Assembly: GCF_002117005.1 (NCBI RefSeq)
Contig: NZ_CP021023.1
Coordinates: 930,001-994,000, forward strand
Direction of reading: 5' to 3'
Source of the DNA: Sedimentisphaera salicampi
GTDB taxonomy: Bacteria > Planctomycetota > Phycisphaerae > Sedimentisphaerales > Sedimentisphaeraceae
DNA length: 64,000 nucleotides
Shown: positions 1-64,000 of the stretch, piece after piece
Layout of the letters: every line of letters starts with the position of its first letter
Position numbering within the stretch: the stretch's first letter is position 1
Program-made: the position numbers and the translations under genes
The notes under the pieces: generated by a model
The model's input: the letters and a program-made list of their open reading frames with translations, nothing else
Told to the model about the DNA's origin: nothing
Database searches by the model: none

Positions 1-919
1 TTCTGTGGATTACGTATTCGGGCATTGAGGTGTTGATCTCGCCGGCAAGCTCGATGAACTTGGTCGGCAGGCCATACTGCCTCGCCCGCCACGTGAGGTA
101 GAACGGGTCTATCGGGATGCAGTGTCCGCCGAGGCCGGGGCCGGGGTAGAATGCTTGGAAGCCGAAGGGCTTTGTCTTGGCGGCGTTTATCACGCTCCAT
201 ACATCTATGCCCATGCGGTCGAAGAGCATTTTGAGCTCGTTTACCATTGCGATGTTGATGCAGCGGTAGGTGTTTTCGATGATCTTGGCGGCTTCTGCCA
301 CCTCGCAGCTCTCTACGGGCACAAGCTGCTCGATTGCGTATTTGTATATGTCCATTGCCGCCTTGAGCGAGGGCTTATTCAGCCCGCCGACGACCTTGGG
401 GATTGTGCCTGTGCGGAAGGATTTGTTGCCCGGGTCTTCGCGTTCGGGGGAGTAGGCGAGGAAGAAATCTTCGCCGGCAGTGAGGCCTGAACCGGCCTCA
501 AGGATCGGGAGCATAAGCTCTCTGGTTGTGCCCGGGTAGGTGGTGCTTTCAAGCACGATGAGCTGCCCCTTACGCATATTCTCGGAGATCGTGCGGCAGG
601 TGTCTTCCACGTACGTCATATCCGGCTCGCGGTTCTCCGTGAGCGGGGTGGGCACGCAAATCAGGAGGCAGTCCGGCTCGCACATACGGAACATATCGGC
701 TGTGCCCTCGAAGCGGCCTGTGCTAACCATGCCGGCAACCTGCTCATCGGGGATGTGCTTGAGGGGGCTCTTGCCGGAATTGATGCGTTCTACGCTCTGC
801 TGGTTTACATCGAAACCCAAAACATTCGCTCCGCCGGCGGCAAATTCCCTTGCCAGCGGCAAGCCTACATAACCAAGGCCAACTATCCCAACGTAAGGGA
901 TTTTATCGCTTTCGCTCAT
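1..919 (-). CDS. UDP-N-acetylglucosamine 6-dehydrogenase-like nucleotide-sugar dehydrogenase, C-terminus off the window
   Basis: Cytosolic NAD-dependent four-electron oxidation of a UDP-hexose (probably UDP-GlcNAc) to the uronic acid, for surface polysaccharide. I translated the minus strand: 306 residues are visible, then the frame runs off the left edge; the family is about 420-440 residues. A Rossmann motif VGIVGLGYVGLPLA lies near residues 9-22, and the catalytic-Cys motif GLGGHCIPIDPFYLTW near residues 265-280. The 'GGHCIPIDPFYL' form is typical of the WbpA/TviB-type branch rather than UDP-glucose dehydrogenase. The ATG at 919 follows AGGA at a good distance. Downstream on the same strand, past two toxin-antitoxin modules, is a UDP-glucuronate epimerase-like gene. 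The exact substrate is inference. Confidence 0.88.
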   Translation of the reverse strand, partial: MSESDKIPYVGIVGLGYVGLPLAREFAAGGANVLGFDVNQQSVERINSGKSPLKHIPDEQVAGMVSTGRFEGTADMFRMCEPDCLLICVPTPLTENREPDMTYVEDTCRTISENMRKGQLIVLESTTYPGTTRELMLPILEAGSGLTAGEDFFLAYSPEREDPGNKSFRTGTIPKVVGGLNKPSLKAAMDIYKYAIEQLVPVESCEVAEAAKIIENTYRCINIAMVNELKMLFDRMGIDVWSVINAAKTKPFGFQAFYPGPGLGGHCIPIDPFYLTWRARQYGLPTKFIELAGEINTSMPEYVIHR

Positions 920-957
920 ACCAGTACTTCCTGTTTTTGTAAATCAAAGTTAATGAT

Positions 958-975
958 GCGGAGCATTATAACAAT
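958..975 (-). promoter_or_regulatory. Extended -10 promoter of the nucleotide-sugar dehydrogenase
   Basis: On the minus strand TGTTATAAT gives a TGn-TATAAT extended -10 element (TATAAT at 970-965), about 45 bases upstream of the ATG at 919. The -35 region is poor, as is usual for extended -10 promoters. Confidence 0.45.
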
Positions 976-1131
976 CAGCTTCTTAATTTCACTAACTTTT
1001 CTGCGTTTAACAATATTAAAATAATATATTTTCCCCCTGAGATGTAAACCCTGCTTCGGGAAAGTTTCTGGGATTATTAAGAGCCCAAAATCTGCAAAGC
1101 TTCGAGAGGGTTATGCGGTTTACAGAGCCCT

Positions 1132-1560
1132 CTATTCAGGACTATATATATCAATGCCCAGTTTCCTGCATAAATTTTCGAATATTTCAAGCTTGTTTTC
1201 TACTATTGCTTTCAAAACCTCATTTTGAATCCTCTGATACTGATGCACTGCAATATTCCTAAAACCAGACATAGCAGCGAGCTCCTGAGCCATCGGCTTA
1301 TCTATTATGCCCGAATCTGCGAGCAATTTGAAGGCTTCCGCTGAGGAATTGGGAACTCCCAGCTTCGATTTGCTTACTGTATGATTTGCCAAATCAATTG
1401 CCGCCTGACAAGCTCTTTCGAGGTTAAGCGTCATAGCGTCGAGATGGGTGAAGCTTTCGAATGATGGATCTGCTTTGTACTCCTCCTTGATTCGTTTCAG
1501 GCATCTCTGCAAAACCGCTGCCTTGCTTCGGCTGACATCATCTGGCTGAATAGGCTTCAT
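1132..1560 (-). CDS. HepT-like HEPN ribonuclease toxin (DUF86), module 1
   Basis: Small helical HEPN-domain protein, 142 residues, the normal size for the longer HepT/YutE-like branch. The RNase motif R-x4-H-x-Y is intact (R101, H106, Y108). In studied MntA/HepT pairs the toxin is an RNase that the partner nucleotidyltransferase neutralises by adding AMP to the motif tyrosine. The gene overlaps the upstream nucleotidyltransferase by 23 bases, which implies translational coupling and supports a toxin-antitoxin pair. Activity here is inferred from the family. Confidence 0.85.
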   Translation of the reverse strand: MKPIQPDDVSRSKAAVLQRCLKRIKEEYKADPSFESFTHLDAMTLNLERACQAAIDLANHTVSKSKLGVPNSSAEAFKLLADSGIIDKPMAQELAAMSGFRNIAVHQYQRIQNEVLKAIVENKLEIFENLCRKLGIDIYSPE

Positions 1561-1924
1561 AAATCTCCCTCATTTCAATACGATAGTCCTGAATCATTCC
1601 GATTAAGGTGCATTCTCTGAATTCTGCGGCTGTTTCGTCTCGGCAGAAGAAGCGGCGGCCTGTTTGGAGAACCTGCGAGGCATAGATCAAATCAGAGCTG
1701 GAGAGAACGCCAAGATCCACCGGCCGAGGGCTGATTAGGTTCAGCTCGCCTGCGAGATCGAAAAGCTGCATGCCGGAAATCTTTTGGCCCGGCTGCGGAA
1801 GAAGAGCTATGTCTATATCGCTGGACGCACGCAGCTCCCCCCTTGCAGCACTGCCCAGAAGGTATGCCGCTAAAACAGCCTCGCAAGAGGCAAGACGATC
1901 TTTTATTGGCTCAAGATTTAGCAT
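1538..1924 (-). CDS. MntA-like nucleotidyltransferase antitoxin, module 1
   Basis: Minimal nucleotidyltransferase of 128 residues. The GS-x10-D-x-D signature is visible: G24-S25 and D36/D38, in 'GSAARGELRASSDID'. The family AMPylates its HEPN partner. It overlaps the downstream HepT gene by 23 bases. No Shine-Dalgarno is seen before the ATG at 1924. Instead a run of five AT-rich heptamers abuts the start codon, so translation initiation may be weak or leaderless-like. Confidence 0.85.
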   Translation of the reverse strand: MLNLEPIKDRLASCEAVLAAYLLGSAARGELRASSDIDIALLPQPGQKISGMQLFDLAGELNLISPRPVDLGVLSSSDLIYASQVLQTGRRFFCRDETAAEFRECTLIGMIQDYRIEMREIYEAYSAR

Positions 1925-1926
1925 AG

Positions 1927-1961
1927 TTTTAAGTTATAAGTTTTAAGTTTTAAGTTATAAG
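1927..1961. repeat. Five tandem AT-rich heptamers at the 5' end of the module 1 antitoxin gene
   Basis: On the plus strand the units read TTTTAAG, TTATAAG, TTTTAAG, TTTTAAG, TTATAAG with no spacers. The array begins three bases from the antitoxin ATG and occupies the place of its ribosome binding site. Such short tandem repeats can change in copy number by slippage. Confidence 0.8.
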
Positions 1962-2004
1962 CTAAATAAACAATAAAAAAGCTACTAATAATATACGAAC
2001 CTTA

Positions 2005-2349
2005 TTATTCGCCTATTTCTTGCATTGCTGTATTAGTCTGCTTCAACAAAGGCTCAATCTTTTCTACAATAATATCCCAAACCGTTTCAGGATTGAGTTT
2101 ATCATATCCATGAACAATTATATTCCTAAAAGCTATAATATTCCTATATTCACTTATCTTTTCAGATGTTTGAGGACTCACTCTGTCAAGCTGTGCCATA
2201 GCCTCACCTATTATCTGAAGCTCTCTTTCAACAGCAGATCTAAATGCTCGACTCTTTTTGTAATCATCTAATTTTCTGTTTGAAGTAAATTCAATTAGAA
2301 ACTGACAACTGTCTGCTATGTCAAAAAGATATTTTCTTGGATCACGCAC
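2005..2349 (-). CDS. HepT-like HEPN toxin (DUF86), module 2
   Basis: HEPN/DUF86 protein of 114 residues, the shorter branch of the family and clearly different from the module 1 toxin. R-x4-H-x-Y is intact (R75, H80, Y82) within 'RNIIVHGY'. Its first codons overlap the last eight bases of the upstream nucleotidyltransferase gene, so the two are translationally coupled. The role as a toxin RNase is inferred from the family. Confidence 0.85.
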   Translation of the reverse strand: MRDPRKYLFDIADSCQFLIEFTSNRKLDDYKKSRAFRSAVERELQIIGEAMAQLDRVSPQTSEKISEYRNIIAFRNIIVHGYDKLNPETVWDIIVEKIEPLLKQTNTAMQEIGE

Positions 2350-2650
2350 TATAAACCACTTTTCTTGTATTATTGAGCTGACTGATAAAATAAGGATTTT
2401 TCAATCCGCCCGCCTCAACGAGGTCTATCGGCTTTGAGAAAAGATTCTTTAAGTCTTCATGGAGGCTGAAATAATTGTCAAAGCGTCCTGAACAAACGCT
2501 ACTGTCAAATTCTACTAAGAAATCAATATCGCTGTTTTGCTCGTCAAAACTGCCCGCAGCGGCAGAACCAAAAACTTCGAGCCGCGAAACTCCGTGTCTG
2601 CTGCATATTTGAGCTAACTCTTTACTTTTATTTTCAATCAGCGGTAACAT
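2342..2650 (-). CDS. MNT-domain nucleotidyltransferase antitoxin, module 2
   Basis: Protein of 102 residues with a minimal nucleotidyltransferase fold: G28-S29 followed by D41/D43 in 'GSAAAGSFDEQNSDID', then a PIDLVE strand near residue 75. The GS to DxD spacing is 11 rather than 10 residues, a spacing common in this branch. It is paired with the overlapping HEPN gene. It sits 25 bases downstream of the epimerase stop, so read-through from that gene could express the module. Confidence 0.85.
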   Translation of the reverse strand: MLPLIENKSKELAQICSRHGVSRLEVFGSAAAGSFDEQNSDIDFLVEFDSSVCSGRFDNYFSLHEDLKNLFSKPIDLVEAGGLKNPYFISQLNNTRKVVYSA

Positions 2651-2675
2651 TCTCTTTTATGCCAAAATAGAAATA

Positions 2676-3728
2676 TCAAACATTATAGAAATCTCTGTAC
2701 CATTGTACGAATCTGTTTACGCCGTCTTCAATCGGGGTGTTTGGTCGGTAGCCGAGGTTTTCTGTAAGGTCTGTAACGTCTGCCCACGTAGCAGGGACAT
2801 CTCCGGGCTGAATCGGCATCATACTCTTCTGAGCCTCTCTGCCGGCGGCTTTTTCAATCGCTTCAATAAAGTCCATAAGCCGTACAGGCGAGCTGTTGCC
2901 TATGTTATACACTTTGAACGGAGCTTTCGAGCTGCCGGGATCGGGATCCATCCCGGACCAGTCTTCCCTGCCTTTGGCCGGATTATCAATAACGCGTTTT
3001 ACGCCTTCTACGATATCATCTATGTATGTAAAATCACGCTTCATATCGCCATAGTTATACACATCTATCGGCCTGCCTTCAAGGATGGCTTTGGTGAAAA
3101 TGAACAGAGCCATATCCGGCCTGCCCCAAGGGCCGTAAACGGTGAAGAATCTCAGGCCGGTTGTCGGTAGGCTGTAGAGATGGCTGTAACAATGCGCCAT
3201 AAGCTCGTTGCTCTTCTTGCTTGCGGCATAAAGGCTTACGGGATGGTCGATATTATCGGAGGTGCTGAAAGGCATTTTCTCATTGAGCCCGTAAACGCTG
3301 GAGCTGCTGGCATAGGCGAGGTGTTCAATTTCGTTCTTTCTGCAGGCCTCAAGGATATTGATAAAGCCAACTATATTCGCATCAACATACGCCCTTGGAT
3401 TCTCAAGGCTGTAGCGAACGCCGGCCTGAGCGGCCAGATTGCACACGCGGTCGAACTTTTCCTGCTTGAAAAGCTTTTCGAGATTCTCGCCGTCTTCGAG
3501 CTTGAGCTTGATAAAGCGGTAATTCTCGTATTTACTGCTCTGAATCAGCCTGCCGTATTCGCAGCTTTCCGGGGATATGCCGGTTTCGGTGAGTCTGCCG
3601 AATTTAACGTTGATATCATAGTAGTCGTTTACGCTGTCTAAGCCTACAACTTCATCGCCCCTGTCTAACAGTACTTTAGCGAGATGAAACCCAATAAATC
3701 CTGCGGTACCTGTAACTAATATCTTCAT
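2676..3728 (-). CDS. NAD-dependent epimerase, UDP-glucuronate 4-epimerase-like
   Basis: Extended short-chain dehydrogenase/reductase that inverts C4 of a UDP-uronic acid or UDP-hexose. The N-terminal NAD motif TGTAGFIG is followed by 'VNDYYD', typical of UDP-glucuronate 4-epimerases. The catalytic Tyr-Lys pair is in YAASKKSNE, after the SSSVYG serine strand. I prefer the ATG at 3728 (350 residues). An in-frame TTG four codons upstream is possible, but 'MKILVTGTAGFIG' is the standard family start. With the partial dehydrogenase at 1-919 it suggests a uronic-acid-containing surface polysaccharide. Substrate is inferred. Confidence 0.85.
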   Translation of the reverse strand: MKILVTGTAGFIGFHLAKVLLDRGDEVVGLDSVNDYYDINVKFGRLTETGISPESCEYGRLIQSSKYENYRFIKLKLEDGENLEKLFKQEKFDRVCNLAAQAGVRYSLENPRAYVDANIVGFINILEACRKNEIEHLAYASSSSVYGLNEKMPFSTSDNIDHPVSLYAASKKSNELMAHCYSHLYSLPTTGLRFFTVYGPWGRPDMALFIFTKAILEGRPIDVYNYGDMKRDFTYIDDIVEGVKRVIDNPAKGREDWSGMDPDPGSSKAPFKVYNIGNSSPVRLMDFIEAIEKAAGREAQKSMMPIQPGDVPATWADVTDLTENLGYRPNTPIEDGVNRFVQWYRDFYNV

Positions 3729-4000
3729 TCTCGGCTGCAACCTTAATGCATTTAATTAATATTTTATAACCAAATCATAATATTTAGGTGTTAGGAAACT
3801 TCCTTGCGGCTTTAAGGGTATTCTAATAATAAAAGGCCTGCCCGCAAGTAAATATAAAGCTATCGATGCCCTATCAGCTATAAATTCCCGTAAGGCCAAA
3901 ATCCTTGCCCTTGTTTTCTCTGCTTTTAGTCAAAAAAGTTTTGAGACTGACATTTTCGAAGCTAAAAAGTGATTTTCAGCTTTCGGACACCATTTATTGC
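3729..4000. other. Intergenic region before the rpsB promoter
   Basis: AT-rich spacer between the epimerase (minus) and rpsB (plus). I see no gene and no strong hairpin in it. It must hold the 5' control region of the epimerase, but I cannot point to a convincing promoter for that gene. Confidence 0.5.
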
Positions 4001-4029
4001 TTGACAGGCGGAAGGTGAGATTGTATCTT
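4001..4029 (+). promoter_or_regulatory. Sigma-70-type promoter of rpsB
   Basis: A perfect TTGACA (4001-4006) lies exactly 17 bases before TATCTT (4024-4029). Transcription should start near 4036, giving a leader of about 60 bases before the GTG start. Confidence 0.75.
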
Positions 4030-4095
4030 CTTCGTTCTTATCCTTTGGCGTAGAAGGATATTAATGTATTAATTTTTAATTTAGGAGTAAACTTC

Positions 4096-5130
4096 GTGAA
4101 TAAGGATCTGGCACGCCAGCTGATAGAAGCCGGCGTACACTTCGGTCACGGAGCATCCCGCTGGCATCCGAAGATGGCACCGTACATCTTCGCCAAACGC
4201 GGAATGATCCACATTATTAATGTGAAGGAAACACTCAAGGGGCTGCTGATAGCTAAAAAGCTCCTTACCATGGTGGTTTCTTCAGGCAAAGACGTAGTGT
4301 TTGTAGGCACGAAGCGTCAGGCGAAAAAGGCCGTAACAGACGCTGCCAAGCAAACCGGAATGCACTTTATCGCAAACCGCTGGCTCGGAGGTACGCTGAC
4401 AAACTTCCGTACAATCCGCCAGAGGGTTTTAAGGATGGAGCAGCTCGAAAAGATGGAGCAGGACGGCTCTATCGAGAGCGAGAGCAAGAAAATGGGCGCT
4501 ATGCTCAAGCGTGAGCTGAACAAGATTAAATCCAATCTTGACGGCCTCCGCGGCCTCAACAAACTGCCGGGAGCGGTAGTTGTTGTTGACGTAATGAAGG
4601 AAAAGAACGCCTTGAGCGAAGCCAAAAAGCTCAAAATCCCGACCATCGGAATTATCGACACAAACTCCAATCCGGATATGGTTGATGTTGCGATCCCGGG
4701 CAACGATGACTCAACAAAGGCTGTTGATATTATTCTTCATGAGCTCGCTTCAGCAGTAGCTGAGGGCAAAACTCTCGCCCGTATTCAGGCAGCTTCAGAG
4801 GATGAAGGCAAGACCAAGACAAGAAGCAAGAGAAAGCCGAGAAAGCCTCAGGACAAGCCTGCCTCAGCCTTTAATAAGGGCGAAAAGAAAAAGACTGAGC
4901 AAGGCAGCAGCGAGACTAAAGCTTCTGAAGGTCAGGGCGAAACAGAGAAAGCTGCTGAACAGAAAGCGGATTCTAAGCCGGAAGAAGCCAAGGCAGAGCA
5001 AGCTCAAGAAGCAAAGCCCGAAGCTAAGCCGAGCAGCGATGAAGAAAAAAAGGCTGAAAAGCCCGAAACGCCCGGCAAAGAGCAAGAGGCAAAATCCGCT
5101 GACAATACACCTGCTGAAAATCAGGCTTAG
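4096..5130 (+). CDS. rpsB: 30S ribosomal protein S2 with long charged C-terminal tail
   Basis: Small-subunit ribosomal protein S2. The core spans about residues 1-235: 'LIEAGVHFGHGASRWHPKMAPYIF' opens it, with 'NRWLGGTLTNF' near residue 93 and a PTIGIIDTNSNPD-type strand near 180. The start is GTG at 4096, preceded by AGGAG at 4083-4087. The protein is 344 residues, whereas most bacterial S2 proteins are about 230-260. The extra 100 residues are a low-complexity Lys/Glu/Ala/Gln-rich tail with no fold that I can recognise. tsf follows, the usual bacterial order. The tail is an unusual but real part of the frame, since the same frame continues to a single stop. Confidence 0.97.
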   Translation: MNKDLARQLIEAGVHFGHGASRWHPKMAPYIFAKRGMIHIINVKETLKGLLIAKKLLTMVVSSGKDVVFVGTKRQAKKAVTDAAKQTGMHFIANRWLGGTLTNFRTIRQRVLRMEQLEKMEQDGSIESESKKMGAMLKRELNKIKSNLDGLRGLNKLPGAVVVVDVMKEKNALSEAKKLKIPTIGIIDTNSNPDMVDVAIPGNDDSTKAVDIILHELASAVAEGKTLARIQAASEDEGKTKTRSKRKPRKPQDKPASAFNKGEKKKTEQGSSETKASEGQGETEKAAEQKADSKPEEAKAEQAQEAKPEAKPSSDEEKKAEKPETPGKEQEAKSADNTPAENQA

Positions 5131-5164
5131 CGGACTTTAAAATTTTGTTAAAATGTAATTTAAT

Positions 5165-5209
5165 CCTGCAGAGTTCGGGAAAATGGCTTCCCGAAACTGC
5201 AGGTTTGTT
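5165..5209 (+). terminator. Strong hairpin between rpsB and tsf, probable attenuator
   Basis: A stem of about 15 pairs (CCTGCAG and TTCGGGAA arms, one bulge) at 5165-5181 pairs with 5188-5203. It is followed by TTTGTTT, an imperfect U-tract. It probably acts as a partial terminator or RNA-processing site that lowers tsf relative to rpsB. Confidence 0.6.
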
Positions 5210-5247
5210 TGGTATTAGATGGCAGAATATTTCGGAGATAAAAAAAG

Positions 5248-6072
5248 ATGGCTGAAATAAACGCTTCCGATGTAATGAAGCTCCGCAAAATGAGCGGGCA
5301 GGGAATGATGGACTGCAAAAAGGCCCTCGCCGAAACAAACGGCGACCTTGATGAGGCAATGACCCTCCTTCGCAAGAAGGGGCTTGCCACAATGGCAAAG
5401 CGTGCAGACCGCAGCGCATCAGAGGGCAAGGTAACTGTTAAGAGCTCTGGGAAAGACACCGTGCTTACATCCCTTTGCTGCGAGACGGATTTCGTTGCGA
5501 AGAACGACGACTTCAAAGAGGTTGCTGATAAGGTTGCAGATGCAGCCCTTCAGGCAGCTCCAGGCAGTAAACTTGCCGAGCAGGAAATTGAAGGGAAGAA
5601 AGTTTCCGAGCTTATCACAGAGCTCGTTAGCAAGACCGGCGAGAAAACTGAAATCGGCGACTGGGCAAAGATGAGCGAAGAAGAGAATACAGTTGTAGGC
5701 TCATACGTTCATTTCAACAATAAGATGGGCGCTCTTGTGAAGATTGTCTGCGAAAACCCTTCTGAGAAGCTTCAGAAGCTTGCTGATGAGGTTTGCATGC
5801 ATATAGCGGCCGTTAAGCCGATGGCGCTAAATAAAGAAAGCTTCGATCAGGAAGTTATCGAGAAGGAAAGAGAAATTGCCAAGGAGCAGATGAAAGATAA
5901 GCCTGCTCAAATTATCGAGAAGATTGTTGAAGGCAAGATCAACAAGATGATTTCCGAGAACTGCCTTGTTAATCAGAAATTCGTTAAGAACGAGGAAATG
6001 ACTGTCGAAGAGGCAGTTAAAGATGCAGGCGGTTCTAAAATTGCTGCTTTTGAAAGAGTTGCAATAGGCTAA
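5248..6072 (+). CDS. tsf: Translation elongation factor Ts
   Basis: Guanine-nucleotide exchange factor for EF-Tu. It has 274 residues, a normal length. The N-terminal UBA-like domain contains 'KLRKMSGQGMMDCKKAL' (residues 10-26), and the EF-Tu contact motif ETDFVAKND is near residue 79. A dimerisation region follows, and 'EDKPAQI'-like sequence ('MKDKPAQIIEKIVEGK') lies near residue 213. ATG at 5248 sits a few bases after GGAG. It lies downstream of rpsB in the usual arrangement and is closed by the hairpin at 6095-6130. Confidence 0.97.
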   Translation: MAEINASDVMKLRKMSGQGMMDCKKALAETNGDLDEAMTLLRKKGLATMAKRADRSASEGKVTVKSSGKDTVLTSLCCETDFVAKNDDFKEVADKVADAALQAAPGSKLAEQEIEGKKVSELITELVSKTGEKTEIGDWAKMSEEENTVVGSYVHFNNKMGALVKIVCENPSEKLQKLADEVCMHIAAVKPMALNKESFDQEVIEKEREIAKEQMKDKPAQIIEKIVEGKINKMISENCLVNQKFVKNEEMTVEEAVKDAGGSKIAAFERVAIG

Positions 6073-6094
6073 ATCCAAAACAATGACACACTCA

Positions 6095-6130
6095 GGCGTT
6101 CGGTGGAGAATCCGCCGGACGTCTTTTATT
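6095..6130 (+). terminator. Rho-independent terminator after tsf
   Basis: A 13-pair stem with three G-U pairs (6095-6107 with 6111-6123) and a GAA loop, followed by TTTTATTT. It lies only 22 bases after the tsf stop and ahead of the SD and TTG start that I prefer for the next gene. Confidence 0.8.
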
Positions 6131-6145
6131 TCAGGGAGCTTGAAA

Positions 6146-6712
6146 TTGACTGAAAAAATAATCAGTGAATATATCATTGAACACAGAAAAGCTCTCGACA
6201 ACTTTGAAAAAAACAGCAGCGATTCACTAAATCGGGCAGCAGAGACAGTAGCAAATGCCATCAAAAAAGGCGGCAGGATATACCTCTGCGGCAACGGCGG
6301 TTCTGCGGCGGACTGCTCGCATATTGCAAGCGAGCTGGTTGGCCGATTCAAGAAAGAACGCAAGGCTATGCCCGCCATGACATTCACAGCAGACCCTGCG
6401 GTGTTCACAAGCCTCGGGAACGATTTCAACTATTCCAGCATATTCCTCAGGCAGGTTGAGGCGTATGTAAGAAAGGGCGATGTGCTCTGGGCTATCTCCA
6501 CAAGCGGCAGCTCTGAGAACGTGCTGAAGGCTATCCTTAAAGCAAAGCAGATCGGAGCTGAAATAATCTCGCTTACGGGCAAACCAAATTCGATTATCGA
6601 ATCTCATTCCAGCTGCTGCATCTGCGCAAACACCGAAATCACAAGCACCGCTCAGGAAATACACGTTTTAGCATACCACATTATCTGCGGCATTGTAGAA
6701 GAGCTGATTTAA
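6146..6712 (+). CDS. gmhA: SIS-domain phosphosugar isomerase, GmhA-like (sedoheptulose-7-phosphate isomerase)
   Basis: A SIS-domain protein of the GmhA/DiaA type; GmhA converts sedoheptulose 7-phosphate to heptose 7-phosphate for heptose-containing surface glycans. Visible motifs are 'GRIYLCGNGGSAADCSHIASEL', which holds the phosphate loop, and 'ISTSGSSENVL', the second sugar-phosphate loop. I start it at TTG 6146 (188 residues), because AGGGAG at 6133-6138 is seven bases away. A longer frame from 6083 would have to translate through the terminator hairpin at 6095-6123, and its extra residues look unlike the family. GmhA and DiaA are hard to tell apart by eye, so the function is likely, not certain. 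Confidence 0.85.
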   Translation: MTEKIISEYIIEHRKALDNFEKNSSDSLNRAAETVANAIKKGGRIYLCGNGGSAADCSHIASELVGRFKKERKAMPAMTFTADPAVFTSLGNDFNYSSIFLRQVEAYVRKGDVLWAISTSGSSENVLKAILKAKQIGAEIISLTGKPNSIIESHSSCCICANTEITSTAQEIHVLAYHIICGIVEELI

Positions 6713-6839
6713 GCAGCGCATTGATTGAATCAAGCTTAAAAGCGGTAAGAATAATTTTGTCGGAACAAAAAGCCCTTGGATTTGTCAAAACAATGAAGAC
6801 ATACTATTATCTGTTAAAACTAATTACAAGGAGTTTAAG

Positions 6840-8225
6840 ATGAAATTATTTAATTTGTTTATCATTGCAGCAGTTTCTGCGGCGTGTATTGCAGGATCTC
6901 AGACAGCCCTGACCATCTACAACGATAATCTAGGCGTTGTGAAGGAAGTTCGGGACATTGAATTTGAAAAAGGAACGAGCAGGGTTGAGTTCACTGATGT
7001 AGCAGAAACTATAGACCCCACCAGCGTTAGCTTCAGGCCGATGGAGGAAGCTGAAATATCGCTTCTTGAGCAGAACTACGAGTACGACCTTGTAGATCCT
7101 TACAAACTGCTGGAAAAATACATAGGCAAGAAAATAACTCTCTTTGTACAGCGGGATGAGAACGTAGCCCCGGTTCGGGACGAATATGAGCTTCTTGCAT
7201 TCAAGGGCAATGATTTCGTGGTTCGAAGCAGGAGCGGCGTTCATATATTAAACAGAGATTTGATTAAGGGCGTAAGATTCGGCAAAGAGCAGGGAGATAT
7301 GCTCACAAAACCCACGCTGGTATGGCTGGCCGATTCGGACAAAGACCAGACAATCCCCTGCCAAGTTGCATATATGGCCTCAAGAATAAGCTGGAAGGCA
7401 AACTACTCAATGATACTCAGCGATTCAGAAAATCAGATGGAATTTTCAGGCTGGGTTACTATAGACAATAAGTCCGGCAAGGACTACAAGAACGCAAAGA
7501 TAAAGCTGATTGCAGGCGAAGTGAAGCAGGAAAGGCCTCAGACAAACCGAAGAATGGAGCAGCTTTACGCAGCTGCTGCCAAGGACGGCGGGAGCGGATT
7601 CAAGGAAAAGGCGTTTCAGGACTTCCACCTATACACCCTCGGCAGAGAAAGCACTGTGAACAACAAGCAGGTAAAGCAAATCAGATTCATTGAGAACGTA
7701 AAGAATATCGATATTGAGAAGATTTATAAAATCAGTTCGCAGATTATGGACACAAATACTCGCAAGGAAAATCCTTCAGTAAACTTTGAGTTTGTAAACA
7801 GCGAAGATAACGGAATGGGTATGCCCCTGCCGGAAGGGCTGATACGTGCATTCAAGGAAGATACCGAAGACGGAAGCCTTGAGTTTGTGGGCGAATCAGG
7901 GATAAATCATACACCTAAAGATGAAAAGGTGAAAGTGCAGACGGGAAATGCATTTGATATTGTGGGTGAATTCAAAACAATTAAGGCAGACGTAAAAAAT
8001 GCAAGGCTCAAAGAATTTCACAAGGAGGCGGTAATCCGTAATCATAAAGATGAAGACTGCATTGTAGAAGTGAACTACAAATACCCTGCCGGCTATTCCA
8101 ACTGCCGGATCTACGACAACAACCTTGATTACAAAAAACCTGAGGCTGGCGTGGTACGCTTTGAAGTACCTGTGAAGGCAAATGATGAGACTAAAATTAG
8201 CTTCGAGGCTCAAATCAGCAGATAA
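6840..8225 (+). CDS. Secreted DUF4139-like protein
   Basis: A 461-residue protein with an N-terminal signal peptide (residues 1-19, MKLFNLFIIAAVSAACIAG) and no other membrane segment. The body begins 'ALTIYNDNLGVVKEVRDIEF', a start I associate with DUF4139-type beta-rich proteins of unknown function. A later stretch, 'TIPCQVAYMASRISWKANYS', fits the same family. AAGGAG at 6828-6833 sits six bases before the ATG. It stands alone between a terminator-like hairpin (8248-8292) and gmhA. No enzymatic residues can be assigned. Probable periplasmic or surface protein. Confidence 0.7.
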   Translation: MKLFNLFIIAAVSAACIAGSQTALTIYNDNLGVVKEVRDIEFEKGTSRVEFTDVAETIDPTSVSFRPMEEAEISLLEQNYEYDLVDPYKLLEKYIGKKITLFVQRDENVAPVRDEYELLAFKGNDFVVRSRSGVHILNRDLIKGVRFGKEQGDMLTKPTLVWLADSDKDQTIPCQVAYMASRISWKANYSMILSDSENQMEFSGWVTIDNKSGKDYKNAKIKLIAGEVKQERPQTNRRMEQLYAAAAKDGGSGFKEKAFQDFHLYTLGRESTVNNKQVKQIRFIENVKNIDIEKIYKISSQIMDTNTRKENPSVNFEFVNSEDNGMGMPLPEGLIRAFKEDTEDGSLEFVGESGINHTPKDEKVKVQTGNAFDIVGEFKTIKADVKNARLKEFHKEAVIRNHKDEDCIVEVNYKYPAGYSNCRIYDNNLDYKKPEAGVVRFEVPVKANDETKISFEAQISR

Positions 8226-8247
8226 TATAGGCACAATTTGCTATACT

Positions 8248-8292
8248 AACCCTGCCCCGATTCATAGCGATTCAGGGCAGGGTTTTATTTTT
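8248..8292 (+). terminator. Rho-independent terminator after the DUF4139-like gene
   Basis: AACCCTGCCC (8248-8257) pairs with GGGCAGGGTT (8275-8284), followed by TTTTATTTTTT. It has a U-tract on the plus strand only, so it serves the plus-strand gene and separates it from the convergent sulfatase. Confidence 0.9.
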
Positions 8293-8325
8293 TAAAAACT
8301 ATCACAGGCTTACGATCTCAGCACT

Positions 8326-9807
8326 TTACTTTATGCGGTTGTATTCGGGGCAAGATGTCTTCTCGCTTCCCCAGCGGTCAACCACAGCTTTCAAAGCTTC
8401 ATCGGTCTCCGGAAAACGGCCTTTATCGTCTGTTTCGAGTATCCAGCGGTAAAGGGCATCCCTCATCTGCGTAAGGGCCAAGGCGTGTTCTCTTTTCCAT
8501 GAATGAACGAGATTTACCGTCTCATGGGGATCTTCCTGCAGATCGTAAAGCTCTTCAGCAGGCCTGTGCTGGCAGACAAACCTATCCTGCACATCATTAA
8601 GCCTGCCTTCTTCATGCAGCCGCTTGAGCACTTTCATATAATCGTGACCGTCTCTATACTGCGGCTGGAGGTAGGGTCTGTCGGTCATAAAGTTGCGAAT
8701 ATACTTGTAGCGTTTGCCTACCACCGCCCGTATTCTGTCGATAGTATAGTCGCAGCGGTCTCTTGCAGAGAAAACGAACTCTCTGTGAAAATCATCTGCG
8801 AAGAGGCCTTTGGCATGCATATGAGCAGGAATTTCTATCCCTGCAAGTTCCAGCGTTGCCCCGCTTACATCAAGCCCGCTAACTAAATCATTGCGTACTT
8901 TATTGGCAGGTATTCCGGGGCCGGCTGCTATCAATGGAACTCTTATTCCACCTTCATAAACAAACTGCTTGTGCCTCGGCAGGCACATACCGTGGTCTGA
9001 GAAGAAAAATACTGCTGTGTTTTCGTAAAGCCCATCTTCTTTCAAACGTCGGGTTATATCACCAAGTATTTCATCCATCTTGAGGATTGTATCGTAGTGA
9101 TGAGCAATCTCTTTTCTGTAAATCGGGTGGTCGGGATAATACGGCGGCACTGTAACTTCGTCCGGATTTACTCTCTTTGGAGAGCCGCCTTTCTTTCCAC
9201 CTCTGAGCTGTATTTGCCCGAAAAACGGCTGCCCTTCCGCTCTGCCTGTCCATTCAGTGCCGTTTTCAGCTCCCTTAAAGCCGTTACCACCCTTGCGGTC
9301 GTAAAGGTCTTCATCGGAAAAAACGAAGTTGTAATGATCCTTACCTTCGTTAAAGGTATAATATCCAGCTACCTTGAATATCTCTGGAAGTGTTCGAACG
9401 CCGATGTGATTCGGATGCCATGTTTCGACTTCTTTGCCCCGCCAAGAGCTGAAAGAGCTGTAATGCTCATGGGCCGCAATGGATGTTTGGTACATCCCTG
9501 TAATCAGAGCAGAACGTGTGGGCGAGCAAACCGGAGCGGGCATATAAGCCCTGTTGAAACGTACGCCTCTTTCTGCGAGTTTATCGATATTGGGCGTTTT
9601 GATGGTATCGTCGCCGTAGCAGCTCATCCAAGCGTTGGTGTCTTCGAGATAAACCCAGAGTATGTTTGGTTTTTCTTTGAGATCTTTGGGACGCATTGAG
9701 TGGCTGTTACCTGAAGCTGAAAATGCAGGCCTTAAAAATGATCCTGCGGCAATTCCCGCCGCCGCGTTTTTGAGGAAACTCCTTCTATTGCTTGATTTAA
9801 CATCCAT
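8326..9807 (-). CDS. Secreted sulfatase (type I, formylglycine-dependent)
   Basis: Hydrolyses a sulfate ester, probably on a polysaccharide. Residues 1-30 form a Tat-type signal with 'NRRSFLKNAAAG', consistent with export as a folded metalloprotein. The calcium-binding strand 'PNILWVYLEDTNAWMSCYG' is near residue 47. The modification motif is C94-S-P-T-R, in which the Cys becomes formylglycine. A second metal motif, 'FFFSDHGMCLPRHKQF', is central. The length of 493 is normal. AAGGAG lies six bases before the ATG at 9807. No maturation enzyme is encoded in this window. The substrate cannot be read from the sequence. Confidence 0.93.
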   Translation of the reverse strand: MDVKSSNRRSFLKNAAAGIAAGSFLRPAFSASGNSHSMRPKDLKEKPNILWVYLEDTNAWMSCYGDDTIKTPNIDKLAERGVRFNRAYMPAPVCSPTRSALITGMYQTSIAAHEHYSSFSSWRGKEVETWHPNHIGVRTLPEIFKVAGYYTFNEGKDHYNFVFSDEDLYDRKGGNGFKGAENGTEWTGRAEGQPFFGQIQLRGGKKGGSPKRVNPDEVTVPPYYPDHPIYRKEIAHHYDTILKMDEILGDITRRLKEDGLYENTAVFFFSDHGMCLPRHKQFVYEGGIRVPLIAAGPGIPANKVRNDLVSGLDVSGATLELAGIEIPAHMHAKGLFADDFHREFVFSARDRCDYTIDRIRAVVGKRYKYIRNFMTDRPYLQPQYRDGHDYMKVLKRLHEEGRLNDVQDRFVCQHRPAEELYDLQEDPHETVNLVHSWKREHALALTQMRDALYRWILETDDKGRFPETDEALKAVVDRWGSEKTSCPEYNRIK

Positions 9808-9965
9808 TTGAGGCTCCTTGCTAATTTAAAAACATCGAAAATTCAATCATAACCCCTAAAAATGAACTGTCAATAAATCACCAAAGGCATTGCAACCTTT
9901 TAACAATCAATTTAAACGTAATCATCAGCAAAAGCATTAAGGCAAAAACTGATTCAGCAGTAAAT

Positions 9966-11081
9966 TCATTTTTTTAGTTTTTCTTTGAGCTTCATAATAC
10001 GCTCATAGCTTTCTCTTATTCTGGCCCGTTTAATCTTGCCCTCTAATAGTAAGCCTTCAATCATTTCCAAGGCTTTTTCTACGATATCAGGCTGCCATGA
10101 GAGGTTGTTTGCAAAGAGCAGGATATCAGCACCTGCATTTATCGAAAGCTTAATGCTCCTTTTGAGTGAATACTCTTCTGCAATCGCTTTCATCTGCATA
10201 TCATCGGTTATCACAACTCCATCCCAGCCGATCCCGAGGCGAAGCATTGTGTACAGAAAGTTTTTGGAGAGCGTTGCGGGGTATTTGGGATCAATGTTTT
10301 CATTTACCAAATGGGCTGTCATAACCATATCAGCATCGCCGGAGCGGATAATACTGCGAAACGGTATAAGCTCTTTGGGCAGCCAAGTGTTCGTTATATC
10401 GGTAAGTCCCTTGTGGGAATCGTTGTATGCGCTGCCGTGACCGGGGAAGTGCTTTATGCAGCTTAATACATCGGCCTCACTGAGTCCCTGGGCGAATGCC
10501 CTGCCGTGAACGGCTGTTTTGCGGGGATTGGGCGAGAAGCTGCGTTCGAGCCTGCCAATAGCTGGGTTGTCCGGATTGATATTAACGTCAACACAGGGGG
10601 CTAGATTGAGATTGATGCCGATATTAGCAAGCGTTTGGCCAATTTGCCTTCCGGCGAGCCTTGTTTTTTCAGGATCATCTATATTGCCCAGATGCTCGGC
10701 AGAGTTTGTTTCCGGGAAGCCGAATTTCTCCTTGAGCCTGCAAACCTGCCCGCCCTCCTGATCCACTGCTACAAGAAGAGGTGCTTTAGCACGGGATTTA
10801 AGGGCAGAAACAAGTCTTTTGAGCTGTGCTGGGCTTTCAATATTGCGTACGGGCTTATCCAGCGATACGTCATAATCAAACAGTATAACGCCGCCAAGAT
10901 TGCGTTTCTCAATATCTTCAAGTATTTGGGGGCATTGTTCAGGCATGAGCCCACGGAAGCCAGCCATCAGCATCTGGCCGGCCATCTCACGAATACTTGG
11001 TTTATTTTGGTCTTCAGCACAAAACCCACAGGCCGAAAACATTAGCATTATTAGAATAATTGCTGCTGGGTTTCTTTTCAT
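9966..11081 (-). CDS. GH3 beta-N-acetylhexosaminidase, NagZ-like, exported
   Basis: Glycoside hydrolase family 3 enzyme removing N-acetylglucosamine, classically from peptidoglycan fragments. The signature 'KHFPGHGSAYNDSHKGL' carries the catalytic loop, and 'VITDDMQMKAI' contains the probable aspartate nucleophile. An N-terminal hydrophobic segment ends in 'FSACGFCAED', so it is either lipidated at the Cys (weak lipobox) or secreted, unlike cytosolic E. coli NagZ. I start at ATG 11081, with AAGGA seven bases upstream. A TTG 15 bases further out has no such site. The single GH3 domain fills the 371 residues. Substrate could also be other GlcNAc glycans. Confidence 0.88.
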   Translation of the reverse strand: MKRNPAAIILIMLMFSACGFCAEDQNKPSIREMAGQMLMAGFRGLMPEQCPQILEDIEKRNLGGVILFDYDVSLDKPVRNIESPAQLKRLVSALKSRAKAPLLVAVDQEGGQVCRLKEKFGFPETNSAEHLGNIDDPEKTRLAGRQIGQTLANIGINLNLAPCVDVNINPDNPAIGRLERSFSPNPRKTAVHGRAFAQGLSEADVLSCIKHFPGHGSAYNDSHKGLTDITNTWLPKELIPFRSIIRSGDADMVMTAHLVNENIDPKYPATLSKNFLYTMLRLGIGWDGVVITDDMQMKAIAEEYSLKRSIKLSINAGADILLFANNLSWQPDIVEKALEMIEGLLLEGKIKRARIRESYERIMKLKEKLKK

Positions 11082-11129
11082 TGTTATTTCCTTCAAAACT
11101 GTTTATGAACATAACAAATTAACAATCGG

Positions 11130-11157
11130 ATTATACGAAAGCATAAGAAGATGTCTA
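11130..11157 (-). promoter_or_regulatory. Probable promoter of the NagZ-like gene
   Basis: On the minus strand TAGACA (11157-11152) is 16 bases from TATAAT (11135-11130), about 50 bases upstream of the ATG at 11081. Confidence 0.5.
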
Positions 11158-11320
11158 TAAACCTGCAAAAAAGCCAAGAATTATTGACTTTTGCCTTATA
11201 ACTATACCAGAAAGACTAAAACGAAAAGCAAAAAATAGAAACCCCTGATTTTTCAAAACAATAAAAAATCAGTTCTGCTAAGAAGTGGATTTAAAAAACA
11301 GATTTAATAAAAAACATCGA

Positions 11321-13196
11321 GTAGGTGGGGACTTTACAGTCCCAACCTCTCACACCACCGGGCATACGGTTCCGTACCACGGCGGTTCACTTTAGCCAAT
11401 CAGTTGTTCCGACTACCTGTTGAAGTGATATGAGTCCCAGTTTGTTGAAGTAGGATTTCGGGAACGCTTTGTTAAGGTGGCTTGCTCCGGCATTCCACCA
11501 CGGTCCGCGTCCGTTGTATGCAGACTTTGCGGCCTGCTCTTCTGGAAGTTTACGCCGCTTGAGCATCTTGAGGCGGGTTTTAGGATGTTTCCATTGTCGC
11601 CACTTGATACACCTCAATCTTCTGCGTATCCATCTATCAAGTTCCTCGAATATCCCTTTGACTTCGCTCAATCTGAAGTATTGTCCCCAGCCACGAAGTA
11701 CCGGATTGAGAGTATCCTTGATAAATCTGACGATATTTCTGCCTCTCCCTTTCCGGAACAGCACTTTAACTTTCTTCTTGAAACGTTTTACCGCATCCTT
11801 GGAAGGTTTAAGTTTACCTTTCCGATGAGTGGTTATTGAGTAGGCAAGAAAACTACGATTCCAAGGCCTGCCAACAGCACTCTTTTCAGAGTTGAGCTTT
11901 AGCTTCAACTCTTTCTGCAAGAAGTTTCCTATAGATTCGAGAACTCTTTCGCCTGCCCGTTTGCTGCGAACGTAGATATTACAATCATCAGCGTAACGGG
12001 TAAACTTATGTCCTCTTTTCTCAAGCTCCTTGTCAAGGTTATCTAGCATTATGTTAGATAACAATGGACTTAAAGGGCTTCCTTGCGGAGTACCTTTAGA
12101 CAGAATATTAACCGCACCATCAACCATTATACCTGATTGAAGATATCTGCGAATAAGGCCAAGAACTCGTTTATCTTGTACCCTGCGGCTGATACGGTTC
12201 ATCAGGATATCGTGGTTGACGTTATCGAAAAACTTTTCGAGGTCCATATCAACAACCCATCTGTAACCTTCCGCACAATAGCTTTGGAGTTGTTTCAGTG
12301 CCTGATGGGCAGAACGCCTAGGCCTGAATCCAAAACTTGAATCTGAAAAGGTTGGCTCAAAAATTGGACTCAATACTTGCAGTATTGCCTGCTGTATCAT
12401 ACGGTCAATAACTGTAGGGATACCGAGCTTGCGGATTCCACCTTTGGGTTTGGGAATCTCAATACACAGTACCGGCTGGGGCTTGTAGTGTCCTGAAAGT
12501 ATATCCTGCTTGATTTGCGGCCAGTTATCTTGTAGATAGCTGAACGCTGCGGGGATATTCATTCGGTCAACACCTGCCGCTCCCTTATTGCGTTTTACAC
12601 GCTGCCAGGCTTGCTGCATATTACTTTGTTCGACCACTTGTTCAAGTAGGTTGGATTCTGAGTATCTGGTTGTTGTTGAAGTGGTTGCACATACTTGACG
12701 CACCGCATCCTTAACTCGGCGGTTCTGCCGCCTGCTTCCAGTGTCGGTATAGTTATTTATTTTCTGCTTCACCATATATGTAAACTTCAATCTAACCAGC
12801 CACAGCTAAAATGTTCAGGCCTTCAGTCTGGTCGAACTTTGCAGACCTACTATGCCTTCGGCTGACTTCTGTATGCCCATCCTGCAACCTCTTGGACGCA
12901 GTAGCCTTGTGGCAAACATACAGACCTCCCCGGGTAATGCACATACGCCTTCCTGCTTATCTCTGCCGCATATACGTTGATACTTTCCGTGTAACTATTG
13001 GACTTTGAAGATATTGGCCTTCTTATCCAGTAACAACGCCTCGTGTGCGATTCCTGTTCGTCAGAGCAGCATTTTGCCTGCGGCTTCCTTCAGACCTCAC
13101 CTCACGGTGACAGCCATTGCCGTCCGGCTAGTGGTTCCCATTACCGGGCCCACAGGAGACTTTCACTCCCAAGCGAATGTGCCCTGCCGGGCACAC
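11321..13196 (-). mobile_element. Group II intron, bacterial class C type, about 1.88 kb
   Basis: The minus strand begins GTGTGCCCGGC at 13196, fitting the GUGYG 5' end of group II introns. It ends with a domain V hairpin at 11386-11354, holding GTACGG/CCGTAT arms and a GGTGGT closing strand. A domain VI hairpin (about 11350-11324) follows, and the intron probably ends in CCTAC near 11321. The intron-encoded protein lies between, and its stop codon abuts domain V. The 5' exon is a Rho-independent terminator stem plus T-run (13199-13236), which is the known target preference of class C introns. The 3' boundary is accurate to within a few bases only. Confidence 0.88.
11387..12775 (-). CDS. ltrA: Group II intron reverse transcriptase/maturase
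   Basis: Intron-encoded protein needed for splicing and target-primed reverse transcription. Reverse-transcriptase motifs are intact: 'KGAAGVDRM', 'PKPKGGIRKLGIPTVIDRMIQQ', 'GFRPRRSAHQAL', 'VVDMDLEKFFDNVNHD', 'GTPQGSPLSPLLSNI' and the catalytic 'RYADDCNIY'. A maturase domain X follows, and the basic C-terminus contains 'RWIRRRLRCIKWRQW'. There is no HNH endonuclease domain, typical of class C introns. I take ATG 12775; an in-frame TTG at 12790 is also open. At 462 residues the length is full and there is no frameshift, so the intron may still be mobile. Confidence 0.95.
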   Translation of the reverse strand: MVKQKINNYTDTGSRRQNRRVKDAVRQVCATTSTTTRYSESNLLEQVVEQSNMQQAWQRVKRNKGAAGVDRMNIPAAFSYLQDNWPQIKQDILSGHYKPQPVLCIEIPKPKGGIRKLGIPTVIDRMIQQAILQVLSPIFEPTFSDSSFGFRPRRSAHQALKQLQSYCAEGYRWVVDMDLEKFFDNVNHDILMNRISRRVQDKRVLGLIRRYLQSGIMVDGAVNILSKGTPQGSPLSPLLSNIMLDNLDKELEKRGHKFTRYADDCNIYVRSKRAGERVLESIGNFLQKELKLKLNSEKSAVGRPWNRSFLAYSITTHRKGKLKPSKDAVKRFKKKVKVLFRKGRGRNIVRFIKDTLNPVLRGWGQYFRLSEVKGIFEELDRWIRRRLRCIKWRQWKHPKTRLKMLKRRKLPEEQAAKSAYNGRGPWWNAGASHLNKAFPKSYFNKLGLISLQQVVGTTDWLK

Positions 13197-13198
13197 CA

Positions 13199-13287
13199 AA
13201 AAAAAAGGACCTGCAAATTTCTGCAAGTCCTTTTATATCAATAAGTAGCGGGAACAGGATTCGAACCTGTGACCTCCGGGTTATGAG
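13199..13287. repeat. Distal attachment-site copy (att) with a fragment of tRNA-fMet
   Basis: Identical over 89 bases to 19051-19139. Bases 13246-13287 equal the 3' 42 nucleotides of the tRNA, starting at the CAT anticodon loop. 13199-13236 equal the terminator hairpin. The tRNA fragment cannot form a tRNA. The poly-A edge has one more A than the other copy, and the group II intron begins just beyond it. Confidence 0.93.
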
Positions 13288-13402
13288 AGTTTTCACTGGT
13301 ATTTTCCCAAATCCTTGTCCTGCCATAACTTGCAGTAATAAAGCAACTTAGCTTTTTTTCTCTACCTATACATATACCACATTTTTACCATATTTGCAAG
13401 TT

Positions 13403-13426
13403 TTTACTGTACAGTTTACTGTACAA
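13403..13426. repeat. Tandem 12-bp repeat inside the left end, likely integrase arm-type sites
   Basis: TTTACTGTACAG followed directly by TTTACTGTACAA. The same pair recurs at 19011-19034 just inside the right att. Paired short direct repeats near both ends of an element suit arm-type binding sites of a tyrosine recombinase; this role is inference. Confidence 0.65.
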
Positions 13427-13482
13427 ATTTCATCTTCCAATATCAACTTGCCTTTTTATTCTTTTTTGAGTAGAATGCTGAT

Positions 13483-14425
13483 ATGTCTACAAAGAATATT
13501 AGAGATTGGTTTAGAAATAGGAAGAACCTGACTGGCATATTTGCCATTCAGACAGCCTCAGTTCCAAAGCAAATTTATTGGTTATTGGACGAAAAAAACA
13601 AGCTCAATTTATCTACATTATTGCCGCGAGATATTTCTATAACTGAATGGCATTCACTATACAGAAAACACAACTACCTTGAAAAGGTTTTATTTGATGG
13701 CGTTTTTCCGCAATTTTACAAAGATTTAAAGAATTCTGAGTTATTGTTGATTTTCAAAGCGTTTCCTTTTTGGTACAACAACTCTACAAATAAAGAGCGA
13801 AAACAGCTCGAAGAAGCAATCAATACTCAAGAAATCAAGGAAGCCGAATATTACATAAGCAACTTCTTTAATTACCTAACTATACAAGCATTAAATTGCG
13901 TTGAAGAAAAAACTTCTTCTGAAGAAAGCTATATCGCAAATATGGATTTTGAAACTAAGCAAGTTGTTCACTTTTTTCTCAGAATTTGGCTTCCTTGTTA
14001 TTTTATCCATGGCGAATATCCTACAACATTGTTCTACAAGGCAAGAAATGGAGACTATAACTCAATTAAAAAAACTTGCGCTAATAGACAAAACAATAAT
14101 TCATAATCCCAGAATCGCAGAGTTCATAGTTAATTTGTATGAAAACGGTAAATACCATTCCTATAATAGCTTTCTCAACTCTTTAAAAAACAAATCACCA
14201 AAGCCGAAAATGAGACAAATTAAGAACAGACTCAGCGCTTTAATTAAGTATTTCTCATCTGGTCTTGAAGATTTTAGTGCACCAGAAATCGCCAAATTAT
14301 TTGACAGCATAGAAAAAGATAGAACCTCTAATCCGGCAGACCCTGACCTCCCTGATTCTCCAGAATCATTTACAAAAGCAATTTACAGAGAAAGCAATAA
14401 AATCAAAGCTCCGAGAAAGAACTAA
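13483..14425 (+). pseudogene. Cargo gene of unknown function, split by a +1 frameshift at an A7 run
   Basis: I do not recognise this protein. The frame from ATG 13483 reads well to '...FYKARNGDYNSIKK', then ends quickly at 14106. The frame one base later continues naturally from 14068 as 'LKKLALIDKTIIHNPRIAEF' to 14425. The join is at a seven-A run (TTAAAAAAACTT); removing one A restores a single protein of about 313 residues. The protein is helical, rich in Lys, Asn and Phe, and has no signal peptide. The region is strongly AT-rich. It could be a real mutation, a sequencing error, or a transcript restored by polymerase slippage on the A-run. It stands alone as the left-hand cargo gene. Confidence 0.7.
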
Positions 14426-14427
14426 TC

Positions 14428-15761
14428 CTAATCAAAGAAGTTTGTTAGCTGGTATCTTGAAGCCAAATAATTAAATGTTTTACTTTCGTCAATTACATTA
14501 TGGGGAATAAGCAAATACTTCCATAGCTTGCCTTCAAAGCTGGATTCAGATAACAAATCATAAAGATACTGCTGCGTGCGGCGGGATTCAGTGAATATAA
14601 CAGCTTTTCTGCTTGCTCCCAGCTCTTCTGCTTTCTCGAATGCTGCTTTAAGGGCATCCTTGAGAGCATTGCCCTTTGTATTGAATTTTATCCTTTGAGA
14701 AAGCTCGAGATAGACCTTGAGCTCATCAGTTTCTTCTTTAATTTGCTCTGGGTCGATATCTGAATTCGAGCTTAGGGAGTAATTTTCTGGCTGGTCTTCT
14801 TCGAGTTCATCGGCATATTCATCAATTCCCTCCAAGTCTTCATCATCTAAAACCTGCACATACTCAGAAATATGCTGAAGCCTTTTAATTAGAGAGTGAA
14901 GCGTGCCGGTGATAGCAAACGAAGAAGAAGCAAGCAGTTTCCTTAGAACGAGGGTTATAAGCGTTCGCTGGCTTTGCGGCAAAGCAATAAGCCTATCCCT
15001 TTTAAGGTATGCTGAAATTATATCATACAACTCAGCCTCTTCCGGAGTTGGGATAAATTCTTGAGTGATAAGAATTCTTTTGGTGAAAGGAACATATTCA
15101 ACAACCTGCTTTCGTAGAGTTCTGCTGCAAAAGGGCTTTATTCGGTCTTTTAGAATGAGGTTTCTTTGGTACTCATTTGATACATTGATAAACTGTTGCC
15201 TGAATGTAGCTGCATCACCAAAAGCATGCTCATCCAATACACTTATAATCCCGTAAAGCTCCATGAGAGAATTTTGGAGGGGTGTAGCAGTTAAAAGAAG
15301 CTTAGAGCAGCTTCCCAGAGCATTGCTGATCTTCTTGGCCATCTTATTCTTGGTCTTATAGACGTTTCTCATTCTATGGGCCTCGTCTATAACAGCGAGA
15401 TCCCATGGAATCATTGAAATTTCTTGGGCCATTCTTGAAGCGAAATTGTAAGAGCAAAGAATAATTTTATTCTGCTGTTTGAATGGCTTAGGATTTCCTG
15501 CTCTTACCTCTTTTTTGTATATGTTGGAATCGATAATAAAAGTTGGCAGGAAAAATTTGCTTTCAAGCTCCTGCTGCCACTGCTTACGCAAGAATGCGGG
15601 GAGAATAAGAATAATGCTGCATCAACCTGATGAGGGTTTAGGTCTACTTTTGAGTTTGAGATAGACTTCAAGAGAGTGTCAATTTCACCAGCAGAGCCTT
15701 CAACGCTAAGGCAATATGCCCAGTATTTACTATGGAAATCTGTGTAATGCTCGTTTATCAA
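14428..15761 (-). pseudogene. Remnant of a SNF2-family DEAH helicase, Walker A region deleted
   Basis: The minus frame from 15761 (TTG start) reads 'VDLNPHQVDAALF', the Q-motif region of a SNF2 ATPase. It then jumps frame at a TTATTC-TTATTC direct repeat (about 15600-15615) into 'ILPAFLRKQWQQEL'. The segment that should hold the Walker A loop (ADEVGLGKT-like) is missing. Downstream motifs survive: 'DLAVIDEAHRMRN' (Walker B), 'LLLTATPLQN' (motif III) and 'KAVIFTESRRTQQYL' (start of motif V/VI lobe). The C-terminal lobe is cut after 'FEGK' and ends in unrelated residues. SNF2 proteins of this type are often found in defence islands, so this may be cargo from a lost anti-phage system. It cannot be an active ATPase. 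Confidence 0.8.
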
Positions 15762-16278
15762 CCAAGATTCCTGAGTTTATCACTTCTGCAATTAGTAACT
15801 TTAACGCTCTTATATTAGAGCTATATCATAAATAATCAAGTATTTATGTTAAATATGTGGTATATGGGAAGAATTTCTATGCTGTATGAGGGCAAAAATA
15901 CTCTTTTTTTTATGGCGATTGACACGCAAAAGCTTGCCAAACAATCACAAATTGCTCGAAAAGGGTAAAGACGTGGTTTGTGAATAAAACTACCAGAGCT
16001 AATACGGCATCTGTTCCAGGAAATATTTTACTCTGCCCTTTTCGGGCATAAAGGCATAAAAAATCGGCAAGCTTTAAGTGTCAAGGGGAATTTTTCGAAG
16101 AAAAATAATAAAAAAAAGGAAGATTTTTGCAGAAGCTTATGCTTTAAGCCACTTCTAAAACCTGCTTGCTACCCGGACAAAAATAAATTTTTAAGTGTCC
16201 GGAAGATTTCACCTTTCATTGCTATGATTCCTTTTAGTTCATTAATCACATTTATCTTTATTAAATGAAAGGAAAAAT
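15762..16278. other. Gene-free, hairpin-rich region upstream of rep, possible replication origin
   Basis: About 500 bases with no credible gene. It contains an imperfect inverted repeat, with the TTGACAC...AGCTTGCC arm at 15919-15938 and its complement at 16066-16084. A TGCCC-TTTTC-GGGCA hairpin is at 16034-16048, and a CCGGACA/TGTCCGG hairpin with a 16-base loop is at 16173-16202. Clustered hairpins next to a rolling-circle initiator gene fit a double- or single-strand origin. I see no nick site that I could prove. Confidence 0.5.
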
Positions 16279-17370
16279 ATGCCCCCATTTGAGGCAAAAC
16301 GAAGTTACAGGGATAGAGGAACCGCCAACATCCCGCTTCGGCAACAAGCCGAAGCGGGGATGAAGGCGAAGCCTTCATATTTACTTGAATACTTACACAA
16401 TACTGTAACAGAGAATAATATTTATGAAGTTGCCAAATGTAATTGTCGTTGTTGGTTTTGCCCTGATTGCTGCATAACTGAAGGATATAAACTCAGAGCC
16501 CGATTAATCCCTATTCTTAAGACTTTTAAGGGGTTGATAATGGAAACTCTGACTGTTGATCCTGAATTATTTTCAAATCCAAAAGATGCATATCTTTATG
16601 TTATGGAGAATCGCTGTGTAAGTGTAACAACACAAGACTTGTATAGGTGGGGCTATCTCGCAACTCGCAGATATTTCTATGTTATTGAATGGCAGAAAGA
16701 TACTCAGATGCCTCATTTCCATGTTTTGTATGATTCTAAGTATATTTCATGGAATGCAATTTTATATTCATGGGGCAAACATCGCCCCAAAGATGCCGGA
16801 GAAGTAAAAGAGAACCGCCCCAGGTTTGGAACTGTTCTTCATTCTGCTCCTAATTTCAAAGATCCAGCTTATGCCGGTAGATATGCTACAAAGTATCTTA
16901 TCAAAACACCTAAAGAGGGCTTTCCTGAATGGGTGTTGGATATGGGGAAAGAGAGAAGAATTAGAAGATACAGCGCTAGCCGTGGTTTCTGGGGCGAAAC
17001 GTCTTCAAAATCTAATAATGACAATAAAGATAAACGTAAAAATCAGCAGAAAAGCTACAGAGAAAGAATCAATGGCTGCGGTCAAACAGTAAACTTTTTC
17101 CAGTTATTGGTTACTACCGACATTAAAACGGGTGAAGTTGAACAGAACAGGAAATGGCTTGGCCAACTTGATATTCAATCAAAAAATCTCATCCCCAAAA
17201 TTAATGATAACGGCAACCCTAAGAGAAATAGAAGAATATTCTGTGCTGAGAATTTTAATGCTGCCTTAACACAACTCAGCACTATATCACAAAAAAAGCT
17301 GGGGATAATCAGAAAATACAAAACCTTTCATTGGAGAGAAGTTGATGAGCAAAAGGCAACAAATTATTAA
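16279..17370 (+). CDS. HUH-family rolling-circle replication initiator (Rep)
   Basis: Likely nicks one DNA strand at an origin and forms a phosphotyrosine link to start rolling-circle replication of the excised element. The HUH metal motif is 'PHFHVLYD' (H146, H148). The tyrosine motif is 'YAGRYATKYLIKT' (Y202, K205, Y206). A Cys cluster at residues 54-65 (CNCRCWFCPDCC) looks like a zinc-binding finger, as in ORF2/G2P-type plasmid and small-phage Reps. The length, 363, fits. AAAGGA at 16268-16273 precedes the ATG. Two perfect hairpins fall inside the first 35 codons, and an in-frame ATG at 16360 lies within the second, so the true start could be later. Confidence 0.82.
   Translation: MPPFEAKRSYRDRGTANIPLRQQAEAGMKAKPSYLLEYLHNTVTENNIYEVAKCNCRCWFCPDCCITEGYKLRARLIPILKTFKGLIMETLTVDPELFSNPKDAYLYVMENRCVSVTTQDLYRWGYLATRRYFYVIEWQKDTQMPHFHVLYDSKYISWNAILYSWGKHRPKDAGEVKENRPRFGTVLHSAPNFKDPAYAGRYATKYLIKTPKEGFPEWVLDMGKERRIRRYSASRGFWGETSSKSNNDNKDKRKNQQKSYRERINGCGQTVNFFQLLVTTDIKTGEVEQNRKWLGQLDIQSKNLIPKINDNGNPKRNRRIFCAENFNAALTQLSTISQKKLGIIRKYKTFHWREVDEQKATNY
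16332..16378. repeat. Two adjacent perfect hairpins within the 5' end of rep
   Basis: CCCGCTTCGGC (16332-16342) pairs with GCCGAAGCGGG (16348-16358) over a 5-base loop. ATGAAGGC (16360-16367) pairs with GCCTTCAT (16371-16378) over GAA. Both are perfect and GC-rich in an AT-rich element. They may be an origin/nick structure or control translation of rep. Confidence 0.85.
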
Positions 17371-17509
17371 GAGACGAAATCGAATATATAAAGAACTTAA
17401 ATGCAAAGCAACTCTGAAAGCCCATATAAGCCAAGCATTTAACATAGATAAAAATTGTGTAATAAATTTAAAGAGAAGGGGGCCTAAAAATGAAAAATCA
17501 GTTCGTTGA
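17345..17509 (+). CDS. Small basic protein, 54 residues, overlapping rep and the excisionase gene
   Basis: ATG at 17345 is six bases after GGAGAG (17333-17338), an excellent ribosome site. The frame overlaps the rep stop by 26 bases and the next gene's start by 20, a compact chain typical of phages and plasmids. The product (MSKRQQIIKRRNRIYKELKC...) is very basic, with a possible helix-turn-helix 'LKAHISQAFNIDKNCVINLK'. I infer a small DNA-binding regulator. There is no family assignment. Confidence 0.6.
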   Translation: MSKRQQIIKRRNRIYKELKCKATLKAHISQAFNIDKNCVINLKRRGPKNEKSVR

Positions 17510-17702
17510 GAAATCCGTTTACATATCTCCTAAAGAGCTTGCTCATCGCTGGCAATGCTCACGTTCAAGCATTGACAGGATTACACGCAGAGCGGGGCTT
17601 ACAAGGTTCTGCCCGGGAGAAGGGAAAAACGGAACTATAAGATTTTTAAGAAAGGAGGTGGAAGCTTATGAAAAAGAAAGGCAGATTTGTTCAACTGTGT
17701 AA
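17490..17702 (+). CDS. Excisionase-like HTH DNA-binding protein
   Basis: A 70-residue protein with 'YISPKELAHRWQCSRSSIDRIT', a helix-turn-helix of the excisionase/MerR-like type found at residues 10-31. It is followed by a wing ('GTIRFLRKEVEAYEKER') ending in the helix seen in that family. AAGGGGG sits about seven bases before the ATG at 17490. Placed between rep and the convergent integrase, it probably directs excision or represses element genes. Which of these it does cannot be seen. Confidence 0.75.
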   Translation: MKNQFVEKSVYISPKELAHRWQCSRSSIDRITRRAGLTRFCPGEGKNGTIRFLRKEVEAYEKERQICSTV

Positions 17703-17727
17703 TCTGCCAATCAAAGAAAAAAGCTAA
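17668..17727 (+). CDS. Possible 19-residue micro-protein with a perfect ribosome binding site
   Basis: AAAGGAGGTG at 17651-17660 matches the anti-SD closely and lies seven bases before ATG 17668. The frame MKKKGRFVQLCNLPIKEKS ends at 17727. It overlaps the end of the excisionase-like gene by 35 bases. The SD quality is better than that of most genes here, which argues for translation. Function is unknown, and it could also be a remnant of a longer gene. Confidence 0.4.
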   Translation: MKKKGRFVQLCNLPIKEKS

Positions 17728-17732
17728 CCAGT

Positions 17733-17777
17733 ATAAGCCCCGGATTCTAGTGATGTGCAAGTCCTGCCGGGGCTTAT
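17733..17777. terminator. Hairpin between the convergent excisionase and integrase genes
   Basis: ATAAGCCCCGG (17733-17743) pairs perfectly with CCGGGGCTTAT (17767-17777) around a 23-base loop. The weak U-tract (TTATCTTTATCC) makes it a modest terminator. Its position between converging genes supports a bidirectional stop. Confidence 0.6.
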
Positions 17778-17779
17778 CT

Positions 17780-18955
17780 TTATCCAATCATAAAATGTTT
17801 AGGTAAATTAAATTCAACGCAATCAGACATCGCTTCCGGTATAAGAGCAGCATAATGCTTTCTACATATTTCTGGAGAATTGCCCATTAAGGTGGCAATT
17901 TTGTAAAGTGACTCACCTCTTTGCGCCAAGATAGAGCCAAAAGTATGACGAAAGTCTAAGCAAGTCCACTGCAATCCTAGTTTTTTATTTGCATTTGATA
18001 GGTCCCTGCTAAAATTATCAGGGTCGTAAAGGCTCAAACTCTTTGGACTCGGGAAATATAAGTTACCTTTATTTGGACTGGGAACATATTTAATTAGATA
18101 AGGTCTTAATGATGAACTAATTGGAATTGCCCTGTTGGTCTTTGTCTTAGGCTGCCAATATTCTCCATTAATTTCTTTTGCTCGAACTCGTATCATTCCG
18201 TATTTACCAGCCTTCAAGTCAACATCTTTTTTAGTTAGCCATAAGATCTCTTCTCTTCGCATACCAGTATATATTAGCATAGCAACCATCGTTTGAAGCT
18301 GCTTTTTAAAACTGAGCCCATTGATTTGCTCATCGATTTGTTTAAATGAAAGGTAACGAATTTGAGAAGCTCTTTCTATGTATCTCTCAACATTTGCCCC
18401 GGGGTTTATATCTCCCGGCATACGAACTCCCCCTTCTTTCATAGCCCAATTAAATAATCTAACGATAATTTGCCTGAAGTGGTTTGCAGTCTTAGGTGAT
18501 AATCCTCTGGTGCGAACTTGTGCGGATATGAATTCAGATATGCAGGCTGTTGTTATTTTCTCAAAACATGATGCTTCTATTATTTGAGAATACTCTTTCT
18601 TAGCTGCTCCTCGTTTTTTTGGTTTCTTCAAGGCTTTGTCGCTTGGTTTACGGCTTGTAATCTCAAGTTGAGGGCACACAACCCCAAATGTTTGTCGTAG
18701 ATAGTATATTTCAGTTTGCGCGCTCTTTGGGGTCTTTACGGTTCTAATGTGCTTAATGTATTTATCAAGAACTCTGCCTATCGGTGTATTAGTTGGAAGC
18801 GGGTTATCTTCCCCCATGAATAGAGATGTTTCGAACTTACGCAACTTCTCTTTAGCGAGTTGGTAATTTGTTGTTCTAAGGCTTACCCGTTTTTCTTTTT
18901 TTCCTACGTGATAAACCACATAATATGTTTTCCTTCTTTTGATTAAACCTGCCAT
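17780..18955 (-). CDS. Tyrosine recombinase (integrase) of the tRNA-fMet element
   Basis: Catalyses integration and excision at the 89-bp att repeat. It has 391 residues, with an N-terminal arm/SAM-like region and a C-terminal catalytic domain. Visible catalytic residues are the first Arg in 'LIYTGMRREEILWL', the second Arg/His in 'LDFRHTFGSIL', and the nucleophile Tyr in 'CRKHYAAL' (about residue 368). The usual His three residues before the second Arg is Leu here (LDFR instead of HxxR). I start at ATG 18955 after AGAGG. A longer open frame reaches into the att repeat, but its extra residues are not domain-like. The 3' end is 3 bases from the convergent hairpin. Confidence 0.92.
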   Translation of the reverse strand: MAGLIKRRKTYYVVYHVGKKEKRVSLRTTNYQLAKEKLRKFETSLFMGEDNPLPTNTPIGRVLDKYIKHIRTVKTPKSAQTEIYYLRQTFGVVCPQLEITSRKPSDKALKKPKKRGAAKKEYSQIIEASCFEKITTACISEFISAQVRTRGLSPKTANHFRQIIVRLFNWAMKEGGVRMPGDINPGANVERYIERASQIRYLSFKQIDEQINGLSFKKQLQTMVAMLIYTGMRREEILWLTKKDVDLKAGKYGMIRVRAKEINGEYWQPKTKTNRAIPISSSLRPYLIKYVPSPNKGNLYFPSPKSLSLYDPDNFSRDLSNANKKLGLQWTCLDFRHTFGSILAQRGESLYKIATLMGNSPEICRKHYAALIPEAMSDCVEFNLPKHFMIG

Positions 18956-19010
18956 TTTAATACCTCTTAAAATTAAAGTTAGTATTAGTTTGCAGATCCT
19001 TAGGCATTTT

Positions 19011-19034
19011 TTTACTGTACAATTTACTGTACAA
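19011..19034. repeat. Tandem 12-bp repeat inside the right end, likely integrase arm-type sites
   Basis: Two TTTACTGTACAA units in tandem, 17 bases inside the right att repeat and upstream of the integrase. They match the pair at 13403-13426 except for one base. Confidence 0.65.
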
Positions 19035-19050
19035 ATCGCTAATTTTAACC

Positions 19051-19172
<122 letters not shown>

Positions 19173-19386
19173 ATCAAACGAGAACAGTAATATTAGCAGA
19201 ATTGAATGGTTTGTCAAACAAAAACAAAACAATTCAAAAACTTTTTTCCGCATCCATCCCGCAAGTTCTTAAATTTATCTTTGAAGGCCTGTTTATTGTA
19301 TTAAAACGCCTTGGAAGGCACGGAGTACTTATAACCTCTGCCAAAATTACGATGTTCGGCTTGGGTATGGGACAACGCCTAAATTT

Positions 19387-19420
19387 AAAAAAGCTCCCCC
19401 GAACCGGGAGAGCTTTTTTT
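19387..19420 (-). terminator. Terminator after the LamG gene at 19442
   Basis: AAAAAAGCTC-CCCC and GGGA-GAGCTTTTTTT pair around GAACC. U-tracts exist on both strands, so it can end transcription from the minus-strand LamG operon and anything from the plus side. Confidence 0.85.
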
Positions 19421-19441
19421 GTTTTGAAAGATTAACTCAGC

Positions 19442-21610
19442 TTAGTCGAGCTGGGGATATAGATTAGACTCATTCCAGTCCAGAGCGAACATCGCCAAAT
19501 CAGCAAGATTCACCTTGCAGTCTCCGTTGAAGTCATACTTGAGGTCTTCGGAGTATGGGTCTGTGCAGAAATCGCCGCCCATAATTTCGTGATATTGCTG
19601 GGCGATTTGATCGTTAGTAAGGGCATAGTTGTACATCTTGATTTCATCGAACACACCAAGCCCCGGATTGCCGAGCTGACCGTTCGTTTCGCCTGTACAC
19701 ATAATATATACGCGCTGCTCGAATTTACTGCGCATAAAGTCATCGTTGGTCTGAACGAGAGATCCGTTTACATAAAGCCTGCCCGTCTGGTCTGCATCAT
19801 TGACAAACGCAACATGCATCCACTGGTCGGGAGTAATGTAGTGGTCTTCCGGTACTCCCCACTGAACGTAACCCGGAGTATTAGCGGTTAGCTGTCCATC
19901 GGGCTGGATATCGAAGAACCAGTTATTTTCTCCGCCATCGGGATCTGAGCTGCAAATCAGCCCTGCCAGGCCTCCGCTGGGATAAATATCTCCAGTCCAC
20001 TTGACCCAGAGCGAAACAGTGAGCTCATCAGTATAAGGAGCGGGGACTAACGGCTCGGTTGCCGCTGCTGCCAGAGGCTCGGGAACGGTATCAAAGCCCT
20101 GCCCTGTCTTTGCAGGGTCAACACCGTCAACCCACTGCTCAGGCAGAGGCGCAACGTTCGGATCAGCATTAAGCCCTTCGCCTGAAGCGTCTGTATAGTC
20201 TCCGTCGAGAGGCCAGTAGCCAATCATGCGCTTAACGCCGAGCATTGCAGAATCAGAATCCGCAGTGCCGTCTTGATTGCTCGCACGGCAGAAGTATTCG
20301 CCCTGATCATCTCTTTCGAGGTTAGCAACAGAAAGGCTTGTGGTGTAGCTGTCTCCATGCTGGGAAACACCAATGGTTATATCGGGGTCTGTATCATCAA
20401 CTATGGTTTCCGGATCTCCTGCCTTCACCCATTCTACAGATGCAGCAGTTTTGCTTGTAAAAGCGGCATTGAAAGTAACTTCTTCGCCGGTAAAATCTGC
20501 CTGATCTGCTGGCGAAGCTGTAATGGCCGGTATTGCGGGGAGAGCCTCAAAATGCCAGATTGGCCCTGCGATATTTTCTGCAGAGCCCTCTGCTGCATTG
20601 TTGATCTGCTCTTCCACCTTCCAGTATATCTCATCACCCAGTTCAAATGTAAAAGGCACCTGAACAGGGTCGCTGCCGGCAGGTACGAATGCGCTGAGCG
20701 CCTCGACGTTGTTGTTTGGATCAGCGGGGTCAAACGTAGAATAGGCAGTTACGAAATGCCCTGTTACATTGGGATTCGGGTTAGATGTGTTTCCGGGTTC
20801 GCCGGCAGTATCAAACTGAAGCGATGTAACAGCTACAGGGTCAACATTAACCTCTCCGTTTGCAGGCACGGGATTTCTCGGCCAAAGATCGGGATCTACA
20901 ACATCTTCGAATATCTGGCCTCTTAAAGGCGTTCCAGATACTGTCTCCATTGCAACAACATTTGCCTGATTTACAAGGTCTGGGGGGTCGTTGGAGTTAT
21001 TGAGCCCGCCGAAAACACCGTAATCTTCATCCGGACCCGGAACCCAGCCCAAAACACTCACGGTACGGTTGCCGCTCAGGTTTGTAACCTGCACGGAGCC
21101 AGTGATTGTTTCAGTGTAGAGCCGGCCGTTAATCATTGCTATAAGCTCGCCTGTACCTGAATTAAAAGAAACGAAGAGCTCTGTTTCAATGTTTGGGTAA
21201 ACAGGCCCGAGAGCCACTGCCACGCCGCCGTCGCCGGAGGCATCGGTATCGTTCAAACTCTCAACAACAGCATTCCCGCCGCCGCTTCCGTTTGCTCCCT
21301 TAGAGCCGAAAGTGAGCATACCATCGCAAATGAATATACCGGTTCCGTAGTTAGACCCGCCTACTTCTGTTACAATAACAGGGCCATCTGTTTTGGTTGT
21401 ATCCGCTTCTGTAGGGGTGAATTTAGCTGTCAGAGTGATAAGGCCGGAATCCACAATTCCCGTCATATCACTTGAGTTCTGCAGCTGACGTTCGGAATAG
21501 TCAACAATCGCATCAGAGTCGTCAAATTCAGGTACGATTTCACCTGCAAAACAAGCTGAGGCAACTGAGAGACAAACAATTAGTGTAAAAAACTTGTATA
21601 TTTTCATCAT
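19442..21610 (-). CDS. Secreted LamG/Ig-domain protein with C-terminal dockerin-like motif (paralogue 1)
   Basis: Large exported protein of 722 residues. The signal peptide starts at ATG 21610 (MMKIYKFFTLIVCLSVASACFAG), behind GGAG. The first 230 residues, beginning 'GEIVPEFDDSDAIVDY', are shared with the two paralogues at 21648 and 26871. An Ig-like domain follows (about 375-460: 'PADQADFTGEEVTF' to 'DQGEYFCRASNQDG'). Next comes a LamG jelly roll (about 465-680, with 'ELTVSLWVKWTG' and 'WMHVAFVNDADQTGRLYVNG'). The end, 'DFNGDCKVNLADLAMFALDW', resembles one dockerin half. Probably binds carbohydrate at the surface. Last gene of the cluster. Confidence 0.82.
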   Translation of the reverse strand: MMKIYKFFTLIVCLSVASACFAGEIVPEFDDSDAIVDYSERQLQNSSDMTGIVDSGLITLTAKFTPTEADTTKTDGPVIVTEVGGSNYGTGIFICDGMLTFGSKGANGSGGGNAVVESLNDTDASGDGGVAVALGPVYPNIETELFVSFNSGTGELIAMINGRLYTETITGSVQVTNLSGNRTVSVLGWVPGPDEDYGVFGGLNNSNDPPDLVNQANVVAMETVSGTPLRGQIFEDVVDPDLWPRNPVPANGEVNVDPVAVTSLQFDTAGEPGNTSNPNPNVTGHFVTAYSTFDPADPNNNVEALSAFVPAGSDPVQVPFTFELGDEIYWKVEEQINNAAEGSAENIAGPIWHFEALPAIPAITASPADQADFTGEEVTFNAAFTSKTAASVEWVKAGDPETIVDDTDPDITIGVSQHGDSYTTSLSVANLERDDQGEYFCRASNQDGTADSDSAMLGVKRMIGYWPLDGDYTDASGEGLNADPNVAPLPEQWVDGVDPAKTGQGFDTVPEPLAAAATEPLVPAPYTDELTVSLWVKWTGDIYPSGGLAGLICSSDPDGGENNWFFDIQPDGQLTANTPGYVQWGVPEDHYITPDQWMHVAFVNDADQTGRLYVNGSLVQTNDDFMRSKFEQRVYIMCTGETNGQLGNPGLGVFDEIKMYNYALTNDQIAQQYHEIMGGDFCTDPYSEDLKYDFNGDCKVNLADLAMFALDWNESNLYPQLD

Positions 21611-21647
21611 TTTATCTTCTCCATAAAATTTAATTAACACTTACCAA

Positions 21648-23792
21648 CTACTCTAATGAGCTCAGATACATCTTATCATTTAGCCAGTCGATAGACAGAG
21701 CAGCAAGGTCATCGAAATCAACAGTGCAGTCGCCGTCGAAATCGTATTTCAGGTTGTCTGCATTCGGCTCAACACAAATCTGCTCACCAGATACATCGTA
21801 GTACAGCCCTGCAATCTCTTCGGGGCTCATAGCATAGTTATAGATCCTTACATCATCGAAAACAGCTTCCAGCACGTTGTTCAGGTTTTCGCTGTCCTGC
21901 ACGTCTGATGCAAAGAATATCGGCTTGGACAGCTGATTGATGCTGAATCTGCCCGGATCGGTTATTTCATATTGCGAGCCGTTGACGTAAACCGCTGCCA
22001 CCTCATCTTCTGAAGCAGTAAATGCCAGATGAGTCCACTCATCCCTTTGTATCTGATAGAATGGATAGGGGCTGTAGCCCGGGGCATTTATCTGAATCCA
22101 GCCGTCTCTGTTGTCGATTTCGAGGAAGAAATTGTTATCACTGTCATCCTGTGAACATACAATCTGGCGATAGTTGAGAGTTGAGAAGCTGTCCGGCCCT
22201 GGCCAATTGAGCCATAGAGATACAGTAATCTCATTTGTATACTCAGCAACATTAAACGGAGCTGTCTCGCCTGCTGATTCACGGTTTCCAATGGTGCTGA
22301 TGGCCTGCCCTGTTTCAGCAGGTACCACGCCGTCAACCCACTGCTCCGGAACAGGGGTTCCATAAGGTGTTATATCATTGCCTTCGCCGGAATAATCAAG
22401 GTAATCCCCGTCGAACGGCCAATAAACAACCATACGCTTAACAGCCAGTGAGGCAGATTCAGAGTCTAAGCTTCCAAACTCATTCTCTGCTTTGCAGTAG
22501 TAGTAGCCTTGATCTGCAGCTTCTGGATTATCAAGATAGAGGGCTGAAGTGTATTGATCGCCGTCTTGAGTGAGCTCAATCGTTACATCCGGATCGGATG
22601 GGAGCAATTCGGTATCCGGATCGCCTTCTTTATACCAAGCAGAGCTTGCTGAGCTCTTGCTGGTGAAAGTGAATTCGAACATGGCCTGTTCATCATCAAA
22701 TACGGCCTCGTCTTCAGGCTGAATATATGCGGCAGGCTTTGGCGGAAGGGTTGCAAAGCCCCAGAAAGGACCTGTAACATTGCCTGCATCACCTTTAGGT
22801 GCACCGCTGATCTGCTCTTCTACTCTCCAGTAAATATCCTGTCCGAGATCAAGCTCGAAAGTTTCCGGAGAATTTACCGTTACAGAAATCGGGTCTGTTC
22901 CCGTAGGCACAAAGGTTTCATAAAGCTGCGGGAGGCTGAGATTCGGATCACTTCCAGTTCCCTCATAGAAAGTAACAAAGTGCCCAGTTACATCAGGGTT
23001 CTGCGAGCCGGCATTTTCAGGGTCTTCAGCTGTATTAAAGCTTACCTCAGAAATGACAGCAGGGTCAATATTTTCGGCATTAACTGCCGGAGAAGGTGTG
23101 TTGGCCATAACAGCAGGATTAACTGCCTGACTGAAAATCTGACCTCTCACAGGTGCGCCGGCTATGCCGGTAAACATCCATGCATTTGAGGCACTAAGAA
23201 GCGGGTTTGTGCCGCTGAGTCCGCCCGTCGAGCCTAAGCTGGTATCTCCGAGAAAGGTTACAGCCTGATTTCCGGTAAGGTTGGTAGAAGTCGGGGCGTT
23301 GTAGAGGTAATTGATCCTTCGAACGCCGTTGACAGAGCTGAAAATCATTCCAGTGGTGAGGTCTAAAGAGGCATACACTTTATTTTCCTGCCCCTCAAGA
23401 GCCTTGCCCATTTCCACAGAAGAAGATCCATCACTATTGTCAAGGTCGGTCAATTCTCTGTCTGGGCCATTTCCGCTAGTTCTGAGGGCGTAAACAATCT
23501 CGCCATTGCAGATATACAGGCCGCTTCCATACTTGCTCCCGCCTGTTTCTATGAGCAGAACAGGGCCTGTTTCTTCTGTTACGTCCAGTTCTGAAGGCGT
23601 AAATTTGGCGGCAAAGGTTATGGTACTTGCCGGATTTAAAGAAACTATATCACTGCCTGTCTCATCGTAGGCAGCAGTATAGTCAACAAGGGCAGTACTG
23701 TCATCAAACCAGGGGACTATTTCACCTGCCCATGCCCCTGCGGCAATAAGAAATACAAATAGAAGGATTAAGGTTTTAATTTTTTTCAACAT
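21648..23792 (-). CDS. Secreted LamG/Ig-domain protein with C-terminal dockerin-like motif (paralogue 2)
   Basis: The same order of parts as its downstream neighbour: signal peptide from ATG 23792 (MLKKIKTLILLFVFLIAAGAWA), shared N-terminal domain starting 'GEIVPWFDDSTALVDY', Ig-like domain with 'ADQGYYYCKAENEFG', LamG with 'EITVSLWLNWPG' and 'WTHLAFTASEDEVAAVYVNG', then 'DFDGDCTVDFDDLAALSIDW'. GGAGG lies eight bases before the ATG. An open frame continues upstream to 23894, but its residues are not signal-like. Clear tandem duplication with the gene at 19442 (37-base gap). Likely a surface or secreted glycan-binding protein; ligand unknown. Confidence 0.82.
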   Translation of the reverse strand: MLKKIKTLILLFVFLIAAGAWAGEIVPWFDDSTALVDYTAAYDETGSDIVSLNPASTITFAAKFTPSELDVTEETGPVLLIETGGSKYGSGLYICNGEIVYALRTSGNGPDRELTDLDNSDGSSSVEMGKALEGQENKVYASLDLTTGMIFSSVNGVRRINYLYNAPTSTNLTGNQAVTFLGDTSLGSTGGLSGTNPLLSASNAWMFTGIAGAPVRGQIFSQAVNPAVMANTPSPAVNAENIDPAVISEVSFNTAEDPENAGSQNPDVTGHFVTFYEGTGSDPNLSLPQLYETFVPTGTDPISVTVNSPETFELDLGQDIYWRVEEQISGAPKGDAGNVTGPFWGFATLPPKPAAYIQPEDEAVFDDEQAMFEFTFTSKSSASSAWYKEGDPDTELLPSDPDVTIELTQDGDQYTSALYLDNPEAADQGYYYCKAENEFGSLDSESASLAVKRMVVYWPFDGDYLDYSGEGNDITPYGTPVPEQWVDGVVPAETGQAISTIGNRESAGETAPFNVAEYTNEITVSLWLNWPGPDSFSTLNYRQIVCSQDDSDNNFFLEIDNRDGWIQINAPGYSPYPFYQIQRDEWTHLAFTASEDEVAAVYVNGSQYEITDPGRFSINQLSKPIFFASDVQDSENLNNVLEAVFDDVRIYNYAMSPEEIAGLYYDVSGEQICVEPNADNLKYDFDGDCTVDFDDLAALSIDWLNDKMYLSSLE

Positions 23793-23979
23793 TGGGAAAC
23801 CTCCGTAATAATAAAGATTAAAAAACTTGCACCACGCCTTTTTGGGCGTGATAAACCAACAGTAGGCTGAATCGAAATACATCATTTCAACCACACGGCA
23901 GATAAACTAATATTTCATACACATTCCTTTTTCTGATTTAATTTATAACACTCTAAATCTTAACAAAGTTTACAATTTT
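23793..23979. other. Spacer between sulfatase and LamG paralogue 2, with a small hairpin
   Basis: On the minus strand CACGCC-CAAAAA-GGCGTG (around 23850-23833) forms a hairpin followed a few bases later by TTTTTT. It may attenuate transcription between the sulfatases and the two downstream LamG genes. Confidence 0.45.
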
Positions 23980-25395
23980 TTATCTCTGATGGTCGTAAGC
24001 ATTAAGCTCAGTCTGAATGCCTCTGTCTCCCTGATCTTTCATCCATTCATCAAGCTTTCCTTTGAGCCTTTTGAACACCTCTTCATAGCCGGGCTCGTCA
24101 GCCAGATTATTGATATTTGCAGGGTCCTGCTTGATGTTGTAGAGCTCGAATTCTGGGCGGTGCTGATACTTATGCGTATATTCTTGCGCGTGCTCATCGC
24201 CGCTTGCGGCTAAATCAAGCATAGACTGAAATTCAGGGCTGGGGTTTTCTGTAACTACATTTTGGAACTCATTTTCAGGTATGAGATTCCAAATCAGCCT
24301 GTAGTTTTCATCCCTCACAGAACGTATCGGGTATGGCTGCTTGTTTTTGAGTATTCCTCTTGATGTATGGATGCCGAAGGTGTAGTCCTTGTGTTTATCT
24401 GTCTTGCCGGTGAGCAGGCCGAGCATACTTTTACCGTCGAGGATTTCCGGGGGCTTTCCGCCTGCCGCCTCAATGAAAGTGGGCGTTACGTCAACATACT
24501 CCACAATTGCATCACTCTTGCTTCCAGCTTCCACTTTCCCGGGCCAGCGGACAATCATAATCGAGCCGAGCCCGTCTTCATAGCATGTCCATTTGGCGAA
24601 AGGCAGCGCATTTCCCTGCTCTGAAACAACCATAACCATCGTATTATCGGAGAGATTATGCTTATCAAGCAGATCAAGAAGCTGACCTACCTGACTGTCG
24701 AAATAAGTAATCTCTGCGAGATACTTCGTCATAGATTCGCGCACGACGGGTGTATCGGGGATGTATGGACGAAGCTCAACATCATCAGCATCGTAGGCAG
24801 AAGGGTCTCCTTTGTTCCAAGGTGTGTGCGGCTCGTTTGAGCAGGCAAAGAGGCAGAAGGGTGTTTCTGTATTGCTGCATTCTGAGAACAGACTCTCAAC
24901 AGCTCCCATATCAGGGTTTTTGTTGCCGCTGTATTCAAACGGATATACTTCTTCCGGAGCTATATGTTTTTTACCGGAAAGTGCAACTCTATAGCCAAGC
25001 GGCTTAAGATAATGCACAATACTTTTAGTGCCTTCCTTTGCAACTGCATGATTTGGGTATGCCCCGCTCTTTACGGGATATAGGCCTGAATATATATTAT
25101 GCCTTGTGGGCGAACACATGGGTGCAGCCTGAAAACAGTTAGTGAATTTCATTGCTTCGGGAACAAGCTTATCGATATTCGGCGTATGAGCCTGTCCTCC
25201 GTAGCAGCCTATATCTCTGTAGGTACAGTCGTCTGCCATTATGAAAAGGAAATTCGGTTTTTTCCCGCCGGCATTACGTACACCTTTTTTCAACTGGAAA
25301 TTACTGTTTGCAAAAATAGACTCCGCAACACCGCTCGACTGAACAGCGGAAAATGCCGCAACGCCTGCTAATTTTATAAAATTCCTTCTTTCCAT
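23980..25395 (-). CDS. Secreted sulfatase
   Basis: Type I sulfatase of 471 residues. The Tat-like N-terminus is 'ERRNFIKLAGVAAFSA'. The metal strand 'PNFLFIMADDCTYRDIGCYG' is near residue 47, and the formylglycine motif is C94-S-P-T-R. It also has 'VSEQGNALPFAKWTCYEDG', whose pattern recalls heparan N-sulfatase-like members (family S1_8-like, tentative). Start ATG 25395 has AGGA seven bases upstream. It follows a paralogous sulfatase by 32 bases in the same operon as the ECF sigma and LamG genes, so it probably acts on the same sulfated glycan. Confidence 0.93.
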   Translation of the reverse strand: MERRNFIKLAGVAAFSAVQSSGVAESIFANSNFQLKKGVRNAGGKKPNFLFIMADDCTYRDIGCYGGQAHTPNIDKLVPEAMKFTNCFQAAPMCSPTRHNIYSGLYPVKSGAYPNHAVAKEGTKSIVHYLKPLGYRVALSGKKHIAPEEVYPFEYSGNKNPDMGAVESLFSECSNTETPFCLFACSNEPHTPWNKGDPSAYDADDVELRPYIPDTPVVRESMTKYLAEITYFDSQVGQLLDLLDKHNLSDNTMVMVVSEQGNALPFAKWTCYEDGLGSIMIVRWPGKVEAGSKSDAIVEYVDVTPTFIEAAGGKPPEILDGKSMLGLLTGKTDKHKDYTFGIHTSRGILKNKQPYPIRSVRDENYRLIWNLIPENEFQNVVTENPSPEFQSMLDLAASGDEHAQEYTHKYQHRPEFELYNIKQDPANINNLADEPGYEEVFKRLKGKLDEWMKDQGDRGIQTELNAYDHQR

Positions 25396-25427
25396 TTTCA
25401 ATTCCTGTTTAAAATATTGCTTCAAAT

Positions 25428-26849
25428 TCAGTATATATGATTCTGGTTTCTTGCGGCCTCAAGGGCCTCCATAGTATCAATAGGGGCTCCTGGGTCGTTT
25501 TCCTGAGCCATCCATTTATCAAGTCTGTCGCTTAACTTGTTTTTTATTTCGGAATAATCAGGGTTATCGGCGAGGTTGTTCATTTCGTATGGGTCTTCTG
25601 ATGTGTGGTAGAGCTGCTCTGCGGGCCTTCTTGTGAACCTCTCAACGAGCTTATACACATCTTCCTGATTGTAGGAGCTGGAAACCCACGAATGCCAGAA
25701 GTCCGCACCTCCCATCACGTGCTTTTCAATATAGAGCCTATCCGGGCAGAGATTGCGTATATATCTGTACTGCCCATCAAAGACTGTCCGGATAGGGTAT
25801 TGCGGGCCTTCGGGTACGTTATTGTGTATGCCGAACACGTAATCACGGTGTTTGTTTGTATTGCCTTTAATCACATCAAGAAAACTCTTTCCGTCGAATT
25901 CAAGCTCTTCAGGATTTCCACCTGCAAGCTCTATAATCGTGGGGAGGAAATCGCAGTATTGAACCATTGCCTCTGTCCGTTTATTCACCGGCGCAACTCC
26001 CGGCCAGCGGGCTATCAAGGCTGTATGCAGGCCGGTATCCCAATTCGTCCACTTATTCCCCGGAAACTTAGAGCCCTGCTCTGAAGAGAAGAGCACAAGG
26101 GTGTTATCCGCCTTTCCGGACTGCTCAAGGGCTTCTAAAATATCGCCAACCTGCGAATCCATATATGTTATTTCTGCAAGATACTTTGAAAAATTATCGC
26201 GCGTTTCCTGCGTATCTGCCATATTGGGAGGCAGTTTCAGCTGATCAGCGGGATACCTGCTCGCATCTCCCATTACCCACGGGGCGTGCGGCTCAACGAG
26301 ACATACAGAGAGATAGAACGGCGAAGAATCATCTTCCATATACCGCCTGATATACTGCGTATCGTGCGGCTGGGTGGGGTTTCGAACACATTTTTGATCA
26401 AACCCTTCAATGTAATCAAACGGGAAAGCAGATTTCGGTCGTATATGCCTCTTGCCTGTAAGCCCTGCACGATAGCCCAGTTCGGAGAGGTAATGCGGGG
26501 CGCTTTTAATATCGTTTCGGCATTTGGAATGATTCCAGCTTGCCCCGTTGCTTATTGGATGAAGCCCTGTCTGCAATTCTGAGCGGCAAGGCAGACACAT
26601 AGCCTCTGAGAGGTAGGCTTTGTTGAACACAAGCCCCTCAGATGCAAGCTGGTTTATGTTGGGGGTATAGGCATTCTCGCCGCCGTAAAGGGGAAGGTCT
26701 CTGAAGGTGCAGTCGTCGGCCATTATCAGAAGCACATTCGGGCGGGATGAATCTGACTCGTTTGAGCTGAAAATATCCGCTGAAGCATCCGAAAAAACCG
26801 AGGAGAATGCTGCAAAGCCTGCCAGTTTTATAAAATTTCTTCTCTTCAT
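25428..26849 (-). CDS. Secreted sulfatase with C-L-P-C-R active-site motif
   Basis: A sulfatase of 473 residues and a paralogue of the one at 23980. Residues 1-25 form a Tat-like signal ('KRRNFIKLAGFAAFSS'). 'PNVLLIMADDCTFRDLPLYG' holds the metal ligands. The formylglycine site is C85-L-P-C-R, which still satisfies C-x-P-x-R but carries a second Cys where Ser, Thr or Ala is common. Start ATG 26849 is eight bases after AGGG; an in-frame GTG nine bases upstream is less likely. It lies 21 bases from the LamG gene upstream of it. Confidence 0.92.
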   Translation of the reverse strand: MKRRNFIKLAGFAAFSSVFSDASADIFSSNESDSSRPNVLLIMADDCTFRDLPLYGGENAYTPNINQLASEGLVFNKAYLSEAMCLPCRSELQTGLHPISNGASWNHSKCRNDIKSAPHYLSELGYRAGLTGKRHIRPKSAFPFDYIEGFDQKCVRNPTQPHDTQYIRRYMEDDSSPFYLSVCLVEPHAPWVMGDASRYPADQLKLPPNMADTQETRDNFSKYLAEITYMDSQVGDILEALEQSGKADNTLVLFSSEQGSKFPGNKWTNWDTGLHTALIARWPGVAPVNKRTEAMVQYCDFLPTIIELAGGNPEELEFDGKSFLDVIKGNTNKHRDYVFGIHNNVPEGPQYPIRTVFDGQYRYIRNLCPDRLYIEKHVMGGADFWHSWVSSSYNQEDVYKLVERFTRRPAEQLYHTSEDPYEMNNLADNPDYSEIKNKLSDRLDKWMAQENDPGAPIDTMEALEAARNQNHIY

Positions 26850-26870
26850 TATATACACCCTGATTGGATC

Positions 26871-29537
26871 TTAATGCTTGAAGTTTTCCTGCCAGAAAAG
26901 GGCTATCTGATTAAAATCACCTATATTTATAACGCCGTCTGAAAGGGGGTCTTTGGGGCAAATCACAGGAGAAACCGGCTGCATTACGAGCTGCATAGCT
27001 CCGCCGTAAAGGAACACAACTTCCTCATGACTGAGGCTTCTGCTGTAAATCCTGAATTCATCGATTTTGGCCTTCAGGAATTCGCCGTCTCCTGAGGGAG
27101 AAGAACCTATAAAAGACCGGCCTGCATTTGAATAATCTTCAGAAGTGAGGGAGGTTTCACCCTCGGCTGTTAAAACACCGTCTTTATAGATTTTCGTGAA
27201 ACCTCCAGTTTTGTTTGTGATGCACAGATGATGCCAGCCGGCCTGGAAATCGGGATAAACAGCAAATTCATATTCGGCTTCCTTTTCAAAATCTGCACTC
27301 GAAGCTGCTATTAGAAAATCAATCGAATTTCTCGTTTCCCATGCATCCGGCTGATCCAAAAACCAGAAACTGATTGTGAAGCCTTGGTCTGCGGCATCGA
27401 AAATTCCGCTCGGGAGCTCAACGGCAAACGTACCGTCCAGCTCGAGACAGCCCGCCTCAACTCCTGAAGGATTCCAAGCAGTATCCGGAGCATCTTTCAG
27501 CACATCAGCGTGGTAAGAATTTGCAGAATTATCGTAGGCCACTGCCCCGCTGGTTTCGTCGAATGGATAATAAGCCTCAAGCCCCTCCGGCTCTTCAGCA
27601 GCGGCAAAAACCCAATGGCTCTGTGCAAGCCAGTTCTCCGCCAAGATCTGCAAGTCTTGAAGGTTAATCAGGCAATCGTTATTGATATCGGCAGGCTGAC
27701 TGCTGCCCTCAAGGCAGCGTTTGATATCCAGAGCGATAGAATCAATTGAAATCACTCCGCTGGCCGTCTGTGATGGAGAATTTTCAAGGCCGAATTCCAA
27801 ATAAGCAACTTCGGAAATATTCACGCCCTCGTTCGAAAATTCTTCGAGCTTAATCCGCACACGAGACGGCGCTGCATAGATCAAATCTTCCTGCAAATAT
27901 GCCTTTTTGCTCACTCCGCCTGAATCTTCCAACTGAACGTAGAAATCTGCGGGCTGATTTTCCGGCTCTCCTCTGAAATAAAATTCTAAAATCTGGGTCC
28001 CGCAAGCAGTGAAGTCTTTAGGCTGGTTAAATGACCTGCCAACTGCCGATTTTTCAGTTCCGTTTTGATTTTGGTAGCTCAGTTTCAAAGATTTTCCATA
28101 AGCCGGCAGCCCCAGCTCGATTAAGGAGCCTGTGGAATTAGTTGTTCCGTCCTGCCAATCGGCGAGCAGCTGGGCATCTGAGGAGTATTGATCGAAATCT
28201 TCAATGATTCCTGGATTCTCGTATGAGAGCTCCAGCACCTCGCTGCTTCCTTCCAGATCCGGATGGGAGGGGGAATAGCAATCCACGCGGCAGTAGTAGT
28301 TCTCCCCGAAGAACATCCCCTGCGTATTAGGCTGCCAAGAAGTTTGGTTTATCCCTGAAACGGATGATACAATCTGCTCGAAACTGGAATCTGAAGCTAT
28401 AAGAACATCGTACCTCAGATCAGGATACAGCTCGACCAGCAGATCGGCCGGCCTTTCCCAGCTGAGAGAAATAAACGGAAGGTCCCCGCTTGCAGTAAGC
28501 GGGAAATCTCTGAGGGGGTCGGTATTTACTGCCCACACCTGACTTTCCCACGGGCTTTCTGCGTAGCCGGAATTTATCGCTTCCACTTTCCAATAGTATG
28601 TGGTTTGTTCATCAAGGTAAATCTGGTTTTCAGTGAGCCCAAGCTCAAAACGCCCCTGCAAATCAGGGCCGGAAATCTGCGGCTGATGCAGCAGCGTACC
28701 GAAGTGGTTCGCTGAATCGGCCTGCGTAACATTCTCCAGAGAAGTGCCGAGATAAACGTTATAACTGTTCGCATACATCCCGCCTGCCCAAGAAAAACTT
28801 GACAGTGAAACTCTGGCATCAGATCCGTTTTCCGGGCTCGGACTGCACGGCTCAGGCGGACTGACAGCCTGATCAAAAATCTGGCCTCTCACAGGCGTGC
28901 CCTGCAGCCCCTGAAAGATCTGCCGGTTATCCATATCGAGAAACGGCTCTGTGTAGTTGTCGTTTAAGCCGCCCATATGAATGGAGAGCTGATCTTTGCC
29001 AAGAAACGCCGATGTTCTGTTGCCGGTAAGGTCTGTTGACTGCGGGGCATTGATGAGGTATTTAATCTGCCTCTCACCGTTCACAGAAGAAAAGACCATA
29101 CCGGTTTGAAGATTCAAGGACACATACGCCTTATTCTCCTGTCCGGCCTCTAAATCGCCCAGGACCACTGAAACCGCCCCGTTGATATTATCCAGATCCA
29201 TCAGCTCACGAACCGGAGCATCGCCGCCTGTTCTAACGGCATACACCAGCTCACCGCCGCAGATATAAAGCCCGCTGCCGTGCAGTACACCGCCAACCTC
29301 AATGATAACTACCGGGCCGGTCTGTTCGTCCAAATCGGCCCGAGAAGGGGTGAATTTTGCGGCGAATGTTATTTCGCTTTCAGGATTCAAGGCAGGAACA
29401 TCGCCTGAAGAACCGTCTTTGGGAGCAGTATAATCCACAAGGGCCTCTGAATCATCGAGCCAAGGGACAATCTCTCCCGACCTTGCAGGAGCAACTGCAA
29501 AACTGATAACAGCTAAAAAATAAACAATTTTTATCAT
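26871..29537 (-). CDS. Secreted LamG protein with internal and C-terminal dockerin-like motifs (paralogue 3)
   Basis: An 888-residue exported protein. The signal peptide is MIKIVYFLAVISFAVAPARS. The first 230 residues are homologous to paralogues 1 and 2 ('GEIVPWLDDSEALVDYTA'). A fibronectin-III-like region follows (about 235-445, 'SPENGSDARVSLSSFSWAGG'). Next is a beta-rich module starting 'GIIEDFDQYSSDAQLLADW'. An internal dockerin-like motif 'DINNDCLINLQDLQILAENW' is near residue 620, then LamG (about 655-835), then a last motif 'DGVINIGDFNQIALFW'. It is directly downstream of the FecR-like gene. The domain mix points to glycan binding; no catalytic motif is seen. Confidence 0.8.
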   Translation of the reverse strand: MIKIVYFLAVISFAVAPARSGEIVPWLDDSEALVDYTAPKDGSSGDVPALNPESEITFAAKFTPSRADLDEQTGPVVIIEVGGVLHGSGLYICGGELVYAVRTGGDAPVRELMDLDNINGAVSVVLGDLEAGQENKAYVSLNLQTGMVFSSVNGERQIKYLINAPQSTDLTGNRTSAFLGKDQLSIHMGGLNDNYTEPFLDMDNRQIFQGLQGTPVRGQIFDQAVSPPEPCSPSPENGSDARVSLSSFSWAGGMYANSYNVYLGTSLENVTQADSANHFGTLLHQPQISGPDLQGRFELGLTENQIYLDEQTTYYWKVEAINSGYAESPWESQVWAVNTDPLRDFPLTASGDLPFISLSWERPADLLVELYPDLRYDVLIASDSSFEQIVSSVSGINQTSWQPNTQGMFFGENYYCRVDCYSPSHPDLEGSSEVLELSYENPGIIEDFDQYSSDAQLLADWQDGTTNSTGSLIELGLPAYGKSLKLSYQNQNGTEKSAVGRSFNQPKDFTACGTQILEFYFRGEPENQPADFYVQLEDSGGVSKKAYLQEDLIYAAPSRVRIKLEEFSNEGVNISEVAYLEFGLENSPSQTASGVISIDSIALDIKRCLEGSSQPADINNDCLINLQDLQILAENWLAQSHWVFAAAEEPEGLEAYYPFDETSGAVAYDNSANSYHADVLKDAPDTAWNPSGVEAGCLELDGTFAVELPSGIFDAADQGFTISFWFLDQPDAWETRNSIDFLIAASSADFEKEAEYEFAVYPDFQAGWHHLCITNKTGGFTKIYKDGVLTAEGETSLTSEDYSNAGRSFIGSSPSGDGEFLKAKIDEFRIYSRSLSHEEVVFLYGGAMQLVMQPVSPVICPKDPLSDGVINIGDFNQIALFWQENFKH

Positions 29538-29570
29538 AGCTTCATCTCTCTTATAAAAAAAAACGCGAAT

Positions 29571-31286
29571 TTATTTAAGGGAATCTAAGTGCAGCTTGGG
29601 GTTTACAAAAAGAGGCATTGCAAGGCCTGCATTTCCTGCTCCCTTACCCATTGGCACAAATGAACAAATTGTGAGGAAACGGTCTTTCGGATTTAATCTG
29701 ATATCAAAATCCACAGGTTTATCTACCGGTGTTTGATTATTAACCTCAAATCGAAGCTTACCATCTACGAGAACCTGCATATCGCAAACAATTGACTTAA
29801 AACCAGACTTATCCTGCCATTTCTCGGGTTCAGCGAATACAGCATCGTTAAAAATGCTGTCTGAAAGGCCAAATTTAGCAGTGAATCTGGACATACGAAA
29901 ATTCGGCACAATTCCCCTAATCTTTTCGAGATCGAAGGTAACGCCCTGCTCTGGGTGGATATATATAGCAGATGTTTCAGGATATCTTTGCTTGACGCCC
30001 TGAAGGGTCATAACATGCGGAAGAACCTTACCTGACCGCGGATGATAAGCACCATTGAGCACACCAACTCTATACCTTACATTAGTATCAGGCAGCCCGC
30101 TGAAAGTATGACCTTGGCTTGAAACCTTAACCGGCCCTCGGCCTCCATCAGGCATAAATACCCCATCAATAAAGGGCAGAGAATCTACAGCAAGGTAGTC
30201 TTCATACTCAGTTGTAACGGACTCAAATTCCTTGATATCATCTGAATATTCCCCTTTGATGGTAACTATACCGCTTTTGTATTTCCCTGTCCCAAGGCCG
30301 TTTCCCCCGCCTACCATATCGGCAAGGTCTAAAGTTTCCTGGCCTCTCCATACTGCCTTGAATTTAGAGTTAATGCTCCGGACAAACTCCTCGGGGTCGG
30401 GGTTTATCTCTACAGCATCGGAGTTTGCGTTTGAAATACCGAGAGCTTTACCCTTTGTAAGCTCCCTTTTTGCCTTTTTGAGCCAAGAATTTCCGCTTAT
30501 AAATGCGGCCTTTCCTTTTATCATATGGGCTTCAGTCCAGCCCTTTTTGTCTTTATATACCCCGAACTCCGTACCGAGATCAATAAGACGCATATTATCG
30601 GTATGAACGGTAAACCCGATACCCTGATCGCCTACCTTTGCATAAATCCGGCCGTAATCGAGCTGAAGGTCGCTTTGTTTGCTTAAATCAAACTCTGCAG
30701 GCGCTTCTACTGTTATCAAAACATCGTTAGGCGTCTTCAGTTCGATATAGCCTTCAGAAAGCGATACCTTGTTATTTGCCCAAATTGAATCGCCGCTAGA
30801 AAAAGAAACGGAAGAATCTGAAAACTGGGCGTTTAATGCGTCCTCAACTACAGCAGCTCTAATAGACTGATTAGTCCTGTCTGCAAAGGTAAGGATCAAT
30901 ACGATAGCCAGCATAGCAGCAGCGGAGAGTACAAATGCGATCACTGAGGACTTGCTGTACTGCCTTTTTGGGATATCATAGTGAACGTCTTCTATAAGGC
31001 AGCCCTGCTTTTCTTTCTCCTGCCTGCATTTTCTAATAGCAGGGGCACGTTTTTCTGCCTCAATGATTTTCTCTGCAAGCTCATCATCTATTTTTGGTAT
31101 CGAGGAAATATTTATCTCTTTGAGAGTACTGTAAACATTGACATACTTTTTATACAGAGCTCGGGCCTCAGGGCTTTCTCTTAGCGTATCCTGAACCTCT
31201 TCAAATTCATCTCTGCCTGCCCAGCCTTCCAGAAGCTTTAAAACCTTAAGGCCGAACTGTTTTTTCTCATATTTAGAATTAAACAT
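29571..31286 (-). CDS. FecR-domain membrane protein, likely anti-sigma or signal transducer
   Basis: A 571-residue single-pass protein. The cytoplasmic N-terminus (1-112) looks like an anti-sigma helical region ('KVLKLLEGWAGRDEFEEVQD'). A transmembrane helix lies at about 113-134. The FecR beta domain at about 165-275 contains 'LSEGYIELKTPNDVLITVEAPAEF' and 'IDLGTEFGVYKDKKG'. A C-terminal lectin-like region resembling NPCBM/LamG modules runs from 'LPFIDGVFMPDGGRG' onward. Its ATG follows the sigma gene's TAA directly, so the two are co-translated. By analogy with FecR systems it senses an extracellular glycan and controls the adjacent ECF sigma factor. That role is inferred. Confidence 0.82.
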   Translation of the reverse strand: MFNSKYEKKQFGLKVLKLLEGWAGRDEFEEVQDTLRESPEARALYKKYVNVYSTLKEINISSIPKIDDELAEKIIEAEKRAPAIRKCRQEKEKQGCLIEDVHYDIPKRQYSKSSVIAFVLSAAAMLAIVLILTFADRTNQSIRAAVVEDALNAQFSDSSVSFSSGDSIWANNKVSLSEGYIELKTPNDVLITVEAPAEFDLSKQSDLQLDYGRIYAKVGDQGIGFTVHTDNMRLIDLGTEFGVYKDKKGWTEAHMIKGKAAFISGNSWLKKAKRELTKGKALGISNANSDAVEINPDPEEFVRSINSKFKAVWRGQETLDLADMVGGGNGLGTGKYKSGIVTIKGEYSDDIKEFESVTTEYEDYLAVDSLPFIDGVFMPDGGRGPVKVSSQGHTFSGLPDTNVRYRVGVLNGAYHPRSGKVLPHVMTLQGVKQRYPETSAIYIHPEQGVTFDLEKIRGIVPNFRMSRFTAKFGLSDSIFNDAVFAEPEKWQDKSGFKSIVCDMQVLVDGKLRFEVNNQTPVDKPVDFDIRLNPKDRFLTICSFVPMGKGAGNAGLAMPLFVNPKLHLDSLK

Positions 31287-31799
31287 TTACATCTTCCTCT
31301 CTATACAGCTCAGCAAAACAAGATGTATGTTGTTCAGCCTTCGGTAAATCGTATGAATGCTTTTTCCATAAAACGACGCTATTTTCTTTACTGTCCATCC
31401 TTTTTGGTATCTCATTTCTATTAATTGTGCAAAACCATACTGAAGCTGATCTATGCATTCTTTAAGTATTCCATTTATTCGTTTTAATTCAGGGCTGTCC
31501 TGCTCGCCGCTGAGCAGCTCCAATATATCATCATCAAAAACCAGTTTCGATTTGCGGCTTTTTCTTATAAACTGCAGAGCCTTGTATTTCGCTGTTACGC
31601 AGGCCCAGGCAGTGAAGCTGGAGTCTCTCTCGAATTTGTCGAATTTCTCCCAAAGCGAGGTAACCGTATCCTGATAGATATCCTCTGCATCAGAGTAGTT
31701 CGGCACAATTGAGAGGATGTACCTGAATACGAGCCTCTGGTTTTGGGTAACCAGATTCAAGAATAATTTCGTATCAGAGTCTTCTGTTTTTCGTTTCAT
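31287..31799 (-). CDS. ECF RNA polymerase sigma factor
   Basis: A sigma-70-family ECF factor of 170 residues. Region 2 contains 'DAEDIYQDTVTSLWEKF' and 'FTAWACVTAKYKALQFIRKSRK'. Region 4 contains 'GWTVKKIASFYGKSIHTIYRRLNNI', the -35-binding HTH. There is no extra domain. It is the first gene of the cluster running down to 19442 and abuts a FecR-like gene, the usual sigma/anti-sigma pair order. It likely activates the LamG and sulfatase genes, possibly its own operon. SD AGGGG is upstream of the ATG at 31799. The short-insert 'RKSRKSKL' form is common in planctomycetes and verrucomicrobia. Confidence 0.92.
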   Translation of the reverse strand: MKRKTEDSDTKLFLNLVTQNQRLVFRYILSIVPNYSDAEDIYQDTVTSLWEKFDKFERDSSFTAWACVTAKYKALQFIRKSRKSKLVFDDDILELLSGEQDSPELKRINGILKECIDQLQYGFAQLIEMRYQKGWTVKKIASFYGKSIHTIYRRLNNIHLVLLSCIERKM

Positions 31800-31877
31800 T
31801 AAATTTTCCCCTGAATATCACTTCAACTGTTTATCCGGTTCAGACCATTTTTTTTGCAAAATTTCGAAATTTTTATT

Positions 31878-31913
31878 TTGACTGTTTATAACAGACCCAC
31901 CTGATAATATAAT
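31878..31913 (+). promoter_or_regulatory. Possible promoter for the clpP pair
   Basis: TTGACT at 31878-31883 and GATAAT at 31903-31908 (19-base spacer), with an overlapping TATAAT at 31908-31913. The spacing is not ideal. The leader to the ATG at 32028 would be about 110 bases. Confidence 0.35.
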
Positions 31914-32027
31914 GAGCTACGACAGTAAAAAAACATAGAAATATTCAGAGCTGTATATATAATGCAAAAAATCAGGTTTTAACCGGATTATTATAAAGAA
32001 GAACGAGTAAAACAAGAAGGCAAATAT

Positions 32028-32636
32028 ATGAACGAAACAATCAGAGACAAAATGCTCTTCGGGGCATCAGCGTACAGCCCTCCATACCAGCGCACCCGAG
32101 AGATGACTCTCGACGAGATGCTTCTGGATAATCGAATTCTGTTTATGATAGGCGAAATCAATTACAGAATGTCAACAGAAGTGATTATGAAGCTTCTTCA
32201 CCTCGAGAACAACAAGCCCGGGGCGGAGATAAGTATGTACATAAATTCTCCGGGAGGCAGCGTTGACGACACGATGGCGATTTACGATACGATGCGTTTT
32301 ATCAGCTCGCCTGTTTCCACATACTGCATCGGAAGGGCTCAGTCCGGCGGGGCTATAATCCTCGCCTCAGGAGCTGAAGGAAAACGCTTTGCACTGCCGC
32401 ATGCAAAGGTGATGATTCATCAGCCATGGGGCGGAGTTACAGGGCAGGCAGAAGATGTGCATATTCAGGCCGAGGAGATTATAAGAAGCAAAAATATAAT
32501 CAACGGAATCCTCGCAAAGCATACGAACAAAACCGTTGAGCAGCTTCAGGAAGACACCGAAAGAGATAAGTATATGACGGCAGAAGAAGCAAAGAAATAC
32601 GGCATAATAGACGACGTGCTTGAAACGCCGGAATGA
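32028..32636 (+). CDS. clpP: ATP-dependent Clp protease proteolytic subunit, copy 1
   Basis: Serine protease chamber subunit working with ClpX/ClpA-type unfoldases. It has 202 residues, a normal length. The catalytic Ser is S106 in 'GRAQSGGA', the His is H131 in 'MIHQPWGG', and the Asp is in 'DTERDKYMTAEEA'. 'YINSPGGSV' is the conserved substrate-cleft strand. AAGAAGG lies seven bases before the ATG. It is followed 48 bases later by a second, divergent clpP, suggesting a hetero-oligomeric protease or specialised forms. It lies divergently from the ECF sigma operon. Confidence 0.95.
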   Translation: MNETIRDKMLFGASAYSPPYQRTREMTLDEMLLDNRILFMIGEINYRMSTEVIMKLLHLENNKPGAEISMYINSPGGSVDDTMAIYDTMRFISSPVSTYCIGRAQSGGAIILASGAEGKRFALPHAKVMIHQPWGGVTGQAEDVHIQAEEIIRSKNIINGILAKHTNKTVEQLQEDTERDKYMTAEEAKKYGIIDDVLETPE

Positions 32637-32684
32637 CAATCAGCTATTTTGATTAGATTGAAAATCAATTAATAAGGAATAATA

Positions 32685-33290
32685 ATGGTATCGAATCAGT
32701 TAATACCGATGGTAATAGAAAAAGAAGGACGCGGCGAGAGAGCATACGATATCTATTCGCGTCTTTTGAAAGACCGTATCGTCTTTCTCGGCGGAGGAGT
32801 TGACGACAATATAGCGAATCTTGTAATAGCTCAGCTTCTTTTTTTGAGCAACGAAGACAGCGAAGCAGACATCCACTTCTACATAAACTCACCCGGCGGT
32901 TCGGTAAGCGCGGGGCTTGCGGTTTATGATACAATGCGGTTTCTCCGCTGCGATGTGGCCACATACTGCATCGGTCAGGCGGCAAGCATGGGGGCGGTTC
33001 TCTTTGCCGGCGGAACAGAGGGCAAGAGATGTATGCTCCCAAACAGCAGGATACTGCTTCATCAGCCGCTTATTTCCGGTGTAATGCAGGGGCCTGCTAC
33101 TGATCTGGAGATAGAGGCGAAGGAGATTATCCGCCTCCGCAAGCGGCTTTACAACATCCTCTCATTCCACACAGGCAAAAGCGAGGAGCAGGTTGTAAAA
33201 GACTGCGACCGCAACCTCTGGCTCGAAGCGCAGGAATCAATTGATTACGGGCTTGCGGATAAGATTCTTGAAAAAGAGCCTGCAAAATAA
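32685..33290 (+). CDS. clpP: ATP-dependent Clp protease proteolytic subunit, copy 2
   Basis: Second ClpP paralogue, 201 residues. Catalytic S101 is in 'GQAASMGA', H126 in 'LLHQPLISG', and Asp in '[14 protein letters not shown]'. The head region differs from copy 1 (starts [22 protein letters not shown], the classic ClpP N-terminus), so copy 2 is the more canonical of the two. AAGGA is present before the ATG. The gene ends at a strong terminator (33315). Tandem clpP genes are known in several phyla, and the subunits can form mixed heptamers. Confidence 0.95.
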
Positions 33291-33314
33291 CGGCAGGTTG
33301 AATTTGACATCTCA

Positions 33315-33355
33315 AAGCAATCTGTTTCAATTTCAGCAGATTGCTTTTCTTTTTG
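33315..33355 (+). terminator. Rho-independent terminator after the clpP pair
   Basis: AAGCAATCTG (33315-33324) pairs perfectly with CAGATTGCTT (33337-33346), followed by TTCTTTTT. Confidence 0.85.
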
Positions 33356-33383
33356 GTAATTAGTTACATTTAAGGAACTGCAT

Positions 33384-34226
33384 ATGGCACACAGGATTGT
33401 TGACAAGGAAAAATTGAGCGAAAATGTTTACAGGATGGAAATTGAAGCGAAATATGTTGCCGAGGCGAGGGAGCCCGGGCAGTTTGTACTAATCGCCTAC
33501 GATAACGACAGAAGCGAGAGAATACCGCTCACAATTGCAGATGTTGATCTGGATAAAGGCACGATAACAGTAATATTTCAGGCGGTTGGGAAATCAACTA
33601 TCGAATTCGCATCTCTGAATGTGGGAGACAGCTTTGATGCAGTGGCCGGGCCGCTTGGCAATCCCACTGACATTGAAAAATACGGAAAAGTAGTCTGCGT
33701 AGGAGGCGGAATCGGAAACGCCCCGCTTTACCCGATAGTAAAGGCATTGAAACAGGCCGGCAATGAGGTAATCTCCATTTTAGGGGCTAGAAACAAGGAA
33801 CTTCTTATCCTGGAAGAGCAGTTCAAAGAAATAAGCGATGAAATTATCACAGTAACAGACGACGGTTCCTATGGCAGAAAGGCACTGGTAACTGAACCGC
33901 TTGGCGAGCTATGCTCAAAGGGGGAGATCGACCTTTGCGTTGCTATAGGTCCGGCGATAATGATGAAATTCTGCTGCCAGACCACGAAAAAGTATGACAT
34001 TCCTACGATAGTATCGCTTAACAGCATAATGGTTGACGGTACAGGGATGTGCGGGGGCTGCCGGGTTGAAGTTGGCGGAGAAACAAAATTCACCTGCGTT
34101 GACGGGCCGGAATTCGACGGACACAAGGTTGATTTCGACCAGCTCATCAAGAGGCTCGGGTCTTACAAGAAATACGAGCAGCAGGCCGCTGCTGAGCATA
34201 ACTGCAAGCTGGAGGGCAAACTGTAA
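33384..34226 (+). CDS. nfnA: NfnA/SudB-like FAD- and [2Fe-2S]-binding reductase subunit
   Basis: Small subunit of the cytosolic electron-bifurcating NADH-dependent ferredoxin:NADP+ oxidoreductase (NfnAB), or of sulfide dehydrogenase SudAB. It has 280 residues: an FAD-binding barrel ('ERIPLTIADVD' near 53), an NAD-binding fold ('VGGGIGNAPLYPIVKAL'), and a C-terminal [2Fe-2S] Cys cluster in 'GTGMCGGCRVEVGGETKFTC'. AAGGA is seven bases before the ATG. The TAA stop overlaps the ATG of the next gene (TAATG), which indicates translational coupling and a fixed subunit ratio. Nfn and Sud are very close in sequence, so the electron donor is uncertain. Confidence 0.9.
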   Translation: MAHRIVDKEKLSENVYRMEIEAKYVAEAREPGQFVLIAYDNDRSERIPLTIADVDLDKGTITVIFQAVGKSTIEFASLNVGDSFDAVAGPLGNPTDIEKYGKVVCVGGGIGNAPLYPIVKALKQAGNEVISILGARNKELLILEEQFKEISDEIITVTDDGSYGRKALVTEPLGELCSKGEIDLCVAIGPAIMMKFCCQTTKKYDIPTIVSLNSIMVDGTGMCGGCRVEVGGETKFTCVDGPEFDGHKVDFDQLIKRLGSYKKYEQQAAAEHNCKLEGKL

Positions 34227-35698
34227 TGAAAAGCAATATGGAACTTCTCAAAGAGCTGATGGAGAAGGAAGCTGCCGGCGAGCTTACAAACAAAGAGCGA
34301 ATGAAGATTCCTCAGCAGCCAATGCCCGAGCAGGATCCGAATGAAAGGCGAAGCAACATAAATGAAGTTGCACTTGGCTACACCGAGGAGCAGGCGAGAA
34401 TTGAGGCTATGCGATGCCTTGACTGCAAAAACGCACCCTGCATTGAAGGCTGCCCTGTACAGATTGATATTAGAAGCTTCGTAAAACAGATAGCAGACGG
34501 TAAATTCACAGAAGCCCTTGATACGATAAAGCAGACCTCACTTCTGCCGGCGGTTTGCGGCAGGGTATGCCCTCAAGAAACGCAGTGTCAGGAAACCTGC
34601 ACGCTTGGGAAGGTTATGAAAGATCCAATGAAGGCAGTGTCTATTGGAAGGCTCGAGAGATACGTGGCAGACCGCTGCGCTGAGCAGTCCGAATCGCCGA
34701 AAGTGGCAGAAGATACAGGGAAAAAGGTAGCGATAGTCGGCTCAGGTCCAGGCGGGCTTGTAGCCGCTGCGGACTGCAGAAGAGCAGGGCATAAGGTTAC
34801 TGTATTCGAAGCCTTCCACAAACCCGGCGGCGTGCTTATGTACGGGATTCCGGAATTCAGGCTGCCCAAGGAGCTTGTAGCAAAGGAGATCGAAACGCTC
34901 AAGCAAATGGACGTTGAGATAATGTGCAATTTTATTATCGGAAAAACACGCTCAATCAGCCAGCTTATGAATGAAGACGGCTACGATGCAATGTTTCTGG
35001 CTGTGGGGGCTGGGCTGCCCCGATTTATGAATATACCGGGCGAGAACCTTATCGGCGTTTACAGCGCCAATGAATACCTCACACGAGCCAACCTTATGAA
35101 CGCCTACAAATTCGGCAGTGAATCTGACACGCCGATAATCAGGGGCGGAAAGGTAGCTGTGATTGGGGGCGGGAATGTTGCGATGGATGCGGCAAGAACC
35201 GCCCTGCGGCTCGGTGCTGAGAGCGTAAAGCTTATTTACAGACGTACAGAAAAAGAGATGCCCGCACGTATTGAGGAAATCCACCACGCCAAAGAAGAAG
35301 GCGTTGAGGTGAATATCCTGAAAAGCCCGATAGAATACAAAGGCGACGAAGAGGGCTGGGTTAAATCTATGGTATGCCAGAGCTTTGAGCTGGGCGAGCC
35401 GGATGATTCAGGAAGAAGACGGCCTGTTCCGATTGAAGGCTCGGAAGAAGAATTCGAGATCGACACAGTAATTGTGGCTATCGGAAACAAAGCCAATCCC
35501 CTGCTGAGAAGAGCAACCCCTGAGCTTGAATACAACAAATGGGGCAATATAAATATCGGCGAGAACTGCGAAACGAACCTGCCCGGAGTGTATGCGGGCG
35601 GAGACGCAGCCCTTGGCGCTGCTACTGTAATCCTTGCTATGGGGCATGGAAGAACAGCAGCGAAAGCAATTAACGATTATCTGGCCGAAAAAAGCTGA
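34226..35698 (+). CDS. nfnB: NfnB/GltD-like NADPH-dependent FAD/[4Fe-4S] oxidoreductase subunit
   Basis: Large subunit partner of the preceding gene, 490 residues. N-terminal cysteines that bind two [4Fe-4S] clusters appear as 'CLDCKNAPCIEGCPVQ' and 'CGRVCPQETQCQETCTLG'. An FAD-binding motif 'VAIVGSGPGGLVAAADCRRAG' is near 170, an NADPH motif 'VAVIGGGNVAMDAARTALRLG' near 312, and 'TNLPGVYAGGDAALGAATV' near the C-terminus. It is often annotated as glutamate synthase small subunit, but the coupled NfnA-like gene and no glutamate synthase large subunit argue for Nfn/Sud. It links NADH, NADPH and ferredoxin pools, as expected in an anaerobe. Confidence 0.9.
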   Translation: MKSNMELLKELMEKEAAGELTNKERMKIPQQPMPEQDPNERRSNINEVALGYTEEQARIEAMRCLDCKNAPCIEGCPVQIDIRSFVKQIADGKFTEALDTIKQTSLLPAVCGRVCPQETQCQETCTLGKVMKDPMKAVSIGRLERYVADRCAEQSESPKVAEDTGKKVAIVGSGPGGLVAAADCRRAGHKVTVFEAFHKPGGVLMYGIPEFRLPKELVAKEIETLKQMDVEIMCNFIIGKTRSISQLMNEDGYDAMFLAVGAGLPRFMNIPGENLIGVYSANEYLTRANLMNAYKFGSESDTPIIRGGKVAVIGGGNVAMDAARTALRLGAESVKLIYRRTEKEMPARIEEIHHAKEEGVEVNILKSPIEYKGDEEGWVKSMVCQSFELGEPDDSGRRRPVPIEGSEEEFEIDTVIVAIGNKANPLLRRATPELEYNKWGNINIGENCETNLPGVYAGGDAALGAATVILAMGHGRTAAKAINDYLAEKS

Positions 35699-35728
35699 CT
35701 TAAAACTCGATTTACCAAAATAAACTCA

Positions 35729-35763
35729 AACTGTCTCTAATATTACTGGGGGCAGTTTTTTAT
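35729..35763 (+). terminator. Rho-independent terminator after nfnB
   Basis: AACTGTCTCT (35729-35738) pairs with GGGGGCAGTT (35748-35757), with G-U pairs, around AATATTACT. A TTTTTTA tract follows. Confidence 0.75.
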
Positions 35764-35952
35764 ATTTTTTAAACAAAAAACCGAGAGACAGCTCTTTATA
35801 TGTCCATTAAACTCCCCAAAACACAGACAAGCAGAATCGGGCATTCACACTATTCTGACACAAGCCTTGCCAAACTGTCAGATTGACACCTTGAAAAGGT
35901 TATATCACCGCTGAAAGCTTTATTTCCCTCTCTCAAAGACTTAAAAAGCTTG

Positions 35953-35968
35953 TGGCACGGGGATTGCT
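35953..35968 (+). promoter_or_regulatory. Sigma-54 (-24/-12) promoter of dnaK
   Basis: TGGCACG (35953-35959), four bases, then TTGCT (35964-35968) matches the sigma-54 consensus TGGCACG-N4-TTGCW exactly, including the GG and GC elements ten bases apart. Transcription should start near 35978. A perfect small hairpin (GCTTAG-TTG-CTAAGC, 35966-35980) overlaps the -12 element and start site. No CIRCE element or sigma-32-type promoter is evident. Confidence 0.8.
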
Positions 35969-36023
35969 TAGTTGCTAAGCGAACGAATTTTGAAATTTAA
36001 ACTTTGATAATGGGAGTTTTAAA

Positions 36024-37955
36024 ATGGGCAAAGTTATAGGAATAGATCTTGGTACAACCAACTCGGTTGTAGCTCTAATGGAAGGGTCTAACCCGAAGGT
36101 TCTTGTAAACTCTTCAGGTTCAAGGCTTACCCCGTCTGTTGTGGGTTTCACAGACAAGGGTGAAAGGCTTGTAGGCCAAACAGCAAGACACCAGCAGGTT
36201 ACGAACCCTGAAAATACTGTATTCTCAGTAAAGCGGTTTATGGGCCGCAAGCACGGCGAAGTGAGTTCGGAAGAGAAAACCGTTCCTTACAAGGTAAGCG
36301 GCGGAACCGAGGAGCTTGTAAAGATACATGCCGGCGGAAAAGAATACACCCCGCCAGAGATATCAGCGATGATTCTTCAAGACCTTAAGAAAACAGCTGA
36401 AGACTACCTTGGCGAAACTGTAGAACAGGCAGTAATTACCGTGCCTGCATACTTCAATGATTCTCAGAGGCAGGCAACTAAAGATGCAGGCAAGATTGCA
36501 GGGCTGAAAGTTGAAAGGATTATCAACGAACCTACTGCAGCTGCACTTGCATACGGGCTTGAGAAGAAGAAAGACGAAAAAATAGCAGTATTCGACTTCG
36601 GCGGCGGTACTTTCGATATATCAATCCTCGATATCGGAGAAAACGTTGTAGAAGTTCTCAGCACAAACGGCGACGGCCACCTCGGCGGCGACGATCTAGA
36701 TGAAGTGCTGATGAACCATCTTGCAGATGAATTCCGCAAGAATAACGGGATAGACCTAAGAGAAGACCCAATGGCTCACCAGAGGCTCAAAGAAGCCGCT
36801 GAAAAGGCTAAATGCGAGCTCTCAAGCCAGCTTGAGGCCAACATCAATCTGCCGTTTATCACCGCAGACTCTTCAGGGCCTAAGCACCTTCAGATGAATG
36901 TTTCAAGAAGCAAATTCGAGGCTCTTGCAGAAGATGTATTCGAAAAGCTCAAAGGCCCGTGCAAACAGGCCTTAAGCGATGCCGGCCTTGAATCCAAAGA
37001 CATTTCAGAGGTTCTGCTGGTAGGCGGTTCAACAAGGGTTCCGAAGGTTCAGGAAATCACAAAGAGCATATTCGGCAAAGACCCTAATAAGAGCATCAAC
37101 CCTGATGAGGTGGTATCTCTGGGCGCTGCTGTGCAGGGCGCTATCCTGTCCGGCGATGAAGGCGTTAAGGATATTCTGCTTCTGGACGTTACACCGCTGT
37201 CTCTGGGTATCGAGACCCTCGGCGGCGTAATGACCAAGCTGATAGAGAAGAATACCACAATACCGACCAGCAAGAAGGAAGTGTTCTCAACAGCAGCGGA
37301 TAATCAGACTGCTGTGGACGTTCACGTTCTTCAGGGCGAGCGTGAATTCGCCAAAGACAACAGGACCCTTGGCAGATTCCAGCTCAGCGATATTCCGCCT
37401 GCTCCAAGAGGCGTGCCTCAGATTGAGGTGTCTTTTGATATTGATGCGAACGGGATTCTTCACGTAAGCGCAAAGGACACTGCTACCGGCAAGGAGCAGT
37501 CTATCGAGATCAAGAGCAGCTCCGGACTTACAGAAGAAGAAGTTGAAAAGATGAAGAAAGACGCCGAGGAGCACGCTGAGGAAGACAAGAAGCGCAAAGA
37601 ACTGATTGAGGTGAAGAATCAGGCAGACCAGCTTGTTTACTCAACAGAAAAAACGCTCAAGGAACACGGAGACAAGGTTTCCGCTGAGGCAAAGAGCAAT
37701 ATAGAAAGCGCTCTTAACAACCTCAAGGAAGCCCAGAAAAGCGACGACAAAGACGCCATACAGAAAGCTATAGAAAAGCTCAGCGAAGCCTCGCAGGAGC
37801 TTGGAAAAGTACTTTATGAAGAAGCAGCTCAAAATCAGCAGGCTGAAGGCGGCCAGCAGCAGGCCGGCGGAGAAACCGACCAGCAGGCAGCCGACGATTC
37901 TAAGAAGAAAAAGGACGATGACGTTATAGATGCTGAATTTGAGAGTAATGAATAA
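36024..37955 (+). CDS. dnaK: Hsp70 chaperone DnaK
   Basis: ATP-dependent chaperone, 643 residues, full length. The nucleotide-binding domain (1-380) starts '[17 protein letters not shown]' and contains '[17 protein letters not shown]', '[14 protein letters not shown]' and '[11 protein letters not shown]'. The substrate-binding domain follows ('[20 protein letters not shown]'). The Gln/Ala-rich lid tail ends in '[12 protein letters not shown]', the standard terminal motif. It stands alone: grpE, dnaJ and hrcA are not adjacent. Transcription from a sigma-54 promoter (35953) would make it dependent on an enhancer-binding activator, which is unusual for dnaK. Confidence 0.97.
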
Positions 37956-37983
37956 AAGCTTTCAGTATTGAGACAATTTCTTT

Positions 37984-38018
37984 AGGGCTGTTTCTAATTT
38001 GAGAAGCAGCCCTTTTTT
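37984..38018 (+). terminator. Rho-independent terminator after dnaK
   Basis: AGGGCTG-TTTCT (37984 onward) pairs with AGAAG-CAGCCCT (ending 38013), followed by TTTTTT. It lies between convergent dnaK and the FG-GAP gene, and its U-tract extends to the start of the neighbouring frame. Confidence 0.85.
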
Positions 38019-39501
38019 ATTTGCCCACAAGCGAGCTGTCTGCAGGGACTCTGTATGCAGAATTCACGTCTGTAATGCTCTTTTCAGAGGTTGGATTGAA
38101 GGTAACTTTAACTGAACTGTTCACAGAAACTTGACTAACTTCCTGCTCAGCTCCATTCAGCCAGCGTACTTTGAGAACCACATCTTTCTGCCTTTTGCCC
38201 AACCCGAAATGAAGCGTCTTCTGGTTTTGATTGCCCTGCCCAGTTCCGATTTCCACCTGCCGAACTAAAAGGCTTTGCCCATTCTGAATAAAAACCTGAC
38301 TGCCTGCTGCATCTTTATCTATCCGCTCACCATCACCAACCAGCTGAACCTTGAGCCAAGAATTTCCATTGCCCTGATTGATGAAAACCTTGCGATCCGT
38401 TACCAGATCAATAAAGCCGTCATTGTTGAAATCAGCCCAAGCTGCCTGATATGTCGGGCTGAGCCCGGAAAGCCCAGCCTGTTGGGTAACATTTGTGAAT
38501 TGCCAGCTGCCCTCATTTCTGTAAAGAACCGGATGATTCTTCTTGCCGAATGAAGCAGTTTTATAAACAGTTGTGAAAAACAAATCAACGTCCCCGTCGT
38601 TATCGTAATCACCAGCTGCCGGAGAAGCGTAAGATTCCTGATAATGCAGGCCGCACTGCCCCATATCCTCGAATATGTAATCCGCATGGGAGCCTTTGTT
38701 CCTCAAAAAAACCGACTCGGGCTGCGTTCCTCGCGAATCTTTATGGGCAAAATTGCCCGCGAAGATGTCAAAAAAGCCGTCGTTATCAAAATCCGCCCAA
38801 ACTGCCCCTATGGAATGCCCGCCATTAAATTCCCCGCTGCCGGCCTGCGCGTTGTACAATTCCGCCTTGTTCTCAAATTCTCCGCTGCCGTTATTAACCC
38901 AAAGCAGATTCGGCTGAAGCCTGTAATTCGACACATAAACGTCGGCATCCGAATCTCTGTCAAAGTCGCAGGCTGCTGCCCCCCTAGCCCTGTACTTCTT
39001 CACCTGCCAGACCTTTTCCCACCCCTTGTCCTTTCGATTCAGTATAAGAGCATCGGGGTATGTCAGCCCTTTCTTCCTATTCTCATAGCCTGCAATGTAA
39101 ATATCTGTGAACCCGTCTGAATTGAAATCAGCGCAGCAGGCGGAAAGGCTTGAACCAATCGGGAGATCAGGAAATTCGGTCTCTTTGAAAGCTTGCCCTC
39201 CCTGATTTATCAGCAGTCTTTGTTTATTGTAAACGAACATATCAGGGAAGCCGTCGTTGTTGAAATCTGAAAATACTGCCCTGCCTCTGCTTTGAAAAAC
39301 TTTCTCAAAACCTTTGCCCTGATTGTTTTTCCAAAGTGTTCCATTGCAGTATAAATCTGCCCAGCCGTCGCGATTGTAGTCAACGCAGGAAACCGACCCC
39401 TTACTAAGCTTCAAACCCAGCTGAGAAGTTTTATCTGCGAATCTGCTTTCCGCAAACACCGCAGAAACCGCAAGTATGATAACAGCAGCATTTCTCTTCA
39501 A
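38017..39501 (-). CDS. Secreted FG-GAP/VCBS repeat protein with ASPIC/UnbV C-terminal domain
   Basis: A 494-residue exported protein. The TTG start at 39501 has AAGGG seven bases upstream, and a signal peptide follows ('RNAAVIILAVSAVFA'). At least six repeats with the calcium-binding pattern D-x-[ND]-x-D-G are visible ('DYNRDGWADL', 'DFNNDGFPDM', 'DFNSDGFTDI', 'DFDRDSDADV', 'DFDNDGFFDI', 'DYDNDGDVDL', 'DFNNDGFIDL'), forming an integrin-like beta-propeller. The C-terminus ('SWLKVQLVGDGERIDKDAAGSQV' to 'VRWLNGAEQEV') is the UnbV/ASPIC domain. The ligand is unknown; such CRTAC1-like proteins are abundant in planctomycetes. No operon partner. Confidence 0.9.
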   Translation of the reverse strand: MKRNAAVIILAVSAVFAESRFADKTSQLGLKLSKGSVSCVDYNRDGWADLYCNGTLWKNNQGKGFEKVFQSRGRAVFSDFNNDGFPDMFVYNKQRLLINQGGQAFKETEFPDLPIGSSLSACCADFNSDGFTDIYIAGYENRKKGLTYPDALILNRKDKGWEKVWQVKKYRARGAAACDFDRDSDADVYVSNYRLQPNLLWVNNGSGEFENKAELYNAQAGSGEFNGGHSIGAVWADFDNDGFFDIFAGNFAHKDSRGTQPESVFLRNKGSHADYIFEDMGQCGLHYQESYASPAAGDYDNDGDVDLFFTTVYKTASFGKKNHPVLYRNEGSWQFTNVTQQAGLSGLSPTYQAAWADFNNDGFIDLVTDRKVFINQGNGNSWLKVQLVGDGERIDKDAAGSQVFIQNGQSLLVRQVEIGTGQGNQNQKTLHFGLGKRQKDVVLKVRWLNGAEQEVSQVSVNSSVKVTFNPTSEKSITDVNSAYRVPADSSLVGK

Positions 39502-39625
39502 TTATAAGCCCTTAACAGAGTAAAATCAGTTTTATCAATTTTTCGCCGAAAAGCTGTATTTTAGCTCTTAACAAACAAGAGAACATAAAAATTTTAATCT
39601 TTTCATAATTTTGTTTAGAATTGGT

Positions 39626-39653
39626 TTGACTTGGCCCATCAATTCTATAGAAT
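39626..39653 (+). promoter_or_regulatory. Probable promoter of the 16S rRNA gene
   Basis: TTGACT (39626-39631), 16 bases, then TAGAAT (39648-39653). The transcript would begin near 39660, about 230 bases before the mature 16S 5' end. No UP element is certain. Confidence 0.45.
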
Positions 39654-39717
39654 TCCACGTTCCTTGTCAGCGAAAGCTTTCGAGGAGCTCATTAAAAACT
39701 TAACAGGGTACAGACCA

Positions 39718-39731
39718 GAATCGTTAGGAGT
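39718..39731 (+). other. Left arm of the 16S precursor processing stem
   Basis: GAATCGTTAGGAGT here is complementary to ACTCCTTAACGATTC at 41501-41515 with one bulged base. Such a helix closing around 16S rRNA is the classic RNase III substrate. Confidence 0.7.
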
Positions 39732-39892
39732 GCCCCTGATATTCGGCTCGCACTGGATATTTGGAGGCAGAAAATAATAACACAGGTGTGTTATAAATCA
39801 TACTCCTTGCGAGAAACTGGAGTGTGAAGCATCCGTAAAAAATAAAATCACACAAAATCGCTTTTACAGTGAGATTGATGAGATAAGGATTT

Positions 39893-41436
<1,544 letters not shown>

Positions 41437-41500
41437 GATGAAAAAACTAAGCAGTACGGCAATTATGCCGAAAGTTTAGCTGCTTAGCCTTTTACGTCAG

Positions 41501-41515
41501 ACTCCTTAACGATTC
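41501..41515 (+). other. Right arm of the 16S precursor processing stem
   Basis: Complementary to 39718-39731. It lies 70 bases after the mature 3' end and just ahead of the terminator. A second local hairpin (TAAGCAG...CTGCTTA, enclosing CGGCA/TGCCG) is at about 41450-41487. Confidence 0.7.
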
Positions 41516-41536
41516 AGTGCCCTGATAAGAATTTAG

Positions 41537-41570
41537 AAGCTCGGTGCTTAACAGCATCGGGCTTTTTTTG
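41537..41570 (+). terminator. Rho-independent terminator of the 16S rRNA transcript
   Basis: AAGCTCGGTGCT (41537-41548) pairs with AGCATCGGGCTT (41553-41564), with two G-U pairs and loop TAAC, followed by TTTTT. It ends the 16S transcript before any other rRNA. Confidence 0.88.
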
Positions 41571-41653
41571 ATTTCTGAAGAAATATGATATAATTGCCGG
41601 TAAGACGTATAAAAAATCAAGAGGCTGATTAGAGAATTTTATAATTTTCCGTT

Positions 41654-41686
41654 AAAAAAGGCCGGCTCAATTAAGAACCGACCTTT
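41654..41686 (-). terminator. Rho-independent terminator after pckG
   Basis: On the minus strand AAAGGTCGGTTC pairs with GAGCCGGCCTTT around TTAATT, then TTTTTT, 25 bases past the pckG stop. Confidence 0.85.
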
Positions 41687-41710
41687 ATTATTTGTAAGCT
41701 TTTTAGAAGA

Positions 41711-43552
41711 TTACTTGCCGAGGCGCTCTTCAAGGCGGTCAACCTGAGCAACCATACGGTCAGGGAGTTTATCGCCCATTGTTTCAAAGAACTCTCTAAC
41801 GATAGGAAGCTCTTTCTTCCAGCCTTCGGTATCTACACTGAGGATCTTATCCATCTCTTCATCAGTGAGGTCTATGCCGTCAAGATCGAGGTCTTCCTTC
41901 TTAGGCATCTTGCCGATAGCAGTATCGTAAGCGCCGGCCTTGCCGTCAACACGCTCACACATCCACTTGAGAACACGGCTGTTTTCGCCGAATCCAGGCC
42001 AGATGAATTTGCCCTTTTCGTTCTTTTGGAACCAGTTCACGTAAAAGATCTTCGGAGCCTTGTTGCCGAGCTTATCGCCCATATCGAACCAGTGCTGCCA
42101 GTAGTCTGCCATGTGGTATGCACAGAACGGAAGCATAGCGAATGGGTCGCGGCGGATAGCCACGCCTGAATCGAGAGCAGCGGCAGTTTTCTCAGATGCT
42201 GCTGTAGCACCCATGTAAACACCGTGATCCCAGTCCATGGCTTCGGTAACCAGCGGCACAAGCTCGCTTCTGCGGCCTCCAAAGATAAAGATATCGATAG
42301 GAACGCCTGCAGGGTCTTCCCAGTCTGGGCAGATTGTGGGGCACTGAGCAGCAGGAGCTGTGAAACGTGCGTTCGGGTGAGCACCCTTCTCGCCTGAATC
42401 AGGTGTCCATTCTCTGCCTTTCCAGTCGATGCCGTGCTTGCATTCGCCGTCGCCGTCTTCCCACCATACATCGCCGTCGTCTGTAACAACGCAGTTGGTG
42501 AAGATTGAATTCTTTTCGCAAGACTTAACAGCCATCGGGTTTGTTTTGCTGTTAGTTCCGGGGGCTACGCCGAAGAAACCTGACTCAGGATTGATTGCGC
42601 GAAGCTGGCCGTTATCTTCCATCTTCATCCATGCAATATCATCACCCACGCATTCAACCTTCCAGCCTTCTACTGTAGATTCAAGCATAGCGAGGTTTGT
42701 CTTTCCGCATGCACTTGGGAACGCAGCTGCGATATGGAACTTCTTGCCTTCAGGGTTGGTAAGGCGGAGGATAAGCATATGCTCTGCCATCCAGCCTTCT
42801 TTCTTAGCCATAACTGAGGCAATCCTCAAAGCGAGGCATTTCTTACCGAGAAGTGCGTTTCCGCCGTAACCTGAGCCGAAAGACCAGATCTTCTGTTCTT
42901 CGGTGAAGTGCGAGATGTATTTCTTGTCAACAGGAGCGCATGGCCACTGTCCGTTATCGCTTTCGCCTTCAGCAAGCGGCTTGCCAACAGAGTGCAGGCA
43001 GGGGATAAAATCGCCCTGACCGAGGGTTTCGAGAACCTCATCGCCAACTCTTGTCATAATGTGCATATTGCATACAACGTAGCCGCTGTCTGTGATTTCG
43101 AAGCCGATCTTAGAAATCGGAGAGCCGATCGGCCCCATAGAGAACGGGATTACAAAGAGAGTACGGCCTTTCATGCAGCCGTTGTAGAGGTCTCTCATTG
43201 TACCTTTGAGCTCGTCCGGGTGGATCCAGTTGTTGGTCGGGCCTGCATCAGATTCATTTTCGCAGGCGATGTATGTACGTCCTTCAACACGTGCAACGTC
43301 TGACGGGTCTGAACGGAAGTGGAAGCAGTTTTCGCGTGCTTTCAGGTCTGTTGCAAGACCTTCTTCAACCATTGCTGCCATAGTTGTATCATATTCGTTT
43401 TTTGAGCCGTCGCAGAGATGTACATCATCCGGTGTACAAAGCTGGACTGAGTCTGCGATGAACTCATTTAATTTTGAGTTGTTCAAAGCCGCCAGCTTCT
43501 CATACTGATCCGGCTTCATACAACCCTTAAGATATTCAAGGGGTTTTTCCAT
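41711..43552 (-). CDS. pckG: GTP-dependent phosphoenolpyruvate carboxykinase
   Basis: Interconverts oxaloacetate and PEP with GTP/GDP in the cytosol, for gluconeogenesis or anaplerosis. The GTP-type signature 'AAFPSACGKTNLAML' contains the kinase-1a loop with its hyper-reactive Cys. 'IPFSMGPIGSPISKIGFEITDS' and 'MDWDHGVYMGATAASEKTAAA' are further GTP-PEPCK motifs. I start at ATG 43552 (613 residues, typical); a frame 17 codons longer starts with unrelated residues. AAGGA is upstream. It is monocistronic, ending at a strong terminator, next to the 16S gene. Confidence 0.96.
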   Translation of the reverse strand: MEKPLEYLKGCMKPDQYEKLAALNNSKLNEFIADSVQLCTPDDVHLCDGSKNEYDTTMAAMVEEGLATDLKARENCFHFRSDPSDVARVEGRTYIACENESDAGPTNNWIHPDELKGTMRDLYNGCMKGRTLFVIPFSMGPIGSPISKIGFEITDSGYVVCNMHIMTRVGDEVLETLGQGDFIPCLHSVGKPLAEGESDNGQWPCAPVDKKYISHFTEEQKIWSFGSGYGGNALLGKKCLALRIASVMAKKEGWMAEHMLILRLTNPEGKKFHIAAAFPSACGKTNLAMLESTVEGWKVECVGDDIAWMKMEDNGQLRAINPESGFFGVAPGTNSKTNPMAVKSCEKNSIFTNCVVTDDGDVWWEDGDGECKHGIDWKGREWTPDSGEKGAHPNARFTAPAAQCPTICPDWEDPAGVPIDIFIFGGRRSELVPLVTEAMDWDHGVYMGATAASEKTAAALDSGVAIRRDPFAMLPFCAYHMADYWQHWFDMGDKLGNKAPKIFYVNWFQKNEKGKFIWPGFGENSRVLKWMCERVDGKAGAYDTAIGKMPKKEDLDLDGIDLTDEEMDKILSVDTEGWKKELPIVREFFETMGDKLPDRMVAQVDRLEERLGK

Positions 43553-43870
43553 AAGTAGAAATCCTTTTGTAAAGAAATTGCTAAACTGTTTTTCAAGACA
43601 CACCGATACCGCATCGGAATTAACCGTTCGAGGATTATAAGAAACGAAAAGGGGTTGTCAAACAATATATTTCCGAAGGCGAAAATTTCACAAATACCAA
43701 CCCTGCGGCATACGATTTTTGATTATGACTTAAAGAGAGTGATGGACAGTGAATACGTTCTGCTGCACGAAAAAACATTTCTAAAAAGCCCCTTAGGGCT
43801 TAAAGTTTTCAGCAAAATAAAGTATTAATTCAATTGCGAAGTCAGAGGATGGCTGCGGCTCCAGCCAGCT
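43553..43870. other. Intergenic region upstream of pckG
   Basis: No gene is seen. It contains the pckG 5' region and, at its right, the terminator hairpin of the dockerin-motif gene. I cannot name a firm promoter. Confidence 0.5.
43781..43801 (-). terminator. Terminator hairpin after the dockerin-motif gene
   Basis: On the minus strand AAGCCC-TAAG-GGGCTT is followed by TTTTAG, 70 bases past the stop at 43871. The stem is short (six pairs). Confidence 0.55.
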
Positions 43871-44626
43871 TTAATCCAGAGGCTCGCATGCGGGGTCGGA
43901 CGGATTTTGTTCACAGTTGATAAGCCAGTTTTTCGCCATAATTGCAAAATCAGAAAGATCGACCTTGCAGTCCATATTGATATCGCCCTCCAGAGCGTAA
44001 TCGCAGCTTCTCACCGAACCAATCGCTCCAACAGCGTCAATATCCGCTCCAACTGTTGCGCCAGATGTATTGCCTTCGTTGTAATCGTCAATCAGCTGCA
44101 CAGCATCAAACACAAGCTCACCTGAGGTATGGCCGGCGAAAAAAGCATCAATGTCTATTGATGAAGTGCTGCCGGAAACCTTGCCGATTTCATAGAAGCC
44201 GTCGTCGTTGCTGTCGTAGTCTTCTCCTGCAAGCAGTGCAATAGTCTCCTGCGTGGGACGCACGGCAACGAGTGTATCTTCGACATCCGGCCCGATCTCA
44301 AAGATATGCAGGTCGGCTTCTTGAGTGCCGTCGTTTATGAGGAAATTGTCAACGAACTTGAGCTCTATCAGCCCGCCTCTTCCCAAAGTTACGTAAGAAT
44401 CAGAGCTGGAAGAATAATCAGGCGTTCCGAGAGCCTTCTGCGGGTTTTCAGCGGTTGTTGGTGCGGGGCCGCCGGAGTGAAGCGGGGCGTATGTTATAAC
44501 CTCATCTGCAAAGCTAAGCTCGCCGTTTGGAAACTCAATTCCGCCAAATTCTTCTGCCAAGGCAGAGGTTCCGGAAATAAAAACTGCCGCAGAAATTATA
44601 ACCAGAAAAGCCCTTGTTTTCTTCAT
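43871..44626 (-). CDS. Secreted protein with C-terminal dockerin-like motif
   Basis: A 251-residue exported protein of unknown function. The signal peptide is 'KKTRAFLVIISAAVFISGTSALA'. The mature part includes 'YAPLHSGGPAPTTAENPQKALGTPDYSSSSDSYVTLGRGGLIELKF'-type sequence, a pattern shared with secreted planctomycete proteins that I know only as hypothetical 'cell surface' proteins. Residues about 214-236, 'GDINMDCKVDLSDFAIMAKNW', repeat the single dockerin-like motif seen in the LamG proteins. A short acidic, Cys-containing tail follows. It is monocistronic. No catalytic residues can be assigned. Confidence 0.75.
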   Translation of the reverse strand: MKKTRAFLVIISAAVFISGTSALAEEFGGIEFPNGELSFADEVITYAPLHSGGPAPTTAENPQKALGTPDYSSSSDSYVTLGRGGLIELKFVDNFLINDGTQEADLHIFEIGPDVEDTLVAVRPTQETIALLAGEDYDSNDDGFYEIGKVSGSTSSIDIDAFFAGHTSGELVFDAVQLIDDYNEGNTSGATVGADIDAVGAIGSVRSCDYALEGDINMDCKVDLSDFAIMAKNWLINCEQNPSDPACEPLD

Positions 44627-44740
44627 TTCAAAACTCTCTTAAAAATTTTCCATCTTATAAGTTTGATTCACTGAAGTTTCAATATAGCATAATTCTTAAA
44701 ATTACCAAAATCTTTTTCAGTTTTTCGGACTTGTATAATA

Positions 44741-44780
44741 AAAAAAAGGCTGCCGGAAAAACATCCCAACAGCCCTTTTC
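44741..44780 (-). terminator. Terminator after the arabinose operon
   Basis: On the minus strand AAAAGGGCTG pairs with CAGCCTTTT around a 17-base loop, followed by a long T-run, about 40 bases after araD. Confidence 0.75.
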
Positions 44781-44818
44781 TAACCATATTCACTTTATAA
44801 AGAGAAATTAAGTATATC

Positions 44819-45508
44819 TTAATTTTGCCCGTAATATGCGCCTTTCCCGTGTTTTCTTAGGTAATGCTTATCGAGCAGTGTTTGAGGAATCGCCTCCATC
44901 TTTCCGGCAAGTGAGAGGGTGTCTAAGCCCATCTTGCAGGCCATCTCAAGAACTATCGCATTCTTCACAGATTCCCCTGCATCTTTGCCCCAAGTGAAAG
45001 GCCCGTGGCCTGCGCAGAAAACGGCGGGGATTGTTTCAGGGTCGATACCCTTGAACCGCTCGCAAATCACTTTCCCCGTATTCAGCTCGTATTCGGTTTC
45101 GATTTCCTCTATGGCCATCTGCCTTGTAACAGGGACAGTGCCGTAGAAATTATCGGCATGGGTTGTCCCGAGGCACGGCAGCTCTCTTTTCGCCTGAGCG
45201 AAGGCAGTTGCGCAGGGCGAATGGGTATGGCATACCCCGCCAATCCCGCTCCACTGCCTGTAGAGCTCAAGGTGGGTGGGCGTATCTGAGGAGGGCTTCA
45301 TATCCCCTTCCACCTTCTCGCCTTCAAGGCTGACAAGCACAATGTCCTCAGGCTTTAGCTTCGCATAGTCAATGCCGCTGGGCTTTATGGCGAATATGCC
45401 TTTGCTGCGGTCTATCCCGCTCACATTCCCCCAGCTGAGTATTACAAGCCCGCTCTCCGAGAGCTCGAGATTGGCCCTGCAAACTTCCTTTTTGAGTTCT
45501 TCAAGCAT
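44819..45508 (-). CDS. araD: L-ribulose-5-phosphate 4-epimerase
   Basis: A zinc class II aldolase-fold epimerase that converts L-ribulose 5-phosphate to D-xylulose 5-phosphate. It has 229 residues, matching AraD. Motifs are 'SWGNVSG' near residue 24, 'KPSGIDYAKL' and 'SSDTPTHLELYRQW'. The metal-binding HTHS equivalent is 'CHTHSPCATAFAQA', then 'GTTHADNFYG'. Its start overlaps the araB stop by eight bases, so the two are coupled. With araB and a GH51 arabinofuranosidase upstream it completes entry of arabinose into the pentose phosphate pathway; the isomerase araA is not in the window. Confidence 0.95.
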   Translation of the reverse strand: MLEELKKEVCRANLELSESGLVILSWGNVSGIDRSKGIFAIKPSGIDYAKLKPEDIVLVSLEGEKVEGDMKPSSDTPTHLELYRQWSGIGGVCHTHSPCATAFAQAKRELPCLGTTHADNFYGTVPVTRQMAIEEIETEYELNTGKVICERFKGIDPETIPAVFCAGHGPFTWGKDAGESVKNAIVLEMACKMGLDTLSLAGKMEAIPQTLLDKHYLRKHGKGAYYGQN

Positions 45509-47168
45509 TGGCTGCCTGCTCCTTTATCTCGAGAAGATCTTTCATTACGTTTCCAAGATCGCCGCCCTGCCCGATTCCAAACTGATCGTGAATTTGGCAG
45601 TAGAGCCCGTAGAGCTTCTGATAAACCTTGCCGCTTTCAGCGTCCGGCTTGTAAACCTTATCTCTAACGCCTGTCATGGCGTTTGCGGCCTTATCAAAAT
45701 CGGCGTATTCGCCCGCTGCAACTGCCGCCCCCATCGCTGCGCCTAATGCGCAGGTTTGGCTGGAGCTGGATACTTTCAGCTCGCGACCCAATACATCGGC
45801 GTAAATCTGCATAAACACGGGGTTTTTCTCAGCAATCCCGCCGCAGCAGATGAGATTTTCGATCTTCACGCCGTATTCTTCTATGCGGTTGATAATTCGA
45901 AGAGCACCAAAGGCAGTGGCTTCAATCAATGCGCGATATATCTCTTCGGGCTTTGTCTGGAGGGTTTGCCCCATAATCAGTCCGGTAAGGCGCTGGTCAA
46001 CGAGGATGGTTCTGTTGCCGTTGTTCCAGTCGAGAGCGAGAAGGCCTGTTTCGCCGGTTTTGAGCTTTGCGGCTTTTTCTGTTAGAGCCTGATGAGAGCA
46101 TTTATCGCCCTCTGGCTTGAGATAATTGACATACCAGTTCAGGATATCGCCCACAGCAGACTGCCCTGCCTCGATGCCGTAGCAGTCTGGCAGAACAGAG
46201 CCCTCTACAATCCCGCAGATTCCCTGGATATCTTCCAGAGGCTTATCGCTCGGCCAGACAATCACATCACAGGTGCTTGTGCCCATAATTTTCACCATAG
46301 TCCCGGGCCTAATGCCGCTGCCGATGGCTCCGTAATGCGCATCAAACGCCCCGACGCATACAGCTGTGCCCTGATTTAGGCCGAGCTTTTGAGCCCATTG
46401 ACCGCTGAGTTTGCCGGCGAGCTTATCGTTTGTAAAGGTTTCGCTGTATAGCTTATCACGCAGGCCGGCGAGCTCTGGAGAGAGCTTCTGGAAGAATTCC
46501 TTTGCCGGCAAACCGCCCCACTGCGGGCTGAACATCGCCTTATGCCCTGCTGCGCATCTGCTTCTCACGATATCCTTCGGGTTTGTTATTCCGCAAAGGA
46601 CTGCGGGGATCCAGTCGCAGATTTCCACCCAGCTCTCTGCTGCATTATATACCCCAGGGTCTGTGTTGAGGCAGTGCCAAACCTTGCTGAAGAACCACTC
46701 GGAAGAGTATGTACCGCCGCATTTGGCGAGATACTCAGGGAAATCCTGCCTTGCTGTCTGGGTGATTTTCTCCGCTTCCTTGTGGGAGGTGTGGTCTTTC
46801 CAGAGCCAAGCATAGGCGTTTAGATTGTCTTTGAATTTGGAATCTTCATTCAGGGCGCAGTTATTTGCATCAACGGGCATCGGTGTAGAGCCGGTAGTAT
46901 CAACGCCGATTCCGACAATCTTATCAGGCGAGAAATCCGGATCCTGCTTTGCCTGCTTAATCGCATCTTTTATCGTTATTTCAGTACCCTTTAGGTAATC
47001 AGCAGGGTTCTGACGGGCAAGATTATGGTCTGAGGGGTCCAGAAGAATCCCCTCTTCGCCAGATTCATACACCCAAACGCTTGAGCTGAGCTCCCTTCCG
47101 TCCGCTGTATCAACGATAACGCTTCTTACTGAATTTGAACCGAAGTCCAGTCCTATTGTGTAAGCCAT
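45501..47168 (-). CDS. araB: L-ribulokinase
   Basis: An FGGY-family kinase phosphorylating L-ribulose at C5. It has 555 residues (E. coli AraB is 566). The N-terminal 'YTIGLDFGSNSVRSVIVD' is the first phosphate motif. 'GIGVDTTGSTPMPVD' and 'AYAWLWKDHTSHKEAEKI' are typical of AraB. 'CGGIAEKNPVFMQIYADVLG' is the FGGY second signature region. AGAGG is upstream of the ATG. It is the middle gene of the GH51-araB-araD series, with 18 bases to the GH51 gene. Confidence 0.95.
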   Translation of the reverse strand: MAYTIGLDFGSNSVRSVIVDTADGRELSSSVWVYESGEEGILLDPSDHNLARQNPADYLKGTEITIKDAIKQAKQDPDFSPDKIVGIGVDTTGSTPMPVDANNCALNEDSKFKDNLNAYAWLWKDHTSHKEAEKITQTARQDFPEYLAKCGGTYSSEWFFSKVWHCLNTDPGVYNAAESWVEICDWIPAVLCGITNPKDIVRSRCAAGHKAMFSPQWGGLPAKEFFQKLSPELAGLRDKLYSETFTNDKLAGKLSGQWAQKLGLNQGTAVCVGAFDAHYGAIGSGIRPGTMVKIMGTSTCDVIVWPSDKPLEDIQGICGIVEGSVLPDCYGIEAGQSAVGDILNWYVNYLKPEGDKCSHQALTEKAAKLKTGETGLLALDWNNGNRTILVDQRLTGLIMGQTLQTKPEEIYRALIEATAFGALRIINRIEEYGVKIENLICCGGIAEKNPVFMQIYADVLGRELKVSSSSQTCALGAAMGAAVAAGEYADFDKAANAMTGVRDKVYKPDAESGKVYQKLYGLYCQIHDQFGIGQGGDLGNVMKDLLEIKEQAANA

Positions 47169-47186
47169 ACATTAACCTCTAATTTT

Positions 47187-49622
47187 TTAATCCACTTTAA
47201 TTTTTATAAACTGAACGCTAATCGCAGGAGCTTTGTAATCAAACTCTCTGCCTGCCTTTATTCTCTTCGTTTCCGGTTTTATTCTGTCAGGGTTTTCGAA
47301 GGTGTTCTCTGCACCCGGTTCACCTTCGAGCAGCTTCACATCTGCCATTCTCGCAGCTCTGCTTATATTATTGAGCTTGATTCGTACATCTGCCGGCTTA
47401 TCTGAGGAGTTTACCAGCTTCACAGCCACCTCGCCTTTTTCTTCATCTAATGTTGCTGAGGCATAGATGCTTTTCTTTTCGAGGCTGTAATCGTGAATAA
47501 GCTTGTTGTCCAAATAGCAGCGGATTCGCCCCGAGCTGAGCTCAACTTTCATCTCGTACCACCGGTTCGGCTTGATGCTTCCGTTGCGCTGGGTAAGTAC
47601 GGATTTGCGGCCGTTGACGGTCTTTTCGATAGCGTGCTGAGAATTCCCCCAGCCGCCGATATTCCACCAGTAGTATGTATCGCTGTTTTCAGCTCCGAAA
47701 ACTATAAGGAAGCCTTCATCGCCTGCTGTTTTGCGTGCACGGACGGAGTAAGTTATTTTTTCGCCGCTGAATTCTTTTGGAGAAAAGCTGATTGCCGGCC
47801 TCGCTCCGCCGTCTTTCTGAGAAAGACTGCCGCCGCTGAAATCGAAATCGCCTGAGCTTTGCTCAAATTCTGAGAGATCAAGCTTTCTGCCGTTTAGCCT
47901 TGCCTCTGCTGCCTCAATTTGCGTATTCCATGAGCCGAGGCCAACGCTGCCTGATATCGTTTGAGGCTTTCCCTCTCTAACCACTTCAACATCATTACCG
48001 AGATAATAATCGCCGGCATTTTTGCTGAAGAGCTGCTGAACGTAGTAATTCGGCGTTTTTACCACTTGCCTTTTATCGAACCAGATCAGGTCTGCGGCTC
48101 TCCACTGCGTATGGTTTTTGTGGGCGAAAAGCGGGGCGTAGCAGGTCATATCAACGATATCGGCATTCCGCTCAACGCCTGTAAGGAAGGCGGCCTCTGC
48201 GAGGGCATTGTAATGCGTGTTGCCCTGCGAGGCATACTCGCCAACAAATATCAGCGGCTTGCTGCGGTCGAAATCATCGAATCGTGTGTCATTATTGAAA
48301 TACCACTCCGGCGACATATAGTAATGCTCATCAGAGCTGTAAACATTGAGCTTATCCATAAGCGGATAGAGCGGTATGCCCGTACCGAGGCCGGAAGTAC
48401 CGATTATCTTTATATCGGGGTATTTTTCACGAATTGCCTTTACGAAATGCGGAAAACGCTCGTGGAGCTCAGGGCGGTCGTGTTCTTCATTGCCGAGACA
48501 GATGTACTCCATATCGAAAGGCTCAGGATGCCCCATCTCAGCACGCACGCTGCCCCATTCGGTGTCGGTATCACCGTTAGCGAATTCGATTAAGTTGACA
48601 GCTTCATCAATCCATTCATCCAGCTCGTCCATAGGTGCGCATTCGTAAGGCGGCCTGAATCCGCACGAGACCCCCACCGGCACTACCGGCAGCGGCTCTG
48701 CTCCGATATCTTCACAGAACTGGAAGTATTCGAAGAACCCGAGCCCGTAGGTTTGGTGGTAGCCCCAGAGATTCCAGTTGCCTCTGCGCTGCGCAACATC
48801 ACCTACAGTATCCGGCCAGCGATAGGCATTCTCAAGGCTGTGGCCGTGGGAGATGCATCCGCCCGGAAAACGGAGGAATTCCGGCTCAAGGTCAGCAAGG
48901 GCCTGGGCGAGGTCTTTTCTGAGCCCGTTTTTCCTGCCCTTGAATGTATCCTGCGGGAAGAGAGATATCATATCCAGATGAAGCTTTCCCGTGTTTTCTG
49001 AGGTTACCACGAGCCTTGCATTATCTGTCGTTATGCGGGATTGAATCGTGGTTTCAAATTTCTTCCAGTTTGCGTCTATCCCTTTTACAGAGGCCTTGCC
49101 GCAGACTTTACTGTCCTGCGTTTCAAGTGTGATGCTCAGTTTCGAAATTCCCCCTTCTCTGCGGGCATAAACTGAGAAATCGTACTTGGCTCCTCTGTCC
49201 AGAGGTATGCCGTCGTAGCCTGTATTCATAACGCCGGCCTCGCCCGCCTTATCTATATGCACTGTTAGGTAATTATGGTTGTTTCTGTTTAGGGGTATCT
49301 CTCGCTCAGCAGTGAGTGTGCATTCTCCGCCGTTTCTCTCCACCTTCTGCCATGCGTAAAGCGCGTGATACTTTTCCCTAAGCGGATTTCTGCCGGGTAC
49401 AGTATGATACTCGAAAGACCTGTTCTGCACGAGTTCGGCGTAAAGTCCTCCATCTGCTGCAAAGTTTATATCTTCAAAGAAGATTCCGTAAAGATGGTCG
49501 CTGATTTCGGCCTTCTTTTCATCACAATTTACAGTAACATTAACTGAATCGGCATAAGAAATTCCTGCCGCAATAAATGCTAAAAGCATAAAAGAAATTG
49601 TCTGTTTAATAAATCTTCTCAT
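47187..49622 (-). CDS. Secreted GH51-type alpha-L-arabinofuranosidase
   Basis: Releases terminal arabinofuranose from arabinan or arabinoxylan outside the cytoplasm. The signal peptide is 'RRFIKQTISFMLLAFIAAGISYA'. A beta-rich carbohydrate-binding-like part precedes a TIM barrel, where 'ICLGNEEHD' gives the acid/base Glu (about E379) and 'IFVGEYASQG' the nucleophile Glu (about E462). The C-terminal half holds a LamG-like insert ('DTYYWWNIGGWGNSQHAIEK') before the final beta domain. ATG 49622 follows AAAGGG; an in-frame GTG lies two codons upstream. It lies between a sulfatase and araB, so release and use of arabinose are linked. Confidence 0.92.
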   Translation of the reverse strand: MRRFIKQTISFMLLAFIAAGISYADSVNVTVNCDEKKAEISDHLYGIFFEDINFAADGGLYAELVQNRSFEYHTVPGRNPLREKYHALYAWQKVERNGGECTLTAEREIPLNRNNHNYLTVHIDKAGEAGVMNTGYDGIPLDRGAKYDFSVYARREGGISKLSITLETQDSKVCGKASVKGIDANWKKFETTIQSRITTDNARLVVTSENTGKLHLDMISLFPQDTFKGRKNGLRKDLAQALADLEPEFLRFPGGCISHGHSLENAYRWPDTVGDVAQRRGNWNLWGYHQTYGLGFFEYFQFCEDIGAEPLPVVPVGVSCGFRPPYECAPMDELDEWIDEAVNLIEFANGDTDTEWGSVRAEMGHPEPFDMEYICLGNEEHDRPELHERFPHFVKAIREKYPDIKIIGTSGLGTGIPLYPLMDKLNVYSSDEHYYMSPEWYFNNDTRFDDFDRSKPLIFVGEYASQGNTHYNALAEAAFLTGVERNADIVDMTCYAPLFAHKNHTQWRAADLIWFDKRQVVKTPNYYVQQLFSKNAGDYYLGNDVEVVREGKPQTISGSVGLGSWNTQIEAAEARLNGRKLDLSEFEQSSGDFDFSGGSLSQKDGGARPAISFSPKEFSGEKITYSVRARKTAGDEGFLIVFGAENSDTYYWWNIGGWGNSQHAIEKTVNGRKSVLTQRNGSIKPNRWYEMKVELSSGRIRCYLDNKLIHDYSLEKKSIYASATLDEEKGEVAVKLVNSSDKPADVRIKLNNISRAARMADVKLLEGEPGAENTFENPDRIKPETKRIKAGREFDYKAPAISVQFIKIKVD

Positions 49623-49641
49623 TTTCACCCTTTCATAAAAA

Positions 49642-51105
49642 CTATTTCAAAAATTCCGGCAGCCATTTTTTAAGTCTGTCTTTCACTACCTTGTATTTAG
49701 GCTTATTTGCAAGATTAGTAAATTCATTTTCATCATTATTGTGGTCGTAAAGTTCTTCGAAACCACTGTTGTAATAGATGTATCTCCATCTATGCGAGCG
49801 GACACTCGCTCCGACAAGCGTTTTACCATCTATTTTTTTGCGAAAACGGTATGTTGTAACTGCGGGAGCATCTCTTATATCAGATGGTTTTTTGAGAAGA
49901 GAAGTTAGATTTTTTCCGTCGCATTGCTTGGGAACAGGAAGGCCGGTAAGCTCGCAAAGGGTCGGATAAACATCGATAAGGCTTACAGGGCTGCTGCATT
50001 TTGAACCTGCGTCGGTAACACCCGGCACAACCCACATAAACGGAACTCTGGTTGATTCTTCCCAAAGCGTAAATTTTTCCCAGTTCTGCTTCTCGCCTAT
50101 ATGCATACCGTGATCTGCCCATAGAACGATTATGGTGTTATCTTTATATCTGCTTTGTTCAAGCCCGTCGAGGAGTTTGCCAAGCATAGCATCGGAGTAT
50201 GAAATGCTTGCAAGATAGCCCTGAATAAACTCTTCCCATTTATCATTTTCAAGCACCCACTTATGCCAGTGCTCCCTGCCGTGAGACATAGCATCTTTCA
50301 AATCATCTTTCTTATGAGGCGGAAGCTGAATATCCTCAAGAGGGTACATATCGAAATATTTTTTAGGTACCTCCCAAGGTATATGCGGACGGAAGATGCC
50401 GCAACCAAGGAAGAAAGGATTATTGTGCTTTTTATTGAGCTTTGAAACCGCCCAACTTACCACTTTGTAATCGCTTGTTTTCTCATCTGCAATATTGAGC
50501 GGATGGGCTCCGAAGAGCTGGCTTGCGCCGCCAAGCGGCCTTCCTTTGGTTAAACCTGCTTCACTATCTGGCACTAATTCCGGTCTTTGCCATTGCGGTA
50601 TCGGTTTTTCAGCGGTAGGCCAATATTCATCCCAGTCTCCGGCGGGGCACTCACTTCCTGGCCACCACTGAAGGGCATGAAAAAGTTTTCCTGTACCAAG
50701 GGCTGTATAACCATTATTTCTGAAATGCTGGGATAGAGTAATAGTATCTTTGAGTACTTTATTTTCGCGCCAAGTAGGTTTGCCGGAACTCTTGAAAACA
50801 TTTTGAATCAAACCGCTGCGTCCGGGAGACACTCCTGTCATAACAGAAACCCTTGACGGATGGCAGGCGGGGCTTGCACAGTGAGCGTTTGTGAAGTTAA
50901 CGCCCATTTCGGAAAGACGGTCAAGACTGGGAGTTTTTGCCTTAGGCAGATGGTTGGCAAGAGGACCGATCCAGTCGTTCATATCATCAATAGCTATGAA
51001 CAGTACATTGAATTTACGATTACGAAAACCTGAAATTCCATAGCCACTGCTTGCGGCCGCAATTAAAGAACCTGCGGATGACTTCAGGAAATCACGTCTT
51101 TTCAT
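49642..51105 (-). CDS. Secreted sulfatase, iduronate-2-sulfatase-like
   Basis: A type I sulfatase of 487 residues. The Tat-like signal is 'KRRDFLKSSAGSLIAAASS'. 'FNVLFIAIDDMNDWIGPLANH' is the metal strand typical of the iduronate-2-sulfatase-like branch. The formylglycine motif is C81-H-P-S-R. 'LWADHGMHIGEKQNWEKFTLWEESTRVPF' is also characteristic of that branch. GGAG is six bases before ATG 51105. It lies 19 bases upstream of the arabinofuranosidase, implying a sulfated arabinose-containing substrate. The fine specificity is inference. Confidence 0.93.
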   Translation of the reverse strand: MKRRDFLKSSAGSLIAAASSGYGISGFRNRKFNVLFIAIDDMNDWIGPLANHLPKAKTPSLDRLSEMGVNFTNAHCASPACHPSRVSVMTGVSPGRSGLIQNVFKSSGKPTWRENKVLKDTITLSQHFRNNGYTALGTGKLFHALQWWPGSECPAGDWDEYWPTAEKPIPQWQRPELVPDSEAGLTKGRPLGGASQLFGAHPLNIADEKTSDYKVVSWAVSKLNKKHNNPFFLGCGIFRPHIPWEVPKKYFDMYPLEDIQLPPHKKDDLKDAMSHGREHWHKWVLENDKWEEFIQGYLASISYSDAMLGKLLDGLEQSRYKDNTIIVLWADHGMHIGEKQNWEKFTLWEESTRVPFMWVVPGVTDAGSKCSSPVSLIDVYPTLCELTGLPVPKQCDGKNLTSLLKKPSDIRDAPAVTTYRFRKKIDGKTLVGASVRSHRWRYIYYNSGFEELYDHNNDENEFTNLANKPKYKVVKDRLKKWLPEFLK

Positions 51106-51235
51106 CATCTACTCCTGTCATAAAGAGATATTCCGTGTCTTATTTAAGAGAAATCCTTTTGGGAAAATGATAGATGATTATCGACCTGATTTCAAAGCCA
51201 TTTTAAGTATTTAAATTAACCAATTTGCGCACAAA

Positions 51236-52162
51236 TCAGCCGCCGGCAGTGCCGAGAAGGCCTGATTCTGAGAGGATTGTTTTTGCCTGATTGAAGAAAT
51301 CCTCGCTTGCAGGTTCAAATTTAACGATGGAGGATTTTCCTATAAGAGTCTTCTGTTTTTCCAGCCCGCCTTCATTATATTGAAGCAGGTCAATCTGCTT
51401 TACGCGTGATTTATTGCAAATCTCCACTGCCTGCTTAATGAAAGAAATGTCATCGTTAAACCCTTTAATAAGCGGGATTCGCACGATTATCTCAGCCCCG
51501 CTTCCGCCAAGCATTTTTATATTATCCAGAATCTGCTCCGCAGCTGCGCCGGTGAATTCCTTGTGTTTGGCTGAATCGGTTTGTTTTACGTCAACGATGA
51601 ACAAATCGGTAAGCTCAAATGCCCTGCTGAGCAGCTCCGGCTCGGTACAGAGCGTGGTGTCAACGGCTGTATGCAGGCCGGCCTGTTTGCAAAGCTCAAG
51701 AGTGCTGAGCAGGAATTCGGGCTGCATAAACGGCTCGCCTCCGGAGAAGGTTACCCCGCCTCCGGACTGCTCATAGAAAACCCTGTCTTTCTCGAGAACT
51801 TCCATAACCTGCTGCGGTGTGTATTCTCTGCCGAGCAGGATCCTCGCATCTGCCGCACAAACCTCGCAGCACCTGCCCTTCCCGGTGCATTTTTCAGGAT
51901 CAGTTTCGGGCTGGCCGTTCTTCCAGCTTATCGCTCCCTCCGGGCATACTTCCACGCACCTGCCGCAGCTTATGCAGAGGTTCGGGGCGAATCTGAGCTC
52001 AGGGCGAATGCTCCAGCTCTCCGGATTATGACACCACCTGCACCTCAGCGGACAGCCTTTCATAAAAACTGTTGTCCTTATCCCCGGCCCGTCGTGAACG
52101 GCAAAGCGTTTGAAATCAAAAATGAAGCCGGTATTTTCATTCTGCCTGTTCAGCCTGCTCAT
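51236..52162 (-). CDS. Glycyl-radical-enzyme activating protein (radical SAM), orphan
   Basis: Uses S-adenosylmethionine and a [4Fe-4S] cluster to make the glycyl radical in a partner enzyme under anoxic conditions. The radical SAM motif is 'GCPLRCRWCHNPES' (C-x3-C-x2-C). Two ferredoxin-like clusters follow ('CISCGRCVEVCPEGA' and 'CTGKGRCCEVC'), as in the longer PflA-type activases. 'GGGVTFSGGEPFMQPEFL' is the second SAM motif. ATG 52162 follows AAAGG. It has 308 residues. No glycyl-radical enzyme is encoded within 12 kb on either side, so its partner must be elsewhere. Confidence 0.92.
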   Translation of the reverse strand: MSRLNRQNENTGFIFDFKRFAVHDGPGIRTTVFMKGCPLRCRWCHNPESWSIRPELRFAPNLCISCGRCVEVCPEGAISWKNGQPETDPEKCTGKGRCCEVCAADARILLGREYTPQQVMEVLEKDRVFYEQSGGGVTFSGGEPFMQPEFLLSTLELCKQAGLHTAVDTTLCTEPELLSRAFELTDLFIVDVKQTDSAKHKEFTGAAAEQILDNIKMLGGSGAEIIVRIPLIKGFNDDISFIKQAVEICNKSRVKQIDLLQYNEGGLEKQKTLIGKSSIVKFEPASEDFFNQAKTILSESGLLGTAGG

Positions 52163-52338
52163 CGAAAAACCTTTGTGTTTTTTCAGCAAAAATATATCTT
52201 ATTGAATTCTGAGTTCGTAATTAGCCGGTTAAAGCGGTAATTTTAACAGATTTTTTGTAAAAATATAGAGCTTGCTCTAAGGTTTGGCCGATTTATGGCC
52301 TGAAAACTATTACCTTAAAATTGATTGGAATTGCAATT

Positions 52339-52998
52339 ATGGCGGAAAATCAGGAAAACAGCGTAGCTGATGGGCTCTCGAAGAAAAATATTAAATCTTG
52401 GGAGATACACAAAAAACTCTACAACTGGTTTCTCAAATGGGTGGAAACAAAATACGGGATGACAGTGCTTGTTCTGCTTGCGTTTTTTGAACCTATATGC
52501 GTGCCTGTGCCTGCGGATGTTATGGTGTTGGGGATGAGCCTTGCAAAACCAAAGAAGGGGATAAAGTACGGGCTTATCTGCGCATTTTTCTCCGTGCTCG
52601 GCGGGACAACCGCACTGCTCACAGGTCTGCTGATTGGAGACGGGGTGATAGGCTTTTTCAGCTCGATAGAGTTTATGCATATCGGCGAGAAAACCCAGAA
52701 GGCTCTCGAGCTCTATGAAGAATATGATTTCTGGGCAATTTCAATCTCCGCTCTTACGCCCGTCCCCTATATGATCTTCAGCTGGCTTGCCGGTCTTGCA
52801 AAGGTGAGCGTGCTGAAGTTTGTTCTTATCAGCCTTGTTTTCCGGACGCTTCGCTTCGGAACTGAAGGCCTGCTGTTTTACCTTTTCGGCGAGAAGGCAA
52901 GAGATTTTATCGAAAAGCATTTCAATACTGTTACGATCCTCGTGATGATTCTGCTTGCCGGCCTTGCATTTCTATTCAAATACTCTGGAGGGGCATAA
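52339..52998 (+). CDS. YqaA-like small integral membrane protein (DedA/VTT-related)
   Basis: A 219-residue multi-pass inner-membrane protein. Hydrophobic segments are visible near 'TVLVLLAFFEPICVPVPADVMVLG', 'YGLICAFFSVLGGTTALLTGLLIG', 'FWAISISALTPVPYMIFSWLAGL', 'FVLISLVFRTLRFGTEGLLFYLFG' and the C-terminal 'TVTILVMILLAGLAFLF'. The 'PVPADVM' and 'TPVPY' turns resemble the VTT/SNARE-associated family, in which related proteins move lipids across the membrane. I prefer ATG 52339; a TTG at 52321 is also in frame. It is alone between the activase (divergent) and a promoter for the GHKL gene. Confidence 0.8.
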   Translation: MAENQENSVADGLSKKNIKSWEIHKKLYNWFLKWVETKYGMTVLVLLAFFEPICVPVPADVMVLGMSLAKPKKGIKYGLICAFFSVLGGTTALLTGLLIGDGVIGFFSSIEFMHIGEKTQKALELYEEYDFWAISISALTPVPYMIFSWLAGLAKVSVLKFVLISLVFRTLRFGTEGLLFYLFGEKARDFIEKHFNTVTILVMILLAGLAFLFKYSGGA

Positions 52999-53037
52999 AA
53001 ACTGCTTGAGAAACCATGCCCCCTTTGACTGCTATTC

Positions 53038-53065
53038 TTGACGAAGGCTGTCAAGCTGATATGAT
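53038..53065 (+). promoter_or_regulatory. Probable promoter of the GHKL/DUF4325 genes
   Basis: TTGACG (53038-53043), 16 bases, TATGAT (53060-53065). It is about 70 bases upstream of the ATG at 53139. Confidence 0.5.
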
Positions 53066-53138
53066 TAAAAAATGAAAGGCAAATTTCATTTAACAGGCCG
53101 CTTTCGCAAGATATTTGCCTTAAAAAAATGGAGTTACT

Positions 53139-53990
53139 ATGAATCTGAATGTTGGATCTATCCGAAACAATATAGACGGCTTTGAGGAGATAGCAAGGCT
53201 GTATAACTCAAGCAGACACTTGAAATATGATTTAATTGAACTCGATTTTGAGCAGTGTGAGTTTTTTGAAGCAAATATGGCCGCTGCATTGTATTCTATA
53301 ATATCAAGGCTTTATGAAGAGCTTAACAGCGTAAAACTCCAGAACATCCCTCAAAACATAAAACAAGTTTTATGCAGAAACCGCCTTTTAGCTGAGTTTG
53401 GGTTTCAGATTGAAAAAGACACATATCAAACAACGATTCCCTTTAAAAAATTCAAAAAGAATGCCAACGAACAATTTCTGGAATATTTGAAATACTATCT
53501 CAGAGGCCGAGGCATTCCGAAAATGTCGGGCGAATTGAGCAAGCGGTTCAAGCAAAGCCTTCTTGAGATATTTCAAAATTCGGGTTCACATTCCTGCCAC
53601 GGCATAAACATATTTTCCTGCGGCCAATACTTTCCGAACAAAGAAAGGTTTGATTTTTCAATATCAGATTCTGGAATTGGAATTCGTGAAAATGTAAGAA
53701 AGTTTTTCAAAAATGATAAAATCAGCTCAAAACAAGCCATAGAATGGGCTCTGAAAGAAGGGCATTCTACCAGAACCTTCAAACAGCCCAGCGGAATTGG
53801 CTTGAAACTAATCAAAGATTTTCTTAATCTTAATAAAGGCAAGCTACAGGTTATTTCAAGATTTGGTTATTATGAATTTTCTCAGAAAGACGAGCAGCTT
53901 AAAAAAATGAAGTATGATTTTCCAGGCACCTGCGTAAACATAGAAATCAATACCGCAGATGAATACAGTTACAAAATGGAAACTGAATGA
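53139..53990 (+). CDS. GHKL-type ATP-binding protein with STAS-like N-terminus
   Basis: A 283-residue soluble protein. Residues about 30-90 look STAS-like ('IELDFEQCEFFEANMAAALYSIISR'). From about 135 on there is a GHKL ATPase: N-box 'LLEIFQNSGSH' (E143, N147), G1 box 'DSGIGI' (177-182), G2 'GIGLKLI' (219 onward). There is no phosphoacceptor His, no receiver domain and no transmembrane part, so it is not a normal sensor kinase. Anti-sigma kinases such as RsbW share this ATPase. It is followed 20 bases later by a DUF4325 gene, suggesting a partner-switching pair. GGAG is five bases before the ATG. Confidence 0.82.
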   Translation: MNLNVGSIRNNIDGFEEIARLYNSSRHLKYDLIELDFEQCEFFEANMAAALYSIISRLYEELNSVKLQNIPQNIKQVLCRNRLLAEFGFQIEKDTYQTTIPFKKFKKNANEQFLEYLKYYLRGRGIPKMSGELSKRFKQSLLEIFQNSGSHSCHGINIFSCGQYFPNKERFDFSISDSGIGIRENVRKFFKNDKISSKQAIEWALKEGHSTRTFKQPSGIGLKLIKDFLNLNKGKLQVISRFGYYEFSQKDEQLKKMKYDFPGTCVNIEINTADEYSYKMETE

Positions 53991-54010
53991 TAACTTACAG
54001 GATTTGAATT

Positions 54011-54364
54011 ATGCCGAAAGAAATAAAAATAAACGCAGCAGAATTTGTAGGCAGTCTTTGCATATCTTCAGATGACGGACAAAAACTGTTCGATAAACTA
54101 AAGCCTCTTCTTAAAGAAAACAATAAAATCATCCTTAATTTTGAAGGGGTGGAGATACTGATCTCACTGTTTTTGAACGTTGCTATAGGCCAGCTATACG
54201 GGCAATTTAGCAAAGATGTAATTGAATCCTCTATTAAAGTTCAGGGGCTCAGCAATTCTGATTTACAGATTTTGGAGAGGGTTAAAGAAAATGCCCTAAG
54301 ATACTACAACAATCCCGAACCATACGATGAGGCTTGGCAGGAGCTTGAGGAAGATGATGAATGA
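54011..54364 (+). CDS. STAS-like DUF4325 protein
   Basis: A 117-residue protein of the DUF4325/STAS-like type. The middle, 'NKIILNFEGVEILISLFLNVAIGQLYG', has the STAS pattern of a strand followed by a helix with a conserved region where anti-sigma antagonists are phosphorylated (Ser at 'LISLF'). It is coupled to the GHKL gene upstream (20-base gap). Its stop overlaps the start of a PIN-like frame. By analogy with SpoIIAA/SpoIIAB it would bind the ATPase. No sigma factor is nearby, so the regulated partner is unknown. Confidence 0.75.
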   Translation: MPKEIKINAAEFVGSLCISSDDGQKLFDKLKPLLKENNKIILNFEGVEILISLFLNVAIGQLYGQFSKDVIESSIKVQGLSNSDLQILERVKENALRYYNNPEPYDEAWQELEEDDE

Positions 54365-54542
54365 ACCGAATAGAATACACAAACTGTCCTCGTATTCTTT
54401 CAGCAACGGCGAAGAAATTCTTATAGATGCAAATATCTGGCTCTATCTTTACCCCGCCCCCGCAGGCTTAAATAAACGAAAATATGCCGCTCAGTATTCT
54501 GGATCATACAAGATTATTTCTGTAAATTTAATTTTCGTTTGA
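54357..54542 (+). pseudogene. Truncated PIN-domain protein
   Basis: The frame from ATG 54357 (or 54354) overlaps the DUF4325 stop and reads 'GEEILIDANIWLYLYPAPAGLNKRKYAAQYSGSYKII'. The 'LIDANIWLYLYPAP' strand with its first acidic Asp is the start of a PIN ribonuclease domain, which normally needs about 130-180 residues and three or four acidic residues. The frame stops after 61 codons at 54542 with unrelated residues, so the domain is incomplete. Likely a damaged third gene of the GHKL/DUF4325 cluster. An intact version elsewhere would be a PIN RNase; here it is probably inactive. Confidence 0.6.
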
Positions 54543-54557
54543 ATTGTTTCTATTCTC

Positions 54558-55187
54558 CTAAACGAGGGAATTTTCGATGCAGTAGCGGATTAGTTCGGCG
54601 TTATTTGAAATTCCCATTTTATTCATAATTCTCGTTTTGTATGTGCTTACGGTTTTGGGGGATAAATGCAGCTCATCAGAGATTTCACCAAGCGATTTTC
54701 CCTTACCCAGCATAATCAGCACTTGATATTCACGGTCTGAGAGGCCTTCGTGTTTTTGTGAATTTTGAGGCTCAAGAATAGTATCCACCAACTTCCGGCT
54801 CACAGCAGGAGTTATAAATTTTCTACCTCTATAAACAGTTCTGACAGCTTCGAGCAGGTCTTCAGAAGCGCTTTTCTTTGTAAGATACCCGGCCGCTCCT
54901 GCCTTTAAAACGCGCACGGCATACTGATCCTCTGGATGCATACTCAGCATTAAAACAGGCAGATCAGGGCGGGTATTCTTGATCTGGTTCAATGCCTCTA
55001 TGCCTCCCATTCCTTCCATGGAGATATCAAGGATAACAGCATCAAATGCGTGCTTTGTAACCAAAGCCACGGCCTCTTCTCCCGAACCGGCCTCAGATTT
55101 CACACTTATATCCTCGCTGCTTTCTATTATAAGCTTTAGCCCTTCTCGAACTACAGCGTGATCATCGCAAACTAATATCTCAATCAT
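54558..55187 (-). CDS. NarL/LuxR-type response regulator
   Basis: A two-component DNA-binding regulator of 209 residues. The receiver domain (1-120) starts 'IEILVCDDHAVVREGLKLII', with the phosphoaccepting Asp in 'DAVILDISMEGMGG' near residue 54. The C-terminal LuxR HTH has 'SDREYQVLIMLGKGKSLGEISDELHLSPKTVSTYKTRIMNKM'-type sequence (145-205). It is separated by 10 bases from the histidine kinase stop, so they form an operon, with GGAGAGA upstream of the ATG. Targets are unknown. Confidence 0.93.
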   Translation of the reverse strand: MIEILVCDDHAVVREGLKLIIESSEDISVKSEAGSGEEAVALVTKHAFDAVILDISMEGMGGIEALNQIKNTRPDLPVLMLSMHPEDQYAVRVLKAGAAGYLTKKSASEDLLEAVRTVYRGRKFITPAVSRKLVDTILEPQNSQKHEGLSDREYQVLIMLGKGKSLGEISDELHLSPKTVSTYKTRIMNKMGISNNAELIRYCIENSLV

Positions 55188-55197
55188 TCTCTCTCCG

Positions 55198-58100
55198 CTA
55201 TTTCTCTAATGGAATAAAAACACTTGCAACAGTGCCGCCTTCAGCAGCAGAGGCTATGCTGAAGCTTCCTCCAAAAACATTTGCTCTTTCCCTGATACCA
55301 ATCAGCCCGAGGGAATTTTTGTCGAAAGCTGCAGCATCTTTTATGCCTATTCCGTTGTCTATTACATCCAGCTTAGCGTATTGCCCTTGATTGTAAAGCT
55401 TTACTAAAACAAAACTCGCTTTAGCGTGTCTTAAAACATTGGTCATAAGCTCCTGAAATATCCTGAAAACCGCTGTACTGCATTCAGAGTCAAATTTAAT
55501 TGATTCGTCAAACTCTGTATCAATCATTATATCAGCAGTTTCAGCGAATTTTTCCGCCTGCCATTCAATCGCCGCTGGAAGCCCCATATCATCAAGAAGG
55601 CCCGGGCGAAGCTGAGAGCTTATCCGCTGGACGGTTTCGATTATCCCGTCAATCTTATCAGACATTTGATTAATTTTACTTTCTAATAATTCAGACTGCT
55701 CATCACTGCCAGGGGCTTTATTTTTCACCCAAGCAAGGTCATACTTCAGCGTAGTGAGGATTGTTCCCAGCTGGTCGTGAATTTCCCGAGAAATCTGCTT
55801 TCTCTCATCTTCCTGCACTTTGTTAAGGCGGATATACAGCTCTCTGAGTTCTTTTTTTGAATTATCTATTTCTTTAGTTCTCTGCTCAACCTTTTGCTCG
55901 AGAATCTGCCTTGAGCGAGAAAGGGCTGCCTCATACTCCTTTCTCTTTGTAATGTCCCTGCAAACAACCACCACTGTTTCTGTTATGCCGTTTGAATACT
56001 TAACCGGGCTCACTGTACACCAGAAATTCATTGCAGAGCTTTTTCTTTCCGGCTTTATTTCAACCTCGCAGTCATGTATTTCACCATCGTTAAAGGCTGC
56101 AGCGAGAATGCCTTCCTCTACGTCGGCATTCTTGAAAACAGAATTCCATTTTAAGCCTTCAACCCCGCCAAAAATCCCGGCAGCTGTTTCGTTTGTCCAG
56201 CTGATTCGGAAATCATTATTCACAATAAACATGCAGTCTGTAATGGAAGATATCAGTCCCGAAAGCCTCTGCTCGCTCTCTCTGAGCATCCTCTGATTCT
56301 CTCGAAGCTGGGTAACATCATTTGCAGCTGTAAGCAGAATTTTCCCCCTCTGTGTATTGATTAAATGAGAAGAAAACAAAACAATAAGCTTTTCTCCATT
56401 CTTCTTGCGAACTTTGAGTTCGGATTCTCTAACATATCCCTGCTGCAGGGTTTTCTCTGCGGTTTTGTGCCTTTTTTCTACATCTTCAAAAAGCCGGAGC
56501 TGCTGAGATGTTTTGCCGATAACTTCATCTCTCTCAAATCCAAGTACATTGAGAAATGTATCATTAACGTCTATGAATTTGCCGCTTTCAACCGTACTTA
56601 AGGCCATCAGAAGCGGTGAGGAGTTGAAGGCTTTGGCGAATTTCTCTTCAGACTCTTTCAACTGAGATATGTCCTTGCTGATTCCGAAAAGCGCCTGCTT
56701 TCCATTCCATATGCCCTTGATAACATACGACTCTGCCGGGATTATCGTACCGTCTTTGGCGGCTAAAGGCAAGGGACAGCTTTCCCGCTTGCCCTTAAGC
56801 ATCTGCTCTACATTTTCACCTGCCTCCTTCCTGTACTGCTCGGGATGGCAAATTAAGATGTTTCGGCCTATAATTTCCTCGCGTGAGTATCCGAGTTTGT
56901 TCAGCAGAGGCTGGTTTACCTCAATAATATTGCCCTGCATATCCAAAACAGAAAACAAACTGTCAACAGAGTTAAAGAAGCTGCTTAGATTCGCCTCGCT
57001 CTGCTTGAGTTTTTCCGTTAGGAGCTTGCTTTCGTTTATATCCTGATGTATCCCTGCCATTCTCAAAGGCTCGCCCAGCTCATCGAATTCAATGATCCTG
57101 CCGCTGTCTAAAATCCACTTATACTCCCCGCTTTTGGTTTTGAGCCTATGCTCCACATGATACTGGTCAACCTCGCCCCTCATTGCTTTACGCAATTCAT
57201 CCATTACCCTCTGATAATCATCGGGATGTATTCTCTGGCTCCAAGCTTCAATTTTCTCAGGGATGTCTTCAATCTCATAGCCGAGCATACCGGCCCATCT
57301 GCTGTCAATTTTAATTTTGCCGGTTTTGATTTGCCAGTCCCATAGGCCAAGTCCTGAACCTTCCAAAGCGAGCGAGAGCCTCTCGGCATTTTCAGTAACC
57401 TGCTTCTGAGCTTCCCGCAGGTCTGTAATATCCTGAAGAAACTGTACAGCTCCGCTGATGCTTCCATTCTCCGCGTAGATTGGGTCTAAGTTGGAGAGCA
57501 TCCATCTTTCACATTCTTTGAAATACATCTCCCATGAATGACCGCCCTTTTCCAAAACAGCTTCAGCAGAATAAATAAAGCCATCCTCTATCTCGCAGCT
57601 TCCAAATACACTGCTGAAATGCCTGCCCATCAGCTTATCGGCACTGCTGTTTAGGAATTTTTCCGCTGCCCTGTTAGCTTTAACGATATTGAGATTTTCA
57701 TCATAAACTATAATAAGGCTCTGAGAGGAATTGAAAGTAGCCTGCCATCTCCTCACTGAAGTGAGGATTTCAGCATTAGCCTCATTGAGCTCTTTTGTCC
57801 TTTCAATAACCCTTTCCTCAAGGTGCTTCCTTGCCTTGCCCAGCTCAGATTCATTCTGCACGATCTGCATTTCCATAGAGCTGAATTCCCTTGCCAAAAG
57901 CTCAAGCTCTCTTATCTTAGACCCAATCTGCTCAGGTCTGAAAGACTTTCGGTGCTTTGCAAAATCAGCAGCAGCCTGCCGGAAGACCTCAAGAGGCCTT
58001 GCAAAGAATTTATTCCCAAAATACATTCCTATCATCACGTTAACGGCAACAAAGGCCAACAAAATCAACAGGAGTTTTACTGTGAGCAAAGCTACCGCTT

Positions 58101-58857
58101 CAGCGCTTTGGCTTCTGCTATGAGAATATTCAAATTTAAGCCCGAGATCTGCATTCTTTCTCATATGCTCAACGGAACTGCCCCTTGTGCCTATTTGCAG
58201 GATAAGATTACTGCCGGAATAGACAGCAAGATGCGAGCCGGAAAGAAGACTCTTTAAAGAAGACTGCTCAACAATCTCGTCCACGGGAATCTCGAGTACC
58301 AAGAACCCCTGCACAGTCCCTTTATAATCTACTGGCGAGACAACCCTGAAGAAGAAATTCCTGCCCTGCCGGCTTACAGAAGAAAACTTTTCAATTTCTC
58401 CTTCTGCCAGCCTCTGCATCCATTGCTGCGAGGAATAATCGAATAAGGGGTTTTCTTTAGTGCTTTTAATTCTGCTTCCGAAACAGTCTAAAAGGGTTAG
58501 CTGGTATTTCCTGCCGAAGAAAGAAAGCGTTTTCATAAAATCCCCTACGCTTGAGAGATTTGATTTCGGCTGCATAACTGCCTGAGTGATAAGCGGAAAA
58601 TCAGCGTAGTCTTTGAGAATCATATAATGATTATCGATGAATCTATTGAAGATATCATCTGCGGCAAGGGTTTTCTCCCTGCAAGCCCTTTGATCAAGGC
58701 TTTTCACCACAGTGTTTGCACCCAAGACAACAAAAAAACACACCACGAGGCCTGTAAGAACAGTAATTGTAAGGATAAAATTCCTTACAGCTTTAGATAC
58801 AGGGATCAGTTCCGCTGCTTTCTTTGCCCCTTGAATACCATTTCGTTTGTTCTTCAT
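55198..58857 (-). CDS. Multi-PAS membrane histidine kinase (NarX-type HisKA_3)
   Basis: A 1219-residue sensor. There is a transmembrane helix near 25-50, then a Cache-like extracellular part of about 200 residues, a second helix near 255-285, HAMP and coiled coil to about 365, and about five PAS domains. For example 'GLWDWQIKTGKIKIDSRWAGMLGYE' is near 500 and 'NLSSFFNSVDSLFSVLDMQG' near 630. The HisKA_3 helix has the phosphoacceptor in 'REIHDQLGTILTTL', and the HATPase has 'ELMTNVLRHAKA' and 'DNGIGIKDAAAF'. It overlaps the upstream binding-protein gene by four bases and is followed by the NarL regulator. Confidence 0.92.
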   Translation of the reverse strand: MKNKRNGIQGAKKAAELIPVSKAVRNFILTITVLTGLVVCFFVVLGANTVVKSLDQRACREKTLAADDIFNRFIDNHYMILKDYADFPLITQAVMQPKSNLSSVGDFMKTLSFFGRKYQLTLLDCFGSRIKSTKENPLFDYSSQQWMQRLAEGEIEKFSSVSRQGRNFFFRVVSPVDYKGTVQGFLVLEIPVDEIVEQSSLKSLLSGSHLAVYSGSNLILQIGTRGSSVEHMRKNADLGLKFEYSHSRSQSAEAVALLTVKLLLILLAFVAVNVMIGMYFGNKFFARPLEVFRQAAADFAKHRKSFRPEQIGSKIRELELLAREFSSMEMQIVQNESELGKARKHLEERVIERTKELNEANAEILTSVRRWQATFNSSQSLIIVYDENLNIVKANRAAEKFLNSSADKLMGRHFSSVFGSCEIEDGFIYSAEAVLEKGGHSWEMYFKECERWMLSNLDPIYAENGSISGAVQFLQDITDLREAQKQVTENAERLSLALEGSGLGLWDWQIKTGKIKIDSRWAGMLGYEIEDIPEKIEAWSQRIHPDDYQRVMDELRKAMRGEVDQYHVEHRLKTKSGEYKWILDSGRIIEFDELGEPLRMAGIHQDINESKLLTEKLKQSEANLSSFFNSVDSLFSVLDMQGNIIEVNQPLLNKLGYSREEIIGRNILICHPEQYRKEAGENVEQMLKGKRESCPLPLAAKDGTIIPAESYVIKGIWNGKQALFGISKDISQLKESEEKFAKAFNSSPLLMALSTVESGKFIDVNDTFLNVLGFERDEVIGKTSQQLRLFEDVEKRHKTAEKTLQQGYVRESELKVRKKNGEKLIVLFSSHLINTQRGKILLTAANDVTQLRENQRMLRESEQRLSGLISSITDCMFIVNNDFRISWTNETAAGIFGGVEGLKWNSVFKNADVEEGILAAAFNDGEIHDCEVEIKPERKSSAMNFWCTVSPVKYSNGITETVVVVCRDITKRKEYEAALSRSRQILEQKVEQRTKEIDNSKKELRELYIRLNKVQEDERKQISREIHDQLGTILTTLKYDLAWVKNKAPGSDEQSELLESKINQMSDKIDGIIETVQRISSQLRPGLLDDMGLPAAIEWQAEKFAETADIMIDTEFDESIKFDSECSTAVFRIFQELMTNVLRHAKASFVLVKLYNQGQYAKLDVIDNGIGIKDAAAFDKNSLGLIGIRERANVFGGSFSIASAAEGGTVASVFIPLEK

Positions 58858-60125
58858 TTCACGTACATCGATTCAAAAACTATTGCATTGTCTCTGCGGT
58901 AATGCGCCATAACGTAATCTTCTGCATTCAATGCTTCGTGGGCATCAGGATTATTTTCGGTAAATTCGCTAAAAGGTTTGTTATAAACTTTTATAAGCCC
59001 TTCCACCGGTCTATCCAGATTTTCCAGAGCACTTCTCACAGCGGCTCTGTCTATGATTATATCGCCCGTAAGTCCTGCATTTTCTGCGGCTCTTATCAGG
59101 ATTTTTGTGAGGTCGTAGGCGTGTATAAATCCTGCGGGGGCTTTAATATCTACCGGTTCTTTGATTTTTTTGGGATACAAAGATTTGGCTAACGAGAAAA
59201 CCCTCCTGCTCAATTCGGTTTGGGGGCTTGAGATAAATGAGAAATTTGTCTGAATGAAGCTGAGCTTAATTTTTTCCCTCATCTGCGCATCTATCTCCTG
59301 AGGAAAATCTCCCCCTGTAATGCCCCAGTGGCTGCATATTGGAAGCCTTTTTCCCTCGGGAAGAGAGGCCATTGCCCGTGCGATGGTTTTCCCTTCAGGT
59401 GCGTTTGCCACTAGAAAAACGACATCCGCCCCGCTGGTACAAATATCCCTAAGTATTATTTTCGCCCCGTTTTCAGTGAGGTTCCAGTTGAACATTTTTA
59501 TAACAGCTGGAGAGCCGAATCCAAAATCCCTAATGGCTTTCGTAAGAGATTTCCTGTTCGATTCCCCCCAACCGGTTTGCTCAAGAAGAAGTGCGGGATT
59601 CTGATATTCTTTTTTGTTCATCGCATAATCTACGATCACTCCGCCGGCCTTGGAATCATCAATTGAAAGCCGGAAGATCCAATTCTCGGGAGACGGATAT
59701 CGGGTAATTGGTGCGGCAGCTGCCCATGGATCTAAAACTAAAATGCCATTTTCATTTATAAAATCCCTGTTTGCCAGAAGAGGGGGAGAATGCAGACCGG
59801 AAAAAACAGCAAGAGCCCGAGGGTCTTTGAGATATTCCTCCATATGCCTTCTGCTTCGGACTGTATTGCCCTGATGATCTTTAACAACAATTTCGACCCT
59901 TCTGCCGTCAATCTTGTTTCCTGCCTCGGCAAGGGCGGTTTCTATTCCGCGTTTTATTGAGGCACCTGATTCTGCAAGCAGAGTCATATCCGCGTCAAGA
60001 TAGATATGCAGGGGTTCTGGCGTGCTTTTGCTGTTTTTAGATTGAATTTCACCGGCTGCCGGCAACCTTGCGGAGAAGGCTGCAGAAATAAACAGGATAA
60101 AAAAATAAAATGCTTTCGACCTCAT
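58854..60125 (-). CDS. Periplasmic ligand-binding protein (LivK-type), likely co-sensor of the kinase
   Basis: An ABC-type periplasmic binding protein of 423 residues, type I fold. The signal peptide is 'SKAFYFFILFISAAFSARLPA'. The mature part has 'YLDADMTLLAESGASIKRGIETALAEAGNKIDGRRVEIVV'-type sequence, the standard opening of branched-chain amino acid or amide binding proteins. No permease or ATPase genes accompany it. Its stop overlaps the kinase start (ATGA), so it probably presents a ligand to the kinase rather than to a transporter. GGAGAG is upstream of the ATG. Confidence 0.88.
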   Translation of the reverse strand: MRSKAFYFFILFISAAFSARLPAAGEIQSKNSKSTPEPLHIYLDADMTLLAESGASIKRGIETALAEAGNKIDGRRVEIVVKDHQGNTVRSRRHMEEYLKDPRALAVFSGLHSPPLLANRDFINENGILVLDPWAAAAPITRYPSPENWIFRLSIDDSKAGGVIVDYAMNKKEYQNPALLLEQTGWGESNRKSLTKAIRDFGFGSPAVIKMFNWNLTENGAKIILRDICTSGADVVFLVANAPEGKTIARAMASLPEGKRLPICSHWGITGGDFPQEIDAQMREKIKLSFIQTNFSFISSPQTELSRRVFSLAKSLYPKKIKEPVDIKAPAGFIHAYDLTKILIRAAENAGLTGDIIIDRAAVRSALENLDRPVEGLIKVYNKPFSEFTENNPDAHEALNAEDYVMAHYRRDNAIVFESMYVK

Positions 60126-60287
60126 AATCTCTCCGTTACGCCTGATTATTAAAACCCAAATTTTCGCAGTTTATTTTATTCCTGGCATACAAAAAACAAG
60201 GGGTAGTTTATTCTATTCGAAAATTACATGCCGAGCCTGCGTTAATTTACAGTCCTCTCTTTTTCAAAAGCTCGCAAAATTCAGGGG

Positions 60288-60821
60288 TTATTTCTTGCGC
60301 TCGTAAATGCTTGCGCCTGTGGAGTCGTAGGCTACAACTGCAGGGAAATCCGAAACCTCGAGGCGGTGGATTGCCTCTGGGCCGAGCTCAGGATATGCCA
60401 CCACTTCCGATTTGACTATAGATTTGCTCAAAAGTGCGCCTGCCCCGCCGACAGCACTGAAATGCACTGCTGTATTCTTAATAAGGGAATTGATCACAGC
60501 ATCGCCGCGGTAGCCTTTGCCTATCATACCGGCAAGGCCGTTATCCAGAAGTATCGGGCTGAATTGATCCATCCTTGAAGATGTGGTGGGGCCTGCAGAA
60601 CCGGCCGGCCTTCCCTCTGCTGCCGGCGAAGGGCCTACAAAATAAATTATCTGCCCCTCTATATCAATAGGAAGAGGCTCAGAGCGTGCGATGGATTCGG
60701 TGAGTCTTTTGTGCGCCATATCCCGAGCGCTGTATATAACGCCCGAGATGAGCACTTCCTCGCCTGCTCTGAGCTCTGCTGTTTTCTGTTTTGTCAGGGG
60801 AGTAGAGATCTTCTTTGCCAT
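60288..60821 (-). CDS. Fe-S fumarate/tartrate hydro-lyase beta subunit
   Basis: C-terminal half of class I fumarase, the part that completes the hydro-lyase active site. It has 177 residues, the length of a separate beta subunit. 'GPSPAAEGRPAGSAGPTTSSRMD' holds the 'GPTTSxRMD' signature, and 'GKGYRG' and 'VGGAGALLS' are also conserved. The alpha subunit gene, which carries the Fe-S cysteines, is not in the window. It is 14 bases downstream of hflC with GGAAGG before the ATG, an unusual operon partner. It could also belong to L-tartrate dehydratase. Confidence 0.88.
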   Translation of the reverse strand: MAKKISTPLTKQKTAELRAGEEVLISGVIYSARDMAHKRLTESIARSEPLPIDIEGQIIYFVGPSPAAEGRPAGSAGPTTSSRMDQFSPILLDNGLAGMIGKGYRGDAVINSLIKNTAVHFSAVGGAGALLSKSIVKSEVVAYPELGPEAIHRLEVSDFPAVVAYDSTGASIYERKK

Positions 60822-60835
60822 CAGAAGCCTTCCGC

Positions 60836-61795
60836 CTACTCCGCTGTTTCCTGCATTTGCCTGCCTGTGCTTGAGGAAAGGTATTTCAGGTATTCGCTGT
60901 CTGTTGAGAGCACAGCGTTTGAGCCCTTGAGGTTTTCCTTGTAAGACTCAAGCGTTTTGTAGAAGGCAAAGAAATCGGGGTCGAGGCCGTATGACTCTGC
61001 GTAGATTTTAACCGCCTCTGAATCTGCTGAACCGCGAATCTGCTGAGACTCCCTATAAGCCTCTGAGATGATGCGGTTTGTATCATTCTCAATCTTACCC
61101 TGAATATTCATCTTCTCGCCCTCACCTTCAGAGCGGTATTCAGCAGCCACGCGGAGCCTTTCTTCCACCATCCTCTCGTAAACCTTCTCACGCACCTGCT
61201 CGGTGTAGTTTATGCGTTTAATAAGCACATCCACGAGCTCGATTCCGAAATCCTTGGCCGAAATTTTAGCTTCAGCGAGAATTTTATTCTCAATTGCGTT
61301 TCTGCCCATTGATATATTGCTCACATCCTGTTCACGGATGTCCTTCACTTCAACCATCATGGACATCTCTCTGTTGGAATTCCGCACAGCTTCGATAAGC
61401 TGATTGCTGGAGATTCTGTTTCTAACAGCAGAATTTATAATATCATCAAGCCTGCTCTGAGCGGCCGTTTCTGTGCGGAGGGTTTTCATAAATTCGAGAG
61501 GATCTACGATGCGCCAGCGGCCGAATGTGTCAACGTTGATATAACGTTTTTCCACGGTCGGCATTTGAGTGGGTGTTCCGTCCCATTCGAGCAGACGCTT
61601 TTCAAACATATTAACCTTTTCTACAAAAGGAATTTTGAATTTCAGGCCTGCATCCTTTTCAACCCTCTTATACTTGCCGAACTGCGTGATAACAGCCTGC
61701 TCGGTTTCTTTAACCGTATAACAGAAGAGGTTGAACGCCACAAAAAGGGCGATAAAGCCCCACAGGATATAATTCGCTATTTTGGTAGGATTCAT
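60836..61795 (-). CDS. hflC: HflC, SPFH-domain membrane protease regulator
   Basis: An SPFH/band-7 protein of 319 residues with one N-terminal transmembrane helix ('NYILWGFIALFVAFNLFCYTV'). It forms a large periplasmic cage with HflK around FtsH protease. The SPFH region includes 'VITQFGKYKRVEKDAGLKFKIPFVEKV' and 'DVLIKRINYTEQVREKVYERM'. 'AEAYRESQQIRGSADSEAVKIYAESYG'-like heptads form the coiled coil. The start overlaps the HflK stop by four bases (ATGA), and GGAGG precedes it. Confidence 0.93.
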   Translation of the reverse strand: MNPTKIANYILWGFIALFVAFNLFCYTVKETEQAVITQFGKYKRVEKDAGLKFKIPFVEKVNMFEKRLLEWDGTPTQMPTVEKRYINVDTFGRWRIVDPLEFMKTLRTETAAQSRLDDIINSAVRNRISSNQLIEAVRNSNREMSMMVEVKDIREQDVSNISMGRNAIENKILAEAKISAKDFGIELVDVLIKRINYTEQVREKVYERMVEERLRVAAEYRSEGEGEKMNIQGKIENDTNRIISEAYRESQQIRGSADSEAVKIYAESYGLDPDFFAFYKTLESYKENLKGSNAVLSTDSEYLKYLSSSTGRQMQETAE

Positions 61796-62757
61796 TTAGA
61801 TTCCTCCTTTTTGTTTAAATTCATATGAGGCAGAAGCGATTCCACTTCTTTGTCTATAATGTTAAGCTGGCCGATTTCGGGGAAGGCCTCGTTGACAGCC
61901 TCGAGATACATTCTTGTACGTGTAACGTCTTTGCTGTTTTTGTAGTTGTTGTAGATTTCTTTGAATCGGCCTGCATCACCTTCAGCCTCATTCACTCTCT
62001 TAACAGCGTAAGCCTCGGCCTGCTGCACCATTTTCTGCGCCTCGCCCCGCTTCTTTGGAATAATCTCGTTATACTCTTTCTTAGCGCTGTTTATGAGCTT
62101 TTCCTTCTCCTGCTGAGCAGCGTTCACTTCATTAAAGGCGTGCTTCACCGGATCCGGCGGATTAACATCCTGCATCTTCACTGTTACTACAAAGAGCCCT
62201 GATTCATAATCATCAAGTATCTTCTGCATGCCGTCTTCAACGAGTTCGTTAATCTCCATCCTGCGTTCTGTAAGCACTTCATCAACCGAAGAATCGCCCA
62301 CTTCCCTTCGAACTACCGCCTCTGCTACATCACGAAGCATTTTGCGATGGTCTCTGATATTGAACAGGTACTTCTGAGGATCGATAATCCTGTACTGCAC
62401 AATCCACTGAACGTCTGCAACGCTCAGATCGCCGCAAAGCATAAGCGATTCGCTGGAAAAGTCGCGGCGGTCGTACTGGCTCTCAACGCCTGCTTTAAGC
62501 GTTCTGAAGCCGAATTCCTCTTTGAACACGGTGGTTACCTTCGGCGTTGACACCGCTTCAATCCCGAAGGGGAGCTTGAAATGAAGGCCGGGTTCGGCTG
62601 TCCGGCTGAACTCGCCGAATCTGGTAACTACAGCACGTTCGTCAGTGTTCACTGTATAGAAAGATCCATTTATGATCCCTATAACCAGTGCTGCACCTAT
62701 ACCAAGCAGTATGTACTTGGAGAAATTGCTTTCAGCATCAAAAAATTGTTTAACCAT
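61792..62757 (-). CDS. hflK: HflK, SPFH-domain membrane protease regulator
   Basis: An SPFH/band-7 protein, 321 residues, partner of HflC. The transmembrane helix is 'YILLGIGAALVIGIINGSFYTV' near residue 15. The SPFH core begins 'DERAVVTRFGEFSRTAEPGLHFKLPFGIEAV'. 'MQDVNPPDPVKHAFNEVNAAQQEKEKLIN' and 'AEAYAVKRVNEAEGDAGRF' are typical HflK strands. It lacks the Gly-rich N-terminal tail of E. coli HflK and is shorter. It is the first gene of the hflK-hflC-fumarase beta operon, with AGAGG before the ATG. Confidence 0.92.
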   Translation of the reverse strand: MVKQFFDAESNFSKYILLGIGAALVIGIINGSFYTVNTDERAVVTRFGEFSRTAEPGLHFKLPFGIEAVSTPKVTTVFKEEFGFRTLKAGVESQYDRRDFSSESLMLCGDLSVADVQWIVQYRIIDPQKYLFNIRDHRKMLRDVAEAVVRREVGDSSVDEVLTERRMEINELVEDGMQKILDDYESGLFVVTVKMQDVNPPDPVKHAFNEVNAAQQEKEKLINSAKKEYNEIIPKKRGEAQKMVQQAEAYAVKRVNEAEGDAGRFKEIYNNYKNSKDVTRTRMYLEAVNEAFPEIGQLNIIDKEVESLLPHMNLNKKEESK

Positions 62758-62867
62758 TTCTACCTCTTAGTCTGATTTTCATTATTTCCCACTATTTTAA
62801 CAGAAACAACTGTAAACACAAAAAATAATCACTGATTCAAAAAAAATGTGTGCGACAATTTTTTGGG

Positions 62868-62941
62868 GCGAGTGGCAGAGCTGCAAGTCCGCCTGCGGCG
62901 GATGGCGAGTGGCAGAGCTGCAAGTCCGCCTGCGGCGGATG
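62868..62941. repeat. Two perfect 37-bp tandem units containing a TCCGCC-TGC-GGCGGA hairpin
   Basis: Units at 62868-62904 and 62905-62941 are identical. Degenerate GTGGCAGA copies continue to about 62970. The hairpin core TCCGCCTGCGGCGGA recurs in inverted or altered form near 63113-63122, 63207-63222 and 63950-63973. Confidence 0.85.
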
Positions 62942-62978
62942 GCAAGTGGCAGAGTGGCAGAGTGGCAGAGTAGCTCGT

Positions 62979-63019
62979 GGCAAAATCATTAGTGAAAAAT
63001 TAGTGCTGATTAGTGGTTA
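62979..63019. repeat. 41-bp dispersed repeat, copy 1
   Basis: Begins GGCAAAATCATTAGTG and ends TTAGTGGTTA. It matches 63272-63312 except for two bases and is flanked by GTGGCAGAG-type sequence in both places. Confidence 0.8.
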
Positions 63020-63271
63020 AAAAAATATCTCCCCTCTGTGTGCCTCTGACTCAGTCCGTAAATGCTGCGGCCAGTCTGTGATGAACGTCTGCTGTCCACT
63101 TATTTCGCCCCGCCTGCGGCGGGTCTTCATGCGTGGCTCGGTTTAAATATCTCGTTTTGTGAAATCGCTGCGAAATACTAACGACAATCAGAGCCGTGCG
63201 TGGAGTCCGCCGAAGGCGGACGGAGCAAGCGGATAGATTCGTTGCTCGTGGCAAGTGGCAGAGTAGCGAGT

Positions 63272-63312
63272 GGCAAAATCATTAGTGAAAAATTAGTGTT
63301 GATTAGCGGTTA
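63272..63312. repeat. 41-bp dispersed repeat, copy 2
   Basis: Second copy of the repeat at 62979-63019, in the same orientation. Confidence 0.8.
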
Positions 63313-63341
63313 GTTTAAATAGGGACAGTTACCCATTTATT

Positions 63342-63422
63342 AGTTTGGCTTTTGGAAGTGAGTAATCCTTCCCTCCCTTCAGCACAAAAGTGTATCCGGA
63401 AGGCTCGTCCACATTTCTCTTT
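63342..63422. repeat. 81-bp repeat, copy 1, carrying a conserved minus-strand peptide frame
   Basis: It matches 63649-63729 closely. On the minus strand both read GTG then DEPSGYTFVLKGGK-[DN]-YSLPKAKL. In this copy the frame ends at 63329 after 27 codons. Two of three substitutions visible in that stretch are synonymous, which hints at a former coding sequence. Confidence 0.7.
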
Positions 63423-63442
63423 TAATAGTTCTTTTCTTTTAC

Positions 63443-63635
63443 GTGGGAATTTCTCCCACACTTTTGTGAACGTTTTTCCCACACCTTTGGGAAGTTTTTC
63501 CCACAGTTAGACGCTGGGGGTGTGGGAGTTTCTCCCACATTGCTGTGAACGTTTTTCCCACACTGCCTTGGAAATTTTTCCCACAGTTAGACGTTGGGGG
63601 TGTGGGATTTTCTCCCGCACTGCTTGGAACGTTTT
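63443..63635. repeat. Tandem array with 80-bp period made of GTGGGA palindromes
   Basis: The marker GTTAGACG occurs at 63506 and 63586, exactly 80 bases apart. Within each unit are GTGGGAG-TTT-CTCCCAC-like hairpins and GAACGTTTTTCCCACA segments. There are about 2.4 copies, with the last one diverged. Confidence 0.75.
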
Positions 63636-63719
63636 TTGATACTCTTCGAGTTTGGCTTTTGGAAGTGAGTAATTTTTTCCTCCCTTCAGCACAAAAGTGT
63701 ATCCGGAAGGCTCGTCCAC
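63507..63719 (-). pseudogene. Small frame running through the second 81-bp repeat into the tandem array, probably a remnant
   Basis: A 70-residue frame starting near 63719 (GTG or nearby). The first 32 residues (DEPSGYTFVLKGGKNYSLPK) are shared with the copy at 63329-63412. The rest is translated tandem repeat. I do not recognise the peptide. It may be the end of a degraded mobile-element gene that carried the repeats along. Confidence 0.35.
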
Positions 63720-63729
63720 ATTACTCTTT
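63649..63729. repeat. 81-bp repeat, copy 2
   Basis: Second copy of 63342-63422, with a few substitutions around the GGAAAAAATTAC stretch. Confidence 0.75.
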
Positions 63730-63754
63730 TCTTTTCTTATTCTTTTATGGTCTA

Positions 63755-63895
63755 ATTTTCGGACAGGTTCCTGTCTGGTTTTCGGGCAGGTACCTGCCTG
63801 ATTTTTGGACTGGTCGGATTTTCCTACCGGTCTGGTTTTCGGACTGGTCGGTTTTCCCTACCGGTTGGGTTTTCGGGCAGGTTTTGTAAATGTTT
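63755..63895. repeat. Degenerate array of inverted repeats around CAGGTACCTG and CCGGT cores
   Basis: Successive units read GGACAGGTTCCTGTC, GGGCAGGTACCTGCCT, GGACTGGTCGGATTTT...CCGGTCTGG and similar, separated by TTTTCGG. The unit length is about 20-30 bases and each can fold on itself. Confidence 0.7.
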
Positions 63896-64000
63896 GACTT
63901 CCCGATACCCTGCTGCTGTATCAGCATACAATTTAAGGAACATCTTCAATCCGCCGGCTGTCCGCCGGAGGCGGAGAGGAATCGGAGCAATCGGAGGGAA

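Follow-up and report, generated by a model that had tools for sequence, protein, structure and literature searches.

A run of seven co-directional genes in Sedimentisphaera salicampi is read here, with modest confidence, as a unit that encodes secreted lectins and sulfatases directed at a sulfated glycan and is switched by a sigma/anti-sigma pair. The parts of the locus are familiar; their combination, and the N-terminal domain (N-domain) shared by its three LamG proteins, are uncatalogued. Planctomycetes play a major part in the degradation of sulfated glycans from algae. No functional characterisation exists for any of their carbohydrate gene clusters (PMC11131199).

Organization of the locus

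The window is the whole 64,000-nucleotide stretch of DNA analysed, positions 930001-994000 of the single-contig 3.19 Mb genome. Seven ORFs are open on its minus strand from 31799 down to 19442, at the coordinates of the initial annotation. Their order is sigma factor, FecR-like membrane protein, LamG3, sulfatase 1, sulfatase 2, LamG2 and LamG1. The features are, in window coordinates:

31287..31799, minus strand: ECF-type sigma factor, 170 aa, TIGR02989 (Rhodopirellula/Verrucomicrobium family), 131.1 bits
29571..31286, minus strand: FecR-like anti-sigma candidate, 571 aa, PF04773 26.9 bits (threshold 24)
26871..29537, minus strand: LamG3, Laminin_G_3 57.3 bits
28854..29477, minus strand: N-domain of LamG3 (alignment A2)
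25428..26858, minus strand: sulfatase 1, PF00884 130 bits, Tat-like signal, CLPCR formylglycine motif, SEQG for SD(H/N)G
23980..25425, minus strand: sulfatase 2, PF00884 119 bits, Tat-like signal, CSPTR motif, SEQG
23830..23853, minus strand: leader hairpin 5' of LamG2, 9 pairs, then CAAGTTTTTT; also terminator-like
21648..23894 (likely start ATG 23792), minus strand: LamG2, Laminin_G_3 63.4 bits, I-set 31 bits
23112..23726, minus strand: N-domain of LamG2, the copy modelled (AlphaFold2 pTM 0.67, mean pLDDT 57)
19442..21640, minus strand: LamG1, Laminin_G_3 67.7 bits, Ig_3 36.6 bits, layout as LamG2
20888..21544, minus strand: N-domain of LamG1 (alignment A2)
19394..19410, minus strand: intrinsic-terminator-like site just 3' of LamG1, CTCCCGGTTCGGGGGAG then CTTTTTT

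ORFs and profile matches agree on the co-directional run proposed in the initial annotation, with the ECF sigma/FecR pair at its head. The sigma factor scores above the curated TIGR02989 cut-off (124.55 bits), and LamG1, LamG2 and LamG3 all score above the gathering score of Laminin_G_3 (PF13385; 27.6). The first five genes are spaced by 0-33 nt. A gap of about 190 nt separates sulfatase 2 from LamG2, given a LamG2 start at 23792; this ATG, with a CGGAGG Shine-Dalgarno sequence 5' of it, is most likely the start, and not 23894.

Pfam scans of the seven proteins and their immediate neighbours found no SusC, SusD or transporter, as had been noted from the letters alone, and no TonB-dependent transducer with a signalling plug. 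No glycoside hydrolase or lyase was found by Pfam in the seven proteins. Lacking glycoside hydrolase, lyase and transporter, the locus alone cannot utilise a polysaccharide.

The upstream neighbour of the sigma gene is clpP; a tandem pair of ClpP genes (32028-33290), divergent from the sigma gene, is kept in the sister species. Downstream of LamG1 stand a tRNA-Met and a phage-type integrase. They belong to a gene group at 11387-19172, adjoining the locus, which also holds a group II intron reverse transcriptase, a partial SNF2 helicase and a REP/G2P-like protein, and which has the appearance of a mobile island. Other genes stand downstream of the sister-species locus. A second carbohydrate cluster of the window (44819-51108) encodes a class II aldolase, an FGGY kinase, an alpha-L-arabinofuranosidase and a sulfatase; no sigma/FecR pair accompanies it.

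Sigma factor and FecR-like protein

The FecR-like protein consists of a cytoplasmic N-terminal part, one transmembrane segment (about 113-135), the FecR domain (201-259) and a C-terminal region related to NPCBM, a putative carbohydrate-binding module. The window protein gives no direct match to NPCBM (PF08305); a profile of the C-termini of its paralogues matches it at 1.7e-29. Among 17 aligned FecR homologues (alignment A3), 13 carry NPCBM at the C-terminus, and nine of the genome's 11 NPCBM matches lie in FecR proteins of sigma/FecR pairs. The structure model of the C-terminal region (pLDDT 36) is too poor for a fold search.

Thirteen TIGR02989-type genes were scored in the genome. Domain search places a FecR gene directly behind 12 of them, and the thirteenth (L062) also has a FecR homologue behind it. 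The twelve further sigma/FecR loci of the genome (L054-L065) have varied cargo, namely tandem LamG/Ig/dockerin-like genes, GH43-type genes, pilin-like proteins and PEP-CTERM proteins. The FecR of L063 has a short C-terminus without NPCBM. K-mer and dyad counts upstream of the sigma genes, made to find a shared promoter motif, gave only A/T tracts; comparison between the two species gave conserved blocks with no assignable -35/-10.

The cargo was assessed by rotation of positions around the genome, within 13 kb downstream of the TIGR02989 sigma genes. Proteins built on a chassis of Fn3-like, Ig, LamG_3 and dockerin-like parts are present in 37 strong copies, 11 of which fall within this distance against a mean of 1.9 expected (p 0.002, an indicative value, since both the 13 kb limit and the 37-copy cut were set with the loci already in view). 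Four of 65 sulfatases do so against a mean of 3.4 expected, and sulfatases as a general cargo of sigma/FecR loci are thus unsupported (p 0.42). Lectin-type proteins are therefore the usual cargo of the switch, with sulfatases as a peculiarity of the window locus and of its counterpart in another genus, described below.

LamG proteins and the N-domain

LamG1 and LamG2 have one full-length layout, consisting of N-domain, Fn3-like domain, Ig domain, LamG_3 and a dockerin-like C-terminus. LamG3 has a signal peptide, N-domain, long middle part, dockerin-like repeat, LamG_3 and a second dockerin-like repeat; it has only the N-domain and LamG_3 in common with the other two, on a different scaffold. 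A match to the fimbrial protein TafC covered the LamG part only, lay far below the cut-off and was rejected.

The N-domain follows the signal peptide. The initial annotation had proposed it as a shared, unrecognised domain of 230 residues; the shared domain stands, at a length of about 205-220 aa. The LamG1 and LamG3 copies are 38% and 61% identical, respectively, to that of LamG2. No Pfam model matches the N-domain, the concanavalin-A-like and CBM40 families included, and no PDB entry matches it by sequence. An AlphaFold2 model built from eight sequences is a beta jelly roll of moderate confidence (mean pLDDT 57). By Foldseek and VIA-align, the solved folds closest to it are those of CBM40 modules, of neurexin/laminin LamG domains and of pentraxins; Foldseek gives E 1.7e-4 at probability 1.00, and the VIA-align Z reaches 10.9 for CBM40, with similar Z for LamG and pentraxin. 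The likeness to CBM40 and to LamG/pentraxin lectins lies in the predicted fold, with no detectable sequence relation. Judging from this model, the N-domain is probably a divergent concanavalin-A-like, lectin-type domain and not an enzyme. A known enzyme family with a different role, the outcome named beforehand as contrary to the initial reading, found no support in Pfam, PDB sequence or fold comparisons.

The genome holds twelve N-domain copies at six places, and the sister species also holds twelve. Beyond the genus, the domain was found in 9 of 397 genomes of a class-wide sample and in 4 of 392 of a phylum-wide sample. It is absent from a complete genome of the same family (G018) and from a congener of carriers (G042), so that its distribution is patchy.

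The LamG2-LamG1 cassette

LamG2 and LamG1 form a two-gene cassette that occurs five times per genome in this and the sister species. At four of these five places the cassette is by itself, with neither a sigma/FecR-NPCBM pair nor a sulfatase alongside. In a tree of the N-terminal heads, LamG2-type and LamG1-type sequences form two clades with sister-species orthologues at five loci, which makes it most likely that the two genes of the cassette were copied together before the species diverged. The exception is the second gene of the 2901 kb pair, which lies outside the clades on a long branch. The head of LamG3 nests among the LamG2-type heads, the rest of the protein being different, a placement that points to head exchange between operon and cassette.

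In the sister species, two LamG2-type genes from different loci (L043, L044) have nearly identical heads, which suggests gene conversion between cassettes. Transposase-like genes adjoin both.

A hairpin at a similar place is present in nine of ten leaders of the first cassette gene in the two species, with differing stem letters. Besides the window, these leaders are found at L009, L010, L012, L013 and L042-L046, with the hairpin lying some 40-60 nt ahead of the start codon and a conserved CGGAG(G) Shine-Dalgarno sequence 3' of it. The stems are only moderately stronger than those of other leaders. The hairpin is a possible mRNA-stabilising leader.

Sulfatases

Both sulfatases belong to the S1 type, with PF00884 and an intact C/S-x-P-x-R formylglycine motif. 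The nearest solved structure to sulfatase 1 is S1_8A (E 7.7e-43); those nearest to sulfatase 2 are S1_8A (E 7.8e-36) and human SGSH (4.5e-35). Among the S1_8 enzymes are sulfamidases that act on heparan-type sugars (PMC6388578, PMC10154612). The window enzymes resemble the S1_8 enzymes human SGSH and Pedobacter heparinus sulfamidase in their best PDB matches, the SGSH_C domain and the C-x-P-x-R motif. They differ in being distant (at most 150 bits to the nearest) and in having S/T-E-Q-G in place of SD(H/N)G. Because of the large distance, a substrate cannot be named from the S1_8 likeness.

S/T-E-Q-G is present in both sulfatases and in 51-52% identical enzymes of the other genus (L049 13405-14826); at that position, which we take to be the metal site, the majority of the sulfatases in these loci carry S-D-(H/N)-G. 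Since E-Q replaces the usual D-N/H there, the activity of both enzymes is uncertain. In the sister species the frame of sulfatase 1 (L042 11822-13244) is split by a single-base insertion, seen in one genome, and the gene is either a pseudogene there or the site of a sequencing error.

Conservation in related genomes

Two species are listed in the genus Sedimentisphaera (PMC6388578), and the sister species (G063) is the one other genome of the genus compared. It has all seven genes in the same order at 76-96% identity, with 96% for the sigma factor and 91% for LamG1.

Two genomes of one genus in another family of the order (G049, G081) have a rearranged locus. It runs from sigma factor and FecR through a type-II-pilin-like protein, a sulfatase, a full-length N-domain/Ig/LamG protein, an N-domain protein, a further secreted protein, a PEP-CTERM N-domain protein and a sulfatase to GH43, a sulfatase 51-52% identical to sulfatase 1, and GH2. 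In a genome of a third family (G397), the N-domain adjoins a sulfatase on one contig and lies near a sigma/FecR pair on another. The association of the N-domain and sulfatases with sigma/FecR is therefore no accident of one genome.

Proposed function and alternatives

For sugar binding, sensing, proteolysis, self-regulation, co-expression and substrate, we infer the following sequence of events. The FecR-like protein would hold the TIGR02989 sigma factor at the membrane, and its periplasmic part, with the NPCBM-type end, would sense a glycan or a fragment of it directly, without a TonB receptor. Glycan binding, probably followed by proteolysis of FecR, would free the sigma factor. The freed sigma factor would then activate the operon that encodes it (sigma, FecR, LamG3, sulfatase 1 and sulfatase 2) and possibly also the attached LamG2-LamG1 cassette. 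The LamG proteins, with two predicted concanavalin-A-like domains each (N-domain and LamG_3), would hold the sulfated glycan at the cell surface; in LamG1 and LamG2 an Fn3/Ig stalk would carry these lectin domains, and the protein would end in a dockerin-like tail. The two Tat-exported sulfatases would strip sulfate from the held glycan. Backbone cleavage and uptake would have to be encoded elsewhere.

This reading as one unit is supported by the tight spacing of the first five genes, the gene order of the sister species, the rearranged locus of the other family, the FecR pairing, the NPCBM of the FecR proteins, the LamG enrichment, the N-domain fold and the intact formylglycine motifs. The unenriched sulfatases, the lack of a shared promoter motif, the low pLDDT of the N-domain and FecR C-terminal models, the E-Q metal site and the frameshift in the sister-species sulfatase 1 count against it.

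The main rival, less probable though substantial, is that two units are neighbours by chance. One would be an operon of five genes, from the sigma factor to sulfatase 2; the other would be the LamG2-LamG1 cassette, expressed by itself with a 5' leader of its own, and its products would be surface or adhesin proteins made constitutively, with no relation to what the sulfatases do. The stand-alone copies at four sites, the gap of about 190 nt and the terminator-like hairpin in it mean that the cassette may not belong to the operon; the two clades are also as expected from duplication as a unit. Against chance neighbourhood, the counterpart in the other family has a single full-length N-domain-Ig-LamG protein inside its sigma/FecR/sulfatase run, and the LamG3 head, closest to LamG2-type heads, implies that operon and cassette exchanged parts. 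Gap, hairpin and stand-alone copies favour two units as far as transcription is concerned, which is compatible with a shared purpose.

It is unlikely that the sigma/FecR pair answers cell-envelope or attachment cues of sessile life, with LamG, Ig and dockerin-like proteins building surface or matrix and the sulfatases acting on the cell's own sulfated exopolysaccharide and not on food: most sigma/FecR loci do carry LamG-type proteins and few enzymes, and sulfatases are unenriched, but the counterpart in the other family has GH43, GH2 and three sulfatases, locus L054 of the same genome has a GH43 gene, and NPCBM modules elsewhere typically belong to enzymes that act on glycans.

The initial annotation had likened the locus to a polysaccharide utilisation locus (PUL). 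This likeness is partly supported, by the sigma/FecR head, the order kept in the sister species, the independent rearranged locus of the other family and an N-domain that is unrecognised by sequence and lectin-like in its predicted fold. A single PUL of seven genes is not supported, given the self-standing cassettes, the unenriched sulfatases and the missing glycoside hydrolase, lyase and transporter.

Comparison with known systems

Sus-like PULs of Bacteroidota, including those switched by ECF sigma/FecR, likewise have a sigma/anti-sigma pair beside secreted glycan-binding-type proteins and sulfatases. The window locus differs in having no SusC/SusD, TonB receptor, glycoside hydrolase or lyase, and in a FecR with an NPCBM-like domain of its own. 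As in FecI/FecR signalling of E. coli, an ECF sigma gene is followed directly by a gene for a single-pass FecR protein; here there is no FecA-type transducer, the C-terminal domain is NPCBM-like and the sigma factor is of the TIGR02989 type. Clusters of co-localised regulators and carbohydrate-active genes are known, and the order Sedimentisphaerales has been highlighted as rich in them; in contrast to these, the window locus has sulfatases without glycoside hydrolase or polysaccharide lyase and is marked by lectin-type proteins. No FecR-NPCBM fusions or FecR/LamG loci in planctomycetes were found in the open papers searched, which is weak evidence of novelty.

Biological significance

The locus probably helps the cell to grip and trim sulfated sugars. 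The N-domain represents a protein family that has not been catalogued and that was, in the genomes compared, almost confined to one order. A FecR protein with a carbohydrate-binding-like end would explain how insoluble glycans are sensed without a TonB receptor beside the switch, and a FecR-NPCBM switch would give direct predictions of which sigma factor answers which glycan. More tentatively, the genome may hold about 13 self-contained glycan switches of sigma factor and FecR, mostly with an NPCBM sensor, several of which would control two-lectin display proteins of their own, built on the Fn3/Ig/LamG/dockerin-like chassis with exchangeable N-terminal heads. If so, this repertoire would match the sensing of glycans to their capture at the surface in a planctomycete manner that needs no TonB, and the window locus would be the version of such a switch that also carries sulfatases.
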